A stretch of 55,449 bases of DNA from assembly GCA_029776205.1 (NCBI GenBank), contig JAKOTQ010000108.1:1-55449 (forward strand). Direction: 5' to 3'. Under the pieces are notes generated by a model that worked only from the letters and a program-made list of their open reading frames with translations, was not told the DNA's origin and did no database searches. Below are positions 1 to 55,449 of the stretch, one piece after another. Position numbers and translations under genes: made by a program. The DNA is from Bacillota bacterium (GTDB taxonomy: Bacteria; Bacillota; UBA4882; UBA8346). Each line of letters starts with the position of its first letter. Position 1 is the stretch's first letter.

Positions 1-40
1 TTTTTGAGACCGCCGCGTCTGCCAATTCCGCCACTTCGGC
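1..40 (-). tRNA. tRNA-Leu (CAA), 5' part, cut by window edge
   Basis: Read on the minus strand from 40 downward, the sequence has a tRNA-Leu acceptor arm (GCCGAAG), a D-arm and the start of an anticodon stem GCGGT followed by CT-CAA. The anticodon is therefore CAA. The variable arm, T-arm and 3' acceptor lie outside the window, so completeness cannot be judged. The first 26 bases match the second tRNA-Leu copy at 229. Confidence 0.85.
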
Positions 41-182
41 AAGTTTATTTTAATTTTCCTCTCCCTGACCCACCTTTAGAATTAGGAGGGACATTTAGGA
101 GGGATATTAAAACCAAAACAATTATTTTGTTTTCAAGAACCCCGTATTATCAGGGTTTGCACACACCGACGGGTGAAAGCAC

Positions 183-229
183 GAAGTAGATTTTGAGTCC
201 ACTGCGTCTGCCAATTCCGCCACTTCGGC
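183..229 (-). pseudogene. tRNA-Leu (CAA) 5' half without a recognisable 3' half
   Basis: On the minus strand from 229, the acceptor 5' strand (GCCGAAG), D-arm and anticodon arm (stem GTGGA/TCTAC, anticodon CAA at 195-193) are intact. After the anticodon stem the sequence no longer looks like a tRNA: no T-arm (GGTTCRA...), no closing CTTCGGC acceptor strand and no CCA appear before the next tRNA-Leu starts at 40. A good sigma-A promoter lies just upstream (267-295), so this half is probably transcribed. It could be a decayed duplicate, a recombination scar at a tRNA, or a tRNA with an unusual 3' half that I failed to fold. Confidence 0.6.
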
Positions 230-266
230 ATGAATTTAATTTGCGGAAATCTCACGTGCAAAAAGA

Positions 267-295
267 ATTGTATCATATGAAATCGGATTATGCAA
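267..295 (-). promoter_or_regulatory. Sigma-A promoter of the tRNA-Leu unit
   Basis: On the minus strand there is TTGCAT (295-290), a 17-base spacer and TACAAT (272-267). The expected start of transcription, around 260, is about 30 bases before the tRNA-Leu 5' end. Confidence 0.7.
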
Positions 296-328
296 GGGTT
301 TTTTAGAGATAACTTAAATTGGCAAAAT

Positions 329-940
329 TCAATGGTCATTCCAATCCATGCGGATGACGGAGAGTTCGCCGACCAGACGTTTGAAGGCTTCCCGTTGGCT
401 TTCCGGTACGGCTAACCGGAGGGCGACATTTTCGGTAAACTGAGTGTCGGTGACGGTTGCCTCTACTTGTTGCAGCCGGTGGAGGATTAGGGCATGTTGG
501 GAGTATTCATAAACCAGTGTGACTTCGAACTGAGGTACCCGTTGGATGATTCCGGCAGTCTCCAGTACCAATGTTGCTGCTTGCCCGTAAGCGTCGATTA
601 ACCCTCGGACCCCCAGTTTCTTCCCGCCAAAATAGCGGGTGACTACGACCACTGTATTCACCAGGTTCAGGCGCTGGATTGCGCCTAAGATGGGTTTGCC
701 TGCCGTACCACTGGGTTCACCGTGATCGTTGAAATACTCGAGAGGATGTTCCGTGTTTCCGATGCGGTATGCAAAGCAGTTGTGATTCGCCCGGGCATGT
801 TCCAGACGAATGCCAGCGATAAATGCTTTGGCTGCTTCTTCCGTTTCCACTTCACAGCAATGACCGATAAACCGGGAACGTTCGATGACCAGTTCGGCGG
901 TAGTAGATTGTTTCACTGTAAGATATGGTTGTGTATTCAT
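329..940 (-). CDS. YigZ/IMPACT family protein
   Basis: This 203-residue protein has the two-part layout of the YigZ/IMPACT family: an N-terminal UPF0029 domain (about residues 15-125, with HARANHNCFAYRIG and NDHGEPSGTAGKPI) and a C-terminal DUF1949 ferredoxin-like domain. The family is usually about 200-215 residues, so it is full length. The cellular role of bacterial members is poorly defined; the eukaryotic relative IMPACT affects Gcn1/Gcn2 signalling. The gene is alone on the minus strand, divergent from the lipoprotein gene at 1086. The ribosome binding site before ATG 940 is weak. Confidence 0.9.
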   Translation of the reverse strand: MNTQPYLTVKQSTTAELVIERSRFIGHCCEVETEEAAKAFIAGIRLEHARANHNCFAYRIGNTEHPLEYFNDHGEPSGTAGKPILGAIQRLNLVNTVVVVTRYFGGKKLGVRGLIDAYGQAATLVLETAGIIQRVPQFEVTLVYEYSQHALILHRLQQVEATVTDTQFTENVALRLAVPESQREAFKRLVGELSVIRMDWNDH

Positions 941-1085
941 ACGTAAAGTATATCAAAAATTACTTCAAACCAAAAGAATGGGAAGATGATAAAACTTCGG
1001 AGATCAAAAATTTACAAAATTTTAATAGGAAAGTAAATTGTTTTAGAGAATGATTTAGAAAAAATTTTCCGGAGGGGTAGTTTTA

Positions 1086-2567
1086 ATGAGAAAATATAGT
1101 ATTTGGATTTTATTATTATGTATTTGTATTATAATTGCGGGTTGCGGTGGTGGCAGTAGTAGCACCGGAGGAGGGAATAATCATCCTACAGAGCTTCCGG
1201 GTTCGGATGATCCGTCGCTGTTCGTTTTAAGCAATGGCGAGGAGGCGAAGCTGACTTCTTTTGGGGGCAAAAAGATTCATACGTTGATTGCCTGTATCCC
1301 GATGGGTGAAAAGCCTGAGGCCAATAACATTTATGGAGTATCAACTTATAGTTATCAATTGACTACAGCGGCTTCCGGGAATGTCGGATCCTCCATTCTT
1401 CGGGAAAGCCGGTTGGCTTCACGCACAGCAGTATCTTCGGCGCAGTCGGAAAAAGATCGTTTACTTCGTAATCAAGAAAGTGAAATACTTAGCCGGGGTC
1501 TAAAGCAATTATCCAAAAGCGAATCATACCAGAAGTCCGCGCCGTCAGGAATTAAGGTGGGGACGGAATGGAATGATGTCTATGTTAATGATTGGAAGGT
1601 TAACTTAATTTGTCAGCATATATCGAAACATGCTTACTTTTTTGTGGATCAACGGGATGTGGCCGAGATGAAAAGATGGATGAAAGAGTATGGAGATGCT
1701 TTTGATGTGATTTATAATATGATCCATAGTAAATTTGGCACGGAAAATGACGTGGACGGTAACGGCAAAATCATCATCGTCTTTTCCCGGGAACTAAGCC
1801 GCAGCCGCGGTCTGTTGGGGTATTTTTATGCAGTAGATAAATTTTCCAAGGAAACTTTTGAGAAATCCAATGAAGGGGATATCATTTATATCACAACCAC
1901 CTCGGAGTATCAGGGCGACCTCATTAAAGCGACCATGGCTCATGAATTTCAGCATATGGTTTATTTTGATGAGCATTATAATCGGGGTACTTTGAGCACA
2001 TATACCTGGCTCAACGAAGCCCTTTCCCAGGCTGCTGAATATTATAGCGGCTATTTGAATAATCATGAAAGTTGGATCAGAGGATTTCTCAGTGGAGATT
2101 ATTCCGGGTTGTCCCTGACCCATTGGACAGATTGGAGAGATGACAATTATGGTTACGGTGCGATTTTTATGCGGTACCTTATCGATTGTTATGGCTCTAA
2201 TATTACTAAAGCTCTGTGTGCTACCAATAAAGTGGGTATTGCCGCCGTGGAAGCAGCCACCAGGGAAAATTTTAATATCACCTTTGCTAATTTCGCCCGG
2301 GCGCTGGTGATGTCGGGGACCGGTGATTCATCCAAAGCCAAGTATCAATTTAAATCATTGGATTTGCAGGATATCCAGCCGAAGGGGCGGGGCGGACTAA
2401 TTTCTGTCGATCTCGACAGTGGCGTAACAGTGAAAAGTTGGCTATATCCGCCGTATGGGATATATCCGTATGGGATTGAGTTTTTCAGTTTAAAACCCAA
2501 CGTGGAAACCGTAAAACTCTCGTGGGATAAATGGATTCATGGTGTTGGTTTTGCGTTGAAACGGTAA
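1086..2567 (+). CDS. Zinc metalloprotease lipoprotein, M30-like
   Basis: A 493-residue secreted lipoprotein. Residues 1-20 form a lipoprotein signal peptide ending in the lipobox IAGC (Cys20), followed by a Gly/Ser linker. The catalytic zinc motif HEFQH is at residues 286-290, and Glu311 in WLNEALSQ fits the third ligand. This pattern resembles the M30 (hyicolysin-like) peptidases, probably acting at the outer face of the cytoplasmic membrane. DVDGNGK near residue 222 could bind calcium. GGAGGGG stands 8 bases before ATG 1086. The substrate is unknown, and the family call rests on the motif region only. Confidence 0.8.
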   Translation: MRKYSIWILLLCICIIIAGCGGGSSSTGGGNNHPTELPGSDDPSLFVLSNGEEAKLTSFGGKKIHTLIACIPMGEKPEANNIYGVSTYSYQLTTAASGNVGSSILRESRLASRTAVSSAQSEKDRLLRNQESEILSRGLKQLSKSESYQKSAPSGIKVGTEWNDVYVNDWKVNLICQHISKHAYFFVDQRDVAEMKRWMKEYGDAFDVIYNMIHSKFGTENDVDGNGKIIIVFSRELSRSRGLLGYFYAVDKFSKETFEKSNEGDIIYITTTSEYQGDLIKATMAHEFQHMVYFDEHYNRGTLSTYTWLNEALSQAAEYYSGYLNNHESWIRGFLSGDYSGLSLTHWTDWRDDNYGYGAIFMRYLIDCYGSNITKALCATNKVGIAAVEAATRENFNITFANFARALVMSGTGDSSKAKYQFKSLDLQDIQPKGRGGLISVDLDSGVTVKSWLYPPYGIYPYGIEFFSLKPNVETVKLSWDKWIHGVGFALKR

Positions 2568-2657
2568 ATCGGGATAAGCGATGACGAATCAGGCGTAAGG
2601 AGGGAACATTTGGCTTATCTCCTTGCGTCTTATTTTTAATAAAAGGGGTTGAGCCGG

Positions 2658-3449
2658 ATGAACAGAAAAAGAATGTTGATTTTCTATGGTTTACTATCAT
2701 TGTTCTGGCTGGTCATGGATAGTCAATGCCTGGCTAAACTGTCAGGCCAGATGTTCGGGATGTTCGATATAACTTCGGTAACATGGGAAACTCCCTATCG
2801 GGAAAAGGGAGTTACTTATTATCCGGGATGGGCGGAAGCCGAGTTTGGTAAGTTTCGATTTTTAGCATGTATTGACAGGGATGGCCGGGGATCACTGGTT
2901 ACCGTTCAAGCTCTGGGAGGCGCTGAGGTACCGCCTGTTCAGCAAAGGCTTTTCGTGGCAGTGGATGGGCAGAAGAGTGTCATTTTCCAGCTGAAGCTGC
3001 CTTTGTTCGGCTCTAAACAACCTGCCCGGCTGCAACCGGTGGTTGCGGTTCCTTCGGACCAGTTATTCCGCGTATTGCCGAAACCAGCTGTTCCGGAGTT
3101 ACCGAAGGGTTATCATAAAGCTGCAACGATACGCTGGTCAAAAGTTCAGGTTGAAGAGGAGTTTCGATATATACGGGGCTCCGTCAATACATCAGCTGGG
3201 CATTTGGTTGTATTTTGGAGTAAAATCAAAGGGCAGGAACCCCAACTGATGCTTGGAGGAAATTCCGGCCGCGGGGCGCGACTTCATGAGGAGCAACCAT
3301 TATATATTTGGGACCAGCCTGGCAAAGGTATCACGGTTATTTTTCAAGAACGTCATCCGTTATCGCACCAAAAGGGCATTTCCTACCTATGGCCATTAGC
3401 CATGGTGAAAACGGAAGAATTGATAAAAGGGATGCAACAGGTATTGTAA
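2658..3449 (+). CDS. Exported protein of unknown function
   Basis: I do not recognise this 263-residue protein. Residues 1-27 look like a signal peptide or anchor (MNRKR followed by a hydrophobic run ending near CLA). The rest has no obvious membrane segment and is rich in beta-forming stretches. ATG 2658 is preferred because AAGGGG stands at a normal distance; TTG 2649 is an upstream alternative. It follows the M30-like lipoprotein after 90 bases and may be cotranscribed with it. Confidence 0.6.
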   Translation: MNRKRMLIFYGLLSLFWLVMDSQCLAKLSGQMFGMFDITSVTWETPYREKGVTYYPGWAEAEFGKFRFLACIDRDGRGSLVTVQALGGAEVPPVQQRLFVAVDGQKSVIFQLKLPLFGSKQPARLQPVVAVPSDQLFRVLPKPAVPELPKGYHKAATIRWSKVQVEEEFRYIRGSVNTSAGHLVVFWSKIKGQEPQLMLGGNSGRGARLHEEQPLYIWDQPGKGITVIFQERHPLSHQKGISYLWPLAMVKTEELIKGMQQVL

Positions 3450-3577
3450 GCACGTTACGGTCTTAAAGGAGAATTTTAACCATTGTGGAATACTTGGTTG
3501 ATGGGATCATATTTTTCAGACCTTTCATTCATCCTAATAAAACTGAGATTTAATTCTGCGGTTTGTAGGAGGGTATC

Positions 3578-4960
3578 ATGGTTGAAAAATATCATGTCAT
3601 CATTATTGGCGGCGGGCCGGCCGGAATCTTCGCTGCGCTGGAATTATCCCAGGATCCTTCGCTGAAGGTAATTATCCTGGAAAAAGGGCGAAACCTTGCG
3701 GAACGCCGTTGTGTTTCCAAAGAAAAAGGCGTTGACTGTGTCGGGTGTTCCCCTTGTGGGATCGTATGCGGCTGGGGTGGAGCCGGAGCATTCAGCGATG
3801 GCAAGTTAACCTTGTCGACGGAAGTCGGGGGCTTTTTGGATGAATACGTGCCCAAAGCAAAACTTCATCAATATGTCCGGATGGTCGATGACATTTACTT
3901 ACGGTATGGGGCTCCGGCCGAAGTTTTTGGGACCGATGATGAGGCCATTGCCAGAATAGAAAAACAGGCGGTTTTAGCGGATTTGCGTTTAATCCCTTCA
4001 CGGATCCGCCATTTAGGGACGGGACGCTCTCAGGAAGTGCTTCAGGCGATGCAGGATGCCTTGATTGAACGGGGCGTTGTGATTGAAACCGAGGTTGAAG
4101 TGGATGAAATCATAGTCGAATCTGGACGGGCAGCCGGAGTTCGTACGAAGGACGGATGAGAGATTCGTGGGAATTACATCATTGCCGGTCCTGGCCGTGA
4201 AGGTTCGGATTGGCTGGTGAAGGAGGGTAAGCGGCTAAAGCTCCATTCTACGGTCAATCCGGTGGATATCGGGGTTCGGGTAGAACTTCCTGCCGAAGTG
4301 ATGGAAGAGTTGACTTCTACTGTTTTTGAGGCTAAATTTGTTTATTATTCCCGGACATTTGAAGATCGGGTCCGTACTTTTTGCATGTGTCCCTACGGTG
4401 AAGTGGTGATGGAGAATAACGACGGTTTGATTACGGTGAACGGCCATAGCCATGCAGAACGGAAGACACCCAATACCAATTTTGCATTGTTAGTTAGTAA
4501 AACCTTTACCCAGCCCTTTCATGAGCCGATTGCTTATGGCCGTTATATTGCCGGGCTTGCCAATTTACTGGGGAGCGGTGTTATCGTGCAGCGACTGGGC
4601 GATCTGCAAAGTGGCCGTCGCTCCACCAAAGAGAGAATCGCCAAAGGGTTAGTTCGTCCCACCCTTGAAGAGGCAACGCCGGGTGATCTGAGTTTAGTAT
4701 TACCTTATCGACATCTGTTGGCATTGATGGAGATGTTGAAAGCCTTGGATCAGATTGCCCCGGGAGTGAATTCGCGAAATACCTTATTATATGGGGTGGA
4801 AGTGAAGTTTTACTCATCACGGTTAAAACTAAACGCTCATCTGGAAACCGAAATTTCCAATCTATATGCAGTCGGTGACGGTGCCGGGGTAACTCGGGGA
4901 TTGATGCAAGCTTCCATATCCGGAATGATTGCGGCAAAAGGGATTTTGGGTAAGAAATAA
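3578..4960 (+). pseudogene. FAD-dependent dehydrogenase (COG2509-like) with one in-frame TGA
   Basis: One reading frame encodes a 460-residue NAD(P)/FAD-dependent oxidoreductase interrupted only by TGA at 4157-4159. The N-terminal piece (193 codons) has the dinucleotide-binding GGGPAGIFAALEL (about residues 11-23), the Cys-rich stretch DCVGCSPCGIVCGWGGAGAF and SDGKL typical of this family. After the stop the same frame continues with IIAGPGREG, and the C-terminal FAD contact is NLYAVGDGAGVTRG. There is no frameshift and both halves look conserved, so the change is recent, a sequencing error, or a read-through site. Family members usually have a variable residue here (DG-x-EI), so a CGA or GGA to TGA change is the simplest reading. 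AGGAGGG precedes ATG 3578. The substrate of the family is unknown. Confidence 0.8.
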
Positions 4961-5022
4961 TCAAAAAGGCAAGAGCAAAAAGGCGCGAGGCACGATTAAT
5001 GCAAGTTGGACATTGTATCCTT

Positions 5023-5084
5023 TACTGTGTACTGTGAACTGTGTGCTGCAAAGCCGAGCAAAGAACTGTAAACTGTCAACTATA
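5023..5084. repeat. Degenerate heptad array 1
   Basis: Seven-base units in exact register: TACTGTG at 5023 and 5030, AACTGTG at 5037, a diverged unit at 5044, then AACTGTA at 5064, AACTGTC at 5071 and AACTATA at 5078. The array lies between the broken FAD gene and rlmI, just upstream of the rlmI start. Confidence 0.7.
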
Positions 5085-5148
5085 TTCATATTTCAAGCCG
5101 CATGCCTCTTGTCTAATTATTGAAGTCAAGCATCATGGAGGTTATTTA

Positions 5149-6324
5149 ATGAATCGAGTGATTTTAAAACCGGGTAAGGATAAACGGGTACGTATGGGAC
5201 ATCTCTGGGTTTATCAGGGCGAAATCGGAATCATTGACATTGGGGTCAAGCCCGGTGATGTGGTGGAAGTCCTGGACAACCGAGGCCGGTTTTTGGGAAT
5301 GGGATATTACAATCAAGCGTCACAGATTGCCGTGCGGCTCTTGAGCAAAGAGAGGGAGCCGATTGACCGTGATTTCTTTCGAAAACGGTTGGAACATGCG
5401 CTAGCTTACCGAAAACGGGTGCGGCCAGAAGCTACCAGTTACCGGTTGATTTATGGTGAGGGAGATCGGCTGCCCGGTTTGATCGTGGACCGCTTTGAAG
5501 ATTATCTGGTGGTGCAGTTCTTAACGAAAGGAATAGATGTTCACCGTGAAACCATTATTCAGCTTCTCGCTGAACTTTGCCAACCGAAAGCCATTATTGA
5601 ACGAAGCGATACTTCTGCCCGGCGCTTGGAAGAATTACCGGAACGCACCGGGTGTATCTACGGAGAGGTGCCATCGGGTCCGATCGAGATCCGGGATAAC
5701 GGTTTAAAGTTTCGGGTGGATTTGCTTGAGGGGCAGAAGACCGGCTATTTTCTGGATCAATCGGCAAACCGGGCAGCTTTACAGGCCTATGTATCCGGGC
5801 GTAAGGTGTTGGACTGCTTTTGCCATGTGGGCAGTTTTGCCCTCCATGCGGCGGCTTACGGAGCCCAATCTGTATTGGGTGTGGATATTTCCGAGGATGC
5901 AGTGAAACTTGCGACGGAAAATGCGAATTTGAACGGATTGGGAGATATTTGCCGGTTTAAGACGGCTAATGTTTTTGATTTTTTAAGAGATGAATCGGTT
6001 CATCAATCCGATTTTGACTTGATTATCCTCGATCCGCCGGCGTTTACTAAAAGTAAGCAAACGGTGGATCGGGCAGTTAGGGGCTATAAAGAGATTAATC
6101 TTCGGGCATTGAAGATGCTTCCTACCGGCGGAATATTGGTGACCTGTTCCTGTTCCCACCATATGAACAACGAATTGTTCTGGGAGATCATCAACAGTGC
6201 TGCCGTTGATGCCAAACGTCAGATCCGTTTGTTGGAACGGAGAACTCAGGGCTTGGATCATCCGATACTGGTCGGCGTACCGGAGACGGAATATTTGAAA
6301 AGTTGGTTTTTTGAGGTGCTGTAG
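5149..6324 (+). CDS. rlmI: 23S rRNA (cytosine-C5) methyltransferase, RlmI family
   Basis: A 391-residue class I SAM-dependent methyltransferase of the RlmI/YwbD type, expected to methylate a cytosine of 23S rRNA. An N-terminal PUA domain (residues 1-75, GKDKRVRMGHLWVYQGEI) is followed by a linker and a Rossmann methyltransferase domain: SAM-binding DCFCHVGSFALHAA near residue 222, acidic VDIS, catalytic DPPAFTKSK near residue 290, and CSCSHHM with the catalytic Cys. ATG 5149 is chosen because GGAGG lies 7 bases upstream and the PUA domain starts right there; an open frame reaches back to 5041 but is repeat-derived. Confidence 0.9.
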   Translation: MNRVILKPGKDKRVRMGHLWVYQGEIGIIDIGVKPGDVVEVLDNRGRFLGMGYYNQASQIAVRLLSKEREPIDRDFFRKRLEHALAYRKRVRPEATSYRLIYGEGDRLPGLIVDRFEDYLVVQFLTKGIDVHRETIIQLLAELCQPKAIIERSDTSARRLEELPERTGCIYGEVPSGPIEIRDNGLKFRVDLLEGQKTGYFLDQSANRAALQAYVSGRKVLDCFCHVGSFALHAAAYGAQSVLGVDISEDAVKLATENANLNGLGDICRFKTANVFDFLRDESVHQSDFDLIILDPPAFTKSKQTVDRAVRGYKEINLRALKMLPTGGILVTCSCSHHMNNELFWEIINSAAVDAKRQIRLLERRTQGLDHPILVGVPETEYLKSWFFEVL

Positions 6325-6325
6325 A

Positions 6326-6420
6326 GAACAGTTAACCAGTTAACCAGTTGACAGTGGACAGTTAATGAACATCTTGACTGATAATTTCGACTGTGAACTA
6401 TGTACCGTGAACTATGTACC
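6326..6420. repeat. Degenerate heptad array 2
   Basis: After rlmI there are units related to CAGTTAAC and CAGTTGA at 7-8 base spacing (6329-6365), then four exact-register units at 6390-6417: ACTGTGA, ACTATGT, ACCGTGA, ACTATGT. The array ends about 30 bases before the radical SAM start. Confidence 0.7.
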
Positions 6421-6449
6421 TTTTCATTCTATACATACATGGAGCAATC

Positions 6450-7694
6450 ATGGATAGCAAAGTGAATCTGGTTTATATCGATAACAATGGTAAATTAGTT
6501 GAAGATGCCGATTTTACGGCAGTCGGTTTAAATGGAATTCAAGCGGAAATTGCGGATGCATCCTGGATTGATCTGCCGACAGGGGCTGATATTCTGGCTT
6601 TGCCGGGCCGTCTGCCCCTGGGGTATGATGAAGCAGCGGAAGAAATCAACGTGATTGAGGGGATGACTGCAGCTGCGGCTATATTGCCGATGGGTTTCAC
6701 CCGGGCTCTGATACCAGCATATGAGGTAGACTGTTTTCAGGAACTGCCGTTGTTTGGGTATACAGCCGTTGGCGCGGTGAACGGCAAACTGAAGGTAGCT
6801 GCCATTAAAACCGATGAAGAGTTGAAATGGAATCCGGTATATTATAATACATCCGATTTACCCCGTTTGATTCAAGAGAAGCAATCTCAATTTCCGGGAA
6901 ACCGTATCTTGAATCAACTGGCCAAATGTGCGCTAGAATATCATTGTCTGACAGCACAGAATATTTTTTACGGCCGCTGGGAAGCAGGGATCCCCACTTC
7001 TCCGGTTTGTAATGCCGATTGTCTGGGGTGTATCTCGTGGCAAGCGGCTGAGTGTTGTCCCTCGCCACAAAGCCGGATCGAGTTTGTTCCGACAGTCATT
7101 GAAGTGACGGAGTTGATGGTTCAACATTTAGAACATGCTGTGGAAGGGATCGTCAGTTTTGGCCAAGGATGTGAGGGAGAACCCTCCTTGCAGCGGGAAT
7201 TGCTGGTAGAATCGGTTCGGACAGTACGCCGCCGCACGGGGAAAGGCACTATCAATATCAATACCAATGCCGGGTGTTTTGAAGCTATTCGGGATCTGGT
7301 TGATGCCGGTCTAGACAGCATCCGGGTTAGTTTATTTTCGGCTGTTCCTGAACATTATCAGTGGTATCATCGGCCCCGGGGCTATTCTTTGGAGACAGTA
7401 CGGCACTCCTTGACCTATGCTGCTGAACATGGAGTGATGACAGCATTAAATCTCCTATTTTTCCCCGGGTTTACTAATCAACCGGCGGAGACGGAGGCAT
7501 TATATGAACTGGTGAGTACTACCGGAGTAAAACAGGTTCAACTCCGGAATTTAAATCTTGATCCGGAAAAAATGGCAGAACGAATGATTGATGATGAAAT
7601 GCCTTCGGTTTCCCAGTGGCTGGACGCATTTAGAAAAAATTTTCCCGATGTGTTGGTAGGTAATTATACGATTGCCCGCCAAAAAACGGAATGA
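6450..7694 (+). CDS. Radical SAM protein with long N-terminal extension
   Basis: A 414-residue radical SAM enzyme. The [4Fe-4S]-binding CNADCLGC (CxxxCxxC) is at residues 187-194, unusually far from the N-terminus. The radical SAM barrel then follows ([12 protein letters not shown] as the SAM-binding GGE-like motif, [15 protein letters not shown]). Residues 1-180 form an extension I cannot assign. The substrate is unknown. ATG 6450 has GGAG 5 bases upstream; an upstream ATG at 6414 lies inside the heptad array and is not favoured. Confidence 0.8.
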
Positions 7695-7701
7695 GAATTT
7701 A

Positions 7702-7730
7702 TTGCATGGGTTCCATGTTTGTGCTATACT
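7702..7730 (+). promoter_or_regulatory. Sigma-A promoter of rpmE
   Basis: TTGCAT (7702-7707), a 17-base spacer and TATACT (7725-7730), starting just after the radical SAM stop. It places transcription start about 30 bases before the rpmE ribosome binding site. Confidence 0.75.
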
Positions 7731-7767
7731 TAAAAAGTATGTAGAGAAGGTTTGTGAGGTGAAAACT

Positions 7768-7968
7768 ATGAAAGAGGGAATTCATCCGCAATATAACAAA
7801 GTTCAAGTAACTTGTGCTTGTGGAGAAACGTTTGAATCCGGGTCCACCCGTAAAGAGATTCGGGTTGAGATTTGCTCGAAATGTCATCCGTTCTTTACCG
7901 GGAAACAACGGATTGTGGATAGCGGCGGACAAGTTGACAAATTTAAGAAACGCCTTGGCGGAAAATAA
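7768..7968 (+). CDS. rpmE: 50S ribosomal protein L31
   Basis: A 66-residue L31 of the zinc-binding type: Cys16 and Cys18 in TCACGE and Cys36/Cys39 in CSKC match the Zn-ribbon form, and HPQYNKVQV and HPFFTGKQ are family signatures. GAGGTGA stands 5 bases before ATG 7768; the longer open frame from 7672 has no binding site. It has its own promoter and terminator and is followed by DUF1385, prfA and prmC, an order common in Clostridia. Confidence 0.97.
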
Positions 7969-7991
7969 GCAATTACCAGGTGAACAGCAAG

Positions 7992-8013
7992 CGAGGATTT
8001 TATCCTCGTTTTT
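7992..8013 (+). terminator. Rho-independent terminator of rpmE
   Basis: Perfect 7-bp stem CGAGGAT/ATCCTCG with a TTT loop, followed by TTTTT. Confidence 0.85.
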
Positions 8014-8070
8014 GCTATATATAATCTGAAATATTCGGGAATTAATTTGAAAAACCTTCGTTTGATTTAT

Positions 8071-8097
8071 TATACCGGATGAAATGTCTCCGGTATA
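8071..8097. promoter_or_regulatory. Inverted repeat over the -10 region before DUF1385
   Basis: TATACCGGA (8071-8079) and TCCGGTATA (8089-8097) form a perfect 9+9 inverted repeat with 9 bases between. The right arm runs into TATAAT (8094-8099), a good -10 box for the DUF1385 gene. There is no T-run after it, so an operator is more likely than a terminator. Confidence 0.5.
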
Positions 8098-8125
8098 ATT
8101 ATCGATATTTATAACGAGGTGAATG

Positions 8126-9067
8126 ATGAAACAGCCTGAATTTCAATATGGCGGCCAGGCAGTAATCGAAGGTGTGATGATGCGGGGCCGGGACTATTTG
8201 GCGGTCGCAGTACGCAATACCAAAGGTGAGATCGTGATTAAAAAAGATCGTATAAGTTCCGTCGCACAAAAATATAAGTTTTTGAAATGGCCGTTTGTAC
8301 GGGGAGTTATTGCTCTCGGTGAATCTTTTGTCATCGGAATGAAAGCCTTGCTGTTTTCAGCGGACCAATTCTTGGAAAGCGAAGAAGAATCCAAGTTGAC
8401 TCCGTGGGAAACCGGATTAATGATCGCCTTTGCATTGGCAATGACCGTGCTGCTCTTCGTGGTGCTGCCGCTTTTTGGGCGGATGTTGATGAATAAGTAT
8501 TTACCCGGATTTGTTTGGGGAAATATCGTCGAAAGCATTTTGCGGATGCTGATTCTGTTTCTTTATGTATATTCCATTTCTTTTATGAAAGATATTCAAA
8601 GAGTTTTTATGTATCACGGAGCCGAACATAAGGTGATCAATACCTTTGAGGCCAAACAGGAATTGACGGTTGAAAACGCCCGCCGATTTACGACGTTCCA
8701 TCCGCGATGCGGGACCAGTTTTCTGCTGTTTGTGGTGATTGTCAGTGCGGTGCTCTTTTCTTTTTTGAAGTATGAAACCATCTGGATGCGGTTGACGAGC
8801 CGGATATTACTGTTACCGGTGGTAGCCGGAATTTCCTATGAGATTATAAAATTTACAGGAAAACATCAGGACTTTTTCCTCTGGCGCTGGTTGAGTTTGC
8901 CTGGGATGTGGCTGCAAAAGGTGACCACTCGGGAACCTGATGATCAACAGTTGGAAGTGGCGATCCATTCTTTGATCGCGGTATTGAAAGAAGAGGCGCC
9001 GGTCATCGTCGGCGGTAAAATCTACGCGGCGGAAGCCGTTGAAGTGAGCGCTGTGAGCGCCGAATAA
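8126..9067 (+). CDS. DUF1385 membrane protein (YqhQ-like)
   Basis: A 313-residue integral membrane protein with the DUF1385 signature at the start (YGGQAVIEGVMMRG) and the motifs YHGAEHKVIN and FHPRCGTSFLL. Four hydrophobic segments are seen (about residues 95-115, 130-155, 195-215 and 228-245). Its biochemical role is not established. It sits between rpmE and prfA as in many Clostridia. GAGGTGA overlaps ATG 8123, so ATG 8126 is the better start by spacing. Confidence 0.9.
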   Translation: MKQPEFQYGGQAVIEGVMMRGRDYLAVAVRNTKGEIVIKKDRISSVAQKYKFLKWPFVRGVIALGESFVIGMKALLFSADQFLESEEESKLTPWETGLMIAFALAMTVLLFVVLPLFGRMLMNKYLPGFVWGNIVESILRMLILFLYVYSISFMKDIQRVFMYHGAEHKVINTFEAKQELTVENARRFTTFHPRCGTSFLLFVVIVSAVLFSFLKYETIWMRLTSRILLLPVVAGISYEIIKFTGKHQDFFLWRWLSLPGMWLQKVTTREPDDQQLEVAIHSLIAVLKEEAPVIVGGKIYAAEAVEVSAVSAE

Positions 9068-9109
9068 TCCGAATAATATGGATAGAAGTTGTGTTACAGA
9101 GGGAGTAGC

Positions 9110-10177
9110 ATGCTGGATAAATTGGCATCGGTAGAAGAAAAATATCATGAATTGAGCGCGCAATTGAGTGATCCTGCCATTATTGCCGACCAAGCTACCT
9201 ATCAACGGTTGGCCAAAGCTCATGCTTCATTATATGAATTGGTGGAAACCTATCAACAGTATCAACGGGTACTGGATGATCTGACAACGGCCAAGGAGAT
9301 GTTGCGGGAAGAGTCGGGAGATGCTGCCGCCATGCTCCGGGAAGAAATCCAGACGTTGGAGGATGAAGAAAAACGTTTGGCGGAACGATTGAAGATACTT
9401 TTATTACCCAAAGATCCCAACGATGAAAAAAACGTGGTTGTGGAGATTCGGGCCGGAACCGGAGGCGAAGAAGCGGCACTTTTTGCAGGTGATTTGTTCC
9501 GGATGTATACCCGTTATGCTGAAAGTAAAGGATGGAAAGTGGAGCTGTTAAGTGCCAGTGAATCGGATTTGGGAGGATTTAAAGAAATTATCTTTACAAT
9601 AGAGGGAAATGGAGTTTACAGTCGTTTGAAGTTTGAAAGCGGTGTCCACCGGGTACAGCGGGTTCCGGAAACGGAAGCCGGAGGCCGGATCCATACGTCT
9701 GCAGCAACGGTGGCTATCTTGGTCGAAGCGGAAGAAGTGGATGTGGAGATCAATCCCAATGATATTCGGGTGGATGTATACCGTTCAACGGGCCACGGTG
9801 GACAAAGCGTCAATACGACGGATTCGGCAGTACGGATTACCCACTTGCCTACCGGTTTAGTGGTCACTTGTCAGGATGAGAAGTCCCAATTGAAGAACAG
9901 AGAGAAAGCGATGAAGGTATTGCGTGCCCGGTTACTCGATAAATTGCAAAGGGAGCAAATGGAAGAGCAGGCTCAGGCCAGAAAAAGCATGGTAGGGTCG
10001 GGAGACCGGAGTGAACGGATCCGTACCTATAATTTCCCCCAAAATCGGTTGACGGATCATCGGATAAATCTCACGTTATATCATCTGGACTCGATTATTG
10101 ACGGGAATCTGGATGAGGTGATTGAACCGTTAATTACCACGGATCAAGCGGAGCGGTTGAAAAATGTCGACCGATAA
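9110..10177 (+). CDS. prfA: Peptide chain release factor 1
   Basis: A 355-residue RF1, which ends translation at UAA and UAG. The GGQ motif that enters the peptidyl transferase centre is at residues 230-232 ([19 protein letters not shown]). The codon-reading P-x-T position is PET (in [15 protein letters not shown]), where E. coli has PAT. ATG 9110 follows GAGGGAG; GTG 9089 is an in-frame but poorer option. The end overlaps prmC by 14 bases, coupling RF1 to the enzyme that methylates its GGQ glutamine. Confidence 0.97.
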
Positions 10178-11024
10178 GTGGACCATTGGGACGATTATTC
10201 AAAAAACAGTGCCGTATTTAGCTGGGAAAGGCATTCCCAATCCTAGACTGGAAGCTGATCTGATGCTGATGGCAGTTCTCGACCTGCCGCGGGTAAAGTT
10301 GTATTCCGATTGGGATCGGCCGTTGGAGCCTGCAGAAATTCAGGCTTACCGGGAAATTATTCTCCGCAGAGTGCAGGGAACCCCCTTGGCCTATCTTTCC
10401 GGAAAGAAAGCTTTTTTAAGTTGGGATTTTGAGGTAACTCCGGCAGTATTGATTCCACGGCCTGAAACGGAATTACTGGTGGAAGCGGTGGTGGACAGGT
10501 TCCAATCCTTCGAAGAACCGGTGGGCGTCGATGTGGGTACCGGAAGCGGTGTGATCGCCGTTTCCTTAGCTAAACTGCTTCCCGGGAGTACCTGGACAGC
10601 CCTGGATATTTCTGAGGATGCATTAGCGGTAGCTAAACGAAATGCCGATCGGCTGGGAGTAGCGGACAGGATTTGTTTTCGCCAAAGCGATTTGTTGACG
10701 GGAATGTTAGCTGAGGGAGTTGCTGTTGATGTCATCGTCTCCAATCCGCCATATATTCCCCGGGAAGATATTGCCACCCTACAACCGGAAGTGCGAAAAG
10801 AACCGATGCTGGCTTTGGATGGAGGCGTTGATGGGATGGAGATCTATCGACGGTTGATTCCCCAAGCCGCTCTCTGCCTTAAACCCGGCGGTATGCTTGC
10901 TTTGGAACATGGTTTTGGGCAGCAGGCTATGGTCGGCCGGATCTGTGAAGAGCATGGTTTTGAATGGGAGGGCCGTGCGGATCTCAGCGGGATCGATCGG
11001 ATCGTCATTGCCCATAAGCAATAG
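10164..11024 (+). CDS. prmC: Release factor glutamine N5-methyltransferase
   Basis: A 286-residue PrmC/HemK. An N-terminal helical domain (residues 1-85) precedes a SAM-binding Rossmann domain: [22 protein letters not shown] (motif I) and the catalytic SNPPYIP motif that holds the glutamine amide. It modifies the Gln of the GGQ motif in RF1 and RF2. Its ATG lies inside the end of prfA. Confidence 0.96.
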
Positions 11025-11040
11025 ATTATCTAAAGTTTGT

Positions 11041-11067
11041 AAAAAACTGGGTTTTCCAGTTTTTTTT
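11041..11067 (+). terminator. Terminator after prmC
   Basis: AAAAAACTGG and CCAGTTTTTT pair around a 5-base loop, followed by more T residues. Confidence 0.85.
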
Positions 11068-11142
11068 ATCTTCTAAGGTCCTTCTGTGAAGAGGAGAACC
11101 GGAGGTTATCGCGAATGGATGGTTATGAGGAAATGGGGTGGA

Positions 11143-12225
11143 ATGATGAGAAAACGGATAGTCCGGCTTTTGCTTTGGTTGGGGATTGCCCTCATGATCT
11201 GTGTGCCCGGAAGTTTGGCAAAATCCTACGGGACGAAAATCCTTTTTATTCAAAGTACGGACAGAGGAAAAAGTTTATACATATCCGATGCTGACGGGAG
11301 TGATCTTCACGAAATTCATTCTTCCAAGGAACTCCAAGTCTACCTCGAGAAAGGCCATCTGCTTTTTACTGCCGGGAATCAGGTGTATGAATATGATTGG
11401 AAAACCAAACAGAAAAGGCGCTGGGCTGTGTTTGAGGAGCCGGCCATTTACTTGTCGTTTATGCCTGATGAGCTTGACCAGGCTTTGGTGGTTGGTGTTT
11501 CACCTCTTCAAACCAATTATTATGTGCTTGACTTTACCGATGGCAATGTGCGTCGGATTCCTCCCGGATCATGGTCGGAGGATTCGGGATATGTTTCCAA
11601 GATAACCGTGCCTAGTGGTGATCAAGTCCGCAGCGCGACGGTTAAGAGGGTTTCATTGGGTCGTTTTGAGTTGGTCATCCGGGAAGGAAAAGAGGAACGG
11701 TGGGTTTTGCCCCGTTCGATGACGTTGTTGCCGGAAGCTCCCTTATGGTCACCGGACTCTCTGAAACTGGTTTTTTTTGCTAAACCATGGAATGAAGCAA
11801 GCGGATTCTATTCGTTGTATGTGTTGGATTGTTCTCAAGATAAACCCAGTTTGGAATTGGTTCACGAGGAGGTATTTCCCAAATACTTTTTCAATCGACC
11901 GGATTCTGGAGGATTTATTCCGGATTGGGATGTCAGCAGCAATTATCTGTATTTCAGTACATTACCTTACGGAGTTCCATCTCAGAGTAATGTGATGCGG
12001 TATGACTTGAAAAATCACCGTTCAACGGTTTTGTTTCATCATCCATCCGAAAATTACTATCCGAAAATCGATCCGTCTGGAACGGAACTTTTATTTCTTT
12101 CCAACCGGGAAGGCGACCGGTTTCAATTGTATCGGATCAAAGCTCCTTGGACAGAAGCTGTTCGCGTTTCCCCGTCCGAAGGTTTTACAGAATGGGCCCG
12201 ATGGTATAGTCCTCCTGAGGGTTGA
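11143..12225 (+). CDS. Exported TolB-like / PD40 propeller protein
   Basis: A 360-residue protein with a signal peptide (MMRKRIV, a hydrophobic core, then SLAKS) and repeats such as SLYISDADGSDLHEI, PLWSPDSLKLVFF and YYPKIDPSGTELLFLSNREG, which resemble the blades of TolB/PD40 beta-propellers. It is probably outside the cytoplasmic membrane. The partner is unknown. The start is uncertain: ATG 11143 gives the cleanest signal peptide, while ATG 11119 is nearer to GGAGG at 11101. Terminators flank it, so it is a single-gene unit. Confidence 0.6.
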   Translation: MMRKRIVRLLLWLGIALMICVPGSLAKSYGTKILFIQSTDRGKSLYISDADGSDLHEIHSSKELQVYLEKGHLLFTAGNQVYEYDWKTKQKRRWAVFEEPAIYLSFMPDELDQALVVGVSPLQTNYYVLDFTDGNVRRIPPGSWSEDSGYVSKITVPSGDQVRSATVKRVSLGRFELVIREGKEERWVLPRSMTLLPEAPLWSPDSLKLVFFAKPWNEASGFYSLYVLDCSQDKPSLELVHEEVFPKYFFNRPDSGGFIPDWDVSSNYLYFSTLPYGVPSQSNVMRYDLKNHRSTVLFHHPSENYYPKIDPSGTELLFLSNREGDRFQLYRIKAPWTEAVRVSPSEGFTEWARWYSPPEG

Positions 12226-12270
12226 GAAGGCTTCGAGCGGATAATTTAATAGGGTTTAGTCATAAGATAT

Positions 12271-12307
12271 ACCGGAAGTGCTTAAATAAGGCTTCCGGTT
12301 CTTTATT
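12271..12307 (+). terminator. Terminator after the propeller gene
   Basis: ACCGGAAG (12271-12278) pairs with CTTCCGGT (12292-12299) and is followed by TCTTTATT. Confidence 0.75.
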
Positions 12308-12379
12308 GTGTGAAATATGGCATAACAGTCAAAAAGCAGGGGAGACTAAAACTATCCCAACAATTAAGGAGGAGTCATT

Positions 12380-12610
12380 ATGAGTGACATTACCGTTTAT
12401 ACAACTCCAACTTGTCCGTGGTGTACGCGGCTAAAGAATTACTTGAAGGAAAAGGGCGTTGATTTCCATGAAGTCGACGTGTCGACGGATTATGATTCAG
12501 CCATGAAAATGGTGGATCTGACCGGACAGCGTAGTGTGCCGGTATTAGCTAAGGGAGGACAATATGTGGTCGGTTTTAATCCGGAACAAATTGACCGCAT
12601 TTTACAATAA
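12380..12610 (+). CDS. Glutaredoxin-like / NrdH-type redoxin
   Basis: A 76-residue thioredoxin-fold protein with the active site CPWC at residues 12-15 and the glutaredoxin signature SVPVL (cis-Pro) near residue 54. Its length fits NrdH and the small glutaredoxin-like proteins of Clostridia. The thioredoxin reductase gene follows after 18 bases, which suggests it is reduced by that enzyme rather than by glutathione. AAGGAGGAG precedes ATG 12380. Confidence 0.9.
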   Translation: MSDITVYTTPTCPWCTRLKNYLKEKGVDFHEVDVSTDYDSAMKMVDLTGQRSVPVLAKGGQYVVGFNPEQIDRILQ

Positions 12611-12628
12611 TAGCGTCAGGGGGCAGTG

Positions 12629-13561
12629 ATGGAAGTTTACGATCTGGTGATTATTGGGGCCGGTCCGGCAGGGATGACTGCCGGTGTGTTTGCAATTCGG
12701 AAGGGATTAAAAACCGTAATCGTCAGTGAAGATATCGGGGGTCAGGTCAATATGACCAGCGATATTGAAAACTATATGGGTTTTCAGGAGATCGACGGCC
12801 AGGCGCTGGTAGAAAAGTTTGAAGCTCAGGTCAAGGAATATCAACTGACGGAGAAACTTATGGCAGTTCGTAGCCTGAAAAAGGAAGGGAATTTGTTTTA
12901 TATCCGGACCCAATCGGATGAAACGATCGTTGGAAGAGCTGTGATCATTTGCTCTGGGAAAAAGCCAAAAACCCTTAATGTCCCCGGCGAAGAAGAGTTC
13001 CGTAATAAAGGGGTCAGTTATTGTTCTACATGTGACGGCCCGTTGTTTCGCGGTGTTCCGGTAGCTGTTGTCGGCGGAGGAAACTCGGCAGTCAAGGCTG
13101 CTTTGGATTTAGCCAATTATGCTACGGAAATCCATTTATTTGCCTTATCTAAGCTAACTGCTGATGCGATCTTAGTCGAACGGTTGCAGCGCGAGCCGAA
13201 AATTAAGGTATATCCCGGTCATACTGTGGTGGAGATCAAAGGCAGCCAAGTGGTGGAACGGGTAACGGTGGAGCGGGTGGCGTCCAAAGAGAGGTTTGAC
13301 ATCCCGGTTCAGGGTGTATTTATAGAAATCGGTCTGATTCCGAATACGGATTTTGTCGACGATACGGTGGAACGCAATGAATTACAGGAGATAAAGATCG
13401 ATTGTTTGTGCCGGACCAATATTCCCGGATTGTTTGCTGCTGGGGATGTCTCTTCAGTGCCGGAAAAACAAATCATTATAGCAGCTGGCGAAGGAGCTAA
13501 AGCAGCGATTCAGGCATGGGACTATCTCCTCAATCTTCCGGACTCTCCCATGAAGGGTTGA
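12629..13561 (+). CDS. trxB: Thioredoxin reductase-like flavoprotein
   Basis: A 310-residue FAD/NAD(P)H-dependent disulfide reductase: FAD-binding GAGPAGMTAG (near residue 10), redox pair CSTC at residues 132-135, NADPH-binding VVGGGNSAVKAA, and the second FAD contact LFAAGDVSS. It probably reduces the small redoxin encoded just upstream. ATG 12629 is chosen (AGGGGG upstream); GTG 12626 is adjacent. The gene ends at its own terminator. Confidence 0.92.
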   Translation: MEVYDLVIIGAGPAGMTAGVFAIRKGLKTVIVSEDIGGQVNMTSDIENYMGFQEIDGQALVEKFEAQVKEYQLTEKLMAVRSLKKEGNLFYIRTQSDETIVGRAVIICSGKKPKTLNVPGEEEFRNKGVSYCSTCDGPLFRGVPVAVVGGGNSAVKAALDLANYATEIHLFALSKLTADAILVERLQREPKIKVYPGHTVVEIKGSQVVERVTVERVASKERFDIPVQGVFIEIGLIPNTDFVDDTVERNELQEIKIDCLCRTNIPGLFAAGDVSSVPEKQIIIAAGEGAKAAIQAWDYLLNLPDSPMKG

Positions 13562-13580
13562 AGGTGGTTGGTGGAGTTTA

Positions 13581-13611
13581 ACGGCCCGATAGGGTCGTTT
13601 TCTTTTTTTTT
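13581..13611 (+). terminator. Terminator after trxB
   Basis: ACGGCCC and GGGTCGT pair around GATA, followed by TTTTC and a run of eight or more T. Confidence 0.85.
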
Positions 13612-13705
13612 AAGTCTCAGAAGGAGGAATTTAAGGGATATAGCCCGAAAAATTAGTTATTGAAACGTATAGATAATTCCAGGATGGAATGGGAGGATAG
13701 TATTG

Positions 13706-15184
13706 ATGAGTAGTCAGGTGAAAACCTCAATTTTCAATGTTACCGAGTATGGAGCGGTACCGGATGGTCAGACTTTATCTACAAAAGCATTTGCAGCAGC
13801 TATCGAGGCAGCTGCCAGTCAGGGAGGCGGAACGGTTTATGTTCCGGCCGGTGTTTATCTGACCGGTCCGATTGTATTAAAGAGTCATATCAATCTGCAT
13901 TTGGATTCCGGAGCGATTATACGATTCAGTCAAAATATCGCTGATTATCCCCTGGTTAACTCCCGTTGGGAAGGGGTGGACCGTTTAGTCTATTCGCCGA
14001 TGATCTTCGGAGAAGATTTGGAGAATATTTCGGTAACTGGCCGAGGGATTTTGGATGGTCAGGGTGAATTTTGGTGGAAGGAGTTTCGTGCAAAGAATCT
14101 TGAATATCCCCGTCCCCGCTTGATCAGTTTCAGCCGGTCCAAAAATGTGTTAATTGAAGGGCTTACAATGATTAATTCTCCGGCTTGGACCATCAATCCG
14201 ATTAATTGCCAGAATCTGACGGTCGATAAAATCACGATTAAAAACCCGGCGGATTCGCCTAACACTGACGGTATTAATCCGGAGTCTTGTCAAAATGTAC
14301 ATATCTCCAACTGCCATGTGGATGTGGGAGATGATTGTATTACTCTCAAGTCCGGTACTGAAGAATGTTCGGAACGAATCCCCTGTGAGAATATTACCAT
14401 CACTAACTGTACCATGGTCCATGGCCACGGTGGAGTGGTGATCGGCAGTGAGATGAGCGGCGGTGTCCGGAATGTGGTCATCTCTAACTGTGTTTTTGAA
14501 GGAACCGACCGGGGAATTCGTTTGAAAACCCGTCGGGGCCGCGGCGGATTGGTTGAGGATATTCGGGTTACCAATATTATTATGAAGAGTGTGATTACGC
14601 CCTTTGTTATGGGTATGTACTATTTCTGCGGACCTGGAGGCAAAGAGGAATTTGTCTGGGATAAAAATCCCCGGCCAGTGGATGAAAAGACGCCGATCTT
14701 CCGGAGATTGCATTTCAGCAACATTACAGCAAGAGAGGTAGCGGCATCCGCAGGATTCTTCTATGGTTTACCTGAGATGCCTATTGAAGATATTACGTTC
14801 GATAATATCTCGGTTCATTTGGCGGACGATCCGGAACCGGCAGTGCCGTCCATGATGAGTTTTCTGGAGCCTATGGCAAAGCATGGTTTCTTCTGCTGCA
14901 ATGTAAAGAATATTTCTTTCAACAATGTCCAGGTCATCGGTAATGTAGGCCCGGCTTTTGAAGCTAAGAGCTGTGATAATGTGGAATTTTCCCGGTGTTC
15001 AATGATCAATGGACCGGCCGATCAACCGGTCATCCAAATGACTAAAGTAACTCGGGGTTTTGTTCAGGGATGCCAGGTTTCCGCTGATGCACCGGTCTTC
15101 TTGGAGTTGAACGAAATGGACCGGGATGATGTGGAATTGGCCGGAAACCGGGTGAAACCGGAGCAGATTCGGATCAATAAATAA
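13706..15184 (+). CDS. Glycoside hydrolase family 28 (polygalacturonase-like)
   Basis: A 492-residue right-handed beta-helix enzyme that hydrolyses alpha-galacturonic linkages of pectin. Family motifs are in order: NTDG (residues 186-189, Asp188), GDD (Asp209, Asp210), GHGG (His241) and RGIRLKTRRG. It starts without a signal peptide, so it probably acts in the cytoplasm on imported oligogalacturonides, as exo-acting members do. GGGAGGA lies 8 bases before ATG 13706. With PL10 (about 16.9 kb) and GH105 (18.0 kb) it forms a pectin-use locus; no sugar transporter is present in the window. Confidence 0.93.
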   Translation: MSSQVKTSIFNVTEYGAVPDGQTLSTKAFAAAIEAAASQGGGTVYVPAGVYLTGPIVLKSHINLHLDSGAIIRFSQNIADYPLVNSRWEGVDRLVYSPMIFGEDLENISVTGRGILDGQGEFWWKEFRAKNLEYPRPRLISFSRSKNVLIEGLTMINSPAWTINPINCQNLTVDKITIKNPADSPNTDGINPESCQNVHISNCHVDVGDDCITLKSGTEECSERIPCENITITNCTMVHGHGGVVIGSEMSGGVRNVVISNCVFEGTDRGIRLKTRRGRGGLVEDIRVTNIIMKSVITPFVMGMYYFCGPGGKEEFVWDKNPRPVDEKTPIFRRLHFSNITAREVAASAGFFYGLPEMPIEDITFDNISVHLADDPEPAVPSMMSFLEPMAKHGFFCCNVKNISFNNVQVIGNVGPAFEAKSCDNVEFSRCSMINGPADQPVIQMTKVTRGFVQGCQVSADAPVFLELNEMDRDDVELAGNRVKPEQIRINK

Positions 15185-15204
15185 AATTTAGATGCTGGGT
15201 ATGG

Positions 15205-15358
15205 GTTGGAGACAGGAGTTAGGAGACAGTAGACAGGAGTACTAAGAATAAACAAGGGAAGAAGGATACCGGGTATTAGCTGCTGAGTAAAGGAAAGGAC
15301 GCAGATGTGTTTTTGCCAAACGTATAACTTAGTATCTGGAATCCAAAACCTAGAACCT
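15205..15358. repeat. Degenerate heptad array 3
   Basis: Exact-register units GACAGGA (15211), GTTAGGA (15218), GACAGTA (15225) and GACAGGA (15232), then less regular sequence, then ACCTAGA and ACCTATC near 15350. It fills most of the gap between GH28 and the bidirectional terminator. Confidence 0.65.
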
Positions 15359-15376
15359 ATCTATCAAGTGATGAAG

Positions 15377-15403
15377 AAACCGCCGAAATTTCGGCGGTTT
15401 TTA
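15377..15403 (+). terminator. Bidirectional terminator between GH28 and MATE genes
   Basis: A perfect 24-base palindrome of AAACCGCCGAAA and its complement, followed by TTTTT on the plus strand and a shorter T-rich stretch on the minus strand. It sits between the convergent GH28 and MATE genes and can serve both. Confidence 0.85.
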
Positions 15404-16789
15404 AATTTGCTCAGAAGAAAGCTGAGGATGGGTTAGGTTATGAATCCATCGTTTGGAATAAAGTCGAATGATTCCAAGGATAAATTTGAAACATTCTTCG
15501 GAGGCCGTCATCAAATAGACCCATTGAGCCGGGAATTTCCAAACCAGACCGCTCACGAAAACCAAAGGAACGGCGATCAGCCAGAGCCCGGCTGTATCAA
15601 TGATTAAACTGAAACGAGTGTCGCCGCCACTCCGGAGAATGCCGACGATTAAAATTAAATTAAAGATGCGGACTGGAATGGTCATGGCAAAGATAGTGAT
15701 GATAGCAGCGGTTAAATTTAAAACGTCTTTATCCACTTGGTAAAAGGAAAGCATCCAAGGAATTGAGATCATCAGTAGAATGGTGATGATGATGCCGATG
15801 GAAGGCCCCAAGAGAGAAAAGCGTTTTACGTATCGAAAGGCAGTCTCGTTGTCGCCGGCTCCGATCTTATGCCCGACCATTACGGCACAGGCTTGGGCCA
15901 TACCAAAGAAAAGAACCATGGCAATGCGTTCGACTGTGGCGGAGATATTAATGGCAGCGATGATTTCAGTGCCCATCCGGGCATAAACTGCGGTGTACAT
16001 GGTAACGCCGCCAGCCCAGAGAGATTCGTTTAAAATCACCGGGATGGTTGTTTGAAAGAATTTTTTCACAAACGACGCTGAAAATGCCGTTAACTGAGAC
16101 CAGGAAGCTGCCGGAACCAGGTTGTAACGGTATACTGTTATTAAAATGGCGGCGGTTTCGACCAGGCGGGCGATGACTGTAGCAACGGCGGCGCCGTTGA
16201 CTTCCAGTCTAGGTAAGCCCCAATTACCATAAATCAAGAGATAATTTAGGAATGTATTGCTCAGAATGGCGATCCCATTGATTTTCAGCGGGAGAATGAC
16301 CTGACCGGTACTGCGTAGAACCGAGGCGTAGGCAAAAGAAACCATCGTTGGAATGTAACTGACGGCGACAATTTTAAGGTAACCGCTTCCTAAGGCGATG
16401 ACGTTAGGATCTGCGGTGAAAAAGCGGAGTAGCGTTTCCGGGATGGCATATGAAAGTCCGGTAAAGATCAGGGTGACGGCCAGACCAGAGACCAGACTGA
16501 TTCCCTGGACGCGGTGGATGTTCGTCAGGTCGTTTTTACCCCAGTATTGGGCGGTGAAAATAGCGGCACCGCTATTAATGCCGAATAAAAAAAGGTTGAA
16601 CAAAAAAAAGACCTGATTGGCCAATCCTACGGCTGCGATTTCCTTATGGCCAAGCTGGCCGATCATGATGGTGTCGATCATATTCAGGGATGATGCTACC
16701 AGGTTTTGCAGGGCAATGGGTATTGCCAAAGCGATCAAGGTCTTATAAAAATGGGTGTCAATCGATGGTTTCCAGATCATAGATTTCAT
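15401..16789 (-). CDS. MATE family multidrug/cation exporter
   Basis: A 462-residue membrane antiporter with about 12 hydrophobic segments and the MATE signatures IPIALQNLVASSLNMID and MIGQLG in the first helices. It exports toxic compounds using Na+ or H+. ATG 16789 (MKSMIWKPS) is chosen because GGAG lies 6 bases before it; the longer frame from 16822 has no binding site. It is the only minus-strand gene between 1 kb and the window end, and it splits the pectin genes. Confidence 0.93.
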   Translation of the reverse strand: MKSMIWKPSIDTHFYKTLIALAIPIALQNLVASSLNMIDTIMIGQLGHKEIAAVGLANQVFFLFNLFLFGINSGAAIFTAQYWGKNDLTNIHRVQGISLVSGLAVTLIFTGLSYAIPETLLRFFTADPNVIALGSGYLKIVAVSYIPTMVSFAYASVLRSTGQVILPLKINGIAILSNTFLNYLLIYGNWGLPRLEVNGAAVATVIARLVETAAILITVYRYNLVPAASWSQLTAFSASFVKKFFQTTIPVILNESLWAGGVTMYTAVYARMGTEIIAAINISATVERIAMVLFFGMAQACAVMVGHKIGAGDNETAFRYVKRFSLLGPSIGIIITILLMISIPWMLSFYQVDKDVLNLTAAIITIFAMTIPVRIFNLILIVGILRSGGDTRFSLIIDTAGLWLIAVPLVFVSGLVWKFPAQWVYLMTASEECFKFILGIIRLYSKRWIHNLTHPQLSSEQI

Positions 16790-16872
16790 GTCAAGCTCCG
16801 TAAGTGATGAGTGTCGCCCCATGCAGTCTGAGGTTCCAAGATGGGAAGGTGATGAGGATTATTTGAACAGGA

Positions 16873-17947
16873 ATGAGCTTTTGCCAGTGTCTCCAGGGTC
16901 CCCCAGAAATCTGTTTTTGGGACATATTACTATAAATCATTGGCGGAAGTCAAGGAATTTCTTCGTGAAGCTATCCGCGTTGGTGACAATGTTTTGGCTT
17001 ATCAATATGATACCGGTGGATGGTATAAAAATATTGATATGGCGGCCGAACTCAGACCGGAAGATCTCCGTATGATTCAGATGAATAAAAAGAACCGGAC
17101 TGAATCGACGATTGACAATGATGCTACGACGACACAAATTCGTTATCTGGCTAAAGTCTATAGTGCAACCAAGCTGGAGCGTTTTAAAGAAGGTTTCCTG
17201 AAAGGAATGAAATTTATCTTTGACGCCCAGTATGATAATGGCGGATGGCCTCAATATTATCCGGAACATACTGAAGATTATTACAAACGGATTACTTACA
17301 ATGACGGAGCGATGAATCAGGTGCTGATGTTGCTGGCTGATGTCGCTAAAGGTCAGAATGAGTTCCAGTTTGTTACTGCAGAAATGCGGGCTCGCGCTAA
17401 AAAAGCCTTCGATAAGGGTATTGAGTGCATTCTCAAGACTCAAATTCGGGTAAACGGCAAGTTGACCGCCTGGGGGGCCCAACATGATGAAAAGACCTTA
17501 AAACCTGCTGAAGCAAGGGCCTATGAAAAGGTCTCCATCGCCAGTCTGGAAAGCGCTGGAATCGTGAAGTTGTTAATGAGCATTGAAAATCCTTCACCTG
17601 AAATTATTACAGCGATTCAGAGTGCTGTGGAATGGTTTGATTCTGTCAAGTTGCTCGGAGTTGAAGTACGCCGAAAAGAGGATCCGAAACTTGACAAAGG
17701 TTATGACATGGTTGTAGTTCAAAATCCGTCGGCGGCTCCGATTTGGGCCCGTTTCTATGAGATTGGAACCAACCGTCCGATCTTCTGCGGCCGGGATGGC
17801 ATTGTGAAATATTCGTTGGCTGAGATTGAGCATGAACGCCGAATCGGTTATTCCTGGTACAATTATGCTCCGGGGAACATTATCGTCAATGAATATCCCA
17901 AATGGCAGCAAAAATGGGCTCCAAATCATAATGTGCTGAAGAAGTAA
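16873..17947 (+). CDS. Pectate lyase family 10 (PL10), start damaged or unclear
   Basis: The body is a PL10 pectate lyase that cleaves polygalacturonate by beta-elimination: GGWYKNIDM, STIDNDATTTQIRYLAKVY, AQYDNGGWPQYYP and ITYNDGAM are conserved blocks. The frame is open from 16877, right after TGA 16874, and reads AFASVSR then VFGTYYKSLAEVKEF with no ATG or GTG; the first possible start is TTG 16940, which has no binding site. ATG 16873 in the next frame would join after a one-base slip at the CCCCC run (16900-16904). The N-terminus may thus be truncated, frameshifted, or started at TTG 16940 (335 residues). The coordinates given assume the slipped form. Confidence 0.8.
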
Positions 17948-17975
17948 TCAAAATTATAGTAAAAAATAATCAATG

Positions 17976-18001
17976 AAAGGAGGAGATACTTCTCCTCCTT
18001 T
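17976..18001 (+). terminator. Perfect hairpin between PL10 and GH105
   Basis: AAAGGAGGAGA (17976-17986) and its exact complement TCTCCTCCTTT (17991-18001) with loop TACT. The arms are the consensus Shine-Dalgarno and anti-Shine-Dalgarno sequences. There is no T-run after it, so it could be a weak terminator, a processing or stability hairpin, or a translational control element before GH105 (ATG 18043). Confidence 0.6.
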
Positions 18002-18042
18002 CCAACTTCTATTATGAAAACTGATTCGGGGAGAGGAATTGG

Positions 18043-19149
18043 ATGCAATCGAAAATATCACCATTAGCAATGGCCGTTAAAACAGTTGATTCCGTCATGC
18101 AGCGTCATCCGGTGTTGATGGAGAATTGGCACTATGAAGTTGGGGTTATGCTCAAAGCAGTGGAATTCGTTTGGAAGAAAACCGGTAATCAGGCATATTT
18201 CGATTATCTCAAGAAAAATGTGGACTATTTTGTGGAGGATAATGGGAATATCCGTACGTATACGGTGACCGAGTTTAATTTGGATCAAATCAATACCGGT
18301 AAAGCCGTATTAACGGTTTTTCGCGAAACCGGTGAAGTAAAATACAAAAAAGCTGCGGATACTTTGCGGGAACAATTGAAAAAACATCCCCGAACCAGTG
18401 AGGGAGGTTTTTGGCATAAGCAAATTTATCCTTCACAAATGTGGTTAGACGGCATTTATATGCAGGCGCCTTTTTATGCGGAATATGCCAGCCTTTTTAA
18501 TGAACCGAAGGCTTATCAAGATATTGCCAATCAATTTGAGTTGTTATTTAAACATGCCAGGGATCCAAAAACCGGCTTGCTCTATCATGCTTGGAACGAA
18601 GATAAAGCCCAACAATGGGCCAATCCTGAAACCGGTTGTTCGCCGCATTTTTGGGGACGGGCCATGGGTTGGTATATGATGGCGTTAGTCGATACCCTAG
18701 ATTTCATTCCGGTTTCTGCTGAACGGGATCGCTTAATCGATATTTTACAGCAGTTGACCAAAGCGGTATTAGGTGTTCAGGATCGCCAGAACGGTTTGTG
18801 GTATCAGGTATTGGATCGGGGCGGCGATCCGGGGAACTATGTGGAAGCATCGGCTTCTTCCATGTTTGTTTATGCATTGCTCAAAGGGTTGAACCGTGGT
18901 TATCTGGATGAATCGATGCGTGAAGCGGTCCAGCGGGGTTATAACGGTATTATGGAACATTTCGTTGAAATCGGAGCGGATGGCCATGTGCATTTAAACG
19001 GCATTTGCAGTATGGCCGGTTTGGGAAAATATAAAGAAAATATGGAATATCGGGATGGCTCCTATGAGTATTATATTAGCGAGCCGGTGGTCGCTGATGA
19101 TTATAAAGGCGTTGGCCCGTTCATCATGGCTTGCACCGAATGTAAATAA
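18043..19149 (+). CDS. Glycoside hydrolase family 105 (unsaturated uronyl hydrolase)
   Basis: A 368-residue (alpha/alpha)6-barrel enzyme like YteR/YesR, which removes the unsaturated uronic acid left by pectate and rhamnogalacturonan lyases. MWLDGIYMQAPFYAEY carries the catalytic Asp136; HAWNED, WGRAMGWYMMALVD and the late SMAGLG region are family blocks. There is no signal peptide, so it is cytoplasmic. It would act on the products of the PL10 lyase encoded just upstream. GAGAGGA precedes ATG 18043. Confidence 0.93.
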   Translation: MQSKISPLAMAVKTVDSVMQRHPVLMENWHYEVGVMLKAVEFVWKKTGNQAYFDYLKKNVDYFVEDNGNIRTYTVTEFNLDQINTGKAVLTVFRETGEVKYKKAADTLREQLKKHPRTSEGGFWHKQIYPSQMWLDGIYMQAPFYAEYASLFNEPKAYQDIANQFELLFKHARDPKTGLLYHAWNEDKAQQWANPETGCSPHFWGRAMGWYMMALVDTLDFIPVSAERDRLIDILQQLTKAVLGVQDRQNGLWYQVLDRGGDPGNYVEASASSMFVYALLKGLNRGYLDESMREAVQRGYNGIMEHFVEIGADGHVHLNGICSMAGLGKYKENMEYRDGSYEYYISEPVVADDYKGVGPFIMACTECK

Positions 19150-19167
19150 TTCCAATTATATCAACTC

Positions 19168-19190
19168 AAAGCTCCTTCGGGAGCTTTTTA
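19168..19190 (+). terminator. Terminator after GH105
   Basis: AAAGCTCC and GGAGCTTT with a TTCG tetraloop, followed by further T residues. Confidence 0.85.
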
Positions 19191-19317
19191 GTTTTAGGTA
19201 ATATTTATTTAAACTGTAGCCGATGAAAAAAAGAGGAGAAAGAATGAGTTCGAAGAATGTTTTATAGTTATTAGAATCGCTTCAAGATTATACTCGCTGG
19301 GAGGTACAGTCGGTTTG

Positions 19318-21672
19318 ATGAAATTACCGAAAGTAATGTTCAGCAACTGGTTTGTGCAACTAAAGGACAGTCTGCTGCTGATGAAAAGCGGGCATTCGAA
19401 GAATCGGCTTTTTTTCAAACTGTTACTCTCCTATTTGGCTATTCTAATGATCCCTATCGTTATCAGTTGGCTAGCTTACGGACAGGCTATTCGCGAGGCA
19501 GAAAGTTATACCAAGGCGAGTACCATGTCGATGTTAAAGCAAAGCCGGGATATTATTGACAGGCATTTGGAAGAGGTCAACCGGGTTGCTATACAGCTCG
19601 CGATGAATCAACGACTGAAAGAACTGGTAGGAGCTGGCCAGATAGATAATTATGAATTATCCCGTTTATTGACGGAATTATCTTCATATATCGTTCCCAA
19701 CAATTTTACACTTCGTTCCTGCATTTATCTTAAAAACAGCCATAACGTGCTTTATACGGATACGATCTTTAACGATCAGTTCTTTTACGACAATGTCTTC
19801 CAATATAAGGGCATAAGTTTTAAAGAGTGGCAACATATGTTATTTTCTCAGGTGCATTCGGGAGATTATTTGCCTGCTTCCAAAGTGGTCATCGAGCGGT
19901 TAAATCAGTCGGTTATAACGTATATGTTGTCGATCCCTTTTAATATTCAAAAGCGGGAAGCCGATGGCGTCATCTTTCTGTTAATCGATGAAAAGCAAGT
20001 TCATAACCTGCTGCCGAAGATCGATGTCAACAAAGGCGGTCTTGTTTATATTCTCGATGAAAACGGTAACATGATTACCCGGATTGGCAAGGGAGATCCC
20101 TTATCCCATTTCAATTTTGGGCGTAATGAAGGCTATTTGGAAACTTCCCAATTGGGTAAACCGCATATCGTGACGTATACGACTTCAGAACGAAGCGGTT
20201 GGACGTATGTTGCTGCTTTGCCTCGTGCAGTGGTTATGGCAAAAGTCCATTTTATAAAGTTATTGGCTGTTATCGTTACGTTGCTCTCGTTGATTTTTGG
20301 TTGTGTCGCTGCTTATTTCATGGCCCATAAGAACGCTGAACCGATACTGGGAATCGTCCAAATGATATCCGAATTTTTCGGTGGGGACGGCCAGGAAGTC
20401 GGTGATTATGATTATTTGACCGGTAAAGTATCGGAATTGATATCCAATAATAACTTATTGAAATCTGATTTGAAAAAACAGGCGTCGATGGCGACTGCTA
20501 TCTTCTTTGACCGGTTGCTGAAAGGCGGTTTTAAAAGTAGCGAAGAGATGGAAGTTTTCTCCAAGTATGTCGGTGTTGATTTTGCTGGAAAGAAATTACT
20601 TGCAGTTATCCTGCGGATGTATGATTCCAGTGAATTGTTGAGCGGGGATATTTTAAAAGAGTTGGATATGACCAAGGTCTTGATTAAGGATACATTGAAG
20701 CGTGTATTACGGGATGACGCTTTTATGTCGGATTTGGATGAAAACCATATCGCTATTTTAATGATGTTGCCGGAAGATCATGAGAATTCTTATGTTAAAG
20801 CCGAACGGGTGATGAATGAAATCTATTTTGAAATGTATAGCCGTTACCGGATTCAATTGACGTTTGCTGCCGGGAATATCTGTTCAAATATGGGCGAAGT
20901 CAGTCAATCCTTTGAACAAGCCAGAGATGCAGCTGGCTATATAGGTAAAGAGAAAGGCCGAAAGATCCTTTGGTATCATGAATTACCAAAACAAAGTGAA
21001 GGTTATTATTACTCCCTCGATTTGGAAACCCGGTTGATGAATTCAACGAAAGCCGGTGATCTACAGGAGGTTGAACGGTATCTTAACATTATACGTGAGG
21101 AAAACTATGAGAAACGGACCCTTACTCCGGAGATGTTGAACTTGTTGGCTTGGGAGATGCGGGGGACGCTGGTTAAACTCAAAAATCAGGTGGAGTTTAA
21201 TCCGGCCATTTTGGAAGCCATTGATAAGCTGAATAACTCAGCCAAGCCCTTTGGAGAGTTTTTCAATGATATCACAGAGGTTTACCGGCAGATCTGCCAG
21301 TGTATGGACAGTCAAAAGCGCAGTCATAATATTAACCTTAAAAATAAGATGATCGAGTTTATCAGCCAGACTTCATCTGATGCTTCGCTTAGTCTGTCGA
21401 CGGTTGCTACGAAATTTGGCCTGACCGAATCATATATTTCGCAATTTTTTAAAGAGCAAACGGGTCAAAACTTCTCCAGCTATCTGGAGAAGATTCGGAT
21501 GGAACATGCTTGCGATCTGTTAACCAATTCGGATATGCCGATCAACGAAATTGCCCAGTGTGTTGGGTATTACAGCGATCAAGTCTTCCGGCGGGCTTTC
21601 AAAAGGTATCATGGCATGACCCCCAATGAGTTCCGGATATTGATGAAATCAAAAGAGATGGATGCAGTATAA
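19318..21672 (+). CDS. Membrane-anchored AraC-family regulator
   Basis: A 784-residue regulator: transmembrane segment at about residues 28-50, extracellular sensor domain (about 50-295), second transmembrane segment (about 300-325), cytoplasmic linker and a C-terminal AraC helix-turn-helix pair (about 690-780, with SLSTVATKFGLTESYISQFFKEQTG and INEIAQCVGYYSDQVFRRAFKR blocks). This layout is common for regulators beside glycan-use genes in Bacillota. It directly follows GH105, so it probably senses an external pectin product and controls these genes (inference). GGGAGG lies 13 bases before ATG 19318; TTG 19315 is an alternative. Confidence 0.88.
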   Translation: MKLPKVMFSNWFVQLKDSLLLMKSGHSKNRLFFKLLLSYLAILMIPIVISWLAYGQAIREAESYTKASTMSMLKQSRDIIDRHLEEVNRVAIQLAMNQRLKELVGAGQIDNYELSRLLTELSSYIVPNNFTLRSCIYLKNSHNVLYTDTIFNDQFFYDNVFQYKGISFKEWQHMLFSQVHSGDYLPASKVVIERLNQSVITYMLSIPFNIQKREADGVIFLLIDEKQVHNLLPKIDVNKGGLVYILDENGNMITRIGKGDPLSHFNFGRNEGYLETSQLGKPHIVTYTTSERSGWTYVAALPRAVVMAKVHFIKLLAVIVTLLSLIFGCVAAYFMAHKNAEPILGIVQMISEFFGGDGQEVGDYDYLTGKVSELISNNNLLKSDLKKQASMATAIFFDRLLKGGFKSSEEMEVFSKYVGVDFAGKKLLAVILRMYDSSELLSGDILKELDMTKVLIKDTLKRVLRDDAFMSDLDENHIAILMMLPEDHENSYVKAERVMNEIYFEMYSRYRIQLTFAAGNICSNMGEVSQSFEQARDAAGYIGKEKGRKILWYHELPKQSEGYYYSLDLETRLMNSTKAGDLQEVERYLNIIREENYEKRTLTPEMLNLLAWEMRGTLVKLKNQVEFNPAILEAIDKLNNSAKPFGEFFNDITEVYRQICQCMDSQKRSHNINLKNKMIEFISQTSSDASLSLSTVATKFGLTESYISQFFKEQTGQNFSSYLEKIRMEHACDLLTNSDMPINEIAQCVGYYSDQVFRRAFKRYHGMTPNEFRILMKSKEMDAV

Positions 21673-21684
21673 AATTAAGGTTTG

Positions 21685-21722
21685 GGGTTTCCAGGTATTA
21701 GGTTCTGGGTTCTAGGTTTAGG
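21685..21722. repeat. Degenerate heptad array 4
   Basis: AGGTATT (21693), AGGTTCT (21700), GGGTTCT (21707) and AGGTTTA (21714) in perfect 7-base register, running straight into the hairpin at 21724. Confidence 0.75.
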
Positions 21723-21723
21723 T

Positions 21724-21757
21724 GGGAACGCATATATGCGTTCCCTTATTTTTTTAT
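21724..21757 (+). terminator. Terminator after the AraC regulator, GGAACGC-type hairpin
   Basis: GGGAACGCATA pairs perfectly with TATGCGTTCCC and is followed by TTATTTTTTTA. The outer arm recurs in the hairpin at 31783. Confidence 0.8.
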
Positions 21758-22023
21758 AGGGAAAAGTGAACAGTTCACAGATTGTGTATGAGGAGCGAGG
21801 CATGAGTATATTGGTAGTTTTTAGATTATTTGGTTCACAGTACACAGTTATCAACGGTGAACTGTAAGACTGTGGGAAACTTCTGACTCCTGTCTTATCT
21901 CTGACTCCTTCTAGAATCTGCTTTTCTGATCATAGAACCAGTACCTAGTTTTCCTGATTCATCTTCTAGATTGGACAGCATTCCCATATATTTTTAAGGA
22001 TAGCGTTCACGAGGAGGATGGAG
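21758..22023. repeat. Heptad array 5 and leader before ylbJ
   Basis: The stretch from 21673 to 22023 has no gene. From about 21775 it holds words such as TTCACAG and TACACAG (21834-21847) and CTGACTC with CTGTCTT-like units (21887-21915), a looser version of the 7-base pattern. No convincing promoter was found; CATATATT near 21986 could be a sporulation-type -10 box, but no matching -35 is visible. Confidence 0.5.
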
Positions 22024-23253
22024 ATGCAGATAGTGATCTTGAAAAAAGTCAATATATTGTTGGGAGCGGCACTCATATCCATACTTACCTTTTCATTGGT
22101 ACTTTATCCGGAGGAAGGGGTTCGGGCAGCAACAGGAGGGCTCAAAATCTTTTGGGAAGTAGTATTTCCTTCTTTGCTCCCCTTTTTTGTGCTGTCAGAG
22201 ATTTTGTTGGGAATGGGAGTGGTTCATTTTATCGGTGTGTTACTGGAGCCGCTGATGCGACCGCTCTTTAATGTGCCAGGAGTTGGCGCCTTTGCCTTGT
22301 CCATGGGGTTGGCTGCCGGTTATCCCATGGATGCGGTGCTTACCGGGAAATTTCGTCGTAGCGGTATGTGTACCCGCATTGAAGGTGAGCGTTTACTCTC
22401 TTTTACCAATACGGCGGATCCGTTGTTCATTTTTGGGGCGGTAGCGGTTGGTATGTTTGGCCTGCCTGATCTGGGAATGGTACTGGCCATAGCCCATTAT
22501 ACGTCCAGTTTTACTGTAGGGTTTATCTTCAAGTATTATGGCTACGGTTCAGAGCAAAAGACCCCCGAATCACAGGAAAGTTATCAGGGAGGAATTATCC
22601 GAAGGGCAGTCAGAGCGTTAATCAAAGCGCGAAAAGAGGATGGTCGGACGTTTGGACAATTGATGGGAGATTCTGTTAAGGAATCGGTGAACACCTTATT
22701 GATGATCGGCGGATTTATCATGTTATTTTCAGTTTTGGTGAAGATGTTGGAAACCTTCGGCTTGCTCGCTCTGATCACTCCGCCCATTGGTGCCTTCCTT
22801 AAACTGTGTGGCTTAGATCCGGCAATGGCAGCCTCATTGTTCAATGGCATATTGGAGATTGACCTTGGAACCATGGCGGCAGGACGGGCAGCAGCCCCGT
22901 TGACAGACCGATTGGTCATTGCCAGCTGGATCATTGCTTGGAGCGGGTTGTGTGTTCATGGGCAGGTGGCTAGCGTGATTCATGATACAGATATCCGTAT
23001 GGGGCCTTATATGGTTGCTCGGATGCTCCACGGCATTTTTGCAGCTTGGTATACTTGGTTGTTATTAGGCCCTCTCGCTGTGGTCAAAGGGATAGTCGGA
23101 AAGAGCCTCCCGGTAGCACAAGGGTTTCATCCCCTGGATCGGGTGGTCTTGTCGGGGAAGCAGATGGCTGCTGTTTTAGGGATCCTGATCATCGCATCGT
23201 TGGTCATTCACTGGTTTAAACGCTATCGGATCGTTTATTTTAAGAAAAAATGA
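22024..23253 (+). CDS. ylbJ: Sporulation integral membrane protein YlbJ
   Basis: A 409-residue polytopic membrane protein with the YlbJ signatures VVFPSLLPFFVLSEIL, GLAAGYPMDAVLTG, FTNTADPLFIFGAVAVGMF and nucleoside-transporter/gate-like segments. In Bacillus YlbJ is made in the mother cell under sigma-E and is needed for normal spores. GAGGAGG touches ATG 22018 and is 6 bases before ATG 22024, so 22024 is preferred. Good evidence that the organism sporulates. Confidence 0.93.
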   Translation: MQIVILKKVNILLGAALISILTFSLVLYPEEGVRAATGGLKIFWEVVFPSLLPFFVLSEILLGMGVVHFIGVLLEPLMRPLFNVPGVGAFALSMGLAAGYPMDAVLTGKFRRSGMCTRIEGERLLSFTNTADPLFIFGAVAVGMFGLPDLGMVLAIAHYTSSFTVGFIFKYYGYGSEQKTPESQESYQGGIIRRAVRALIKARKEDGRTFGQLMGDSVKESVNTLLMIGGFIMLFSVLVKMLETFGLLALITPPIGAFLKLCGLDPAMAASLFNGILEIDLGTMAAGRAAAPLTDRLVIASWIIAWSGLCVHGQVASVIHDTDIRMGPYMVARMLHGIFAAWYTWLLLGPLAVVKGIVGKSLPVAQGFHPLDRVVLSGKQMAAVLGILIIASLVIHWFKRYRIVYFKKK

Positions 23254-23379
23254 GCGGCCTTTGCTGATCATGTATACATTATTATTCATTTTTTGGAGAG
23301 GATTGGATGTTGGCAGTGTTGAAATAAATGTAAGTTAATTATGAGTAATGAGAAAATTTTGGGATGGGTGGGTGACCTT

Positions 23380-24765
23380 ATGTTAGCCTTTAGCAAACGT
23401 AGCAATACTTTGGAACAGACTGAATACATATATACGCTTCAGGATGTTTCGGAACCGCATTTATACCGATATTTGTTCAATTATGAAGAAGTGCCGAAGG
23501 TTCCTTTCAATCATCGGCATGTACCAATGCGCCCGCCTGAAAATATTTGGATAACCGATTCTACTTTCCGTGACGGGCAACAAGCTCGGGAACCTTACAC
23601 GGTCAAGCAGATTGTCGATCTTTATAAATTCCTGCATCGGTTGGGTGGGCCGAAAGGGATTATTCGCCAGACGGAGTTCTTTTTATATAGTAAAAAGGAT
23701 AAAGAGGCTGTCAACCGATGCATGGAACTGGGGTATGAATATCCGGAGATCACCTCTTGGATCCGGGCTGTCAAAGAAGATTTCCAACTGGTTAAAGAGA
23801 TGGGTTTGAAGGAAACCGGTATTTTAGCCAGTTGTTCCGATTATCATATATTTAAGAAGCTTAAGATGACTCGGAAGCAGGCCATGGAGCAGTTCCTCTC
23901 CATCGTGAAGAGCGCATTGGAGATTGGAATAGTGCCTCGGGTTCATTTGGAGGATATTACTCGGGCCGATTTCTACGGCTTCGTGGTTCCTTTTGCCATC
24001 GAGTTAATGAAATTATCGGAAGAAAGCAAGATTCCGATTAAAATTCGGGCTTGCGATACGTTGGGCTTTGGAGTGAGCTATCCCGGAGTGGCCTTGCCTC
24101 GCAGCGTACCAGGAATTATCTATGGGTTATGGCATCATGCGGGTGTCCCGTCCGAACAATTGGAATGGCATGGGCATAATGATTTTTATAAAGCGGTGAC
24201 CAATTCGGCCACTGCCTGGCTTTATGGCTGTTCCGGGGTCAACTGTACCTTGTTGGGGATTGGAGAACGGACCGGTAATTGTCCCTTGGAGGCGATGGTC
24301 TTCGAGTATGCATCCTTACGAGGAACCTTGGATGGAATGGATACAACCGTCATTACGGAGATCGCTGATTATTATACCCGGGAAATCGGTTATCACATCC
24401 CACCGATGACTCCGTTGGTCGGTAAGGAATTTAATTTTACCCGGTCCGGGATCCATGCGGACGGATTATTGAAGGATGAGGAGATTTATAATATCTTCAA
24501 TACGGAAAAACTGCTCAACAGGAAAGTGGTGGTAGCGGTCAATGAACATTCCGGTGCTGCCGGGATTGCTCATTGGGTGAACAGTTATTTCAATTTGAAA
24601 GATGAGCGGAAATTGGAAAAACGCGATCCCCGCCTGCAGAAATTGAAGGAATGGGTCGACCGGCAGTATGAAGTAGGCCGGAATACAGTGATTGGCGATC
24701 ATGAGTTGGTTGCGGTGATTCAAGCGGAGATTCCGGAGCTCTGGGAAGAACTCAATCGTCGCTAA
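23380..24765 (+). CDS. Isopropylmalate synthase-family enzyme, Re-citrate synthase-like
   Basis: A 461-residue HMGL-like acyl-transferase. The metal/CoA signature ITDSTFRDGQQAR is at the start of the barrel; metal ligands fall in HGHND; ERTGNCPLE and GIHADG complete the DRE-TIM pattern. The N-terminal block SEPHLYRYLFNYEEVPKVPFN resembles the clostridial (Re)-citrate synthases rather than LeuA, so it may condense acetyl-CoA with oxaloacetate. No leuB/leuC genes are nearby. The start at ATG 23380 is favoured by GGTGGGTGA 4 bases upstream; ATG 23341 is an upstream in-frame option. Confidence 0.75.
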   Translation: MLAFSKRSNTLEQTEYIYTLQDVSEPHLYRYLFNYEEVPKVPFNHRHVPMRPPENIWITDSTFRDGQQAREPYTVKQIVDLYKFLHRLGGPKGIIRQTEFFLYSKKDKEAVNRCMELGYEYPEITSWIRAVKEDFQLVKEMGLKETGILASCSDYHIFKKLKMTRKQAMEQFLSIVKSALEIGIVPRVHLEDITRADFYGFVVPFAIELMKLSEESKIPIKIRACDTLGFGVSYPGVALPRSVPGIIYGLWHHAGVPSEQLEWHGHNDFYKAVTNSATAWLYGCSGVNCTLLGIGERTGNCPLEAMVFEYASLRGTLDGMDTTVITEIADYYTREIGYHIPPMTPLVGKEFNFTRSGIHADGLLKDEEIYNIFNTEKLLNRKVVVAVNEHSGAAGIAHWVNSYFNLKDERKLEKRDPRLQKLKEWVDRQYEVGRNTVIGDHELVAVIQAEIPELWEELNRR

Positions 24766-24786
24766 TCAAATCCATCGTTGATATTG

Positions 24787-24809
24787 AAACCCGCGAAAGC
24801 GGGTTTTTT
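24787..24809 (+). terminator. Terminator after the citrate synthase-like gene
   Basis: AAACCCGC and GCGGGTTT with a GAAA tetraloop, then TTT. Confidence 0.88.
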
Positions 24810-25056
24810 CATATTATGATAGCGAATATATTTTCCTGAAAAAGCTGGAATGTATGTTTCCGAAAGTGGATGGCAACAATTAACTGTAGGAAAAGCGGGG
24901 TTACCAGCGAATGTTTAAAAAACTGCAACAATTTCCTGTAAATCCATTGAATTCTTCGGATGGCATTTTTCTGAGGGACAGTTGATTTTGGCAGCAGGAA
25001 AAGGAGTTTTGCAAAAAATCGGCTACAGATTGGAATGAACCCGAAAATGAGGGGGT
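24810..25056. other. Intergenic stretch, nothing assigned
   Basis: About 250 bases of AT-rich sequence before the RlpA-like gene. I see no ORF with a binding site, no convincing promoter and no heptad array. Confidence 0.5.
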
Positions 25057-25785
25057 ATGCTAAACGATATGAGAAAACCGGTTCTATTTTTAACAGTGTT
25101 GCTTCTTATATTTCTCGTGAATCCAGCACTCAAGGCAGAGGCTGCTGCAGATATCTTCTCTTATGTTTCAGGGAAGTCAGGGTTTGTAGTGATCAATCAA
25201 CAACCTGCCATTCAACTCAGTGGTACATATAACGGTCTTACCGTAGCTCAACGGATAAAACTGGTGGAGACCAGATTGGAAAAGATCGCAGCAACCGGTG
25301 GAATTCAGTCTGACTTATTAAAAATTACGGAACGAAATGGCCACCTTGGACTTACGTATAAAGGGGAATGGTTGGTCCTGGCGGATCCGGCCAGTGCTTA
25401 TATTCAAAAGACGACTCAAGACCAATTGGCCGAACGGTGGCGCAAGACTCTTGTTTCATTGCTGCCTAATATTTCAGAACATTATCGGGTTGTTGATAGC
25501 ATGGTTGGTATTGCTTCCTGGTATGGCAAAGAGTTTCGCGGGCGTAAAACTGCCAATGGCGAACGTTATGATGAACGTAAATATACAGCTGCTCACCGTA
25601 GTCTGAAATTTGGCACTCGGGTTCGTGTGACGAACTTGGCCAACAATTTATCGGTTATTGTCATCATTAATGATCGGGGGCCGTGGGTAAAAAACCGATT
25701 GATCGATCTGTCATGGGCTGCAGCCCAGGCCATTGGGATCCGGGGAATCGCTCAGGTTAAAGTCGAAGTACTTTCGAAGGATTAA
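25057..25785 (+). CDS. RlpA-like double-psi beta-barrel protein
   Basis: A 242-residue exported protein. A signal peptide (MRKPVLFL... to KAEAAA) and a middle domain of unknown type are followed by a C-terminal RlpA domain (about residues 145-242: GIASWYGKEFRGRKTANGE, TAAHRSLKFGTRVRV, IVIINDRGPW, IDLSWAAAQAIGI). The Asp of INDRGP and the His of AAHRSL match the catalytic residues of RlpA and expansin-like lytic enzymes that cut peptidoglycan glycan strands. GAGGGGG is almost in contact with ATG 25057; ATG 25069 is possible. Confidence 0.85.
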   Translation: MLNDMRKPVLFLTVLLLIFLVNPALKAEAAADIFSYVSGKSGFVVINQQPAIQLSGTYNGLTVAQRIKLVETRLEKIAATGGIQSDLLKITERNGHLGLTYKGEWLVLADPASAYIQKTTQDQLAERWRKTLVSLLPNISEHYRVVDSMVGIASWYGKEFRGRKTANGERYDERKYTAAHRSLKFGTRVRVTNLANNLSVIVIINDRGPWVKNRLIDLSWAAAQAIGIRGIAQVKVEVLSKD

Positions 25786-25797
25786 GGTGATTGGGAC

Positions 25798-26691
25798 GTG
25801 AAGAGAGCGGCAATAGTTATCTTGACCTTATTTGTTTGGACTTCATCTGTTTTGGCAGCGACCGTCCGGGAGTCGAAAATCATTTCCTATGGAAAGGATC
25901 TGACCTCTGAAGAACGGATCCTTATCTTTCGGGAGATGCCCCTGCCGGATGATGTCAAATCCGAAGATATTAAAAGTATCGAAGTGACCAATGAGGAAGA
26001 ATGGAAACTCCTTAAAGGGTTGGTTCCGGATGATGAAATTGGAACCAAAGCTATTTCTTCGGTATATGTTGAGAAATTGGATGCTGGCGAAGGTTTAAAA
26101 GTAGAGACCAAAAATCTTACCTTTGTGACGCCGCAGATGATGGCCAATGCTTTAGTCACTGCCGGAGTTCGTGATGCCCGGATTTATGCGACGGCTCCCC
26201 GGGAAGTCTCGGGAACTGCTGCACTTACTGGGATTTACAAAGCCATCGAAGCTTTGACCGGGAAAGCATTATCCTCGACAGCTAAGCAATTGGCTGCCCG
26301 GGAATTGATCCAAACCGGTAATTTAGGGGAAAGAGTCGGCAAAGAAAAGGCTGCGGTATTAGTGGAGCGTTCTAAAGAACGGATCGTTGAGGCAAAAAAT
26401 GCAACGACGAAGATGGTTGAGGAGATCGTCACTGATACGGCCAAAGAGCAAAATATCACCTTGACTGAGTCTGAAAAGAAAGAACTGATCGAAATCCTGA
26501 TTCAGGTGAAAAAATCCAATTTGGGTATTAATGAGTTGAAGACCCAGTTGAAAAACTTTGAGCCTGCAGAGGAAGAGAAAAAAGAGAAGGATGAGCCTGA
26601 TTCATGGTTTGATCGGGTGATCCAATTTATCAGCTCCATCATTGACCGGATTTTTTCCTTTGCGGGCCGGTTTTTTAGGTTCAAACGTTAG
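25798..26691 (+). CDS. DUF1002 exported protein
   Basis: A 297-residue protein with a signal peptide (residues 1-20, SSVLAAT) and a DUF1002 domain (SYGKDLTSEERI, TPQMMANALVTAGVRDARIYATAPREVSGTAAL). The C-terminal third is charged (EEEKKEKDEPDSW) and ends in an amphipathic hydrophobic segment, IIDRIFSFAGRFFRFKR, that may bind membrane. Function unknown. GTG 25798 has AAGGTGA overlapping the previous stop, so it is coupled to the RlpA-like gene. Confidence 0.85.
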   Translation: MKRAAIVILTLFVWTSSVLAATVRESKIISYGKDLTSEERILIFREMPLPDDVKSEDIKSIEVTNEEEWKLLKGLVPDDEIGTKAISSVYVEKLDAGEGLKVETKNLTFVTPQMMANALVTAGVRDARIYATAPREVSGTAALTGIYKAIEALTGKALSSTAKQLAARELIQTGNLGERVGKEKAAVLVERSKERIVEAKNATTKMVEEIVTDTAKEQNITLTESEKKELIEILIQVKKSNLGINELKTQLKNFEPAEEEKKEKDEPDSWFDRVIQFISSIIDRIFSFAGRFFRFKR

Positions 26692-26706
26692 TTAAAGGGT
26701 TGGGAG

Positions 26707-26735
26707 TTGCGTTTAAGGGGAGTATTTTATATAAT
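26707..26735 (+). promoter_or_regulatory. Sigma-A promoter of the cysS T-box leader
   Basis: TTGCGT (26707-26712), a 17-base spacer and TATAAT (26730-26735). A second TATAAT overlaps at 26735-26740. Confidence 0.7.
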
Positions 26736-26767
26736 ATAATAACAATAATCTTTTTCCATATCTTAAC

Positions 26768-26992
26768 GCGATGACGGGGATCGGGTTCTGATGATGTATC
26801 CAGAGAGGGCAGAGATGGTGTAAACTGCCTTGCAGATTCAGAAACTATTGCACCCCGGAGTGATTGAATGAATGCAGTAATTCAATTCGGTTCAGCCCGT
26901 TACCGCTGATTTGAGGGAGGCCTAAGGGCCTAATCAGAGTGGAACCGCGAAGAACCTTCGTCTCTGGAGTATGAGATGAGGGTTTTTGTTTT
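26768..26992 (+). promoter_or_regulatory. T-box riboswitch (Cys) controlling cysS
   Basis: The basal stem I pairs CGGGG (26775-26779) with CCCCG (26853-26857). The specifier TGC (26849-26851, Cys) comes just before the 3' strand and is followed by A, as expected. The distal AGAGAGGG loop of stem I is at 26802. The T-box motif AGAGTGGAACCGCG is at 26936-26949; the common form is AGGGTGGNACCGCG, so one base differs. The attenuator is AACCTTCGTCTC (26953-26964) with GAGATGAGGGTT (26973-26984) and a T-run. Uncharged tRNA-Cys would favour read-through into cysS. Confidence 0.93.
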
Positions 26993-27070
26993 AGAGTTCA
27001 TGAACAACGTTATCGACGGGATGAATGTTTAGAAAGGTTTGAGCAAGGTTAAGGATAAAGGAGGATTCTT

Positions 27071-28504
27071 ATGAAAGTATTTAATACGTTAACCCGGACT
27101 AAAGAGGAGTTTGTTCCGCGAAAACCGGGCGAGGTCAGTATTTATGTGTGTGGGATCACACCTTACAATTATGCGCATATCGGTAACTCCCGTCCGGCAG
27201 TATTTTGGGATTGTGTCCGCCGTTATTTGATTTACCGCGGATATAAAGTACATTTCATTCAAAATTTCACGGATGTGGACGACAAGATCATCAATCGTGC
27301 TGCCCAACTGGGGAAAGAACCGCTGCAATTGTCCGAAGAGTATGCCCGAATTTATCTGGAAGATTTACAGAAGTTAGGTGTTATGCCGGCGGACCGTTAT
27401 CCGAAGGTATCTGAACATATCCCGGAAATTATCGAGATGATTAAGACGCTGGTCGAGAAAGGTTTTGCCTATGAAGCCAATGGAGATGTATATTACGAGG
27501 TGGGTCGGTTTGACGAGTATGGAAAATTGTCTGGCCGTAATTTGGATGAACTCCAGGCCGGTGCCCGGGTGGAAGTGAATGAAGCCAAACGGAATCCCAT
27601 GGATTTTGCCCTGTGGAAGGCAGCCAAACCTGGAGAGATCGCCTGGGATTCACCTTGGGGCCCGGGACGGCCGGGTTGGCATATTGAATGCTCGGCCATG
27701 TCTCTGAAATATCTGGGTGGCGGCTTTGATATGCATGGTGGCGGTGAGGATTTGGTTTTCCCCCATCATGAAAACGAGGTAGCCCAGTCCGAGGCTTATC
27801 TCGGTTCCCAATTTGCCCGTTACTGGCTGCATAATGCTTTCGTGACGGTGAGCGGGGAACGGATGGGCAAGTCCATGGGAAATTTCTCGACTATTCGGGA
27901 TGTGATCGAAAAGTATCCTCCGAAAGTGGTCCGTTTTTGGTTGGTCGGCACTCATTACCGCAATCCTATCGGCTTTGGCGAAGAAGAGCTAAATGCAGCC
28001 GCAAAGGGATTGGAACGGTTGGAAACTGCCAGGTTTAACTGGACTCATTTACTTAATCAACCGGCCATATCAGGGAAATCCGATGAGGAAATGATCCAAA
28101 CGATCCGGAAACGAATCGGCCAAACCCGGGACGAATTTGTAGCCGGGATGGATGATGATTTCAATACGCCTCAAGCATTAGCCAGTTTATATGAGTTAGT
28201 CCGGGAAGTGAACCGATGGATTCAGGAGAAGGAATTCCAGTTAACCGAAGAGAACCAGCAGGTTTTAACGGAAGCTTTATCAACCTTAGACGAACTGGGC
28301 GGCATTTTAGGATTATTCCTGGAGGAAGCGTCGACGAGTCCTGATCAATCCGATACTGCCGAAATCGAAGCCCTAATTGCCCAAAGAACTCAGGCGAAAA
28401 AGGAGAAGAACTGGGCTTTAGCTGATCAAATCCGGGATCAGCTGAAAGAAAGAGGAATTATCCTTGAAGATACGCCCCAGGGAGTACGGTGGCGGAGAGA
28501 ATAA
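27071..28504 (+). CDS. cysS: Cysteinyl-tRNA synthetase
   Basis: A 477-residue class I aminoacyl-tRNA synthetase. The HIGH-like motif is HIGN (YNYAHIGNSRP); zinc ligands are Cys27, the Cys of HIECS and the His/Glu of FPHHENE. The usual KMSKS is RMGKS here (GERMGKSMGNF), a noticeable variant that keeps the second Lys. The C-terminal DALR and anticodon regions are present. AAGGAGG precedes ATG 27071. Expression is set by the Cys T-box upstream. Confidence 0.97.
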   Translation: MKVFNTLTRTKEEFVPRKPGEVSIYVCGITPYNYAHIGNSRPAVFWDCVRRYLIYRGYKVHFIQNFTDVDDKIINRAAQLGKEPLQLSEEYARIYLEDLQKLGVMPADRYPKVSEHIPEIIEMIKTLVEKGFAYEANGDVYYEVGRFDEYGKLSGRNLDELQAGARVEVNEAKRNPMDFALWKAAKPGEIAWDSPWGPGRPGWHIECSAMSLKYLGGGFDMHGGGEDLVFPHHENEVAQSEAYLGSQFARYWLHNAFVTVSGERMGKSMGNFSTIRDVIEKYPPKVVRFWLVGTHYRNPIGFGEEELNAAAKGLERLETARFNWTHLLNQPAISGKSDEEMIQTIRKRIGQTRDEFVAGMDDDFNTPQALASLYELVREVNRWIQEKEFQLTEENQQVLTEALSTLDELGGILGLFLEEASTSPDQSDTAEIEALIAQRTQAKKEKNWALADQIRDQLKERGIILEDTPQGVRWRRE

Positions 28505-28565
28505 ATAGGATGAATACTATATTTCGCTGGAATCAGCATTTATTACGGTTCTGAAAGGAGCAGTC

Positions 28566-29237
28566 ATGGAAGCTTATAAGGAGCAATTCATCGAATTTAT
28601 GCTGAGTGCCAATGTGTTGAAGTTTGGAGATTTTACGACGAAGAGCGGACGAAAAACACCCTATTTTATTAACACCGGTAATTACCGGACGGGAGAGCAG
28701 ATTGCCCGGTTGGGTGATTTCTATGCTGAGGCCATTCGAAGTCATATCGGGAATGAATTTGATCTCTTATATGGCCCGGCTTACAAAGGAATACCCTTGG
28801 TGGTTACCACAGCAGCGTCTTTATACCGAAATTATCAGCAAAATGTGCCTTACTGCTTTAACCGGAAAGAAGCGAAAGATCACGGCGAAGGCGGCAGTTT
28901 CATAGGACAGTTGCCCACAGATACCGATCGGATCGTGATCGTGGAGGATGTGGTGACAGCCGGAACTGCCGTACGGGAAAGCCTGCAAATCTTGAGCGGT
29001 ATCTCCAAGGCCAAAGTGACAGCCTTGGTTGTTTCGGTGGACCGGATGGAGAAAGGAACTGGAACCAAGTCAACTTTAGCAGAGCTTGAAGAGGATTTGG
29101 GAATCAAGACTTTTGCCATTGTCAATATTGAAGAGATCATCAGTTATCTCCACAATCGGAAAATCGACGGGCAAGTGGTCATCGATGACGGGCTGATGGA
29201 TCGAATCCGTCGTTATCGGCAAGAGTATGGCGCTTAG
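28566..29237 (+). CDS. pyrE: Orotate phosphoribosyltransferase
   Basis: A 223-residue type I phosphoribosyltransferase that makes OMP from orotate and PRPP. The PRPP loop is IVIVEDVVTAGTAV, and FTTKSGRKTPYFINTG and YGPAYKGIPL are PyrE blocks. It stands apart from other pyr genes, 61 bases after cysS, and ends at a strong terminator. GAAAGGAG lies before ATG 28566. Confidence 0.95.
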   Translation: MEAYKEQFIEFMLSANVLKFGDFTTKSGRKTPYFINTGNYRTGEQIARLGDFYAEAIRSHIGNEFDLLYGPAYKGIPLVVTTAASLYRNYQQNVPYCFNRKEAKDHGEGGSFIGQLPTDTDRIVIVEDVVTAGTAVRESLQILSGISKAKVTALVVSVDRMEKGTGTKSTLAELEEDLGIKTFAIVNIEEIISYLHNRKIDGQVVIDDGLMDRIRRYRQEYGA

Positions 29238-29268
29238 AAGCAAGGAATGTATATTAGATCGAGGTAAG

Positions 29269-29303
29269 CGGTTTTAACCCCTATAGGGGTAAAACCGTTT
29301 TTC
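29269..29303 (+). terminator. Terminator after pyrE
   Basis: CGGTTTTAACCCC (29269-29281) pairs with GGGGTAAAACCG (29286-29297) around TATA, with one bulge, then TTTTTC. Confidence 0.85.
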
Positions 29304-29399
29304 TTTTGGGGAATAATCAAAATTTGGAGTTGCTTTTTATACAGATTCGGGTAAAATGAAATTCCGCGTCAAAATTTGGATGATAAGAGAGGGTTGGAG

Positions 29400-31712
29400 A
29401 TGTCTGATAAGAACCATCGGGATTGGCCGGAGGATCTGGCCCGACTTCGATATACCCTGAAATTTGTTGAAAAAAGCCTGGAAGAGACGGAATCCAGGGC
29501 AAGCAACCTTGCTGAACAGGTCAAGCGTTCCAGCCGGGTGGTAAAATCCGACAGCAGCCAGGAATTTATCGATATGATGATCAATGCCCGGATTCATGAA
29601 AGCACCCAATTAAAACTGCGCAATTTGGCCGGGGCCCGAAATAAGCCTTACTTTGCCCGGATCGATTTTAAAGAGGCTGACAAAAAGGACGCTGAAAAGT
29701 TATATATCGGAAAAATGTCTCTGATGCGCGATGAAGACAAAGCGATGATCATCGTGGACTGGCGGGCGCCTATAGCTAATCTTTATTATGAGGGGCGCTT
29801 AGGTGAAGCAGGCTACGATTGCCCTCAGGGGCGGATTTGCGGGGAGTTATCTCTGAAACGTCAGTATTCCATCGAATCCGGCGATTTGAAGGGTTTTTTC
29901 GATATCGATATTACGACTACCGATGAATTTCTCCAACAGTTTTTGGGGGCCAATGCAGAAAACCGGTTGAAGGATATTGTGTCTACCATTCAGGTGGAGC
30001 AAAACCGGATCATCCGTGCGCCGCTGGAAATTCCCCTGATTATCCAGGGGGTAGCCGGTAGCGGCAAAACGACTATCGCTTTACACCGGATTGCCTATTT
30101 AATTTACAATTACCAACATACGTTTAAACCGGAAAACTTTATGATTATCGCCCCCAACCGGCTGTTTCTCAATTATATTTCGGAAGTATTGCCTGAGCTT
30201 GGAGTCGAACAGGTTAAGCAAACGACGTATATTGATTGGGCATTGGAATTGATCGATGAGAAAGTGAAGGTTCTAGATCCGTATTATAAATTAATCGCCT
30301 TTGTTGATCATAATGCCACTCCCGATGAAGTAGAATATAACCGTAAAGTCCGGGCAGTATCGGAATTCAAGTCATCGCTTGTTTTTAAAAAAGCACTGGA
30401 AGAATATGCGGCTTGGATCGAACGGACGCTTTTGCCGGAGACCGATTTCGGAACAGAGGGTTGGACAGTTTATACGGCTGAGGCCATTGCCCAGCTATAT
30501 TATCATGACTATAAGCACTGGCCTTATTATCAACGGATTGAACAATTAAAGAAGCACTTCCGCAAACGGCTGAAAGATATGAAGCAGGAGATTTTGCTTA
30601 AATTGCAACATACCTGTCAGGCCCGGATTGACCGGTTAAAGTTCACCATGCCTGAATCAGAAGGCCGACAGCAACAAATTATCCGGCTTATTGAAGCTAA
30701 GGATGGGCAAGTTCGGAAAGTTGAGCAATTTGCCAAGGAAGGAATTAAAGAATATACTAAAAAAATCCCTAAGATCAGCGCACTGAAATATTATCATCGT
30801 TTGTTTCGGGAAACAGAGCTTTATGAACGGTTTGTTGCTCCGAAGCTCCAGCCTGAGCTGGCTTCTTTTTTGCGGGAGGAGACCCTGAAGGTATTGGAAG
30901 CCAAATCGTTGGATTATGAAGATTTGGCGCCGGTCATCTTTTTGAAGCATTGCTGTTATGGCTGGGGCGAACGGTTACGGGTTCGGCATATTGTTATCGA
31001 TGAAGCCCAGGATTTCAGCGTTTTTCAATATGATACCCTCCATACGATCATCAAAGACAGTAGTTTCACGATTTTAGGCGACATCAATCAGGGGATTCAT
31101 GCCTATCGCGGGATCCGGAATTGGCGTCTACTGCAACAGGAGGTTTTCGGAGAGGATAAGAGCCAAATTCTGACCTTGGAGCAGAGTTACCGGACGACAG
31201 CAGAAATCATGGAGGCCGCCAATCAGGTGTTGGCTCATTCCCGCCTAACCGAGGTGTTATTGGCCAAACCGGTCGTCCGTCGCGGGGAACCGGTGGAGGT
31301 TACCGAGGTTGCCGGGTATCTGGAGATGATTGGAGCTATTGATAGTGCTATTGGTGAGTTGCGGCGCTTGTATCGGTCGATTGCGGTGATCACTAAAACA
31401 TCAGCTGAAGCCCAAGACATTTTCCAGGAGTTGAAAGAGAGAGATTACCAGCCTGTACTCATCCAGGGGACTGAGGACGAATACCACGGGGGGATCGTAA
31501 TTCTCCCGTCTTACTTGGCAAAAGGCTTGGAGTTCGATGCGGCGATCATCGCTGACGGCAGTGAAGCCAATTATCGGCGAGATAATGAACTGGATATTAA
31601 GCTTCTTTATGTAGCCATGACCCGGCCGCTGCACCGGCTGATCATTTATTACTATGGCGAATTAAGCGGATTGCTGAAAGAGGTTGGTAAGGGCCGGACT
31701 TTGCAGGAATAG
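29400..31712 (+). CDS. helD: HelD-like superfamily 1 helicase (RNA polymerase recycling)
   Basis: A 770-residue UvrD-like ATPase. The N-terminal coiled-coil arm (residues 10-60) is followed by MIIVDWRAPIANLYYEG, a HelD hallmark, Walker A GVAGSGKT (217-224), a long insertion, VIDEAQDFS (Walker B/motif II), GDINQGIHAYRG (motif III) and the C-terminal LLYVAMTRP (motif VI). In Bacillus, HelD removes stalled RNA polymerase from DNA. ATG 29400 is supported by GGAG; the frame from TTG 29376 lacks a site. Confidence 0.88.
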   Translation: MSDKNHRDWPEDLARLRYTLKFVEKSLEETESRASNLAEQVKRSSRVVKSDSSQEFIDMMINARIHESTQLKLRNLAGARNKPYFARIDFKEADKKDAEKLYIGKMSLMRDEDKAMIIVDWRAPIANLYYEGRLGEAGYDCPQGRICGELSLKRQYSIESGDLKGFFDIDITTTDEFLQQFLGANAENRLKDIVSTIQVEQNRIIRAPLEIPLIIQGVAGSGKTTIALHRIAYLIYNYQHTFKPENFMIIAPNRLFLNYISEVLPELGVEQVKQTTYIDWALELIDEKVKVLDPYYKLIAFVDHNATPDEVEYNRKVRAVSEFKSSLVFKKALEEYAAWIERTLLPETDFGTEGWTVYTAEAIAQLYYHDYKHWPYYQRIEQLKKHFRKRLKDMKQEILLKLQHTCQARIDRLKFTMPESEGRQQQIIRLIEAKDGQVRKVEQFAKEGIKEYTKKIPKISALKYYHRLFRETELYERFVAPKLQPELASFLREETLKVLEAKSLDYEDLAPVIFLKHCCYGWGERLRVRHIVIDEAQDFSVFQYDTLHTIIKDSSFTILGDINQGIHAYRGIRNWRLLQQEVFGEDKSQILTLEQSYRTTAEIMEAANQVLAHSRLTEVLLAKPVVRRGEPVEVTEVAGYLEMIGAIDSAIGELRRLYRSIAVITKTSAEAQDIFQELKERDYQPVLIQGTEDEYHGGIVILPSYLAKGLEFDAAIIADGSEANYRRDNELDIKLLYVAMTRPLHRLIIYYYGELSGLLKEVGKGRTLQE

Positions 31713-31737
31713 GTGCGTGGCGCAGGGCGAGAGTGGG

Positions 31738-31850
31738 AAAAGGGTATTGGGTCCTAGGTGATTAGGGTACTTGGTGATGAAAGGAACGCGACGCGTTCCC
31801 ACAATTATTTACCCGCAAACCCGTACCCCGTACTCGATATCCTTTTTCAC
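31738..31850. repeat. Degenerate heptad array 6 with GGAACGC hairpin
   Basis: Left part: words such as GGGTATT, GGGTCCT and AGGTGAT near 31742-31765. Centre: hairpin GGAACGCG (31783-31790), A, CGCGTTCC (31792-31799), without a T-run. Right part, exact register: ACCCGCA (31811), AACCCGT (31818), ACCCCGT (31825) and ACTCGAT (31832). Confidence 0.7.
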
Positions 31851-31884
31851 TCATGTCCGAAATGGAAATGTTAGAAAATTTCTC

Positions 31885-31913
31885 TTGCCATTACTGGTAG
31901 TTTGTCATACACT
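31885..31913 (+). promoter_or_regulatory. Sigma-A promoter of asd
   Basis: TTGCCA (31885-31890), a 17-base spacer and TACACT (31908-31913), about 30 bases before the asd start. Confidence 0.65.
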
Positions 31914-31943
31914 TAAGGATAAAGAATTTATGAGGTGAAGTAC

Positions 31944-33029
31944 ATGAGTCAGAAGTTGAAAGTAGGAATTGTGGGAGCCACCGGTATGGTCGGCCAACGG
32001 TTCGTTTCACTATTGGCCAATCATCCCTGGTTTGAAGTGGTGACGGTAGCTGCCAGCCCCCGCTCAGCCGGGAAAAGTTATCAGGAAGCCGTGGAGGGGC
32101 GTTGGATTTTTGATGGAGCCGTCCCGGAAAATATTGCTCAATTAACTGTGAAGGATGCAGCGAATGTTAAAGAAATCAGCGATGAAGTTGATTTTATCTT
32201 TTGTGCGGTCGATATGAGCAAAGAAGAGACGAAGAAGCTGGAAGAGGCTTATGCTCAACATGATACGCCGGTTGTCTCCAATAACAGCGCCCATCGTTGG
32301 ACGCCGGATGTGCCCATGGTGGTTCCGGAGATCAATCCTGAGCATATTCAAATTATTGAAAAACAACGGGAGCGTTTCGGAGTTAAACGCGGGTTCATCG
32401 CGGTAAAGCCTAATTGCTCCATTCAAAGTTATGTTCCGGCTATTCATCCTTTGTTACAGTTTAAACCGGTAAAGATCGTGGCCAATACCTATCAGGCCAT
32501 TTCCGGTGCAGGAAAAACCTTTAAGGATTGGCCGGAGATGGTAGATAACGTCATTCCGTTTATCAGTGGGGAAGAGGAAAAAAGCGAGCAAGAACCCCTC
32601 CGAATCTGGGGCCGGATCGAAGGCAATCAGATCGTGAAAGCGTCCGAACCGGTGATTACCGCACAGTGTATCCGAGTTCCGGTCAGTGACGGGCATTTGG
32701 CGACGGTATTTGTCTCCTTTGAAAAGAAACCTTCGAAAGAGGAAATCATCGACATTTGGACCAATTTCCAAGGGAAACCGCAGCTTTTGGGTTTACCCAG
32801 TGCACCGAAACCGTTTTTAAAATATTTTACCGAAGACAATCGGCCCCAAACCCGATTGGATCGGGATTTTGGAAACGGTATGGGAATCACCATCGGACGG
32901 TTGCGTGAAGATGCCATTTTTGACTATAAGTTTGTGGCATTATCCCATAATACCTTGCGCGGTGCAGCCGGCGGTGCGGTATTGATTGCCGAATTGCTGA
33001 AAGCGGAAGGATATATTCAGCCTAAGTGA
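31944..33029 (+). CDS. asd: Aspartate-semialdehyde dehydrogenase, archaeal/fungal-like type
   Basis: A 361-residue enzyme that reduces aspartyl phosphate to the semialdehyde for Lys, Thr, Met and cell-wall diaminopimelate. NADP-binding GATGMVGQRF is at the N-terminus, the catalytic Cys is in KPNCSIQSY, and the catalytic His in RVPVSDGHLA. The length and the SNNSAHRW and AISGAGKTFKDWPEM blocks are those of the archaeal/yeast-like form rather than the usual 330-residue bacterial form. GAGGTGA is 5 bases before ATG 31944. It stands alone with its own promoter and terminator. Confidence 0.95.
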   Translation: MSQKLKVGIVGATGMVGQRFVSLLANHPWFEVVTVAASPRSAGKSYQEAVEGRWIFDGAVPENIAQLTVKDAANVKEISDEVDFIFCAVDMSKEETKKLEEAYAQHDTPVVSNNSAHRWTPDVPMVVPEINPEHIQIIEKQRERFGVKRGFIAVKPNCSIQSYVPAIHPLLQFKPVKIVANTYQAISGAGKTFKDWPEMVDNVIPFISGEEEKSEQEPLRIWGRIEGNQIVKASEPVITAQCIRVPVSDGHLATVFVSFEKKPSKEEIIDIWTNFQGKPQLLGLPSAPKPFLKYFTEDNRPQTRLDRDFGNGMGITIGRLREDAIFDYKFVALSHNTLRGAAGGAVLIAELLKAEGYIQPK

Positions 33030-33068
33030 ACATAAGGCTCGTGAAGCCGAGCTGTTGAGTATTTTGGG

Positions 33069-33098
33069 GAGCGTCGCAAACAGGCGATGCTCTCTTTT
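33069..33098 (+). terminator. Terminator after asd
   Basis: GAGCGTCGC (33069-33077) pairs with GCGATGCTC (33084-33092), one G-T pair, followed by TCTTTT. Confidence 0.8.
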
Positions 33099-33174
33099 GA
33101 TTGCACCGTAGAGCGATGTTTAATTAAAGGAAAAAAAGTCAAAATAATAGAATACATCATTACTCCAATTTGGA

Positions 33175-33615
33175 ATGGACGGTACTTACGTGAATCATAA
33201 TTTTTTTCATTTACCTGATGTGAATCCGGCTGAGTTATCGCCGGCGGTTTGGGCTTATATTGGCGATGCAGTCTATGAGTTGTTTATCCGAAATCTTCTC
33301 ATCAGTCGTGGACCGGCCAAAACTGGCCAATTGCATCAGGAAGCGGTGCAGAAGGTTAAAGCATCGTTTCAGGCTCAGCTTCTTGAGAAAATCGAACCAT
33401 TGTTGGATGAAGAAGAGTTACATATCGTTAAACGGGGCCGAAATGCTAAAACCGGCCATGTGCCCTCCGGAAGCGATGTCATCACGTATCGGCATAGTAC
33501 GGCGTTCGAAGCATTGCTTGGCTTCTTATATCTCTCAGGCAAGCTGGATCGGATTGTGGCATTGCTGGAACAAGCCCTGAATATGGATGGAGGGGATTTG
33601 CATGCTGAAGGTTGA
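33175..33615 (+). CDS. mrnC: Mini-ribonuclease III
   Basis: A 146-residue RNase III catalytic-domain protein without a dsRNA-binding domain, which matures 23S rRNA in Bacillus. [16 protein letters not shown] (acidic signature with the catalytic Asp), [34 protein letters not shown] are the family blocks. It overlaps thyX by 14 bases. The start is uncertain between ATG 33175 and GTG 33190, neither with a strong site. mrnC next to rlmB and sigH matches the Bacillus cysS-mrnC-rlmB-yacP-sigH order. Confidence 0.93.
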
Positions 33616-34303
33616 ATTATTGCGATATACTCCGGAGCCGGATCGGTTGGTTGCCGCTGCAGCCCGGCTGTGTTATTCAGCGGTGGGGATCGACCAGATT
33701 TTAGAAAATATGGATAGTGAGCAGATTCAAAAATTGTTGAACCGAATCCGGGAAAGCGGGCATGAATCGCCGATGGAACATGCCAGTTTTACGTTTGGAA
33801 TCGAAGGTGTCAGCCGGGCTTTAACCCATCAGTTGGTTCGCCATCGGATTGCGTCCTATTCCCAGCAATCTCAACGCTATGTGAAGTTAAAACCCTTTGA
33901 CAAAGTGGTACCGCCGACGGTTGCCAATCATCCGGAAGCAGCTGCCATCTTTCAGGAGACCATGGACCAGATCGCTGCGTCCTATCAGCGCTTGCTGGAG
34001 ATAGGGATACCGGCGGAAGATGCCCGGTTTTTACTGCCCAATGCCTGTGAGTCAAAGATCGTGGTCACGATGAATGCCCGAAGTTTGATGCATTTCTTCG
34101 AGATCCGGACCTGTGTCCGGGCCCAGTGGGAGATTCGCCAACTGGCATTGGCAATGCGGGAGCAGGTTAAAAAAGTGGCCCCCTTACTTTTTAAGTTGTC
34201 CGGGCCGACCTGTGAGACCCATGGATATTGTCGGGAGGGCAAAATGGGTTGCGGCCGGGCTCCTTCGTTGGAAACACTGATGTCGTGTTTTAATAAACAG
34301 TGA
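33602..34303 (+). CDS. thyX: Flavin-dependent thymidylate synthase
   Basis: A 233-residue ThyX that makes dTMP from dUMP with FAD, NADPH and methylene-tetrahydrofolate. The signature [14 protein letters not shown] matches RHRxxSxxxxSxR. [11 protein letters not shown] and [13 protein letters not shown] are further blocks. ATG 33602 follows GGAGGGG by 6 bases; ATG 33587 lies inside that site. It is inserted between mrnC and rlmB. Confidence 0.96.
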
Positions 34304-34321
34304 AAGAACAGGGGATTTTCA

Positions 34322-35068
34322 ATGGCAGAAGAACAGATTGAAGGCAGAAATCCGGTGTTGGAAGCCTTACGTGCCCGCCATCCGATGATCAAAATATATC
34401 TACAAAAAGGTGAGCCCGGCAAAGCTCTCCGTGATGTAGTCCGTCTGGCGGGTGAACGAAAAATACCCATCAATTATGTTGAAGGACATGTCCTGGATCG
34501 CATGGCGACGACCCGGAATCATCAGGGGGTTATTGCCATTGCTGCTGGCTGGGATTATGCATCGATAGAAACGATTTTTCAAAAAGCGGAAGAGCGGGGA
34601 GAAGCGCCGTTTATTCTCATCCTGGACGGAGTCGAAGATCCGCAAAATTTGGGGTCCATTATCCGGACAGCCGAAGCTACCGGAGTTCATGGTATTATTA
34701 TTCCGGAACGGCGGGCGGCAGGATTGAGCCCTGCGGTCAGCCGGGCTTCAGCGGGAGCCGTTGAGTATGTGCCGGTGGCCCGGGTCACCAATTTGTCCCG
34801 GACCATCGAGGAGCTTAAAAAACGGGGATTGTGGTTTACTGCTGCGGAAATGAACGGAGAACTGGAGTATGATCAGGCCGATCTGACCGGCCCTATCGGT
34901 TTGGTACTCGGCGGGGAAGGCGGTGGCGTGTCCCGTTTGGTTGCTGAACATTGCGATCAAAAGGTGCGGTTACCCATGTGGGGCAAAGTCAATTCATTAA
35001 ATGTTGCTGTGGCCACGGGCGTGTTGCTCTATGAAATCCGGCGGCAGCGGAAATTGAAAAATGAATGA
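34322..35068 (+). CDS. rlmB: 23S rRNA (guanosine-2'-O-)-methyltransferase RlmB
   Basis: A 248-residue SPOUT (TrmH/SpoU) methyltransferase. An N-terminal substrate-binding domain (EGRNPVLEALRARHP) is followed by the trefoil-knot domain: LDGVEDPQNLGSIIRTAEA, LVLGGEGGGVSRL and LNVAVATGVLLYE. It is expected to 2'-O-methylate G2251 of 23S rRNA. Its stop overlaps the next ATG (ATGA). Confidence 0.95.
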   Translation: MAEEQIEGRNPVLEALRARHPMIKIYLQKGEPGKALRDVVRLAGERKIPINYVEGHVLDRMATTRNHQGVIAIAAGWDYASIETIFQKAEERGEAPFILILDGVEDPQNLGSIIRTAEATGVHGIIIPERRAAGLSPAVSRASAGAVEYVPVARVTNLSRTIEELKKRGLWFTAAEMNGELEYDQADLTGPIGLVLGGEGGGVSRLVAEHCDQKVRLPMWGKVNSLNVAVATGVLLYEIRRQRKLKNE

Positions 35069-36720
35069 ACAGTCAAAAATGGCAAAACTTATTTAAAGAA
35101 CACAGTCGGAGATTACTGTGGGTCGTTGGGGTATGGCTGCTGTGGACAATGATGTTGGGGCGAACGGCACCGATACTCACTCCTGATTTGGATCAAACGA
35201 TTGACAGAAAAGTGATCCAGTTTGAACATTATGATTTTACCATTACGACTCAAAGGCAACAAGGCCACTTGGATGTTCGGGCAGTGGCTGAAGTTAAGGT
35301 TGTTTCCGACCGGGTTCATCAGATTCAATTTTTATTGACCAATTTGTATCAAATTCGGATTTGGTCGATAACGGTGAACGGTAGGGAACTTGAATACCGC
35401 TATATTGGCGATGTGGTTCAAGTGGACCTTCCGTTTTCTTGTTTTCGGGGGAAACGATTGACGCTTACCGTGGACTACCGGATGGAGCGAGTAACGGTGA
35501 GTGCCGATGTTTTGGCTGAGTTGCGGGGCAATTGGTATCCTAAAAATATTTTGCCTGAGCCGGCTCGGGCTGTTTTTAAGCTGGATGTGCCGGAGGGTTA
35601 TATCGGTATAGCTAACGGGCATCCTCTTAAGGTGATCCGGGAAGAGGAGCGGCGAATTTTCTACTGGGAAATGGAGAATCCGGCGACGTCTTTCGGAGTG
35701 TCCATCGGAACCTATCAACAGCGGACTGAATCCGTCCAGGGACGTCCTTTCCATCTGTATTACCTTTCAAGCATTGGACCGGAGATGATTCAAAAGACAG
35801 TTCGGTGGTCGGAGAAGATTTTTGGGATATATCAGGATGAATTTGGAGGAATCTTGCCGGATAATTTCACGGTGGTGATTAATGACACTCCGTTGGGAGA
35901 ATCCGCTTTCGGCTCCTTGATTTACCTCCACTATCGTTCATCAGGGCAGGAAACCACCGATGAGACGCTTTTTGAGGCTTTGGCTCATGAGATCGCTCAT
36001 TATTGGTGGGGGAACTTAATTGTACCAAAAAACGTTTATGATTGGTGGATAGTTGAAGGCTTTGCCACCTATTCGGCAGCTGTCGCCGGATGGAGGATGG
36101 CGCCAGTTGAAAACATCAGCCTGAATCAAATCCGGGATCGGCAGAAATGGCGTGAACGTTACGCAGAGACCGTCACCAAGCTCAAACAGTATTGCTTTCC
36201 TGAGCTGGCTCTGGCGGAAATATCACCTTTTGATATTCAACGGGAGTTGTTTTATAGTAAAGGCCCGTTCGTTTTGGCGATGCTTCGGGAACAGCTTGGC
36301 GAAGCAGAGATGCAACGATATCTGAAGAAGTTTGTAAACCGTTACGCCGGCCGGACAGCTGGGGTACGGGATTTTACCCGTTTGGGGGCAGAATTGTACG
36401 GAACGGGTATCCTAAATTTCTTCCGGCAGTGGATTTATTCTACTGGTGCTTACAATGTAAAATTGGATCGGGTTACAATTCGGCCGACAGCCGGGGGATA
36501 TCAGGTTACGGTGGTTGTTAAAAGGAATGGACAGTTATCGTTGCCGGACCGGGTTCGGATAGAAATTATTACCGACGGGCGAGTTTACTCAGAACTATTG
36601 CAATTTAAGGGGGTAAGTGTTACAATTCAAAGAACATTGCCTGTTAAACCCCTAAAAATTATGGTGAATCCCAGGGATGAAATATTAGAAATGGATGATC
36701 AGGATAATCTTTGGAATTGA
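35065..36720 (+). CDS. M1-family zinc metallopeptidase, membrane-anchored
   Basis: A 551-residue gluzincin. A transmembrane segment at residues 15-35 suggests anchoring with the rest outside. The zinc motif HEIAH is at 308-312 and Glu331 in VEGFATY completes HExxH-(18)-E. The family's usual GAMEN is replaced by ESAFGSLIYL at the corresponding place, so exopeptidase activity is doubtful. Its ATG overlaps the rlmB stop. In Bacillus this slot holds yacP, which is absent. Confidence 0.85.
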   Translation: MNSQKWQNLFKEHSRRLLWVVGVWLLWTMMLGRTAPILTPDLDQTIDRKVIQFEHYDFTITTQRQQGHLDVRAVAEVKVVSDRVHQIQFLLTNLYQIRIWSITVNGRELEYRYIGDVVQVDLPFSCFRGKRLTLTVDYRMERVTVSADVLAELRGNWYPKNILPEPARAVFKLDVPEGYIGIANGHPLKVIREEERRIFYWEMENPATSFGVSIGTYQQRTESVQGRPFHLYYLSSIGPEMIQKTVRWSEKIFGIYQDEFGGILPDNFTVVINDTPLGESAFGSLIYLHYRSSGQETTDETLFEALAHEIAHYWWGNLIVPKNVYDWWIVEGFATYSAAVAGWRMAPVENISLNQIRDRQKWRERYAETVTKLKQYCFPELALAEISPFDIQRELFYSKGPFVLAMLREQLGEAEMQRYLKKFVNRYAGRTAGVRDFTRLGAELYGTGILNFFRQWIYSTGAYNVKLDRVTIRPTAGGYQVTVVVKRNGQLSLPDRVRIEIITDGRVYSELLQFKGVSVTIQRTLPVKPLKIMVNPRDEILEMDDQDNLWN

Positions 36721-36768
36721 ATTCAGTGACCTTTGATCTGGCTTGGATGAGAGGTCGGGGATCCTTTC

Positions 36769-36798
36769 TTGACGTGAAAACGGCAATTATTGTATAAT
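36769..36798 (+). promoter_or_regulatory. Sigma-A promoter of sigH
   Basis: TTGACG (36769-36774), an 18-base spacer and TATAAT (36793-36798). The 120-base leader that follows is AT-rich with no clear structure. Confidence 0.75.
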
Positions 36799-36917
36799 AT
36801 TTCTAAATTGTATGATGAAATTGTAATATTTATCTGGAAAGTATTACTATTTAATGGACAGGCTTAATTTTCTTCTTTTTTGATTCCCCGATCAATACTG
36901 CAACCGGAGGCGATAAC

Positions 36918-37574
36918 GTGGGAGCTAAACCCCAAAGAGAAACAACTGAGATCTATGATGAGATGCAGGATGAGATGATCGTTGAAGCCGCGCGTCAGGG
37001 GGATGATAGTGCGCAGGAATTTTTGATCAATAAATATAAAAATTTCGTACGGGCCAAAGCTCGGTCGTATTTTTTGATCGGTGCGGATCGGGAAGATATC
37101 ATTCAAGAAGGCATGATTGGGCTTTATAAAGCCATTCGTGATTTTCGTAACGATAAACTGGCTTCTTTCCGGGCGTTTGCTGAATTATGTATTACCCGTC
37201 AAATCATTACAGCCATCAAGACGGCCACCCGGCAGAAACATATTCCTCTGAATTCATATATTTCCTTGAATAAGCCGATTTATGATGAGGAATCGGATCG
37301 CACGTTATTGGACGTGCTTTCCGGAACCAAAGTGACGGATCCGGAAGAGTTGGTTATCAGCAGAGAGGAATTTGTCGATATAGAGAATAAAATGGGTGAA
37401 TTTCTGAGCGATTTGGAATGGAAAGTTTTGATGTCTTATTTGGACGGCCGATCATATCAGGAGATAGCCAAAGATTTGCGCCGTCATGTGAAATCTATCG
37501 ACAATGCATTGCAACGGGTTAAACGGAAATTAGAACGGTATCTTGAAAAACGGGATGAAAATTTCGGCAGTTGA
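36918..37574 (+). CDS. sigH: RNA polymerase sigma-H (early sporulation)
   Basis: A 218-residue sigma-70 family factor. Region 2 reads LINKYKNFVRAKARSYFLIGADREDIIQEGMIGLYKAIRD with the sigma-H-specific YFLIGADREDIIQEG; region 4 is the helix-turn-helix SYQEIAKDLRRHVKSIDNALQRVKRKL. SigH directs entry into sporulation. The GTG start at 36918 is supported by GGAGG 8 bases upstream. The gene normally lies just before tuf/rpmG/secE/nusG; here a 17-kb polysaccharide operon separates it from tRNA-tuf. Confidence 0.96.
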   Translation: MGAKPQRETTEIYDEMQDEMIVEAARQGDDSAQEFLINKYKNFVRAKARSYFLIGADREDIIQEGMIGLYKAIRDFRNDKLASFRAFAELCITRQIITAIKTATRQKHIPLNSYISLNKPIYDEESDRTLLDVLSGTKVTDPEELVISREEFVDIENKMGEFLSDLEWKVLMSYLDGRSYQEIAKDLRRHVKSIDNALQRVKRKLERYLEKRDENFGS

Positions 37575-37979
37575 AATGTAATGAATAATTATAAGCTTTG
37601 ATTTATCAGGGCTTTTTTATTTTAAATTTATTAGGGCTTTTTTTATTTTGTCGATAATTTGATGAATTTCCCGATTTCACCTCGAAAAGTGATAATTTTG
37701 TCATTTTTAGATACATCAATCTCGGAGTATGATAAAATAAAATAAGAAGAGGGCCAAAATTTCGTGCTGCTTTGAAATGCATGTAAATTTTATGGAAAGA
37801 TTGCATCCTTTTTTTGTTAAAAATGTAAAACAAGATAAAGAGGAAAGTTTTTTTATGTTGAATTGTGTTAAAATAAGTTATATTTTACAGATGATTTAAA
37901 GAAATTGCAGCATTAACCAAATTTTTCCAATAATTTCCTATTCAATCTAAACGGGAATGGGAAACAGGAGGCAGATCAA
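37575..37979. other. AT-rich 405-base leader before the polysaccharide operon
   Basis: It holds two near-repeats AGGGCTTTTTTATTTT (about 37608) and AGGGCTTTTTTTATTTT (about 37634), which with AAGC at 37593 may form a weak terminator for sigH. Possible -10 boxes are TATGAT (37728) and TATATT (37879), but no -35 is at a proper distance. I looked for c-di-GMP riboswitch consensus elements and found none. Confidence 0.5.
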
Positions 37980-38759
37980 GTGACTCGAAAAGCGGCGGCG
38001 ATACTCCTTGTATTTTGTCTGATTTTATCTTTCGGCATGGCAACATGGGCGAAAGATAAAACAGTTTACGTTGAATATTCGAAAGAAGAGGGAAAGGACG
38101 ATTATTATCCTAAAGTTGGTTTTGATTGGCGGATTAACTATTATTGGGGATTTGCTGCCAACCACCAATTTGAGGTTGGCGGAGACAGTGAAGCAAAAAC
38201 CTATATGGAAGTCAGGCGTTTATTTATTGACCAGCAACTTGCTTTGATTTTCAACGGTGAGACGTCCGAATCCTACGATTCATTCGGCATCAAGGTGAAT
38301 GCCTATTTCCCCCTGAATGATTTGGTATCCTACAACTGGGCTCTTATATACAATACTTATTTCGGTAAGCGGCACAACAATCCTTATGCTTTGGATTATC
38401 ATGCATTAAAAGCATTCGGCGAATTGCGGTACAAAATAAATAACAGGTTGACGGCGTTGATTAACGGCGAATGGCGAATGTATCAATATGATATCAAGGA
38501 TGCAACAAATACTGATCCGGATTATTCGGAAATGCAAGTATCCACCGGGTTGGGTTGTCAGATCAAAGAAAACTTTTATATCGAAGGAGTATATAATTGG
38601 ACAGATACGCGGTATGATGATCCCGGGATAAACAAAAAGTTTGGGAATGGCTTCATTTTCAACGGAAATTATGCGTATAAAAAACGTACATTTTATGTGA
38701 AATATCCGTTTTCCCAAAATGATCGGACTTCGGTGGTAGGTGTGTCATATACATTTTGA
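37980..38759 (+). CDS. Putative outer-membrane beta-barrel protein
   Basis: A 259-residue protein with a Sec signal peptide (residues 1-24, MATWAKD). The mature part is made of short alternating, aromatic-rich segments separated by Asn/Asp-rich turns (VGFDWRINYYWGFAAN, YNWALIYNTYFGKR, FIEGVYNWTDTRY-like strands) with no hydrophobic helices. It ends in TSVVGVSYTF: a terminal Phe with alternating hydrophobic residues, the outer-membrane beta-signal. About 10-12 strands would fit. The GTG start has AGGAGG 8 bases upstream. It is first in the operon, 30 bases before gtrA, so it may be the exit pore for the polymer or an unrelated porin. No sequence family is recognised. Confidence 0.6.
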   Translation: MTRKAAAILLVFCLILSFGMATWAKDKTVYVEYSKEEGKDDYYPKVGFDWRINYYWGFAANHQFEVGGDSEAKTYMEVRRLFIDQQLALIFNGETSESYDSFGIKVNAYFPLNDLVSYNWALIYNTYFGKRHNNPYALDYHALKAFGELRYKINNRLTALINGEWRMYQYDIKDATNTDPDYSEMQVSTGLGCQIKENFYIEGVYNWTDTRYDDPGINKKFGNGFIFNGNYAYKKRTFYVKYPFSQNDRTSVVGVSYTF

Positions 38760-38789
38760 GCCGTCGCGGCGGAGGTAAGGCGTACGAAG

Positions 38790-39230
38790 ATGGAAAGCCG
38801 GAAACGGGCCGGGATCAACCCGGCCGATATACGAAAGATCTTTTATTATCTGGTTTTTGGGGTTCTCACCACGGTGTTAAGCATTTTAACTTACAGTATA
38901 TTGGTCTGGTTAAATATTCATTATATGGTCAGTAATGTCCTGGCTTTCGTCGTGGCGGTGAGTTTTGCGTACATAACCAATAGACGATGGGTTTTCAAGA
39001 CGGGAGAACCCGATAAAGTGGATGTGATGGAATTTTTGCGATTTATTGCTTCCAGAATTTCCACATTGATTTTTGAAAGTATCATTCTGTTCATCTTTAT
39101 AACCCTGTTGGAATTCAATCCATACGTGGTGAAGGTGATCGCCAATATGATCGTGATTTTCTCCAATTACTTTTTAAGCGAATTTATCGTGTTTAAAAAG
39201 GAAGTAACTACCACCATAAAAGAGGTATAA
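38790..39230 (+). CDS. GtrA family membrane protein
   Basis: A 146-residue protein with four hydrophobic helices and the GtrA signature (FYYLVFGVLTTVLSILTYSILVW, AYITNRRWVF). GtrA-type proteins are thought to flip undecaprenyl-phosphate-linked sugars across the cytoplasmic membrane. It stands 3 bases from the next gene. A GtrB-like partner is encoded at the far end of the operon (53684). Confidence 0.9.
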   Translation: MESRKRAGINPADIRKIFYYLVFGVLTTVLSILTYSILVWLNIHYMVSNVLAFVVAVSFAYITNRRWVFKTGEPDKVDVMEFLRFIASRISTLIFESIILFIFITLLEFNPYVVKVIANMIVIFSNYFLSEFIVFKKEVTTTIKEV

Positions 39231-39233
39231 CCT

Positions 39234-40673
39234 GTGTCTGGATTTACAAGACCGTCTATCGTTGCCGTATTGATACTGATACTCATATCCGGATATGCCT
39301 TGTTTGTGCCTCCGTTATTAGGTTTGGCTGATAACGGCGATTTCGGCCGAATTATGCTGCCCAACGGGTTGCGTCATGAGAGAGAACGCAACCCTAACGA
39401 TTATTTTGGTTACTTCAATTATAAATATGACAAGCTCCAGTATTATAACGAAGTTAAGCCGGACAAATCCACCCACAGCCTGATTATCAAGGCGGCTATA
39501 GCCTTGGATGATTTGTTCACCAGGGACAATAAATTTGATATTCGTTTCTTGGCTGTGATAAATCTGGCGGTTTTGGCGTTGGCTATGTATTGGCTGGTGG
39601 AAGTCGCCGGAAGAATGCTTGATAATACGGTATTTAAGTATGTTATTGGCCTGGCGGCCGTCGTTATATTCGGTGATATCGGTTATACGGTATATTTCAA
39701 CAGTTTTTTCGGAGAGAGTATCGCTTATACATTCTTTCTCTTGTCCGTCGCCGCCTTGCTCAGGTTTTCAGTGGATCAAGAGGTAAAACTGAAATATATT
39801 CTCATCTTCCTATTTTCCAGCATGATTTTTATCGGCGCGAAAAACCAGTATTCGTTGAACGGAGTTTTGTGTTTCTTTATTCTCCTTTCCGTTTTGATAC
39901 TGAAGATCTCTAATTGGAAAAAGTTAGCCGCCGTAGTTTTGGGATGCGGTATAATCCTTTTTTCAGTCTGGATGTACCGGGTTATCGATGAAAATATTTA
40001 CCTTATTAACAAATATCATTCCATTACCCGCGGTGTATTGGTGTTTGAGCCGAAAGCCCAGGATATTACCAAAAAGATCGGACTTGACGAGCAATTTGCT
40101 TTACTGGCGGGAACCATCTATTTCGATAAAACACCGGCGATCAATCCCAAACATGAACTGTTGTTGGATAACTTTTATCCCAGATATAACGTATTCTCCC
40201 TCGCTTTGTATTATCTGACGGATTCCAAGGCGTTTAAGAAAATCATGGAGTTTGGGCTGAAAAACAGTTTTGCCATACGTCCGGAGGTTTTGGGCAATTT
40301 CACCCGGGATTCGGGGAGAAAGTACGGCGAGAAAACGAAATTCTTTTCATTGTGGAGTTACATTAAGGAAAATCATGTCCCCAACTCTGCGCAATTCATC
40401 TTTTTCTTCCTTCTCGTCTGTTTCGGCATTACCATAATCAGAATCACGGGCTACCGGAAAGCCGGAGCGGCCCGACTGGCATATTACAGCGAGGTGGTCA
40501 TGCTCTATGTGGTGCTGACCGGGTTTTCCCAGGTATTGATCTCTTTTATCGGCGCAGGAGATACGGACTTGAAAAAGCATTTGTTCATGACCACCGTGAC
40601 CTGGGATATCTTGTTTTATTATAACTTCGCTTATCTTGCTTCGGTTATCTGGAAAAAGAAAATCAAGGTTTAA
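39234..40673 (+). CDS. Polytopic membrane protein, GT-C/WsfD-like hexose transferase candidate
   Basis: A 479-residue protein with about 9-10 hydrophobic helices (about 8-30, 100-118, 130-150, 155-200, 208-255, 395-475). The first outside loop carries LADNGDFGRIM; an acidic motif there is the hallmark of GT-C transferases that use lipid-linked sugars. Proteins of this look are annotated as WsfD-like hexose transferases. Sitting directly after gtrA (3 bases), it may be the transferase of a GtrA/GtrB three-component system. GTG 39234 is used, with AGAGGT upstream. Confidence 0.55.
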   Translation: MSGFTRPSIVAVLILILISGYALFVPPLLGLADNGDFGRIMLPNGLRHERERNPNDYFGYFNYKYDKLQYYNEVKPDKSTHSLIIKAAIALDDLFTRDNKFDIRFLAVINLAVLALAMYWLVEVAGRMLDNTVFKYVIGLAAVVIFGDIGYTVYFNSFFGESIAYTFFLLSVAALLRFSVDQEVKLKYILIFLFSSMIFIGAKNQYSLNGVLCFFILLSVLILKISNWKKLAAVVLGCGIILFSVWMYRVIDENIYLINKYHSITRGVLVFEPKAQDITKKIGLDEQFALLAGTIYFDKTPAINPKHELLLDNFYPRYNVFSLALYYLTDSKAFKKIMEFGLKNSFAIRPEVLGNFTRDSGRKYGEKTKFFSLWSYIKENHVPNSAQFIFFFLLVCFGITIIRITGYRKAGAARLAYYSEVVMLYVVLTGFSQVLISFIGAGDTDLKKHLFMTTVTWDILFYYNFAYLASVIWKKKIKV

Positions 40674-40703
40674 TCTTGGAATAGATTTCGATGAGAAGGG
40701 GTT

Positions 40704-41570
40704 GTGGCAATGGTTAAGTTGGACAAGAGCATCTTAAAACGCATCGATCTGGTCAACATTTTCATCATAACCATGTTCTTCGGCTTGATTATGGTGTTCT
40801 CCTATCTGAAACTGGATGCGAATCCGGGAAGCATTTTTCTGGTGTTCCTGGTCATGGTCGGGACGATCGTGGGGTATTATACCAATATTACCGCATCCCT
40901 TCTTTATTCCATCATGTTTGTCTTTTTGTATGCCAGTTTTCAGATTTACCTGAATGTTGCAAAACGGGTTCCCATTGGCGGCGACGTCTATTTCTGGATG
41001 TTGGCCGTTCCTTTATTTACGATTATGTTCGCTTACTATGGGACGCTCATTCGGGACCTCCAGGAAAAGAACAGCAGTTTGATGAAGGAAAATGAAGAGC
41101 TGGTGATGATCGACAAAGATACCGGCTTGTTAAGCTCCCAGGCTTTCTTCAAAGAACTGCAGGTTTATATGAAAATCAATGAACGATTCAATATCGATCT
41201 TTATTTGATGCTGATCAAAGTGAAATATGAGAACGAAGTCATTCGAATCCTCGGTGAGTCAAAGTATAACAAAATGGTGAACGAAATCTCCAAGGTCATC
41301 AGTTCCATGCTTCGGGAAGAAGACCGCAAACTGATATTGAGAGATGCGAATATGTTCGCCGTGATTCTGCTCTCGAATAAAGGCGGTGCCAAGAGCATTA
41401 AGGAGCGATTGAAAGGTCAGATTCAGAACATTGACTTCAAGGATGATGCGGTCATTAACAATTTAAACTTGGAAGTTATGGTGGGTGTCGCTCAGTATCA
41501 TTCGGAAGAAAAATGCAGTCCTTATGAATTTTTCAAGAAGGCTGAAAGAGATCTGGAGTATGATGTGTAA
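40704..41570 (+). CDS. Membrane-bound degenerate GGDEF protein (YdaK/PssE-like)
   Basis: A 288-residue protein: four N-terminal hydrophobic helices (residues 13-115), a short coiled segment (116-133) and a GGDEF-fold domain (about 134-288) beginning with IDKDTGLLSSQAFF, the usual D-x-LTGL-x-NR-x-F block. The catalytic GGDEF is replaced by DANMF (LRDANMFAVILL), so it cannot make c-di-GMP. An RxxD-like REED lies upstream, but one residue further away than a classical I-site. YdaK (Bacillus) and PssE (Listeria) have this architecture and bind c-di-GMP to switch on polysaccharide synthesis; the same role is inferred. Its stop abuts the next ATG. Confidence 0.8.
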   Translation: MAMVKLDKSILKRIDLVNIFIITMFFGLIMVFSYLKLDANPGSIFLVFLVMVGTIVGYYTNITASLLYSIMFVFLYASFQIYLNVAKRVPIGGDVYFWMLAVPLFTIMFAYYGTLIRDLQEKNSSLMKENEELVMIDKDTGLLSSQAFFKELQVYMKINERFNIDLYLMLIKVKYENEVIRILGESKYNKMVNEISKVISSMLREEDRKLILRDANMFAVILLSNKGGAKSIKERLKGQIQNIDFKDDAVINNLNLEVMVGVAQYHSEEKCSPYEFFKKAERDLEYDV

Positions 41571-42860
41571 ATGATTTCATCAAAACGTGGTGCGGTTATT
41601 CGAATGATGATTTTGGCGGTCATGTTTTTGGCTTCGAATAACATGGATGCGGAAGCATCAGCCTTTACGAAAAATGAGAGCTATGTATTGTTATATGACC
41701 GTTTATACGATTACGCTTCAAATAGCAGCGATGTGCTCCGGCAATATATTGAGCTTAAGGCCTACGGGGCGGATGTGGTATTGCTCCGGGCCGAGCGATC
41801 GGATGTTGAAATAACGGATAAAAAGACCCGAATCATTTCATTTCCCTCCAGTTTTGAATCGGCTGAAAAGTATCAACAGGCTTTACAAACGTTCAAAGGT
41901 TATAAAGTCACGCCGTTTAACGGGAAGAGTATTTTACCCGCCAAAAAGGGAAAAAACAAGGGGTTATTCCTCGCAGTTTCTGAAGTTTATCCGTTTTCGG
42001 ATCTGAATAAATTGATGGATCTGGCTGAAAGGCTGCATAGCAAAGGGATCGGATTCATTGTATCGATTATGCCGGTATATGACAATTATCAGTTTGAAGC
42101 ATTTCAAAAATTTGTGGATGTATTGAAGTATGTCGGGAAAAAGGGAGGAAGAATATTTATCCATTTCCCGGTTGTGAACTATGAAGGGACATATAATCTG
42201 GATCCGACGGCTTTGTTTGAGAAAGCGCTGCAAGAATATAGGAACCGCGGCTTAGAGATCTTAGGCATTACGTTACCGCAAAATAAGATGTTGAACGACT
42301 TGAGAGTCTATGACGGGTTGGGGTTGCCGTTCATTCTGGTTACGGAAGCGGACGGGAAGATCAGCGCCGATTTGGACCTGTTCAAGGTTTCCCGGGCACT
42401 CAATGACTTTATCGTCATTAAGGGTACTTATATTGATAATTTTGACTTTTTCGGATACCGGGGAAAAAATTTCTACGACGGGGAACAGGCCGTTATGGTA
42501 ACGGCTCAGGGGAAAGAAGACAGGTTATTCCATCTGCTAAGCGTATTGGAAGATGAACGGGTTCCGGTCTGGCAGTTCAGAGTGAGCGATTATCGCCAAA
42601 GGCTGCGGAATCTCGGTTTCGACAAGCATGTCGGGATATTTGAAGAGCAGGAAAAGTCGCAACATGAAAAATTCCTGGAAGAAGAGATGCGAAAGATCCG
42701 GGGCGAAAACCTGGAAGGGGAAAAGTTCGTCCAAGGCTATGATATTTCCACATTTTCGGCTGTTGTCGTAAAAATGGCAGTGTTTCTTTTGGGCATATTC
42801 TCCGTTATGGTCATGATCTCCAGGCGCTTTAATTTACGCAAGTTCTTTAAGGATCAGTGA
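41571..42860 (+). CDS. DUF2334/YdaL-like protein, probably inactive deacetylase
   Basis: A 429-residue exported protein: signal peptide (1-28), a polysaccharide-deacetylase-like region (about 120-290, LFLAVSEVYPFSDLNKLMDLAERLHSKGIGFIVSIMPVY) and a C-terminal membrane anchor (about 398-420). Family members normally have an Asp-rich metal site (DVSP-like) and two His at the second motif. Here the first is SEVYPF, and the second (RIFIHFPVVNYEG) keeps only one His. It therefore probably binds polymer without deacetylating it. It matches ydaL by order: degenerate GGDEF, then this, then GT2. Confidence 0.7.
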   Translation: MISSKRGAVIRMMILAVMFLASNNMDAEASAFTKNESYVLLYDRLYDYASNSSDVLRQYIELKAYGADVVLLRAERSDVEITDKKTRIISFPSSFESAEKYQQALQTFKGYKVTPFNGKSILPAKKGKNKGLFLAVSEVYPFSDLNKLMDLAERLHSKGIGFIVSIMPVYDNYQFEAFQKFVDVLKYVGKKGGRIFIHFPVVNYEGTYNLDPTALFEKALQEYRNRGLEILGITLPQNKMLNDLRVYDGLGLPFILVTEADGKISADLDLFKVSRALNDFIVIKGTYIDNFDFFGYRGKNFYDGEQAVMVTAQGKEDRLFHLLSVLEDERVPVWQFRVSDYRQRLRNLGFDKHVGIFEEQEKSQHEKFLEEEMRKIRGENLEGEKFVQGYDISTFSAVVVKMAVFLLGIFSVMVMISRRFNLRKFFKDQ

Positions 42861-42872
42861 GGAGTGACATTT

Positions 42873-44132
42873 TTGTTACAAAACATCTATGACTACCTGT
42901 TGCTGTGGTCGCTGTTTTCCATATGGCTTGTTATGCTCATCAATAACGTGCTGGTCACCGGCGGATTTATCTGCTACCTGAAACATACCGGAAAAAACAA
43001 ACCTGTGGTGCCTGAGGAGGATTTACCCTTTGTTTCCGTATTGATTCCCGCGCATAACGAAGCGAAAGTTATCGGGAAAACCGTGGAAGCGATATTAGAC
43101 GCGGATTACGCCAAAGACAAATACGAAATTATCGTGATCAATGATAATTCAAGCGACAATTCCGCGGAAATCCTGGAAAGAATCAAGGCGAACCATCCGG
43201 GAAGGATGCTCACCATTATCAATACCGATAACATTATCGGAGGTAAAGGCAAATCCAATGCCTTAAATATCGGTCTGGCCCAGAGCAAAGGGTCGTTCAT
43301 TGCGATTTATGATGCGGATAACACTCCGGAGAAAAGCGCCCTGCGGGAACTGGTTTATGCGATTATGAATGATCCGAAAGCGGGGGCGGTCATCGGCAAA
43401 TTCCGTTGCCGTAACAGAAACAGAAATCTCCTGACCCGGTTTATCAATATCGAAGGCATATATTTTCAGTGGATGGCCCAGGCGGGCCGTTGGCAGCTGA
43501 TGAAGCTGTGTACGATTCCGGGGACCAATTTCATTATCCGCAGGAGTATCCTCGATGAGTTGGGCGGTTGGGATACCCAAGCCATTACCGAGGATACGGA
43601 AATCAGTTTCCGAATATACCGGTTAGGGTATCATATCCGGTTTTGTCCCTATTCCGCATCCTGGGAGCAGGAGCCGGAAACTCTGGCCGTTTGGTTCAAA
43701 CAGCGTAAACGATGGGTCAAAGGCAATTATTATGTGTTGATCAAAAATTTCAAGTATTTGTTTGATCCCGATGCCGGCCCTGTAAGATTCGACCTTATTT
43801 ATTATTCGGCTGTGTATGTCCTGTTTTTATCGTCGTCGGTCATTTCAGACCTCATTTTCATCCTCGGATTTGGGGGATTTATCCAGACGACGATTCTGGG
43901 GTACAGCTTGTTGTTGTGGGTCATGGCTTACCTGTTGTTCCTGCTCTCTGTATTCATCGCCTTAAGTACAGAAAAAGGCGAGCTCAGGTTGTCCAGGGTA
44001 TTTACTGCGATGATCATGTACTTTACCTATTGTAAACTCTGGTCCATCATTACTGTGGTTGGATTGGCCAGTTATACTGCAGATTTTATTTTAAAAAGAA
44101 AAATAACATGGTACAAGACTGAAAGGTTTTAG
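42873..44132 (+). CDS. Processive GT2 polysaccharide synthase (YdaM/PssC-like)
   Basis: A 419-residue family 2 glycosyltransferase in the cytoplasmic membrane. One N-terminal helix is followed by the GT-A domain: VSVLIPAHNEAKVI, nucleotide-binding INDNSSD, metal-binding DADN, acceptor TED and QRKRW (the QxxRW of processive synthases); three or four C-terminal helices follow. It should polymerise a beta-linked glycan and push it through the membrane with the BcsB-like partner encoded next. AGGAG is 8 bases before TTG 42873; GTG 42864 would overlap the site but is possible. Confidence 0.9.
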   Translation: MLQNIYDYLLLWSLFSIWLVMLINNVLVTGGFICYLKHTGKNKPVVPEEDLPFVSVLIPAHNEAKVIGKTVEAILDADYAKDKYEIIVINDNSSDNSAEILERIKANHPGRMLTIINTDNIIGGKGKSNALNIGLAQSKGSFIAIYDADNTPEKSALRELVYAIMNDPKAGAVIGKFRCRNRNRNLLTRFINIEGIYFQWMAQAGRWQLMKLCTIPGTNFIIRRSILDELGGWDTQAITEDTEISFRIYRLGYHIRFCPYSASWEQEPETLAVWFKQRKRWVKGNYYVLIKNFKYLFDPDAGPVRFDLIYYSAVYVLFLSSSVISDLIFILGFGGFIQTTILGYSLLLWVMAYLLFLLSVFIALSTEKGELRLSRVFTAMIMYFTYCKLWSIITVVGLASYTADFILKRKITWYKTERF

Positions 44133-44139
44133 GGGGAGC

Positions 44140-46476
44140 ATGATGAGGAATCTGAAGAAATTGATGTTGATTATGTTAATGATGGGTTTGGCGCTCAGTT
44201 TGGTTCCAATAAGCGCCGACGTAAGGGCTGCCAATATTCAGGAAACGGCGGCGCAACAGACGGAGCCCAATGAAGAACCCTGCGATTGCGATAATCCTGA
44301 GGCAGCGGAGAGTCAATCCGTAGCGGCGAAGAAGTCAGGTTCGGGCGCTAAAACTCAAGATTCTAAAACGCAGGACGCCAAAGGCCGGTCTAAGACCGAA
44401 CAGACTCAGAAGTCGTCCGTTACATTGACTCCCGGCGTCATCGACGAAACGAAACAAATTACCATTCGAAAACTGCCTAACGATCAACTGGAGTATACAT
44501 ACAGGGTGATTAATGACATTGAGCTGCGAGGGATTAACGGGGAGAGCTCATGGTATTTCCTGGTTGAGAAAGGCATGAAAGCTACATATTTCAAATTCAA
44601 CTTGTATTGCCGGATGAACGAATTGATTAAACCGAATATTTCGTATTTTACCGTTTATATGAACGATCTCCCCATCAAATCCATGAGGATTAAAGATGTC
44701 AACGGCACGTTGATGAATCAGTGGGAGATTGTCATTCCCACCAGGACCATTAATGTGGGTTATAACGAGTTAAAGGTCAGGTCCCATACGCGGATCACCG
44801 ATGAGCCCTGCGAAGATGATAAAAACATCGCCAACTGGGTGATCATCGACGGAAAAACCAATTATGTGGCTCATTTCAGAAAAGACGTGACTTCGGGGGG
44901 TATCTCCAATTTTACCAGGCCGTTTGTCAGCATGCATGCGGACGATGCGCCGGGAATCGGCGTGGTCATTCCCGATCAGCACAATGACAAAGAACTCTCC
45001 GCCGCGTTGACCTTGATTGCCCATATGAGATACAGTGGTTCGGCCTTTGAGGTGCCTTCTACGTTGATCAAAGCCGGCGATGTTCGGGTAGCCGATTTTG
45101 ACAGCCTGATTTATGTGGGCAATTATAAAAGCGTTCCCGAAGCGCTCAAAGGAGTCATCCGCACTCAGCCGAGCCTTTATACGGATACTGCCCACATTTA
45201 CAGGTCAACGCTGGATAAAGGCAGAAAGCCGGTGTTGATGATCGTTTCCGATAACGGAGATAGGCTGATGGAAGCCGTGAAATCCTTGAAAAACAGTGAT
45301 ATAAAAATCCAGATGAACCGGAAATATCAAAAGCTTAAACCCCATTTGGATACGACCATCAAGGAACAACGCGTCAGCGACTATATTTATCTGAAAGATC
45401 TGGGGATTAACGGCATCGAAGTCAAAGGGAGAAATCTGCAGGTTGCTACCATCGGTATCCGGATTCCTACCAACCAGATGCTGGCCAATGACGCAAAACT
45501 TGTCCTCAATGTGAGATACTCCGATAATCTGGATTTTGAAAAATCCTATGTGACGGTTTATATTAACGGTATTCCGTCAGGAAGCCACAGACTCGTCCGG
45601 GAATTGCGGAACCGCCATACCATGACTTTTTATGTTCCGGATGAATTGCGGCGTAAGACGTACTTTGATGTCAGGATAGTCTTTGAAATGATATCGGACG
45701 GCATTATCGATTGCAAACGAAACCTGGCCAGTACGCCGTGGGCATATATCATCGAAGATTCCTATTATTTCTTCCCGAAACAGGAGAGGTATCTTAAGCT
45801 CCTGAATAATCTGCCGTTCCCCTTCTCCAGAAATGACGATCTGGATCCGACAACCATCGTCATGCCCGACAATCCTACCAGGGACGACTATTGGATCGCC
45901 GGGAAAATTGCAGCACTGGCCGGGATCGGCGTGAAAAACAATGAAGGCGTTATTGATGCGGTAAAAGGCTCAAAACTGGGTTCGAAGAGTCAGGTTAACA
46001 ATTTGGTTATCTTCGGAACTCCGGGAGAAAACAGAGCCATCAAACAGGTCAACAGTTATTTGTGGTTCAAATACAATAAACAGTTTAACACCGTGCTGTC
46101 CAATGAAAAGATCGAATTGTTGCCGGAAACGGCAAAAACCGCGACTTTCATGGAGATTAAGACTTCTCCATACAATCATGAAAAAGGGATGATGACCATC
46201 ACGTCCCTGGATAAGAAGTCGTTGATGGACGCCCTCGTTTATTTGGAGAATGATCGGCGCGGATTTTTGACCGGGGATGCGGCGATCATCAGCAAAGACG
46301 GAGAACTGCAGAATTTCAGGTTCCAAAAGGATGAAGACATGCGGCCTGAAGTGAATAAACCGCGGCTCGCCAACAAGAATCTTTGGAATTTACTTAAATT
46401 CGCCGTAGCGTTGCTCTTGTTCTTAGGTATCGGCCTTGGTTTCTACCTGTATAAAAATAAAAGGAAAAAGGATTGA
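44140..46476 (+). CDS. BcsB-like synthase subunit (YdaN-like)
   Basis: A 778-residue exported protein with a signal peptide (1-30), a low-complexity Gln/Lys/Ser-rich linker (35-105), two repeats of jelly-roll plus alpha/beta modules (about 110-420 and 425-730; FTVYMNDLPIKSMRI and VTVYINGIPSGSHRL are matching strands) and a C-terminal membrane helix (748-770). BcsB anchors and activates the cellulose synthase outside the cytoplasmic membrane; here it should guide the polymer from the GT2 synthase encoded upstream (8 bases). GGGGGA stands before ATG 44140/44143. Confidence 0.85.
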   Translation: MMRNLKKLMLIMLMMGLALSLVPISADVRAANIQETAAQQTEPNEEPCDCDNPEAAESQSVAAKKSGSGAKTQDSKTQDAKGRSKTEQTQKSSVTLTPGVIDETKQITIRKLPNDQLEYTYRVINDIELRGINGESSWYFLVEKGMKATYFKFNLYCRMNELIKPNISYFTVYMNDLPIKSMRIKDVNGTLMNQWEIVIPTRTINVGYNELKVRSHTRITDEPCEDDKNIANWVIIDGKTNYVAHFRKDVTSGGISNFTRPFVSMHADDAPGIGVVIPDQHNDKELSAALTLIAHMRYSGSAFEVPSTLIKAGDVRVADFDSLIYVGNYKSVPEALKGVIRTQPSLYTDTAHIYRSTLDKGRKPVLMIVSDNGDRLMEAVKSLKNSDIKIQMNRKYQKLKPHLDTTIKEQRVSDYIYLKDLGINGIEVKGRNLQVATIGIRIPTNQMLANDAKLVLNVRYSDNLDFEKSYVTVYINGIPSGSHRLVRELRNRHTMTFYVPDELRRKTYFDVRIVFEMISDGIIDCKRNLASTPWAYIIEDSYYFFPKQERYLKLLNNLPFPFSRNDDLDPTTIVMPDNPTRDDYWIAGKIAALAGIGVKNNEGVIDAVKGSKLGSKSQVNNLVIFGTPGENRAIKQVNSYLWFKYNKQFNTVLSNEKIELLPETAKTATFMEIKTSPYNHEKGMMTITSLDKKSLMDALVYLENDRRGFLTGDAAIISKDGELQNFRFQKDEDMRPEVNKPRLANKNLWNLLKFAVALLLFLGIGLGFYLYKNKRKKD

Positions 46477-46503
46477 CAGTCATCCGGCGGGTCTGGAGGT
46501 GCC

Positions 46504-47586
46504 ATGGGAAGAAAGTATGTAAAACATGTGCTGGTTATCTTCATTTTCCTGGTTATACCGGGTATTCTGGCGTATTATTGGATTTATGCCGATAAACCCA
46601 TAAAAGATATGGGAAGGACGGCGGTCGATTTCTCCGGGTACCATTGGGAGCGAACGGCGCTGGAAAGGTTTGTCGACAGACATTTTATCCAAGATGGTTT
46701 CGTCCGGACCAATTTGGTCGATACCGAACAGGGGGAACTTGCTTCAGGGGAGGATTTTTTATCCGAATCCGCCGGGCTTTTAATGTTATATTATCTGAAA
46801 CAGGATGATCGGGAAAAATTCGACAGGGAAGTTCATCTTTTGACGACCCATTTTTTCAATGGAAACCAGCTGTTTAAATGGAGGATTCGTCCCGGGGTCA
46901 ACCGGGAGACGGTCAATTCTACCGTCGATGACCTGCGAATTGTCAAAGCGTTGTTGCTGGCCGCCGAAAAATGGGGCAGGACGGATTACCGTGTGCTGGC
47001 AGCAAAACTCTCAGTCCGGCTGCTCAACCATTGCGTCACGGGAAATGCGCTTAGAGCTTATGACTCGCCGCACAGTCCCGAAGCGCCCTTCGTCTATTAC
47101 GATTTTGCAGCCATGCAGCGCATGGGAGAGTTTAACCGGAAGTGGTCGACGCTGGCGAAAGTGAATATGGAGAAGATATTACGGCGGCAGATTAAGGGAT
47201 TGCCTTTGTTTAAAGACGATTGGTTCGCAAAGGATAATGCATTTCCTACGGTGGAAAACCTGATGGTCTTGATGCACTTGTCCGAGGCCGGCGTCAAAGA
47301 CCCGGAGTCCCTCCAATGGTTGAAGGAACAACTGAAACGGAAAGGGCTGTTCGGGAAATACTCGATGAAAGGGAAGCCCTTAAACTCGGTGGAATCTCCG
47401 GCCATCTACGCCATTACGGCGATCATTGCCAAGCTGAACGGTGATGAAGAACTTTATGGTTTGGCTGCGGAACGGCTGAAAGGCATGCAGAATCTGGTTG
47501 ACGGAGAGTATTACGGTGGATTTATCGACTTGAAACAGCTTTCGGCGTTCTCTTTTGATCAGCTTTTGGCGTTGTTAGCCTATTAA
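46504..47586 (+). CDS. GH8-like hydrolase (YdaJ/PssZ-like)
   Basis: A 360-residue membrane-anchored protein (hydrophobic helix 9-28) with an (alpha/alpha)6 hydrolase domain. FLSESAGLLMLYYLK contains Glu88, in the position of the GH8 catalytic acid, and NSTVDDLRIVKALLLAAEKWG contains the Asp142/Asp143 pair. Bacillus YdaJ and Listeria PssZ are of this type; PssZ trims the cognate polymer. It follows the BcsB-like gene by 27 bases and closes the Yda/Pss-like core. Confidence 0.8.
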   Translation: MGRKYVKHVLVIFIFLVIPGILAYYWIYADKPIKDMGRTAVDFSGYHWERTALERFVDRHFIQDGFVRTNLVDTEQGELASGEDFLSESAGLLMLYYLKQDDREKFDREVHLLTTHFFNGNQLFKWRIRPGVNRETVNSTVDDLRIVKALLLAAEKWGRTDYRVLAAKLSVRLLNHCVTGNALRAYDSPHSPEAPFVYYDFAAMQRMGEFNRKWSTLAKVNMEKILRRQIKGLPLFKDDWFAKDNAFPTVENLMVLMHLSEAGVKDPESLQWLKEQLKRKGLFGKYSMKGKPLNSVESPAIYAITAIIAKLNGDEELYGLAAERLKGMQNLVDGEYYGGFIDLKQLSAFSFDQLLALLAY

Positions 47587-47604
47587 CCCACGGACGGTAG
47601 AAGG

Positions 47605-48729
47605 ATGAAGATGAGAATTGAAGCGCTTTCCGGACTTAAATTATCGCTGCGATTCCCTGGGAAACTTCTGGCCGGGTGCTTTATCCTGGCCATGGTTGCC
47701 GGTTCTTTCGCCCGGGATCCTTTGCATGCTGCCGGATGGTTTTCCCATAAGGCAAGGGATGAAGGGGCGCCCGTTTTATCGGCGGCCCATCAACATAAGG
47801 AACAATTGATGAAATATTTCAAGGAAATTTACGGGAAAAAGATTTTAAGCGGCCAACACGTTTCCAAGGGCTTTATGGAAGTGGAAGCCATCGATAAAGT
47901 GACCGGAAAAAAACCGGCCATTCTCGGACTGGATTTTATGGATTATTCTCCTTCCCGGGTGGAACGAGGGACCCGAGGGGATGCAACCGAAAGGGCCGTT
48001 CAATGGTGGCGCGAGGGCGGATTGGTTACGTTTTGCTGGCATTGGAATGCGCCCACGGGTTTGATTGACCGGGGCCCGGACCGATATTGGTATCAAGGGT
48101 ATTATACCAGGGCAACCACGTTTAATTTAGAGAAGGCGCTGCGGGATACCAAGTCCAAGGAATATCGGTTAGTGATTCGGGATATTGACGCCATCGCCGA
48201 GGAATTGAAGAAGCTCCGGGAAGAAGGGGCTCCGGTGCTGTGGCGGCCGTTGCATGAAGCCTCCGGGGGCTGGTTCTGGTGGGGCAGTAAAGGCCCAAAA
48301 CCTTATAAAAAATTGTGGCGGCTCATGTATGACCGGATGACGAACCATCACCGGCTGGATAACCTGATCTGGGTATGGAATGGCGAGGATGCCGACTGGT
48401 ATCCGGGAGATGACGTCGTGGATATCGTCGGAAGAGATTATTATGGAGAAAAGCGGGACTATTCGTCCAGAAAAGAAGAGTTCAGAAAGGTTCAACGTTA
48501 TGCCAGACGTAAAATGGTAGCCTTAACCGAAACCGGAGTCGTCCCCGATCCGGACCAACTGAAGAAAACGCGTACCCAATGGCTTTGGTTCATGGTATGG
48601 TCGGAAGGGTTCGTGCTGAATGGGGATGAATATTCCGAAGAATATACCGAAGCCAAGATGCTCAGGAAGGCATACCATCATGATTACGTGATTACCCGGG
48701 ATGAATTGCCCCGGTTCAATCGGGACTAA
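47605..48729 (+). CDS. Glycoside hydrolase family 26 (beta-mannanase-like)
   Basis: A 374-residue exported enzyme: signal peptide (to about residue 43, LHAAG) and a GH26 (beta/alpha)8 barrel. The acid/base is Glu218 in LWRPLHEASGGWFWWG and the nucleophile Glu309 in VALTETG. Known members cut beta-1,4-mannans. In this operon (19 bases after the GH8-like gene) it more likely acts on the exported polymer, which suggests beta-1,4-linked manno-configured residues (inference). Confidence 0.9.
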   Translation: MKMRIEALSGLKLSLRFPGKLLAGCFILAMVAGSFARDPLHAAGWFSHKARDEGAPVLSAAHQHKEQLMKYFKEIYGKKILSGQHVSKGFMEVEAIDKVTGKKPAILGLDFMDYSPSRVERGTRGDATERAVQWWREGGLVTFCWHWNAPTGLIDRGPDRYWYQGYYTRATTFNLEKALRDTKSKEYRLVIRDIDAIAEELKKLREEGAPVLWRPLHEASGGWFWWGSKGPKPYKKLWRLMYDRMTNHHRLDNLIWVWNGEDADWYPGDDVVDIVGRDYYGEKRDYSSRKEEFRKVQRYARRKMVALTETGVVPDPDQLKKTRTQWLWFMVWSEGFVLNGDEYSEEYTEAKMLRKAYHHDYVITRDELPRFNRD

Positions 48730-48771
48730 TGATTGATAATGCTGATCTTACATAGAAAAGTAGGGATTGCT

Positions 48772-51700
48772 ATGAAAAGAGGTTTCGCTTGGCTTTTTTT
48801 GTTCAGCATCGGTTTAATCCTTTGCTTCGCCCACTGGGCGGCGGCCCAATGGTTGCCGGATACCCGGGGCGACCTGTGGTATTATCAGGAAACCTTTTCC
48901 GATAAACGGCTTAAAAATAATCAAATTTTAGATAAAAACGGGAAAGTGGTCTGGCGGATCAATACGGCCGAATGGCAGACCAACGCCATCACGGACACCG
49001 GGGCGCTGGAACTGGGCGGTGCCCGCTATATGCAACGGGCTGTTCTGGCGGAGGATATCTGGGGGTACAAGCAGGATTATGCCATGGAATTCACACTTAA
49101 CCTTCAGAAGCTGGGCAATGAGGGCCATTCGGGACGGCCCATCGCCATCATTATCCCGCGGGCCAAAGATGCGCAATTTAATCAATTTTATGCGGTGACC
49201 TACTATATGGAAAATACCATATCGAATCTTTTCAAATTCAAGTGGGGCATCGTCAACACGGCGGCGCCGACGAAGATGAAACCGCTGGTGGAAGGGTATT
49301 ATTTGTTGCGGGAAGACGTGGACTATACCGGCCGGGTGGTTATCCGCAATACGCCGGAAGGGGATGTCCATATCCGTTTTTATATTGACGGGCCCATCAA
49401 TCCCGCGAAACAATATAAGCCGCTGCTGGAGTATATCGACTCCAGCCCGTATAAAATTACGGCCGGGGTGACCGGACCGGCATTCGGCATGGTGGGCTGG
49501 ACGGATGCCGCCTGGGGCCTGGCTCCCGTGGTCCGTTATGACAATATCCGCTTGTTCGAGCTCCGTCAGTTTGAAAAATATGAAGTGGAATTGAAGATAA
49601 ATGTGGAGAATAATCCGAAAGACATTGAAGGCGACGCGGAGTATGATACCGTCAAGTATGTGATCAACAAAGGGATCATGGCGGAATATTCTCCTAATGC
49701 CTTCAAGCCCCATGAAAACATTTCGGTGGGGGACTTTCTTAAAGCGCTGGTCATCCTCAAAGAGGGAAAATATCCTGCCGGAACGCCTGTTACAGTTGCC
49801 GATTTGATAAAACGCGGTATAGGGCTGGGACTCATCCGGGAAGGTGAGTTTTCCGATTATCGGCAGCCGATAACCCGTTATGACGCAGCGTTGTTGCTGG
49901 CCAGATTTTACGGCAATCCGGCGGGAGACAAGACATATTTGACGTTTATCAGGGATTGGGCGGTTATTCCCCAAGAATATCTGCAGGCGGTCCTGTATGC
50001 ATATTATGAAGGGTATTTGAGATTGGACGACAATCTGGAATTCAACGGGAATCTCCCGATAAGCCGGGCGGAGGCTGCCGCCGTATTCCTCAGGATGCTG
50101 GATGCCGGTTACCGGAAAATCAATTACGATTTGGAACTACCCAATATATTATCTAACGGTGCTGTCCTCCAGCGGAATAAGAAGGTCCCGATTTGGGGGA
50201 GGGGCGTAACCGGGGATACCATCACGGTACGTTTTAAAAATCAGGTGAAGACGACGGTGGTCAAAAACGGCCACTGGTACGTGGAACTTGATCCGATGCC
50301 CCATGGCGGTCCGTACACATTGAAAGTCAATAGTTCGAAAAAGAAGATTACCTTATATAACATTTGGGTCGGGGAAGTATTCGTTATCGCCGGTCAGTCC
50401 AACTCGGAGATGTTTTTGGCGGATTGCTACGGTGCCAGCGAAACCCGGAAAAAGTTTTATAACAGTACAAAGTTACGGTTCTATATGGGTGAAGTCATTA
50501 CGTCGACCCGGCCCAACTTTAACAGCCAAGGGAAATGGTACCGCGCAGAAGGCTGGGTGCTTGATGAATCACCGGCGATCGGTACGTTTTTTGTGGAAAA
50601 AATCCTTGAATTAAATAAAGAGTTGTCCCGTGTACCCATCGGCATGATCAAAATGTCGTACGGTGGCACGACAGTGGAAGCATTTATACCTTACGCCATT
50701 TTTCAAGAGAACAACTATGTTCAAAAGGATAATGAGGCCATTGTGTCGGGGTTCTGGAACGGTTACATGGAACCCGTAACGCCCTTTGCAGTCAAAGGAG
50801 TCATCTATTATCAGGGAGAGCAAAGCGCTCATCTGGGGTATAAGTATGAACCAAAGCTCAGGGATTATCTGCGGGGAATCCGAACCAAGTTTAAAGATCC
50901 CAATTTGCCGGTCATCCTGGTTCAGTTGGCCGGTTACGGGTATAACGATTTTCGGACCGACCTGAACGAGTGGCCGATCATCCGGGGCGTTCAGCAGAGG
51001 GTGGCCAATACGACTCCCAATACCGGGCTGGTGACTGCCGTGGACCTGGCGGACCCCGATCCCATCGAAATTCATCCCAGGGAGAAGAAGAAGGTCGGTG
51101 AACGGTTGGCCTATCGGGCCATGGAATTGTTTTACGGGAAGCCTTGCGAAAAAAGAAGCGCTGAACTGAGTTTTTGTAAACTTGAAGGGAATAAAGTCAT
51201 CACCGGCTTCGATTACGATTTCGGCCGGATTTACATTAAAAACAATAACATTGAAAACAGCTTCCAGATCCTTGACCGGCAGGGAATCTGGCAGGATGCC
51301 AAGGCCGTGGTGAACAGCGACAACCGTACGGTCACCATTTGGAATGACGATATTGCTGAGCCTTTGGGAGTACGGTATGCCTGGGTGAATTACCCCAATG
51401 TTTGCTTGTACAATGCCGTGGATCTTCCGGTCCTGCCGTTCCGCGTGCTTCTCGGCGAGCGGAATACCGGTGAAGCCATGCTGAAGATCTCCAACCATGA
51501 TTTAAAATCGTATGATGCTATCGTCAATACTACCCGGAGCCATCAGTTCCGGCTGGTCAATGTGATTGATCCGGACACGCTGGTCCATCAATACCCGATA
51601 AACGGACAAAGTGCCGGAGATATCATCGAAAAACTGTCCAAACTGGAAAGCGTGCGGGCCCAGGAAGGCACCACCGAAACCGTCATCAAGCTGACGCAGC

Positions 51701-51870
51701 ATGGGCTTTCCGTCGGGGACTGGATCCGAAATGACAGTAAGGGATGGGAAGCCCGCCGGGTCATCCGGGTGATCGATGAAAATACTTTTGTGGTCGATGC
51801 TGTCAAAGGGCAGAGCGCCGGCGATGAAATCGCCAAATTCCGATTGGTGGGAAAAGTTGTGGCGGAATGA
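48772..51870 (+). CDS. SLH-domain sialate O-acetylesterase-like surface protein
   Basis: A 1032-residue exported protein: signal peptide (1-27), a jelly-roll domain (about 30-275), three SLH repeats (about 285-460; YDTVKYVINKGIMAEYSPNAFKP, ITRYDAALLLARFYG, ISRAEAAAVFLRML), a short beta domain and a SASA esterase domain (about 530-790). The catalytic Ser is Ser543 in AGQSNSE, with His768 in EIHPREKK. Two tandem 60-residue repeats end the protein, each closing with GQSAGD. SLH domains bind pyruvylated wall polymer, so the esterase is held at the surface and may remove acetyl groups from the polymer. ATG 48772 is supported by TAGGGA and the signal peptide; TTG 48733 is not. Confidence 0.85.
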   Translation: MKRGFAWLFLFSIGLILCFAHWAAAQWLPDTRGDLWYYQETFSDKRLKNNQILDKNGKVVWRINTAEWQTNAITDTGALELGGARYMQRAVLAEDIWGYKQDYAMEFTLNLQKLGNEGHSGRPIAIIIPRAKDAQFNQFYAVTYYMENTISNLFKFKWGIVNTAAPTKMKPLVEGYYLLREDVDYTGRVVIRNTPEGDVHIRFYIDGPINPAKQYKPLLEYIDSSPYKITAGVTGPAFGMVGWTDAAWGLAPVVRYDNIRLFELRQFEKYEVELKINVENNPKDIEGDAEYDTVKYVINKGIMAEYSPNAFKPHENISVGDFLKALVILKEGKYPAGTPVTVADLIKRGIGLGLIREGEFSDYRQPITRYDAALLLARFYGNPAGDKTYLTFIRDWAVIPQEYLQAVLYAYYEGYLRLDDNLEFNGNLPISRAEAAAVFLRMLDAGYRKINYDLELPNILSNGAVLQRNKKVPIWGRGVTGDTITVRFKNQVKTTVVKNGHWYVELDPMPHGGPYTLKVNSSKKKITLYNIWVGEVFVIAGQSNSEMFLADCYGASETRKKFYNSTKLRFYMGEVITSTRPNFNSQGKWYRAEGWVLDESPAIGTFFVEKILELNKELSRVPIGMIKMSYGGTTVEAFIPYAIFQENNYVQKDNEAIVSGFWNGYMEPVTPFAVKGVIYYQGEQSAHLGYKYEPKLRDYLRGIRTKFKDPNLPVILVQLAGYGYNDFRTDLNEWPIIRGVQQRVANTTPNTGLVTAVDLADPDPIEIHPREKKKVGERLAYRAMELFYGKPCEKRSAELSFCKLEGNKVITGFDYDFGRIYIKNNNIENSFQILDRQGIWQDAKAVVNSDNRTVTIWNDDIAEPLGVRYAWVNYPNVCLYNAVDLPVLPFRVLLGERNTGEAMLKISNHDLKSYDAIVNTTRSHQFRLVNVIDPDTLVHQYPINGQSAGDIIEKLSKLESVRAQEGTTETVIKLTQHGLSVGDWIRNDSKGWEARRVIRVIDENTFVVDAVKGQSAGDEIAKFRLVGKVVAE

Positions 51871-51931
51871 TGCCTATCGGTTGAGAGATGATTAACGGCA
51901 GCTTCAATTCAATGGGAAACGAGGTATTATC

Positions 51932-53065
51932 GTGCGAAAAATACTGATTGTCTTCGGAACGCGTCCGGAAGCCATCAAAATGGCCCCGGTGGTTAAGGAA
52001 TTACAGAACCGGCCGGATATATTCGACGTGAAGGTCTGTGTGACCGCACAGCACCGTCAAATGCTGGATCAAGTGTTGAAAATATTTGATATTGTGCCGG
52101 ATTATGATTTAAATATCATGCAGCCGGGTCAGGATCTCAACGATGTTACGGCCCGGGTCGTCCTGGGTTTAAGGGATGTTTTGTCCGATTCCCGACCGGA
52201 TGTGGTGTTGGTTCATGGGGACACCACCACGTCGATGGCCGCCGCACTGGCCGCCTATTATCAGAAAATAGCCGTGGGCCACGTGGAAGCGGGATTAAGG
52301 ACCAACAATATATATTCGCCGTGGCCTGAGGAGATCAACCGGCAGCTTACGGCGAGAATTGCCCGGTACCATTTCGCTCCGACGGCCAATTCCCGCGTCA
52401 ATTTGCTGAAAGAGAATATTCCTGCCGAAAATATCGTAATTACCGGGAATACGGTCATCGATGCTTTATTGATGGTGAGTGAGCGCATCAAAAACGACAG
52501 GGAATTGGAAACGGCCCTCTGCAACAATTTGGAGAAATGCGGTTATAAGGTGACGGATCGCCGCTTCATTTTGGTGACCGGCCATCGTCGGGAAAATTTT
52601 GGGCAAGGGTTTTTAAACATTTGTCATGCACTGCAACAGATTGCCAAGGACAATCCAACGGTGGATATCGTTTATCCTGTGCATATGAATCCCAATGTAC
52701 GGGGGCCGGTGAATGAAATCTTAAACGGCATCGCCAATGTGTATCTCATTGAACCTTTGGAGTACCAGGAGTTTGTCTATCTGATGAGCCGCTGCTACTT
52801 GATTTTGACCGATAGCGGCGGCATTCAGGAAGAAGGCCCCAGCCTGGGCAAGCCGGTGCTGGTGATGCGGGATACGACAGAACGTCCTGAAGCGGTAGAA
52901 GCCGGTACCGTGAAACTGGTGGGGACCGATCCCGACAAAATCGTGAAAGAAAGCCAACTGCTCCTGGATTATTCCACGGCATACCTTGAAATGGCCCAAG
53001 CACATAACCCTTACGGCGACGGGAAAGCTGCCTTGCGGATCGCCCGATATTTACAGGAAAACTAA
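51932..53065 (+). CDS. wecB: UDP-N-acetylglucosamine 2-epimerase (non-hydrolysing)
   Basis: A 377-residue GT-B-fold enzyme interconverting UDP-GlcNAc and UDP-ManNAc. [38 protein letters not shown] with [17 protein letters not shown] and [28 protein letters not shown] are the family blocks, including the catalytic Asp/Glu/His. The GTG start at 51932 has GAGGT 7 bases upstream. It probably supplies UDP-ManNAc to the GT2 synthase of this operon; it could also feed wall teichoic-acid-type polymers. Confidence 0.95.
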
Positions 53066-53107
53066 GTGAATGTCCAACCAACGGACTTTAACGAAAGGGA
53101 TGAAGTC

Positions 53108-53644
53108 ATGAGCAGGAACTGGAAAGCTTTTTGGATCGTTGTGTTTCTTCTCTGCACAGCATGGTTTTCTTTGTATGCCGTTGCTGAGGTATCGGAAGAT
53201 GCGGTCATCAGCGGCAAAGAAGTGCCGGATTTTACGTTGACTGTGCTGAACACGGAGGAAATCGTCACTAAAGAACAATTGTCCGGAAAAGTTTATATTT
53301 TGGAGTTTTGGAAAACCACTTGCCCCAAATGCCAGGCGAAAATGGAGCTGCTCCATCATTTGTTCAGCGAGTTCGGCAAAGAAGGCTTGGAGATTATCAG
53401 CCTGTCTTTGGATAAAAGTACGGAAGATATCGCGGATTACAGGAAAAATAATTGGCTTATGCCCTGGAAGCATGTATGGTTGGAAGACGGTTGGAACCAT
53501 CCAATGATTAAAACATTCGAGGTGAAGCGGTTGCCGAAATTGATTATTGTCGGCCCTGACCGTCGCATTATCGGAACCAATTCGGAGCTGGACGATGAGG
53601 GTATCAGGCAGCAAATCAAAGAAGTTTTTAATCAAAGGAAGTAG
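53108..53644 (+). CDS. TlpA/ResA-like thiol-disulfide redoxin, exported
   Basis: A 178-residue thioredoxin-fold protein with an N-terminal signal or anchor (residues 7-26) and the active site CPKC at 72-75 (FWKTTCPKCQAKM). KRLPKLIIV gives the cis-Pro loop. It should act outside the cytoplasmic membrane on disulfides. Its place between wecB and the GtrB-like gene is unusual; a client is not evident. ATG 53108 has AAAGGGA 7 bases upstream; GTG 53066 would lengthen it by 14 residues. Confidence 0.85.
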   Translation: MSRNWKAFWIVVFLLCTAWFSLYAVAEVSEDAVISGKEVPDFTLTVLNTEEIVTKEQLSGKVYILEFWKTTCPKCQAKMELLHHLFSEFGKEGLEIISLSLDKSTEDIADYRKNNWLMPWKHVWLEDGWNHPMIKTFEVKRLPKLIIVGPDRRIIGTNSELDDEGIRQQIKEVFNQRK

Positions 53645-53683
53645 TGTATTTAGTTGTTACATCCGGGAAGGGAGGAAAGCCGG

Positions 53684-54652
53684 TTGTCTAAATTATCCGT
53701 AATCGTTCCTTGTTATAATGAGGAAAAAGCCATACCCATTTTTTATAAGGAATTAATGAATGTCCTTCACCAACTGGACCATGAATTCGAAATTCTGTTT
53801 GTGAATGACGGTTCCCAAGACGGGACGCTGCAGGAACTCAAGGTATTGTCGGAGAGGGATCCCAATGTAAAATACCTTTCCTTTTCGCGCAATTTTGGCA
53901 AAGAAGCCGCTATGTTGGCGGGAATGCGCCATTCCACCGGGGATTTGGTCGTCATCATGGATGTGGACTTGCAGGATCCGCCGGCGCTTATCCCCCAAAT
54001 GATTGAGGCGATTGAGAAAGAAAACTATGACTCTGTGGCGACCCGGAGAGTGACGCGCAAAGGGGAACCTTTTTTGCGGAGCCTGTTTGCCAGAATGTTT
54101 TATAAAATTATCAATAAAATGTCCAATACGGATATTGTGGACGGCGCTCGTGATTTCCGGATGATGACCCGGCAAATGGTCAACTCCATCCTGGAGATCA
54201 ATGAATATCACCGTTTCTCCAAAGGGATTTTCGGATGGGTAGGCTATAATACGAAATGGCTGGAGTATGAGAATATTGAAAGAGTGGCCGGGAAAACCAA
54301 GTGGTCCTTTTGGAAATTGTTTAAATATGCGATCGACGGAATCGTGGCTTTTTCTACGGTGCCGTTGCGTATGGCATCCCTTTTCGGAGTCCTCTTTTCC
54401 TTTGTGGCCTTCGCCATGCTCATTTTTGTCGTGGTGCGCAGGTTGCTGTTCGGCGATCCGGTAGCCGGTTGGGCGTCCCAGGTATGTATCATTTTGTTCA
54501 CCGGCGGCCTGCAAATGATTTTCCTGGGGATTATCGGGGAGTACCTGTCCAGAACCTATATGGAGGTAAAGGCCAGGCCGCAATATTTTATTAAGGAAAA
54601 GAAGCTCCATGGGCCTGGGAATATACTTGGGATATCGGAGCAGAAAAATTAG
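53684..54652 (+). CDS. GtrB/DPM1-type polyprenyl-phosphate glycosyltransferase
   Basis: A 322-residue GT2 enzyme: LSVIVPCYNEEKAI, FVNDGSQDGT, FSRNFGKEAAMLAG, DVDLQDPP and YHRFSKGIFGWVGY, then two C-terminal helices (about 228-250 and 263-290) and YLSRTYMEVKARPQYFIKE. This is the GtrB/CsbB pattern: transfer of a hexose to undecaprenyl phosphate. It pairs functionally with the GtrA-like protein (38790) and the GT-C candidate (39234). The start is TTG 53684, with GGGAGG 8 bases upstream. No terminator follows before the tRNA promoter. Confidence 0.9.
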   Translation: MSKLSVIVPCYNEEKAIPIFYKELMNVLHQLDHEFEILFVNDGSQDGTLQELKVLSERDPNVKYLSFSRNFGKEAAMLAGMRHSTGDLVVIMDVDLQDPPALIPQMIEAIEKENYDSVATRRVTRKGEPFLRSLFARMFYKIINKMSNTDIVDGARDFRMMTRQMVNSILEINEYHRFSKGIFGWVGYNTKWLEYENIERVAGKTKWSFWKLFKYAIDGIVAFSTVPLRMASLFGVLFSFVAFAMLIFVVVRRLLFGDPVAGWASQVCIILFTGGLQMIFLGIIGEYLSRTYMEVKARPQYFIKEKKLHGPGNILGISEQKN

Positions 54653-54683
54653 TGAATTACCATAAATAGGTTGCAAAAAATCG

Positions 54684-54712
54684 TTGACACTCCCGTTTCT
54701 CTGTATTATAAT
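54684..54712 (+). promoter_or_regulatory. Strong sigma-A promoter of the tRNA cluster
   Basis: Perfect consensus boxes TTGACA (54684-54689) and TATAAT (54707-54712) with a 17-base spacer, about 32 bases before tRNA-Tyr. Confidence 0.93.
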
Positions 54713-54744
54713 CATATTTGCGTTCAGAAAACGGGCGCACAACT

Positions 54745-54829
54745 GGAGGGGTTCCCGAGTGGCCAAAGGGGGCAGACTGTAAATCTGTTGGCATTGCCTT
54801 CGAAGGTTCAAATCCTTCCCCCTCCACCA
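54745..54829 (+). tRNA. tRNA-Tyr (GTA)
   Basis: Acceptor GGAGGGG/CCCCTCC, anticodon arm GCAGA-CTGTAAA-TCTGT (anticodon GTA), a long class II variable arm, T-arm GAAGG-TTCAAAT-CCTTC and encoded CCA. Confidence 0.96.
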
Positions 54830-54845
54830 TTTCAATCAGTTACAT

Positions 54846-54921
54846 CGCGGGGTGGAGCAGCTGGCAGCTCGTCGGGCTCATAACCCGGAGGCCGTAGGTT
54901 CAAATCCTACCCCCGCAACCA
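54846..54921 (+). tRNA. Initiator tRNA-fMet (CAT)
   Basis: Anticodon CAT in CTCATAA. The acceptor CGCGGGG faces CCCCGCA, leaving the C1-A72 mismatch of initiators, and the anticodon stem has three G-C pairs next to the loop. CCA is encoded. Confidence 0.94.
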
Positions 54922-54928
54922 ATTATAT

Positions 54929-55004
54929 GCCCACATAGCTCAGTAGGTAGAGCGCATCCATGGTAAGGATGAGGTCACCAGTTCAATTCTGGTTGTGGGC
55001 TCCA
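54929..55004 (+). tRNA. tRNA-Thr (GGT)
   Basis: Acceptor GCCCACA/TGTGGGC, anticodon arm CATCC-ATGGTAA-GGATG (anticodon GGT), T-arm ACCAG-TTCAATT-CTGGT, discriminator T and encoded CCA. Confidence 0.96.
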
Positions 55005-55016
55005 CTGAAGCAAGAG

Positions 55017-55036
55017 AACCCGCAAGGGTTTTTATC
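55017..55036 (+). terminator. Terminator after the tRNA cluster
   Basis: AACCC-GCAA-GGGTT followed by TTTATCTTTT; short stem but a good T-run. Confidence 0.65.
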
Positions 55037-55054
55037 TTTTATATATCCGAAATC

Positions 55055-55095
55055 GACCCGGATCGTGAGAAACGATTCGGGTCTTTGACATTTTG
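55055..55095 (+). terminator. Second hairpin before tuf
   Basis: GACCCGGATCGT (55055-55066) and ACGATTCGGGTC (55072-55083), 12 pairs with one G-T, loop GAGAA, followed by TTTGACATTTT. It may be a tandem terminator or part of the tuf leader. The rest of the 267-base gap to tuf has no gene; TATGAT near 55234 is a possible -10 box without a clear -35. Confidence 0.55.
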
Positions 55096-55271
55096 GATTT
55101 TGTGTCAAAGGTTACGCAGTGCACGGTGCATAGTCACAGTAATCTTCATTCCACGGATTCGGGCGGTTCATACATAATCTCCGTTAATAAGAAGGAATAT
55201 TTATCTTGATGTAGAATTAAAAGATTATTTCTGTATGATAATAGCTTTAGATTTAAAGGAGGATATCAATT

Positions 55272-55449
55272 ATGGCGAAGCAAAAGTTCGAAAGAACTAA
55301 ACCCCACGTAAACATTGGGACCATTGGTCACGTAGACCATGGGAAGACGACGACGACAGCAGCGATTACCCTGATATTATCGAAAGCCGGTCAAGCGAAC
55401 TTCGTGAAATTCGACGACATCGATAAAGCTCCGGAGGAAAGGGAACGCG
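55272..55449 (+). CDS. tuf: Elongation factor Tu, N-terminal part (cut by window end)
   Basis: The first 59 residues of EF-Tu. [19 protein letters not shown] leads into the GTP-binding GHVDHGKT, and DKAPEERER precedes switch I. The P-loop continues TTTTAAI where most EF-Tu have TTLTAAI. AAAGGAGGAT precedes ATG 55272. The position after sigH and tRNAs matches the clostridial sigH-tuf-rpmG-secE-nusG order. Confidence 0.97.

Follow-up and report, generated by a model that had tools for sequence, protein, structure and literature searches.

How would a polysaccharide made by an inner-membrane synthase leave a bacterium of the Bacillota that is enclosed by a second membrane? Synthase-dependent polysaccharide exit ports are known from Proteobacteria, and our literature searches found none described in diderm Bacillota. 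The question is raised by a stretch of DNA from a Bacillota bacterium, 55,449 nucleotides long and analysed as a whole (hereafter the window), in which a predicted outer-membrane β-barrel protein is encoded ahead of a polysaccharide synthase operon. A first-pass annotation had taken this protein as a sign of an outer membrane in a spore former and as a candidate exit pore.

The barrel gene and its product

The open reading frame at 37980–38759 (forward strand, as are all features below for which a strand was recorded) encodes 259 amino acids and begins with a GTG codon, 8 nt downstream of a Shine-Dalgarno sequence read directly from the DNA (AGGAGG, 37966–37971). It is set apart from the preceding sigH gene by a terminator-like hairpin (37593–37614) and a 405-base AT-rich intergenic leader (37575–37979, 27% GC), in which an Rfam scan found neither a c-di-GMP riboswitch nor any other element. 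The next gene, at 38790, begins 30 bases past the stop codon, and the barrel gene thus stands at the head of the synthase operon, as the first-pass annotation had placed it. Elsewhere in the window, a T-box leader (Rfam RF00230, 102.9 bits) occupies 26762–26968, upstream of a gene at 27071.

The N-terminus of the protein, MTRKAAAILLVFCLILSFGMATWA, resembles a signal peptide (residues 1–24, 37980–38051, with the cut likely after ATWA), and the AlphaFold2 model described below has a helix at residues 3–23 followed by strands. Beyond it there is no segment hydrophobic enough for a transmembrane helix, and the mature protein is rich in Tyr (11%), Phe (7%), Asn (8.5%) and Asp (7%). On the Kyte-Doolittle scale, hydropathy alternates with a two-residue period more strongly than in 300 of 300 shuffles (z 2.7), to be compared with a z of 2.1 for the BamA barrel of the source genome and of −3.0 to 0.8 for six soluble or secreted controls; the octanol scale gives a weak signal (z 0.7). 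The protein ends in GVSYTF (38739–38756), the type of last-strand signal that BamA recognises. The signal peptide, the amphipathic all-β body free of further hydrophobic helices and the aromatic end, all noticed at first reading, are confirmed by the sequence and the alternation test, and together they are the features expected of BamA-dependent outer-membrane proteins.

A single homologue was found, in the metagenome-assembled genome Firmicutes bacterium UBA3943, which belongs to the same class and to another family. It is 38% identical over the whole length, keeps the last six residues unchanged, and has sub-threshold Pfam matches to OMP_b-brl (1.5e-5) and TonB-barrel (1.7e-5). Because this homologue is colinear and full length, a frameshift or chance-ORF artefact was rejected. 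Scanning contigs with the single protein yielded no homologue, and the alignment-based scan, which relied on narrow peptide patterns and is therefore non-exhaustive, returned UBA3943 alone; matches in other genomes (E 0.003–1) were weak, confined for the most part to the signal peptide or to short segments, and were left out of the count. The family is accordingly rare, with two known members. Searches of NCBIfam, PHROGs and plasmid sequences gave no match, the Pfam match to DUF3187 fell below the cut-off (E 0.067), and sequence searches of the PDB found nothing, homology to OmpG included.

The predicted fold comes from a shallow alignment. AlphaFold2 produced no usable model from the single sequence (pLDDT 35), and from a two-row alignment one of five models was good (pLDDT 66.5, pTM 0.58), the other four being poor. 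The good model has 14 strands between residues 26 and 258 and no plug domain. A Foldseek search of the PDB placed OmpG first (E 1.3e-7, TM-score 0.65 over the full OmpG length, 278 alignment columns against 277 residues), followed by DcaP, KdgM, PgaA, PelBC, general porins and BcsC; a viral fold library again returned barrels, more weakly. In the strands, 58 of the 83 residues on one face are aromatic or aliphatic, a split that the choice of side itself favours, and the other face is polar with balanced charge (10 positive, 10 negative); the connecting loops are rich in Asp and Asn. The model matches solved closed barrels, but the strand number is 14, not the 10–12 foreseen in the earlier expectation of a closed barrel. 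Although confidence in the model is moderate, a barrel explains the data on the fold far better than any alternative. The poor models and the failure of the single-sequence prediction would be compatible with a secreted, soluble, β-rich protein whose 14-strand model is an artefact of the shallow alignment; we consider this very improbable, given a hydropathy alternation like that of BamA's own barrel, the conserved end and barrel-type Pfam matches of the homologue, and the predominance of outer-membrane barrels among the best PDB fold matches.

The nearest folds bring in the chief rival to an export function. Uptake porins are common among small barrels, and the predicted protein resembles OmpG in size, modelled 14-strand topology and overall fold, with OmpG and KdgM-type small porins as its closest structural neighbours. 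It could thus admit to the periplasm oligosaccharides released by the GH8, GH26 and SASA esterase proteins of the operon or by the pectinases of the window, where genes for polygalacturonase-like and pectate lyase proteins occupy 13703–17947. The entire pectin-degradation stretch (13703–19149) comprises the polygalacturonase-like gene, the pectate lyase (TIGR02474, above cut-off) and a weak β-galactosidase-like gene. However, identity to OmpG and KdgM-type porins is 9–16% and seen in the fold alignments only, the sequence searches of the PDB having given no match, and the gene accompanies a synthase rather than catabolic genes. In addition, the annotated operon genes include no sugar transporter, the operon of the UBA3943 homologue combines a synthase with a deacetylase-like protein and wecB and has no recognised sugar-uptake gene, and GH8-type proteins accompany synthases in operons that lack a barrel as well. 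An uptake porin is therefore unlikely in our judgement.

The synthase operon and its relatives

Behind the barrel gene lie genes for a GtrA-type small membrane protein of lipid-linked sugar flipping (38790–39230; PF04138, E 1e-24) and a WsfD-type hexose transferase (39234–40673; NF051875, 411 bits against a cut-off of 80). They are followed by a YdaK/PssE-like membrane protein, recognised by domains and alignment, with a degenerate GGDEF domain and an intact I-site RxxD (REED; 40704–41570), a YdaL-like DUF2334 protein assigned by domain content (41571–42860), a YdaM/PssC-like GT2 polysaccharide synthase with every motif of a processive enzyme (YDAD, TED, QRKRW; 42864–44132) and a YdaN/PssD-like, BcsB-like membrane-anchored protein (44140–46476; PF03170, E 1.5e-46). 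The remaining products are a YdaJ-like GH8-family protein, again assigned by domain content (46504–47586), a secreted GH26 glycosyl hydrolase (47605–48729; PF02156, E 1.7e-81), an SLH-domain protein in which a domain search finds a SASA carbohydrate esterase domain (48733–51870), the UDP-GlcNAc 2-epimerase WecB, which makes UDP-ManNAc (51932–53065), and a PgfS-like GT2 that falls below the equivalog cut-off and is a candidate source of lipid-linked hexose for WsfD and GtrA (53654–54652). The SLH/SASA protein might act on the polymer, modifying it in the wall or on the cell surface.

The gene content is that of a predicted YdaJKLMN/Pss-type, c-di-GMP-gated exopolysaccharide operon, the gene-by-gene correspondence to yda being drawn from domain content rather than from alignment of the B. 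subtilis proteins; YdaJ is GH8-like and YdaL DUF2334-like. In the B. subtilis ydaJKLMN set, YdaK is a degenerate GGDEF protein and I-site c-di-GMP receptor (PMC5422440), as is PssE in the Listeria pssA-E set (PMC4125290). In the window protein, RxxD lies five residues before the degenerate active site, a layout like that of YdaK (PMC5422440), and it is kept in 12 of 12 aligned orthologues. The GH8, degenerate GGDEF, DUF2334, GT2 and BcsB-like genes are thus shared with B. subtilis and Listeria, whereas these hosts have no outer membrane and the window operon adds the head barrel, GtrA, GH26, the SLH esterase and wecB. The Listeria polymer is β-1,4-ManNAc with galactose, as cited in PMC5422440; wecB and WsfD would fit a similar product here, perhaps one based on ManNAc.

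In UBA3943 the barrel gene stands directly before a GT2 synthase operon of a different type, which encodes a membrane protein, the GT2, a bactofilin-like protein, a deacetylase-like protein, a 304-aa protein and a WecB homologous to that of the window. The gene for the bactofilin-like protein is at L056:12852–13937. Because the homologue heads an unrelated synthase operon, the proposed role as an exit pore gains independent support.

The composition of the operon also bears on the idea that the barrel retains or arranges the polymer on the cell surface, in the manner of Wzi or a lectin, while the polymer leaves through another pore such as an OmpM porin or a barrel that escaped annotation. The small size of the barrel and its Asp/Asn-rich loops would suit such a function, and the SLH esterase suggests handling of a surface polymer; Wzi, which belongs to capsule loci, is a barrel with 18 strands and a plug (PMC9603273). 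The modelled protein, however, has no plug, and the operon behind the barrel encodes no other candidate exit pore. We regard this organiser function as distinctly unlikely.

The outer membrane and the distribution of the barrel

The source genome (2.73 Mb, 99.4% complete) encodes the machinery of an outer membrane. BamA (an Omp85 protein with three POTRA domains), TamB, two OmpH/Skp proteins, LptA, LptC, LptF/G and LpxD are encoded on one contig within about 25 kb. The bamA homologue and TamB, for which the first-pass annotation had advised a search, are thus both present and on the same contig; for lptD, also among its targets, no match to the LptD domain PF04453 was found in this genome. Between LptF/G and LptC lies a 720-aa protein (L008:3919–6084, contig C35) that has weak LptC/LptD_N-like matches without PF04453; it may be a divergent LptD and could fill that role. 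The genome also encodes a type Vd-like fusion of a patatin phospholipase with an Omp85 barrel (L010:16305–18509, contig C76). SigH and YlbJ, encoded in the window, score above curated cut-offs, and SpoIVA is encoded elsewhere in the genome. The outer-membrane genes and these sporulation genes together make a diderm spore-former well supported at the level of gene content, in agreement with the initial suggestion. Negativicutes, Limnochordia and Halanaerobiales are diderm Firmicutes (PMC10628300), and since diderm spore-forming Bacillota are already known, this part is not new; the source genome shares with them BamA, TamB, OmpH, Lpt and LpxD alongside sporulation genes, and apart from the missing PF04453 match no difference was seen.

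In a sample of 398 genomes of the phylum, the BcsB protein was matched in 20, the source genome included. None of the other 19 has an Omp85 protein (19/19), and no barrel gene was found beside the operon among the 211 ORFs of the 19 BcsB loci that were fetched; a filter for signal peptides and aromatic ends passed two of these ORFs, a GH8 protein and a broken piece of BcsB. Several of these loci end at contig ends and two, in genomes G353 and G160, are of a different synthase type, so that absence of the barrel is best shown for the complete Yda-type loci. Within the class, Omp85 is present in all nine genomes tested, BcsB in one of 29 (the source genome only), the barrel in two of 29, and a GT2 synthase (E ≤ 1e-30) in exactly those two; if the two traits were independent, such an overlap would arise by chance with a probability of 1/C(29,2), or 1/406. 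As these two genomes carry two operon types, the barrel tracks an outer membrane combined with a processive synthase, not the type of operon.

The same data bear on the view that the barrel, though an outer-membrane protein, has nothing to do with the polymer and that its gene merely happens to lie between sigH and the operon. Its GC content (40% against 46% for most of the window) and the rarity of its family would allow this. Against it, the two of 29 genomes that have the barrel are also the two that have the synthase, the barrel gene heads unrelated synthase operons in members of two different families, and the gap to the next gene is 30 bases; we hold a chance neighbour to be very improbable.

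In a tree of GT2 sequences, that of the window clusters with those of two Omp85-less genomes of one family (f25; support 100/99), which would tentatively fit acquisition of the operon from a lineage without Omp85. The direction of transfer is tentative, given the midpoint rooting and the long branch of the window sequence.

A proposed route across the outer membrane

On the basis of these data, the best explanation of the barrel is an outer-membrane exit port for the exopolysaccharide of the operon, to which we give a probability of about 0.6; the sequence and the model speak for a barrel-like protein, for BamA in the genome, for the make-up of the operon, for the intact I-site and for the joint occurrence of barrel and synthase in the class, and we infer an outer-membrane location, an open pore, the polymer as substrate and its transport. 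The protein would be exported by Sec and inserted by the cell's own BamA. Binding of c-di-GMP to the I-site of the degenerate GGDEF protein would switch on the GT2 synthase, which would polymerise and extrude the chain; the BcsB-like protein would receive it on the outer side of the inner membrane, WsfD and GtrA may add hexose branches, and the barrel would pass it across the outer membrane. A lineage-specific barrel would thus have been added to a YdaJKLMN/Pss-type core that elsewhere in the survey occurs only in genomes without Omp85.

The exit ports BcsC, PgaA, AlgE and PelB provide the precedent, each being an outer-membrane barrel whose gene accompanies that of a processive GT2 synthase, and PgaA, PelBC and BcsC recur among the fold matches of the model. 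BcsC has 16 strands and AlgE 18, and both BcsC and PgaA carry periplasmic TPR scaffolds. PgaA has 16 strands (PMC9603273). The window barrel differs in its 14 predicted strands against 16–18, in its short length, in its diderm Bacillota host and in the absence of a TPR scaffold and of detectable sequence kinship to these ports. By sequence it is not a member of the BcsC, PgaA or AlgE families; it may nevertheless work like them. Its size, smaller than that of the known synthase-dependent ports, and the missing scaffold count against an exit port, as does the presence of GH8, GH26 and esterase genes in the operon.

A more specific proposal falls slightly short of an even chance: that a new family of small, TPR-free barrels serves as a dedicated exit port in diderm Bacillota, and that one was set before a Pss/Yda-type operon whose donor had no outer membrane, so that the operon became a two-membrane system. 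Should the barrel prove to be the exit port, a single added gene would let such an operon work across two membranes, and the lower size limit for these ports would be one 14-strand barrel with no TPR scaffold. Since some operons have the barrel and others lack it, comparing them allows the exit-port idea to be tested directly. In genome G306 the BcsB gene is split into two ORFs (L043:8621–11030), so the operon there is probably disabled, unless the split is a sequencing error.
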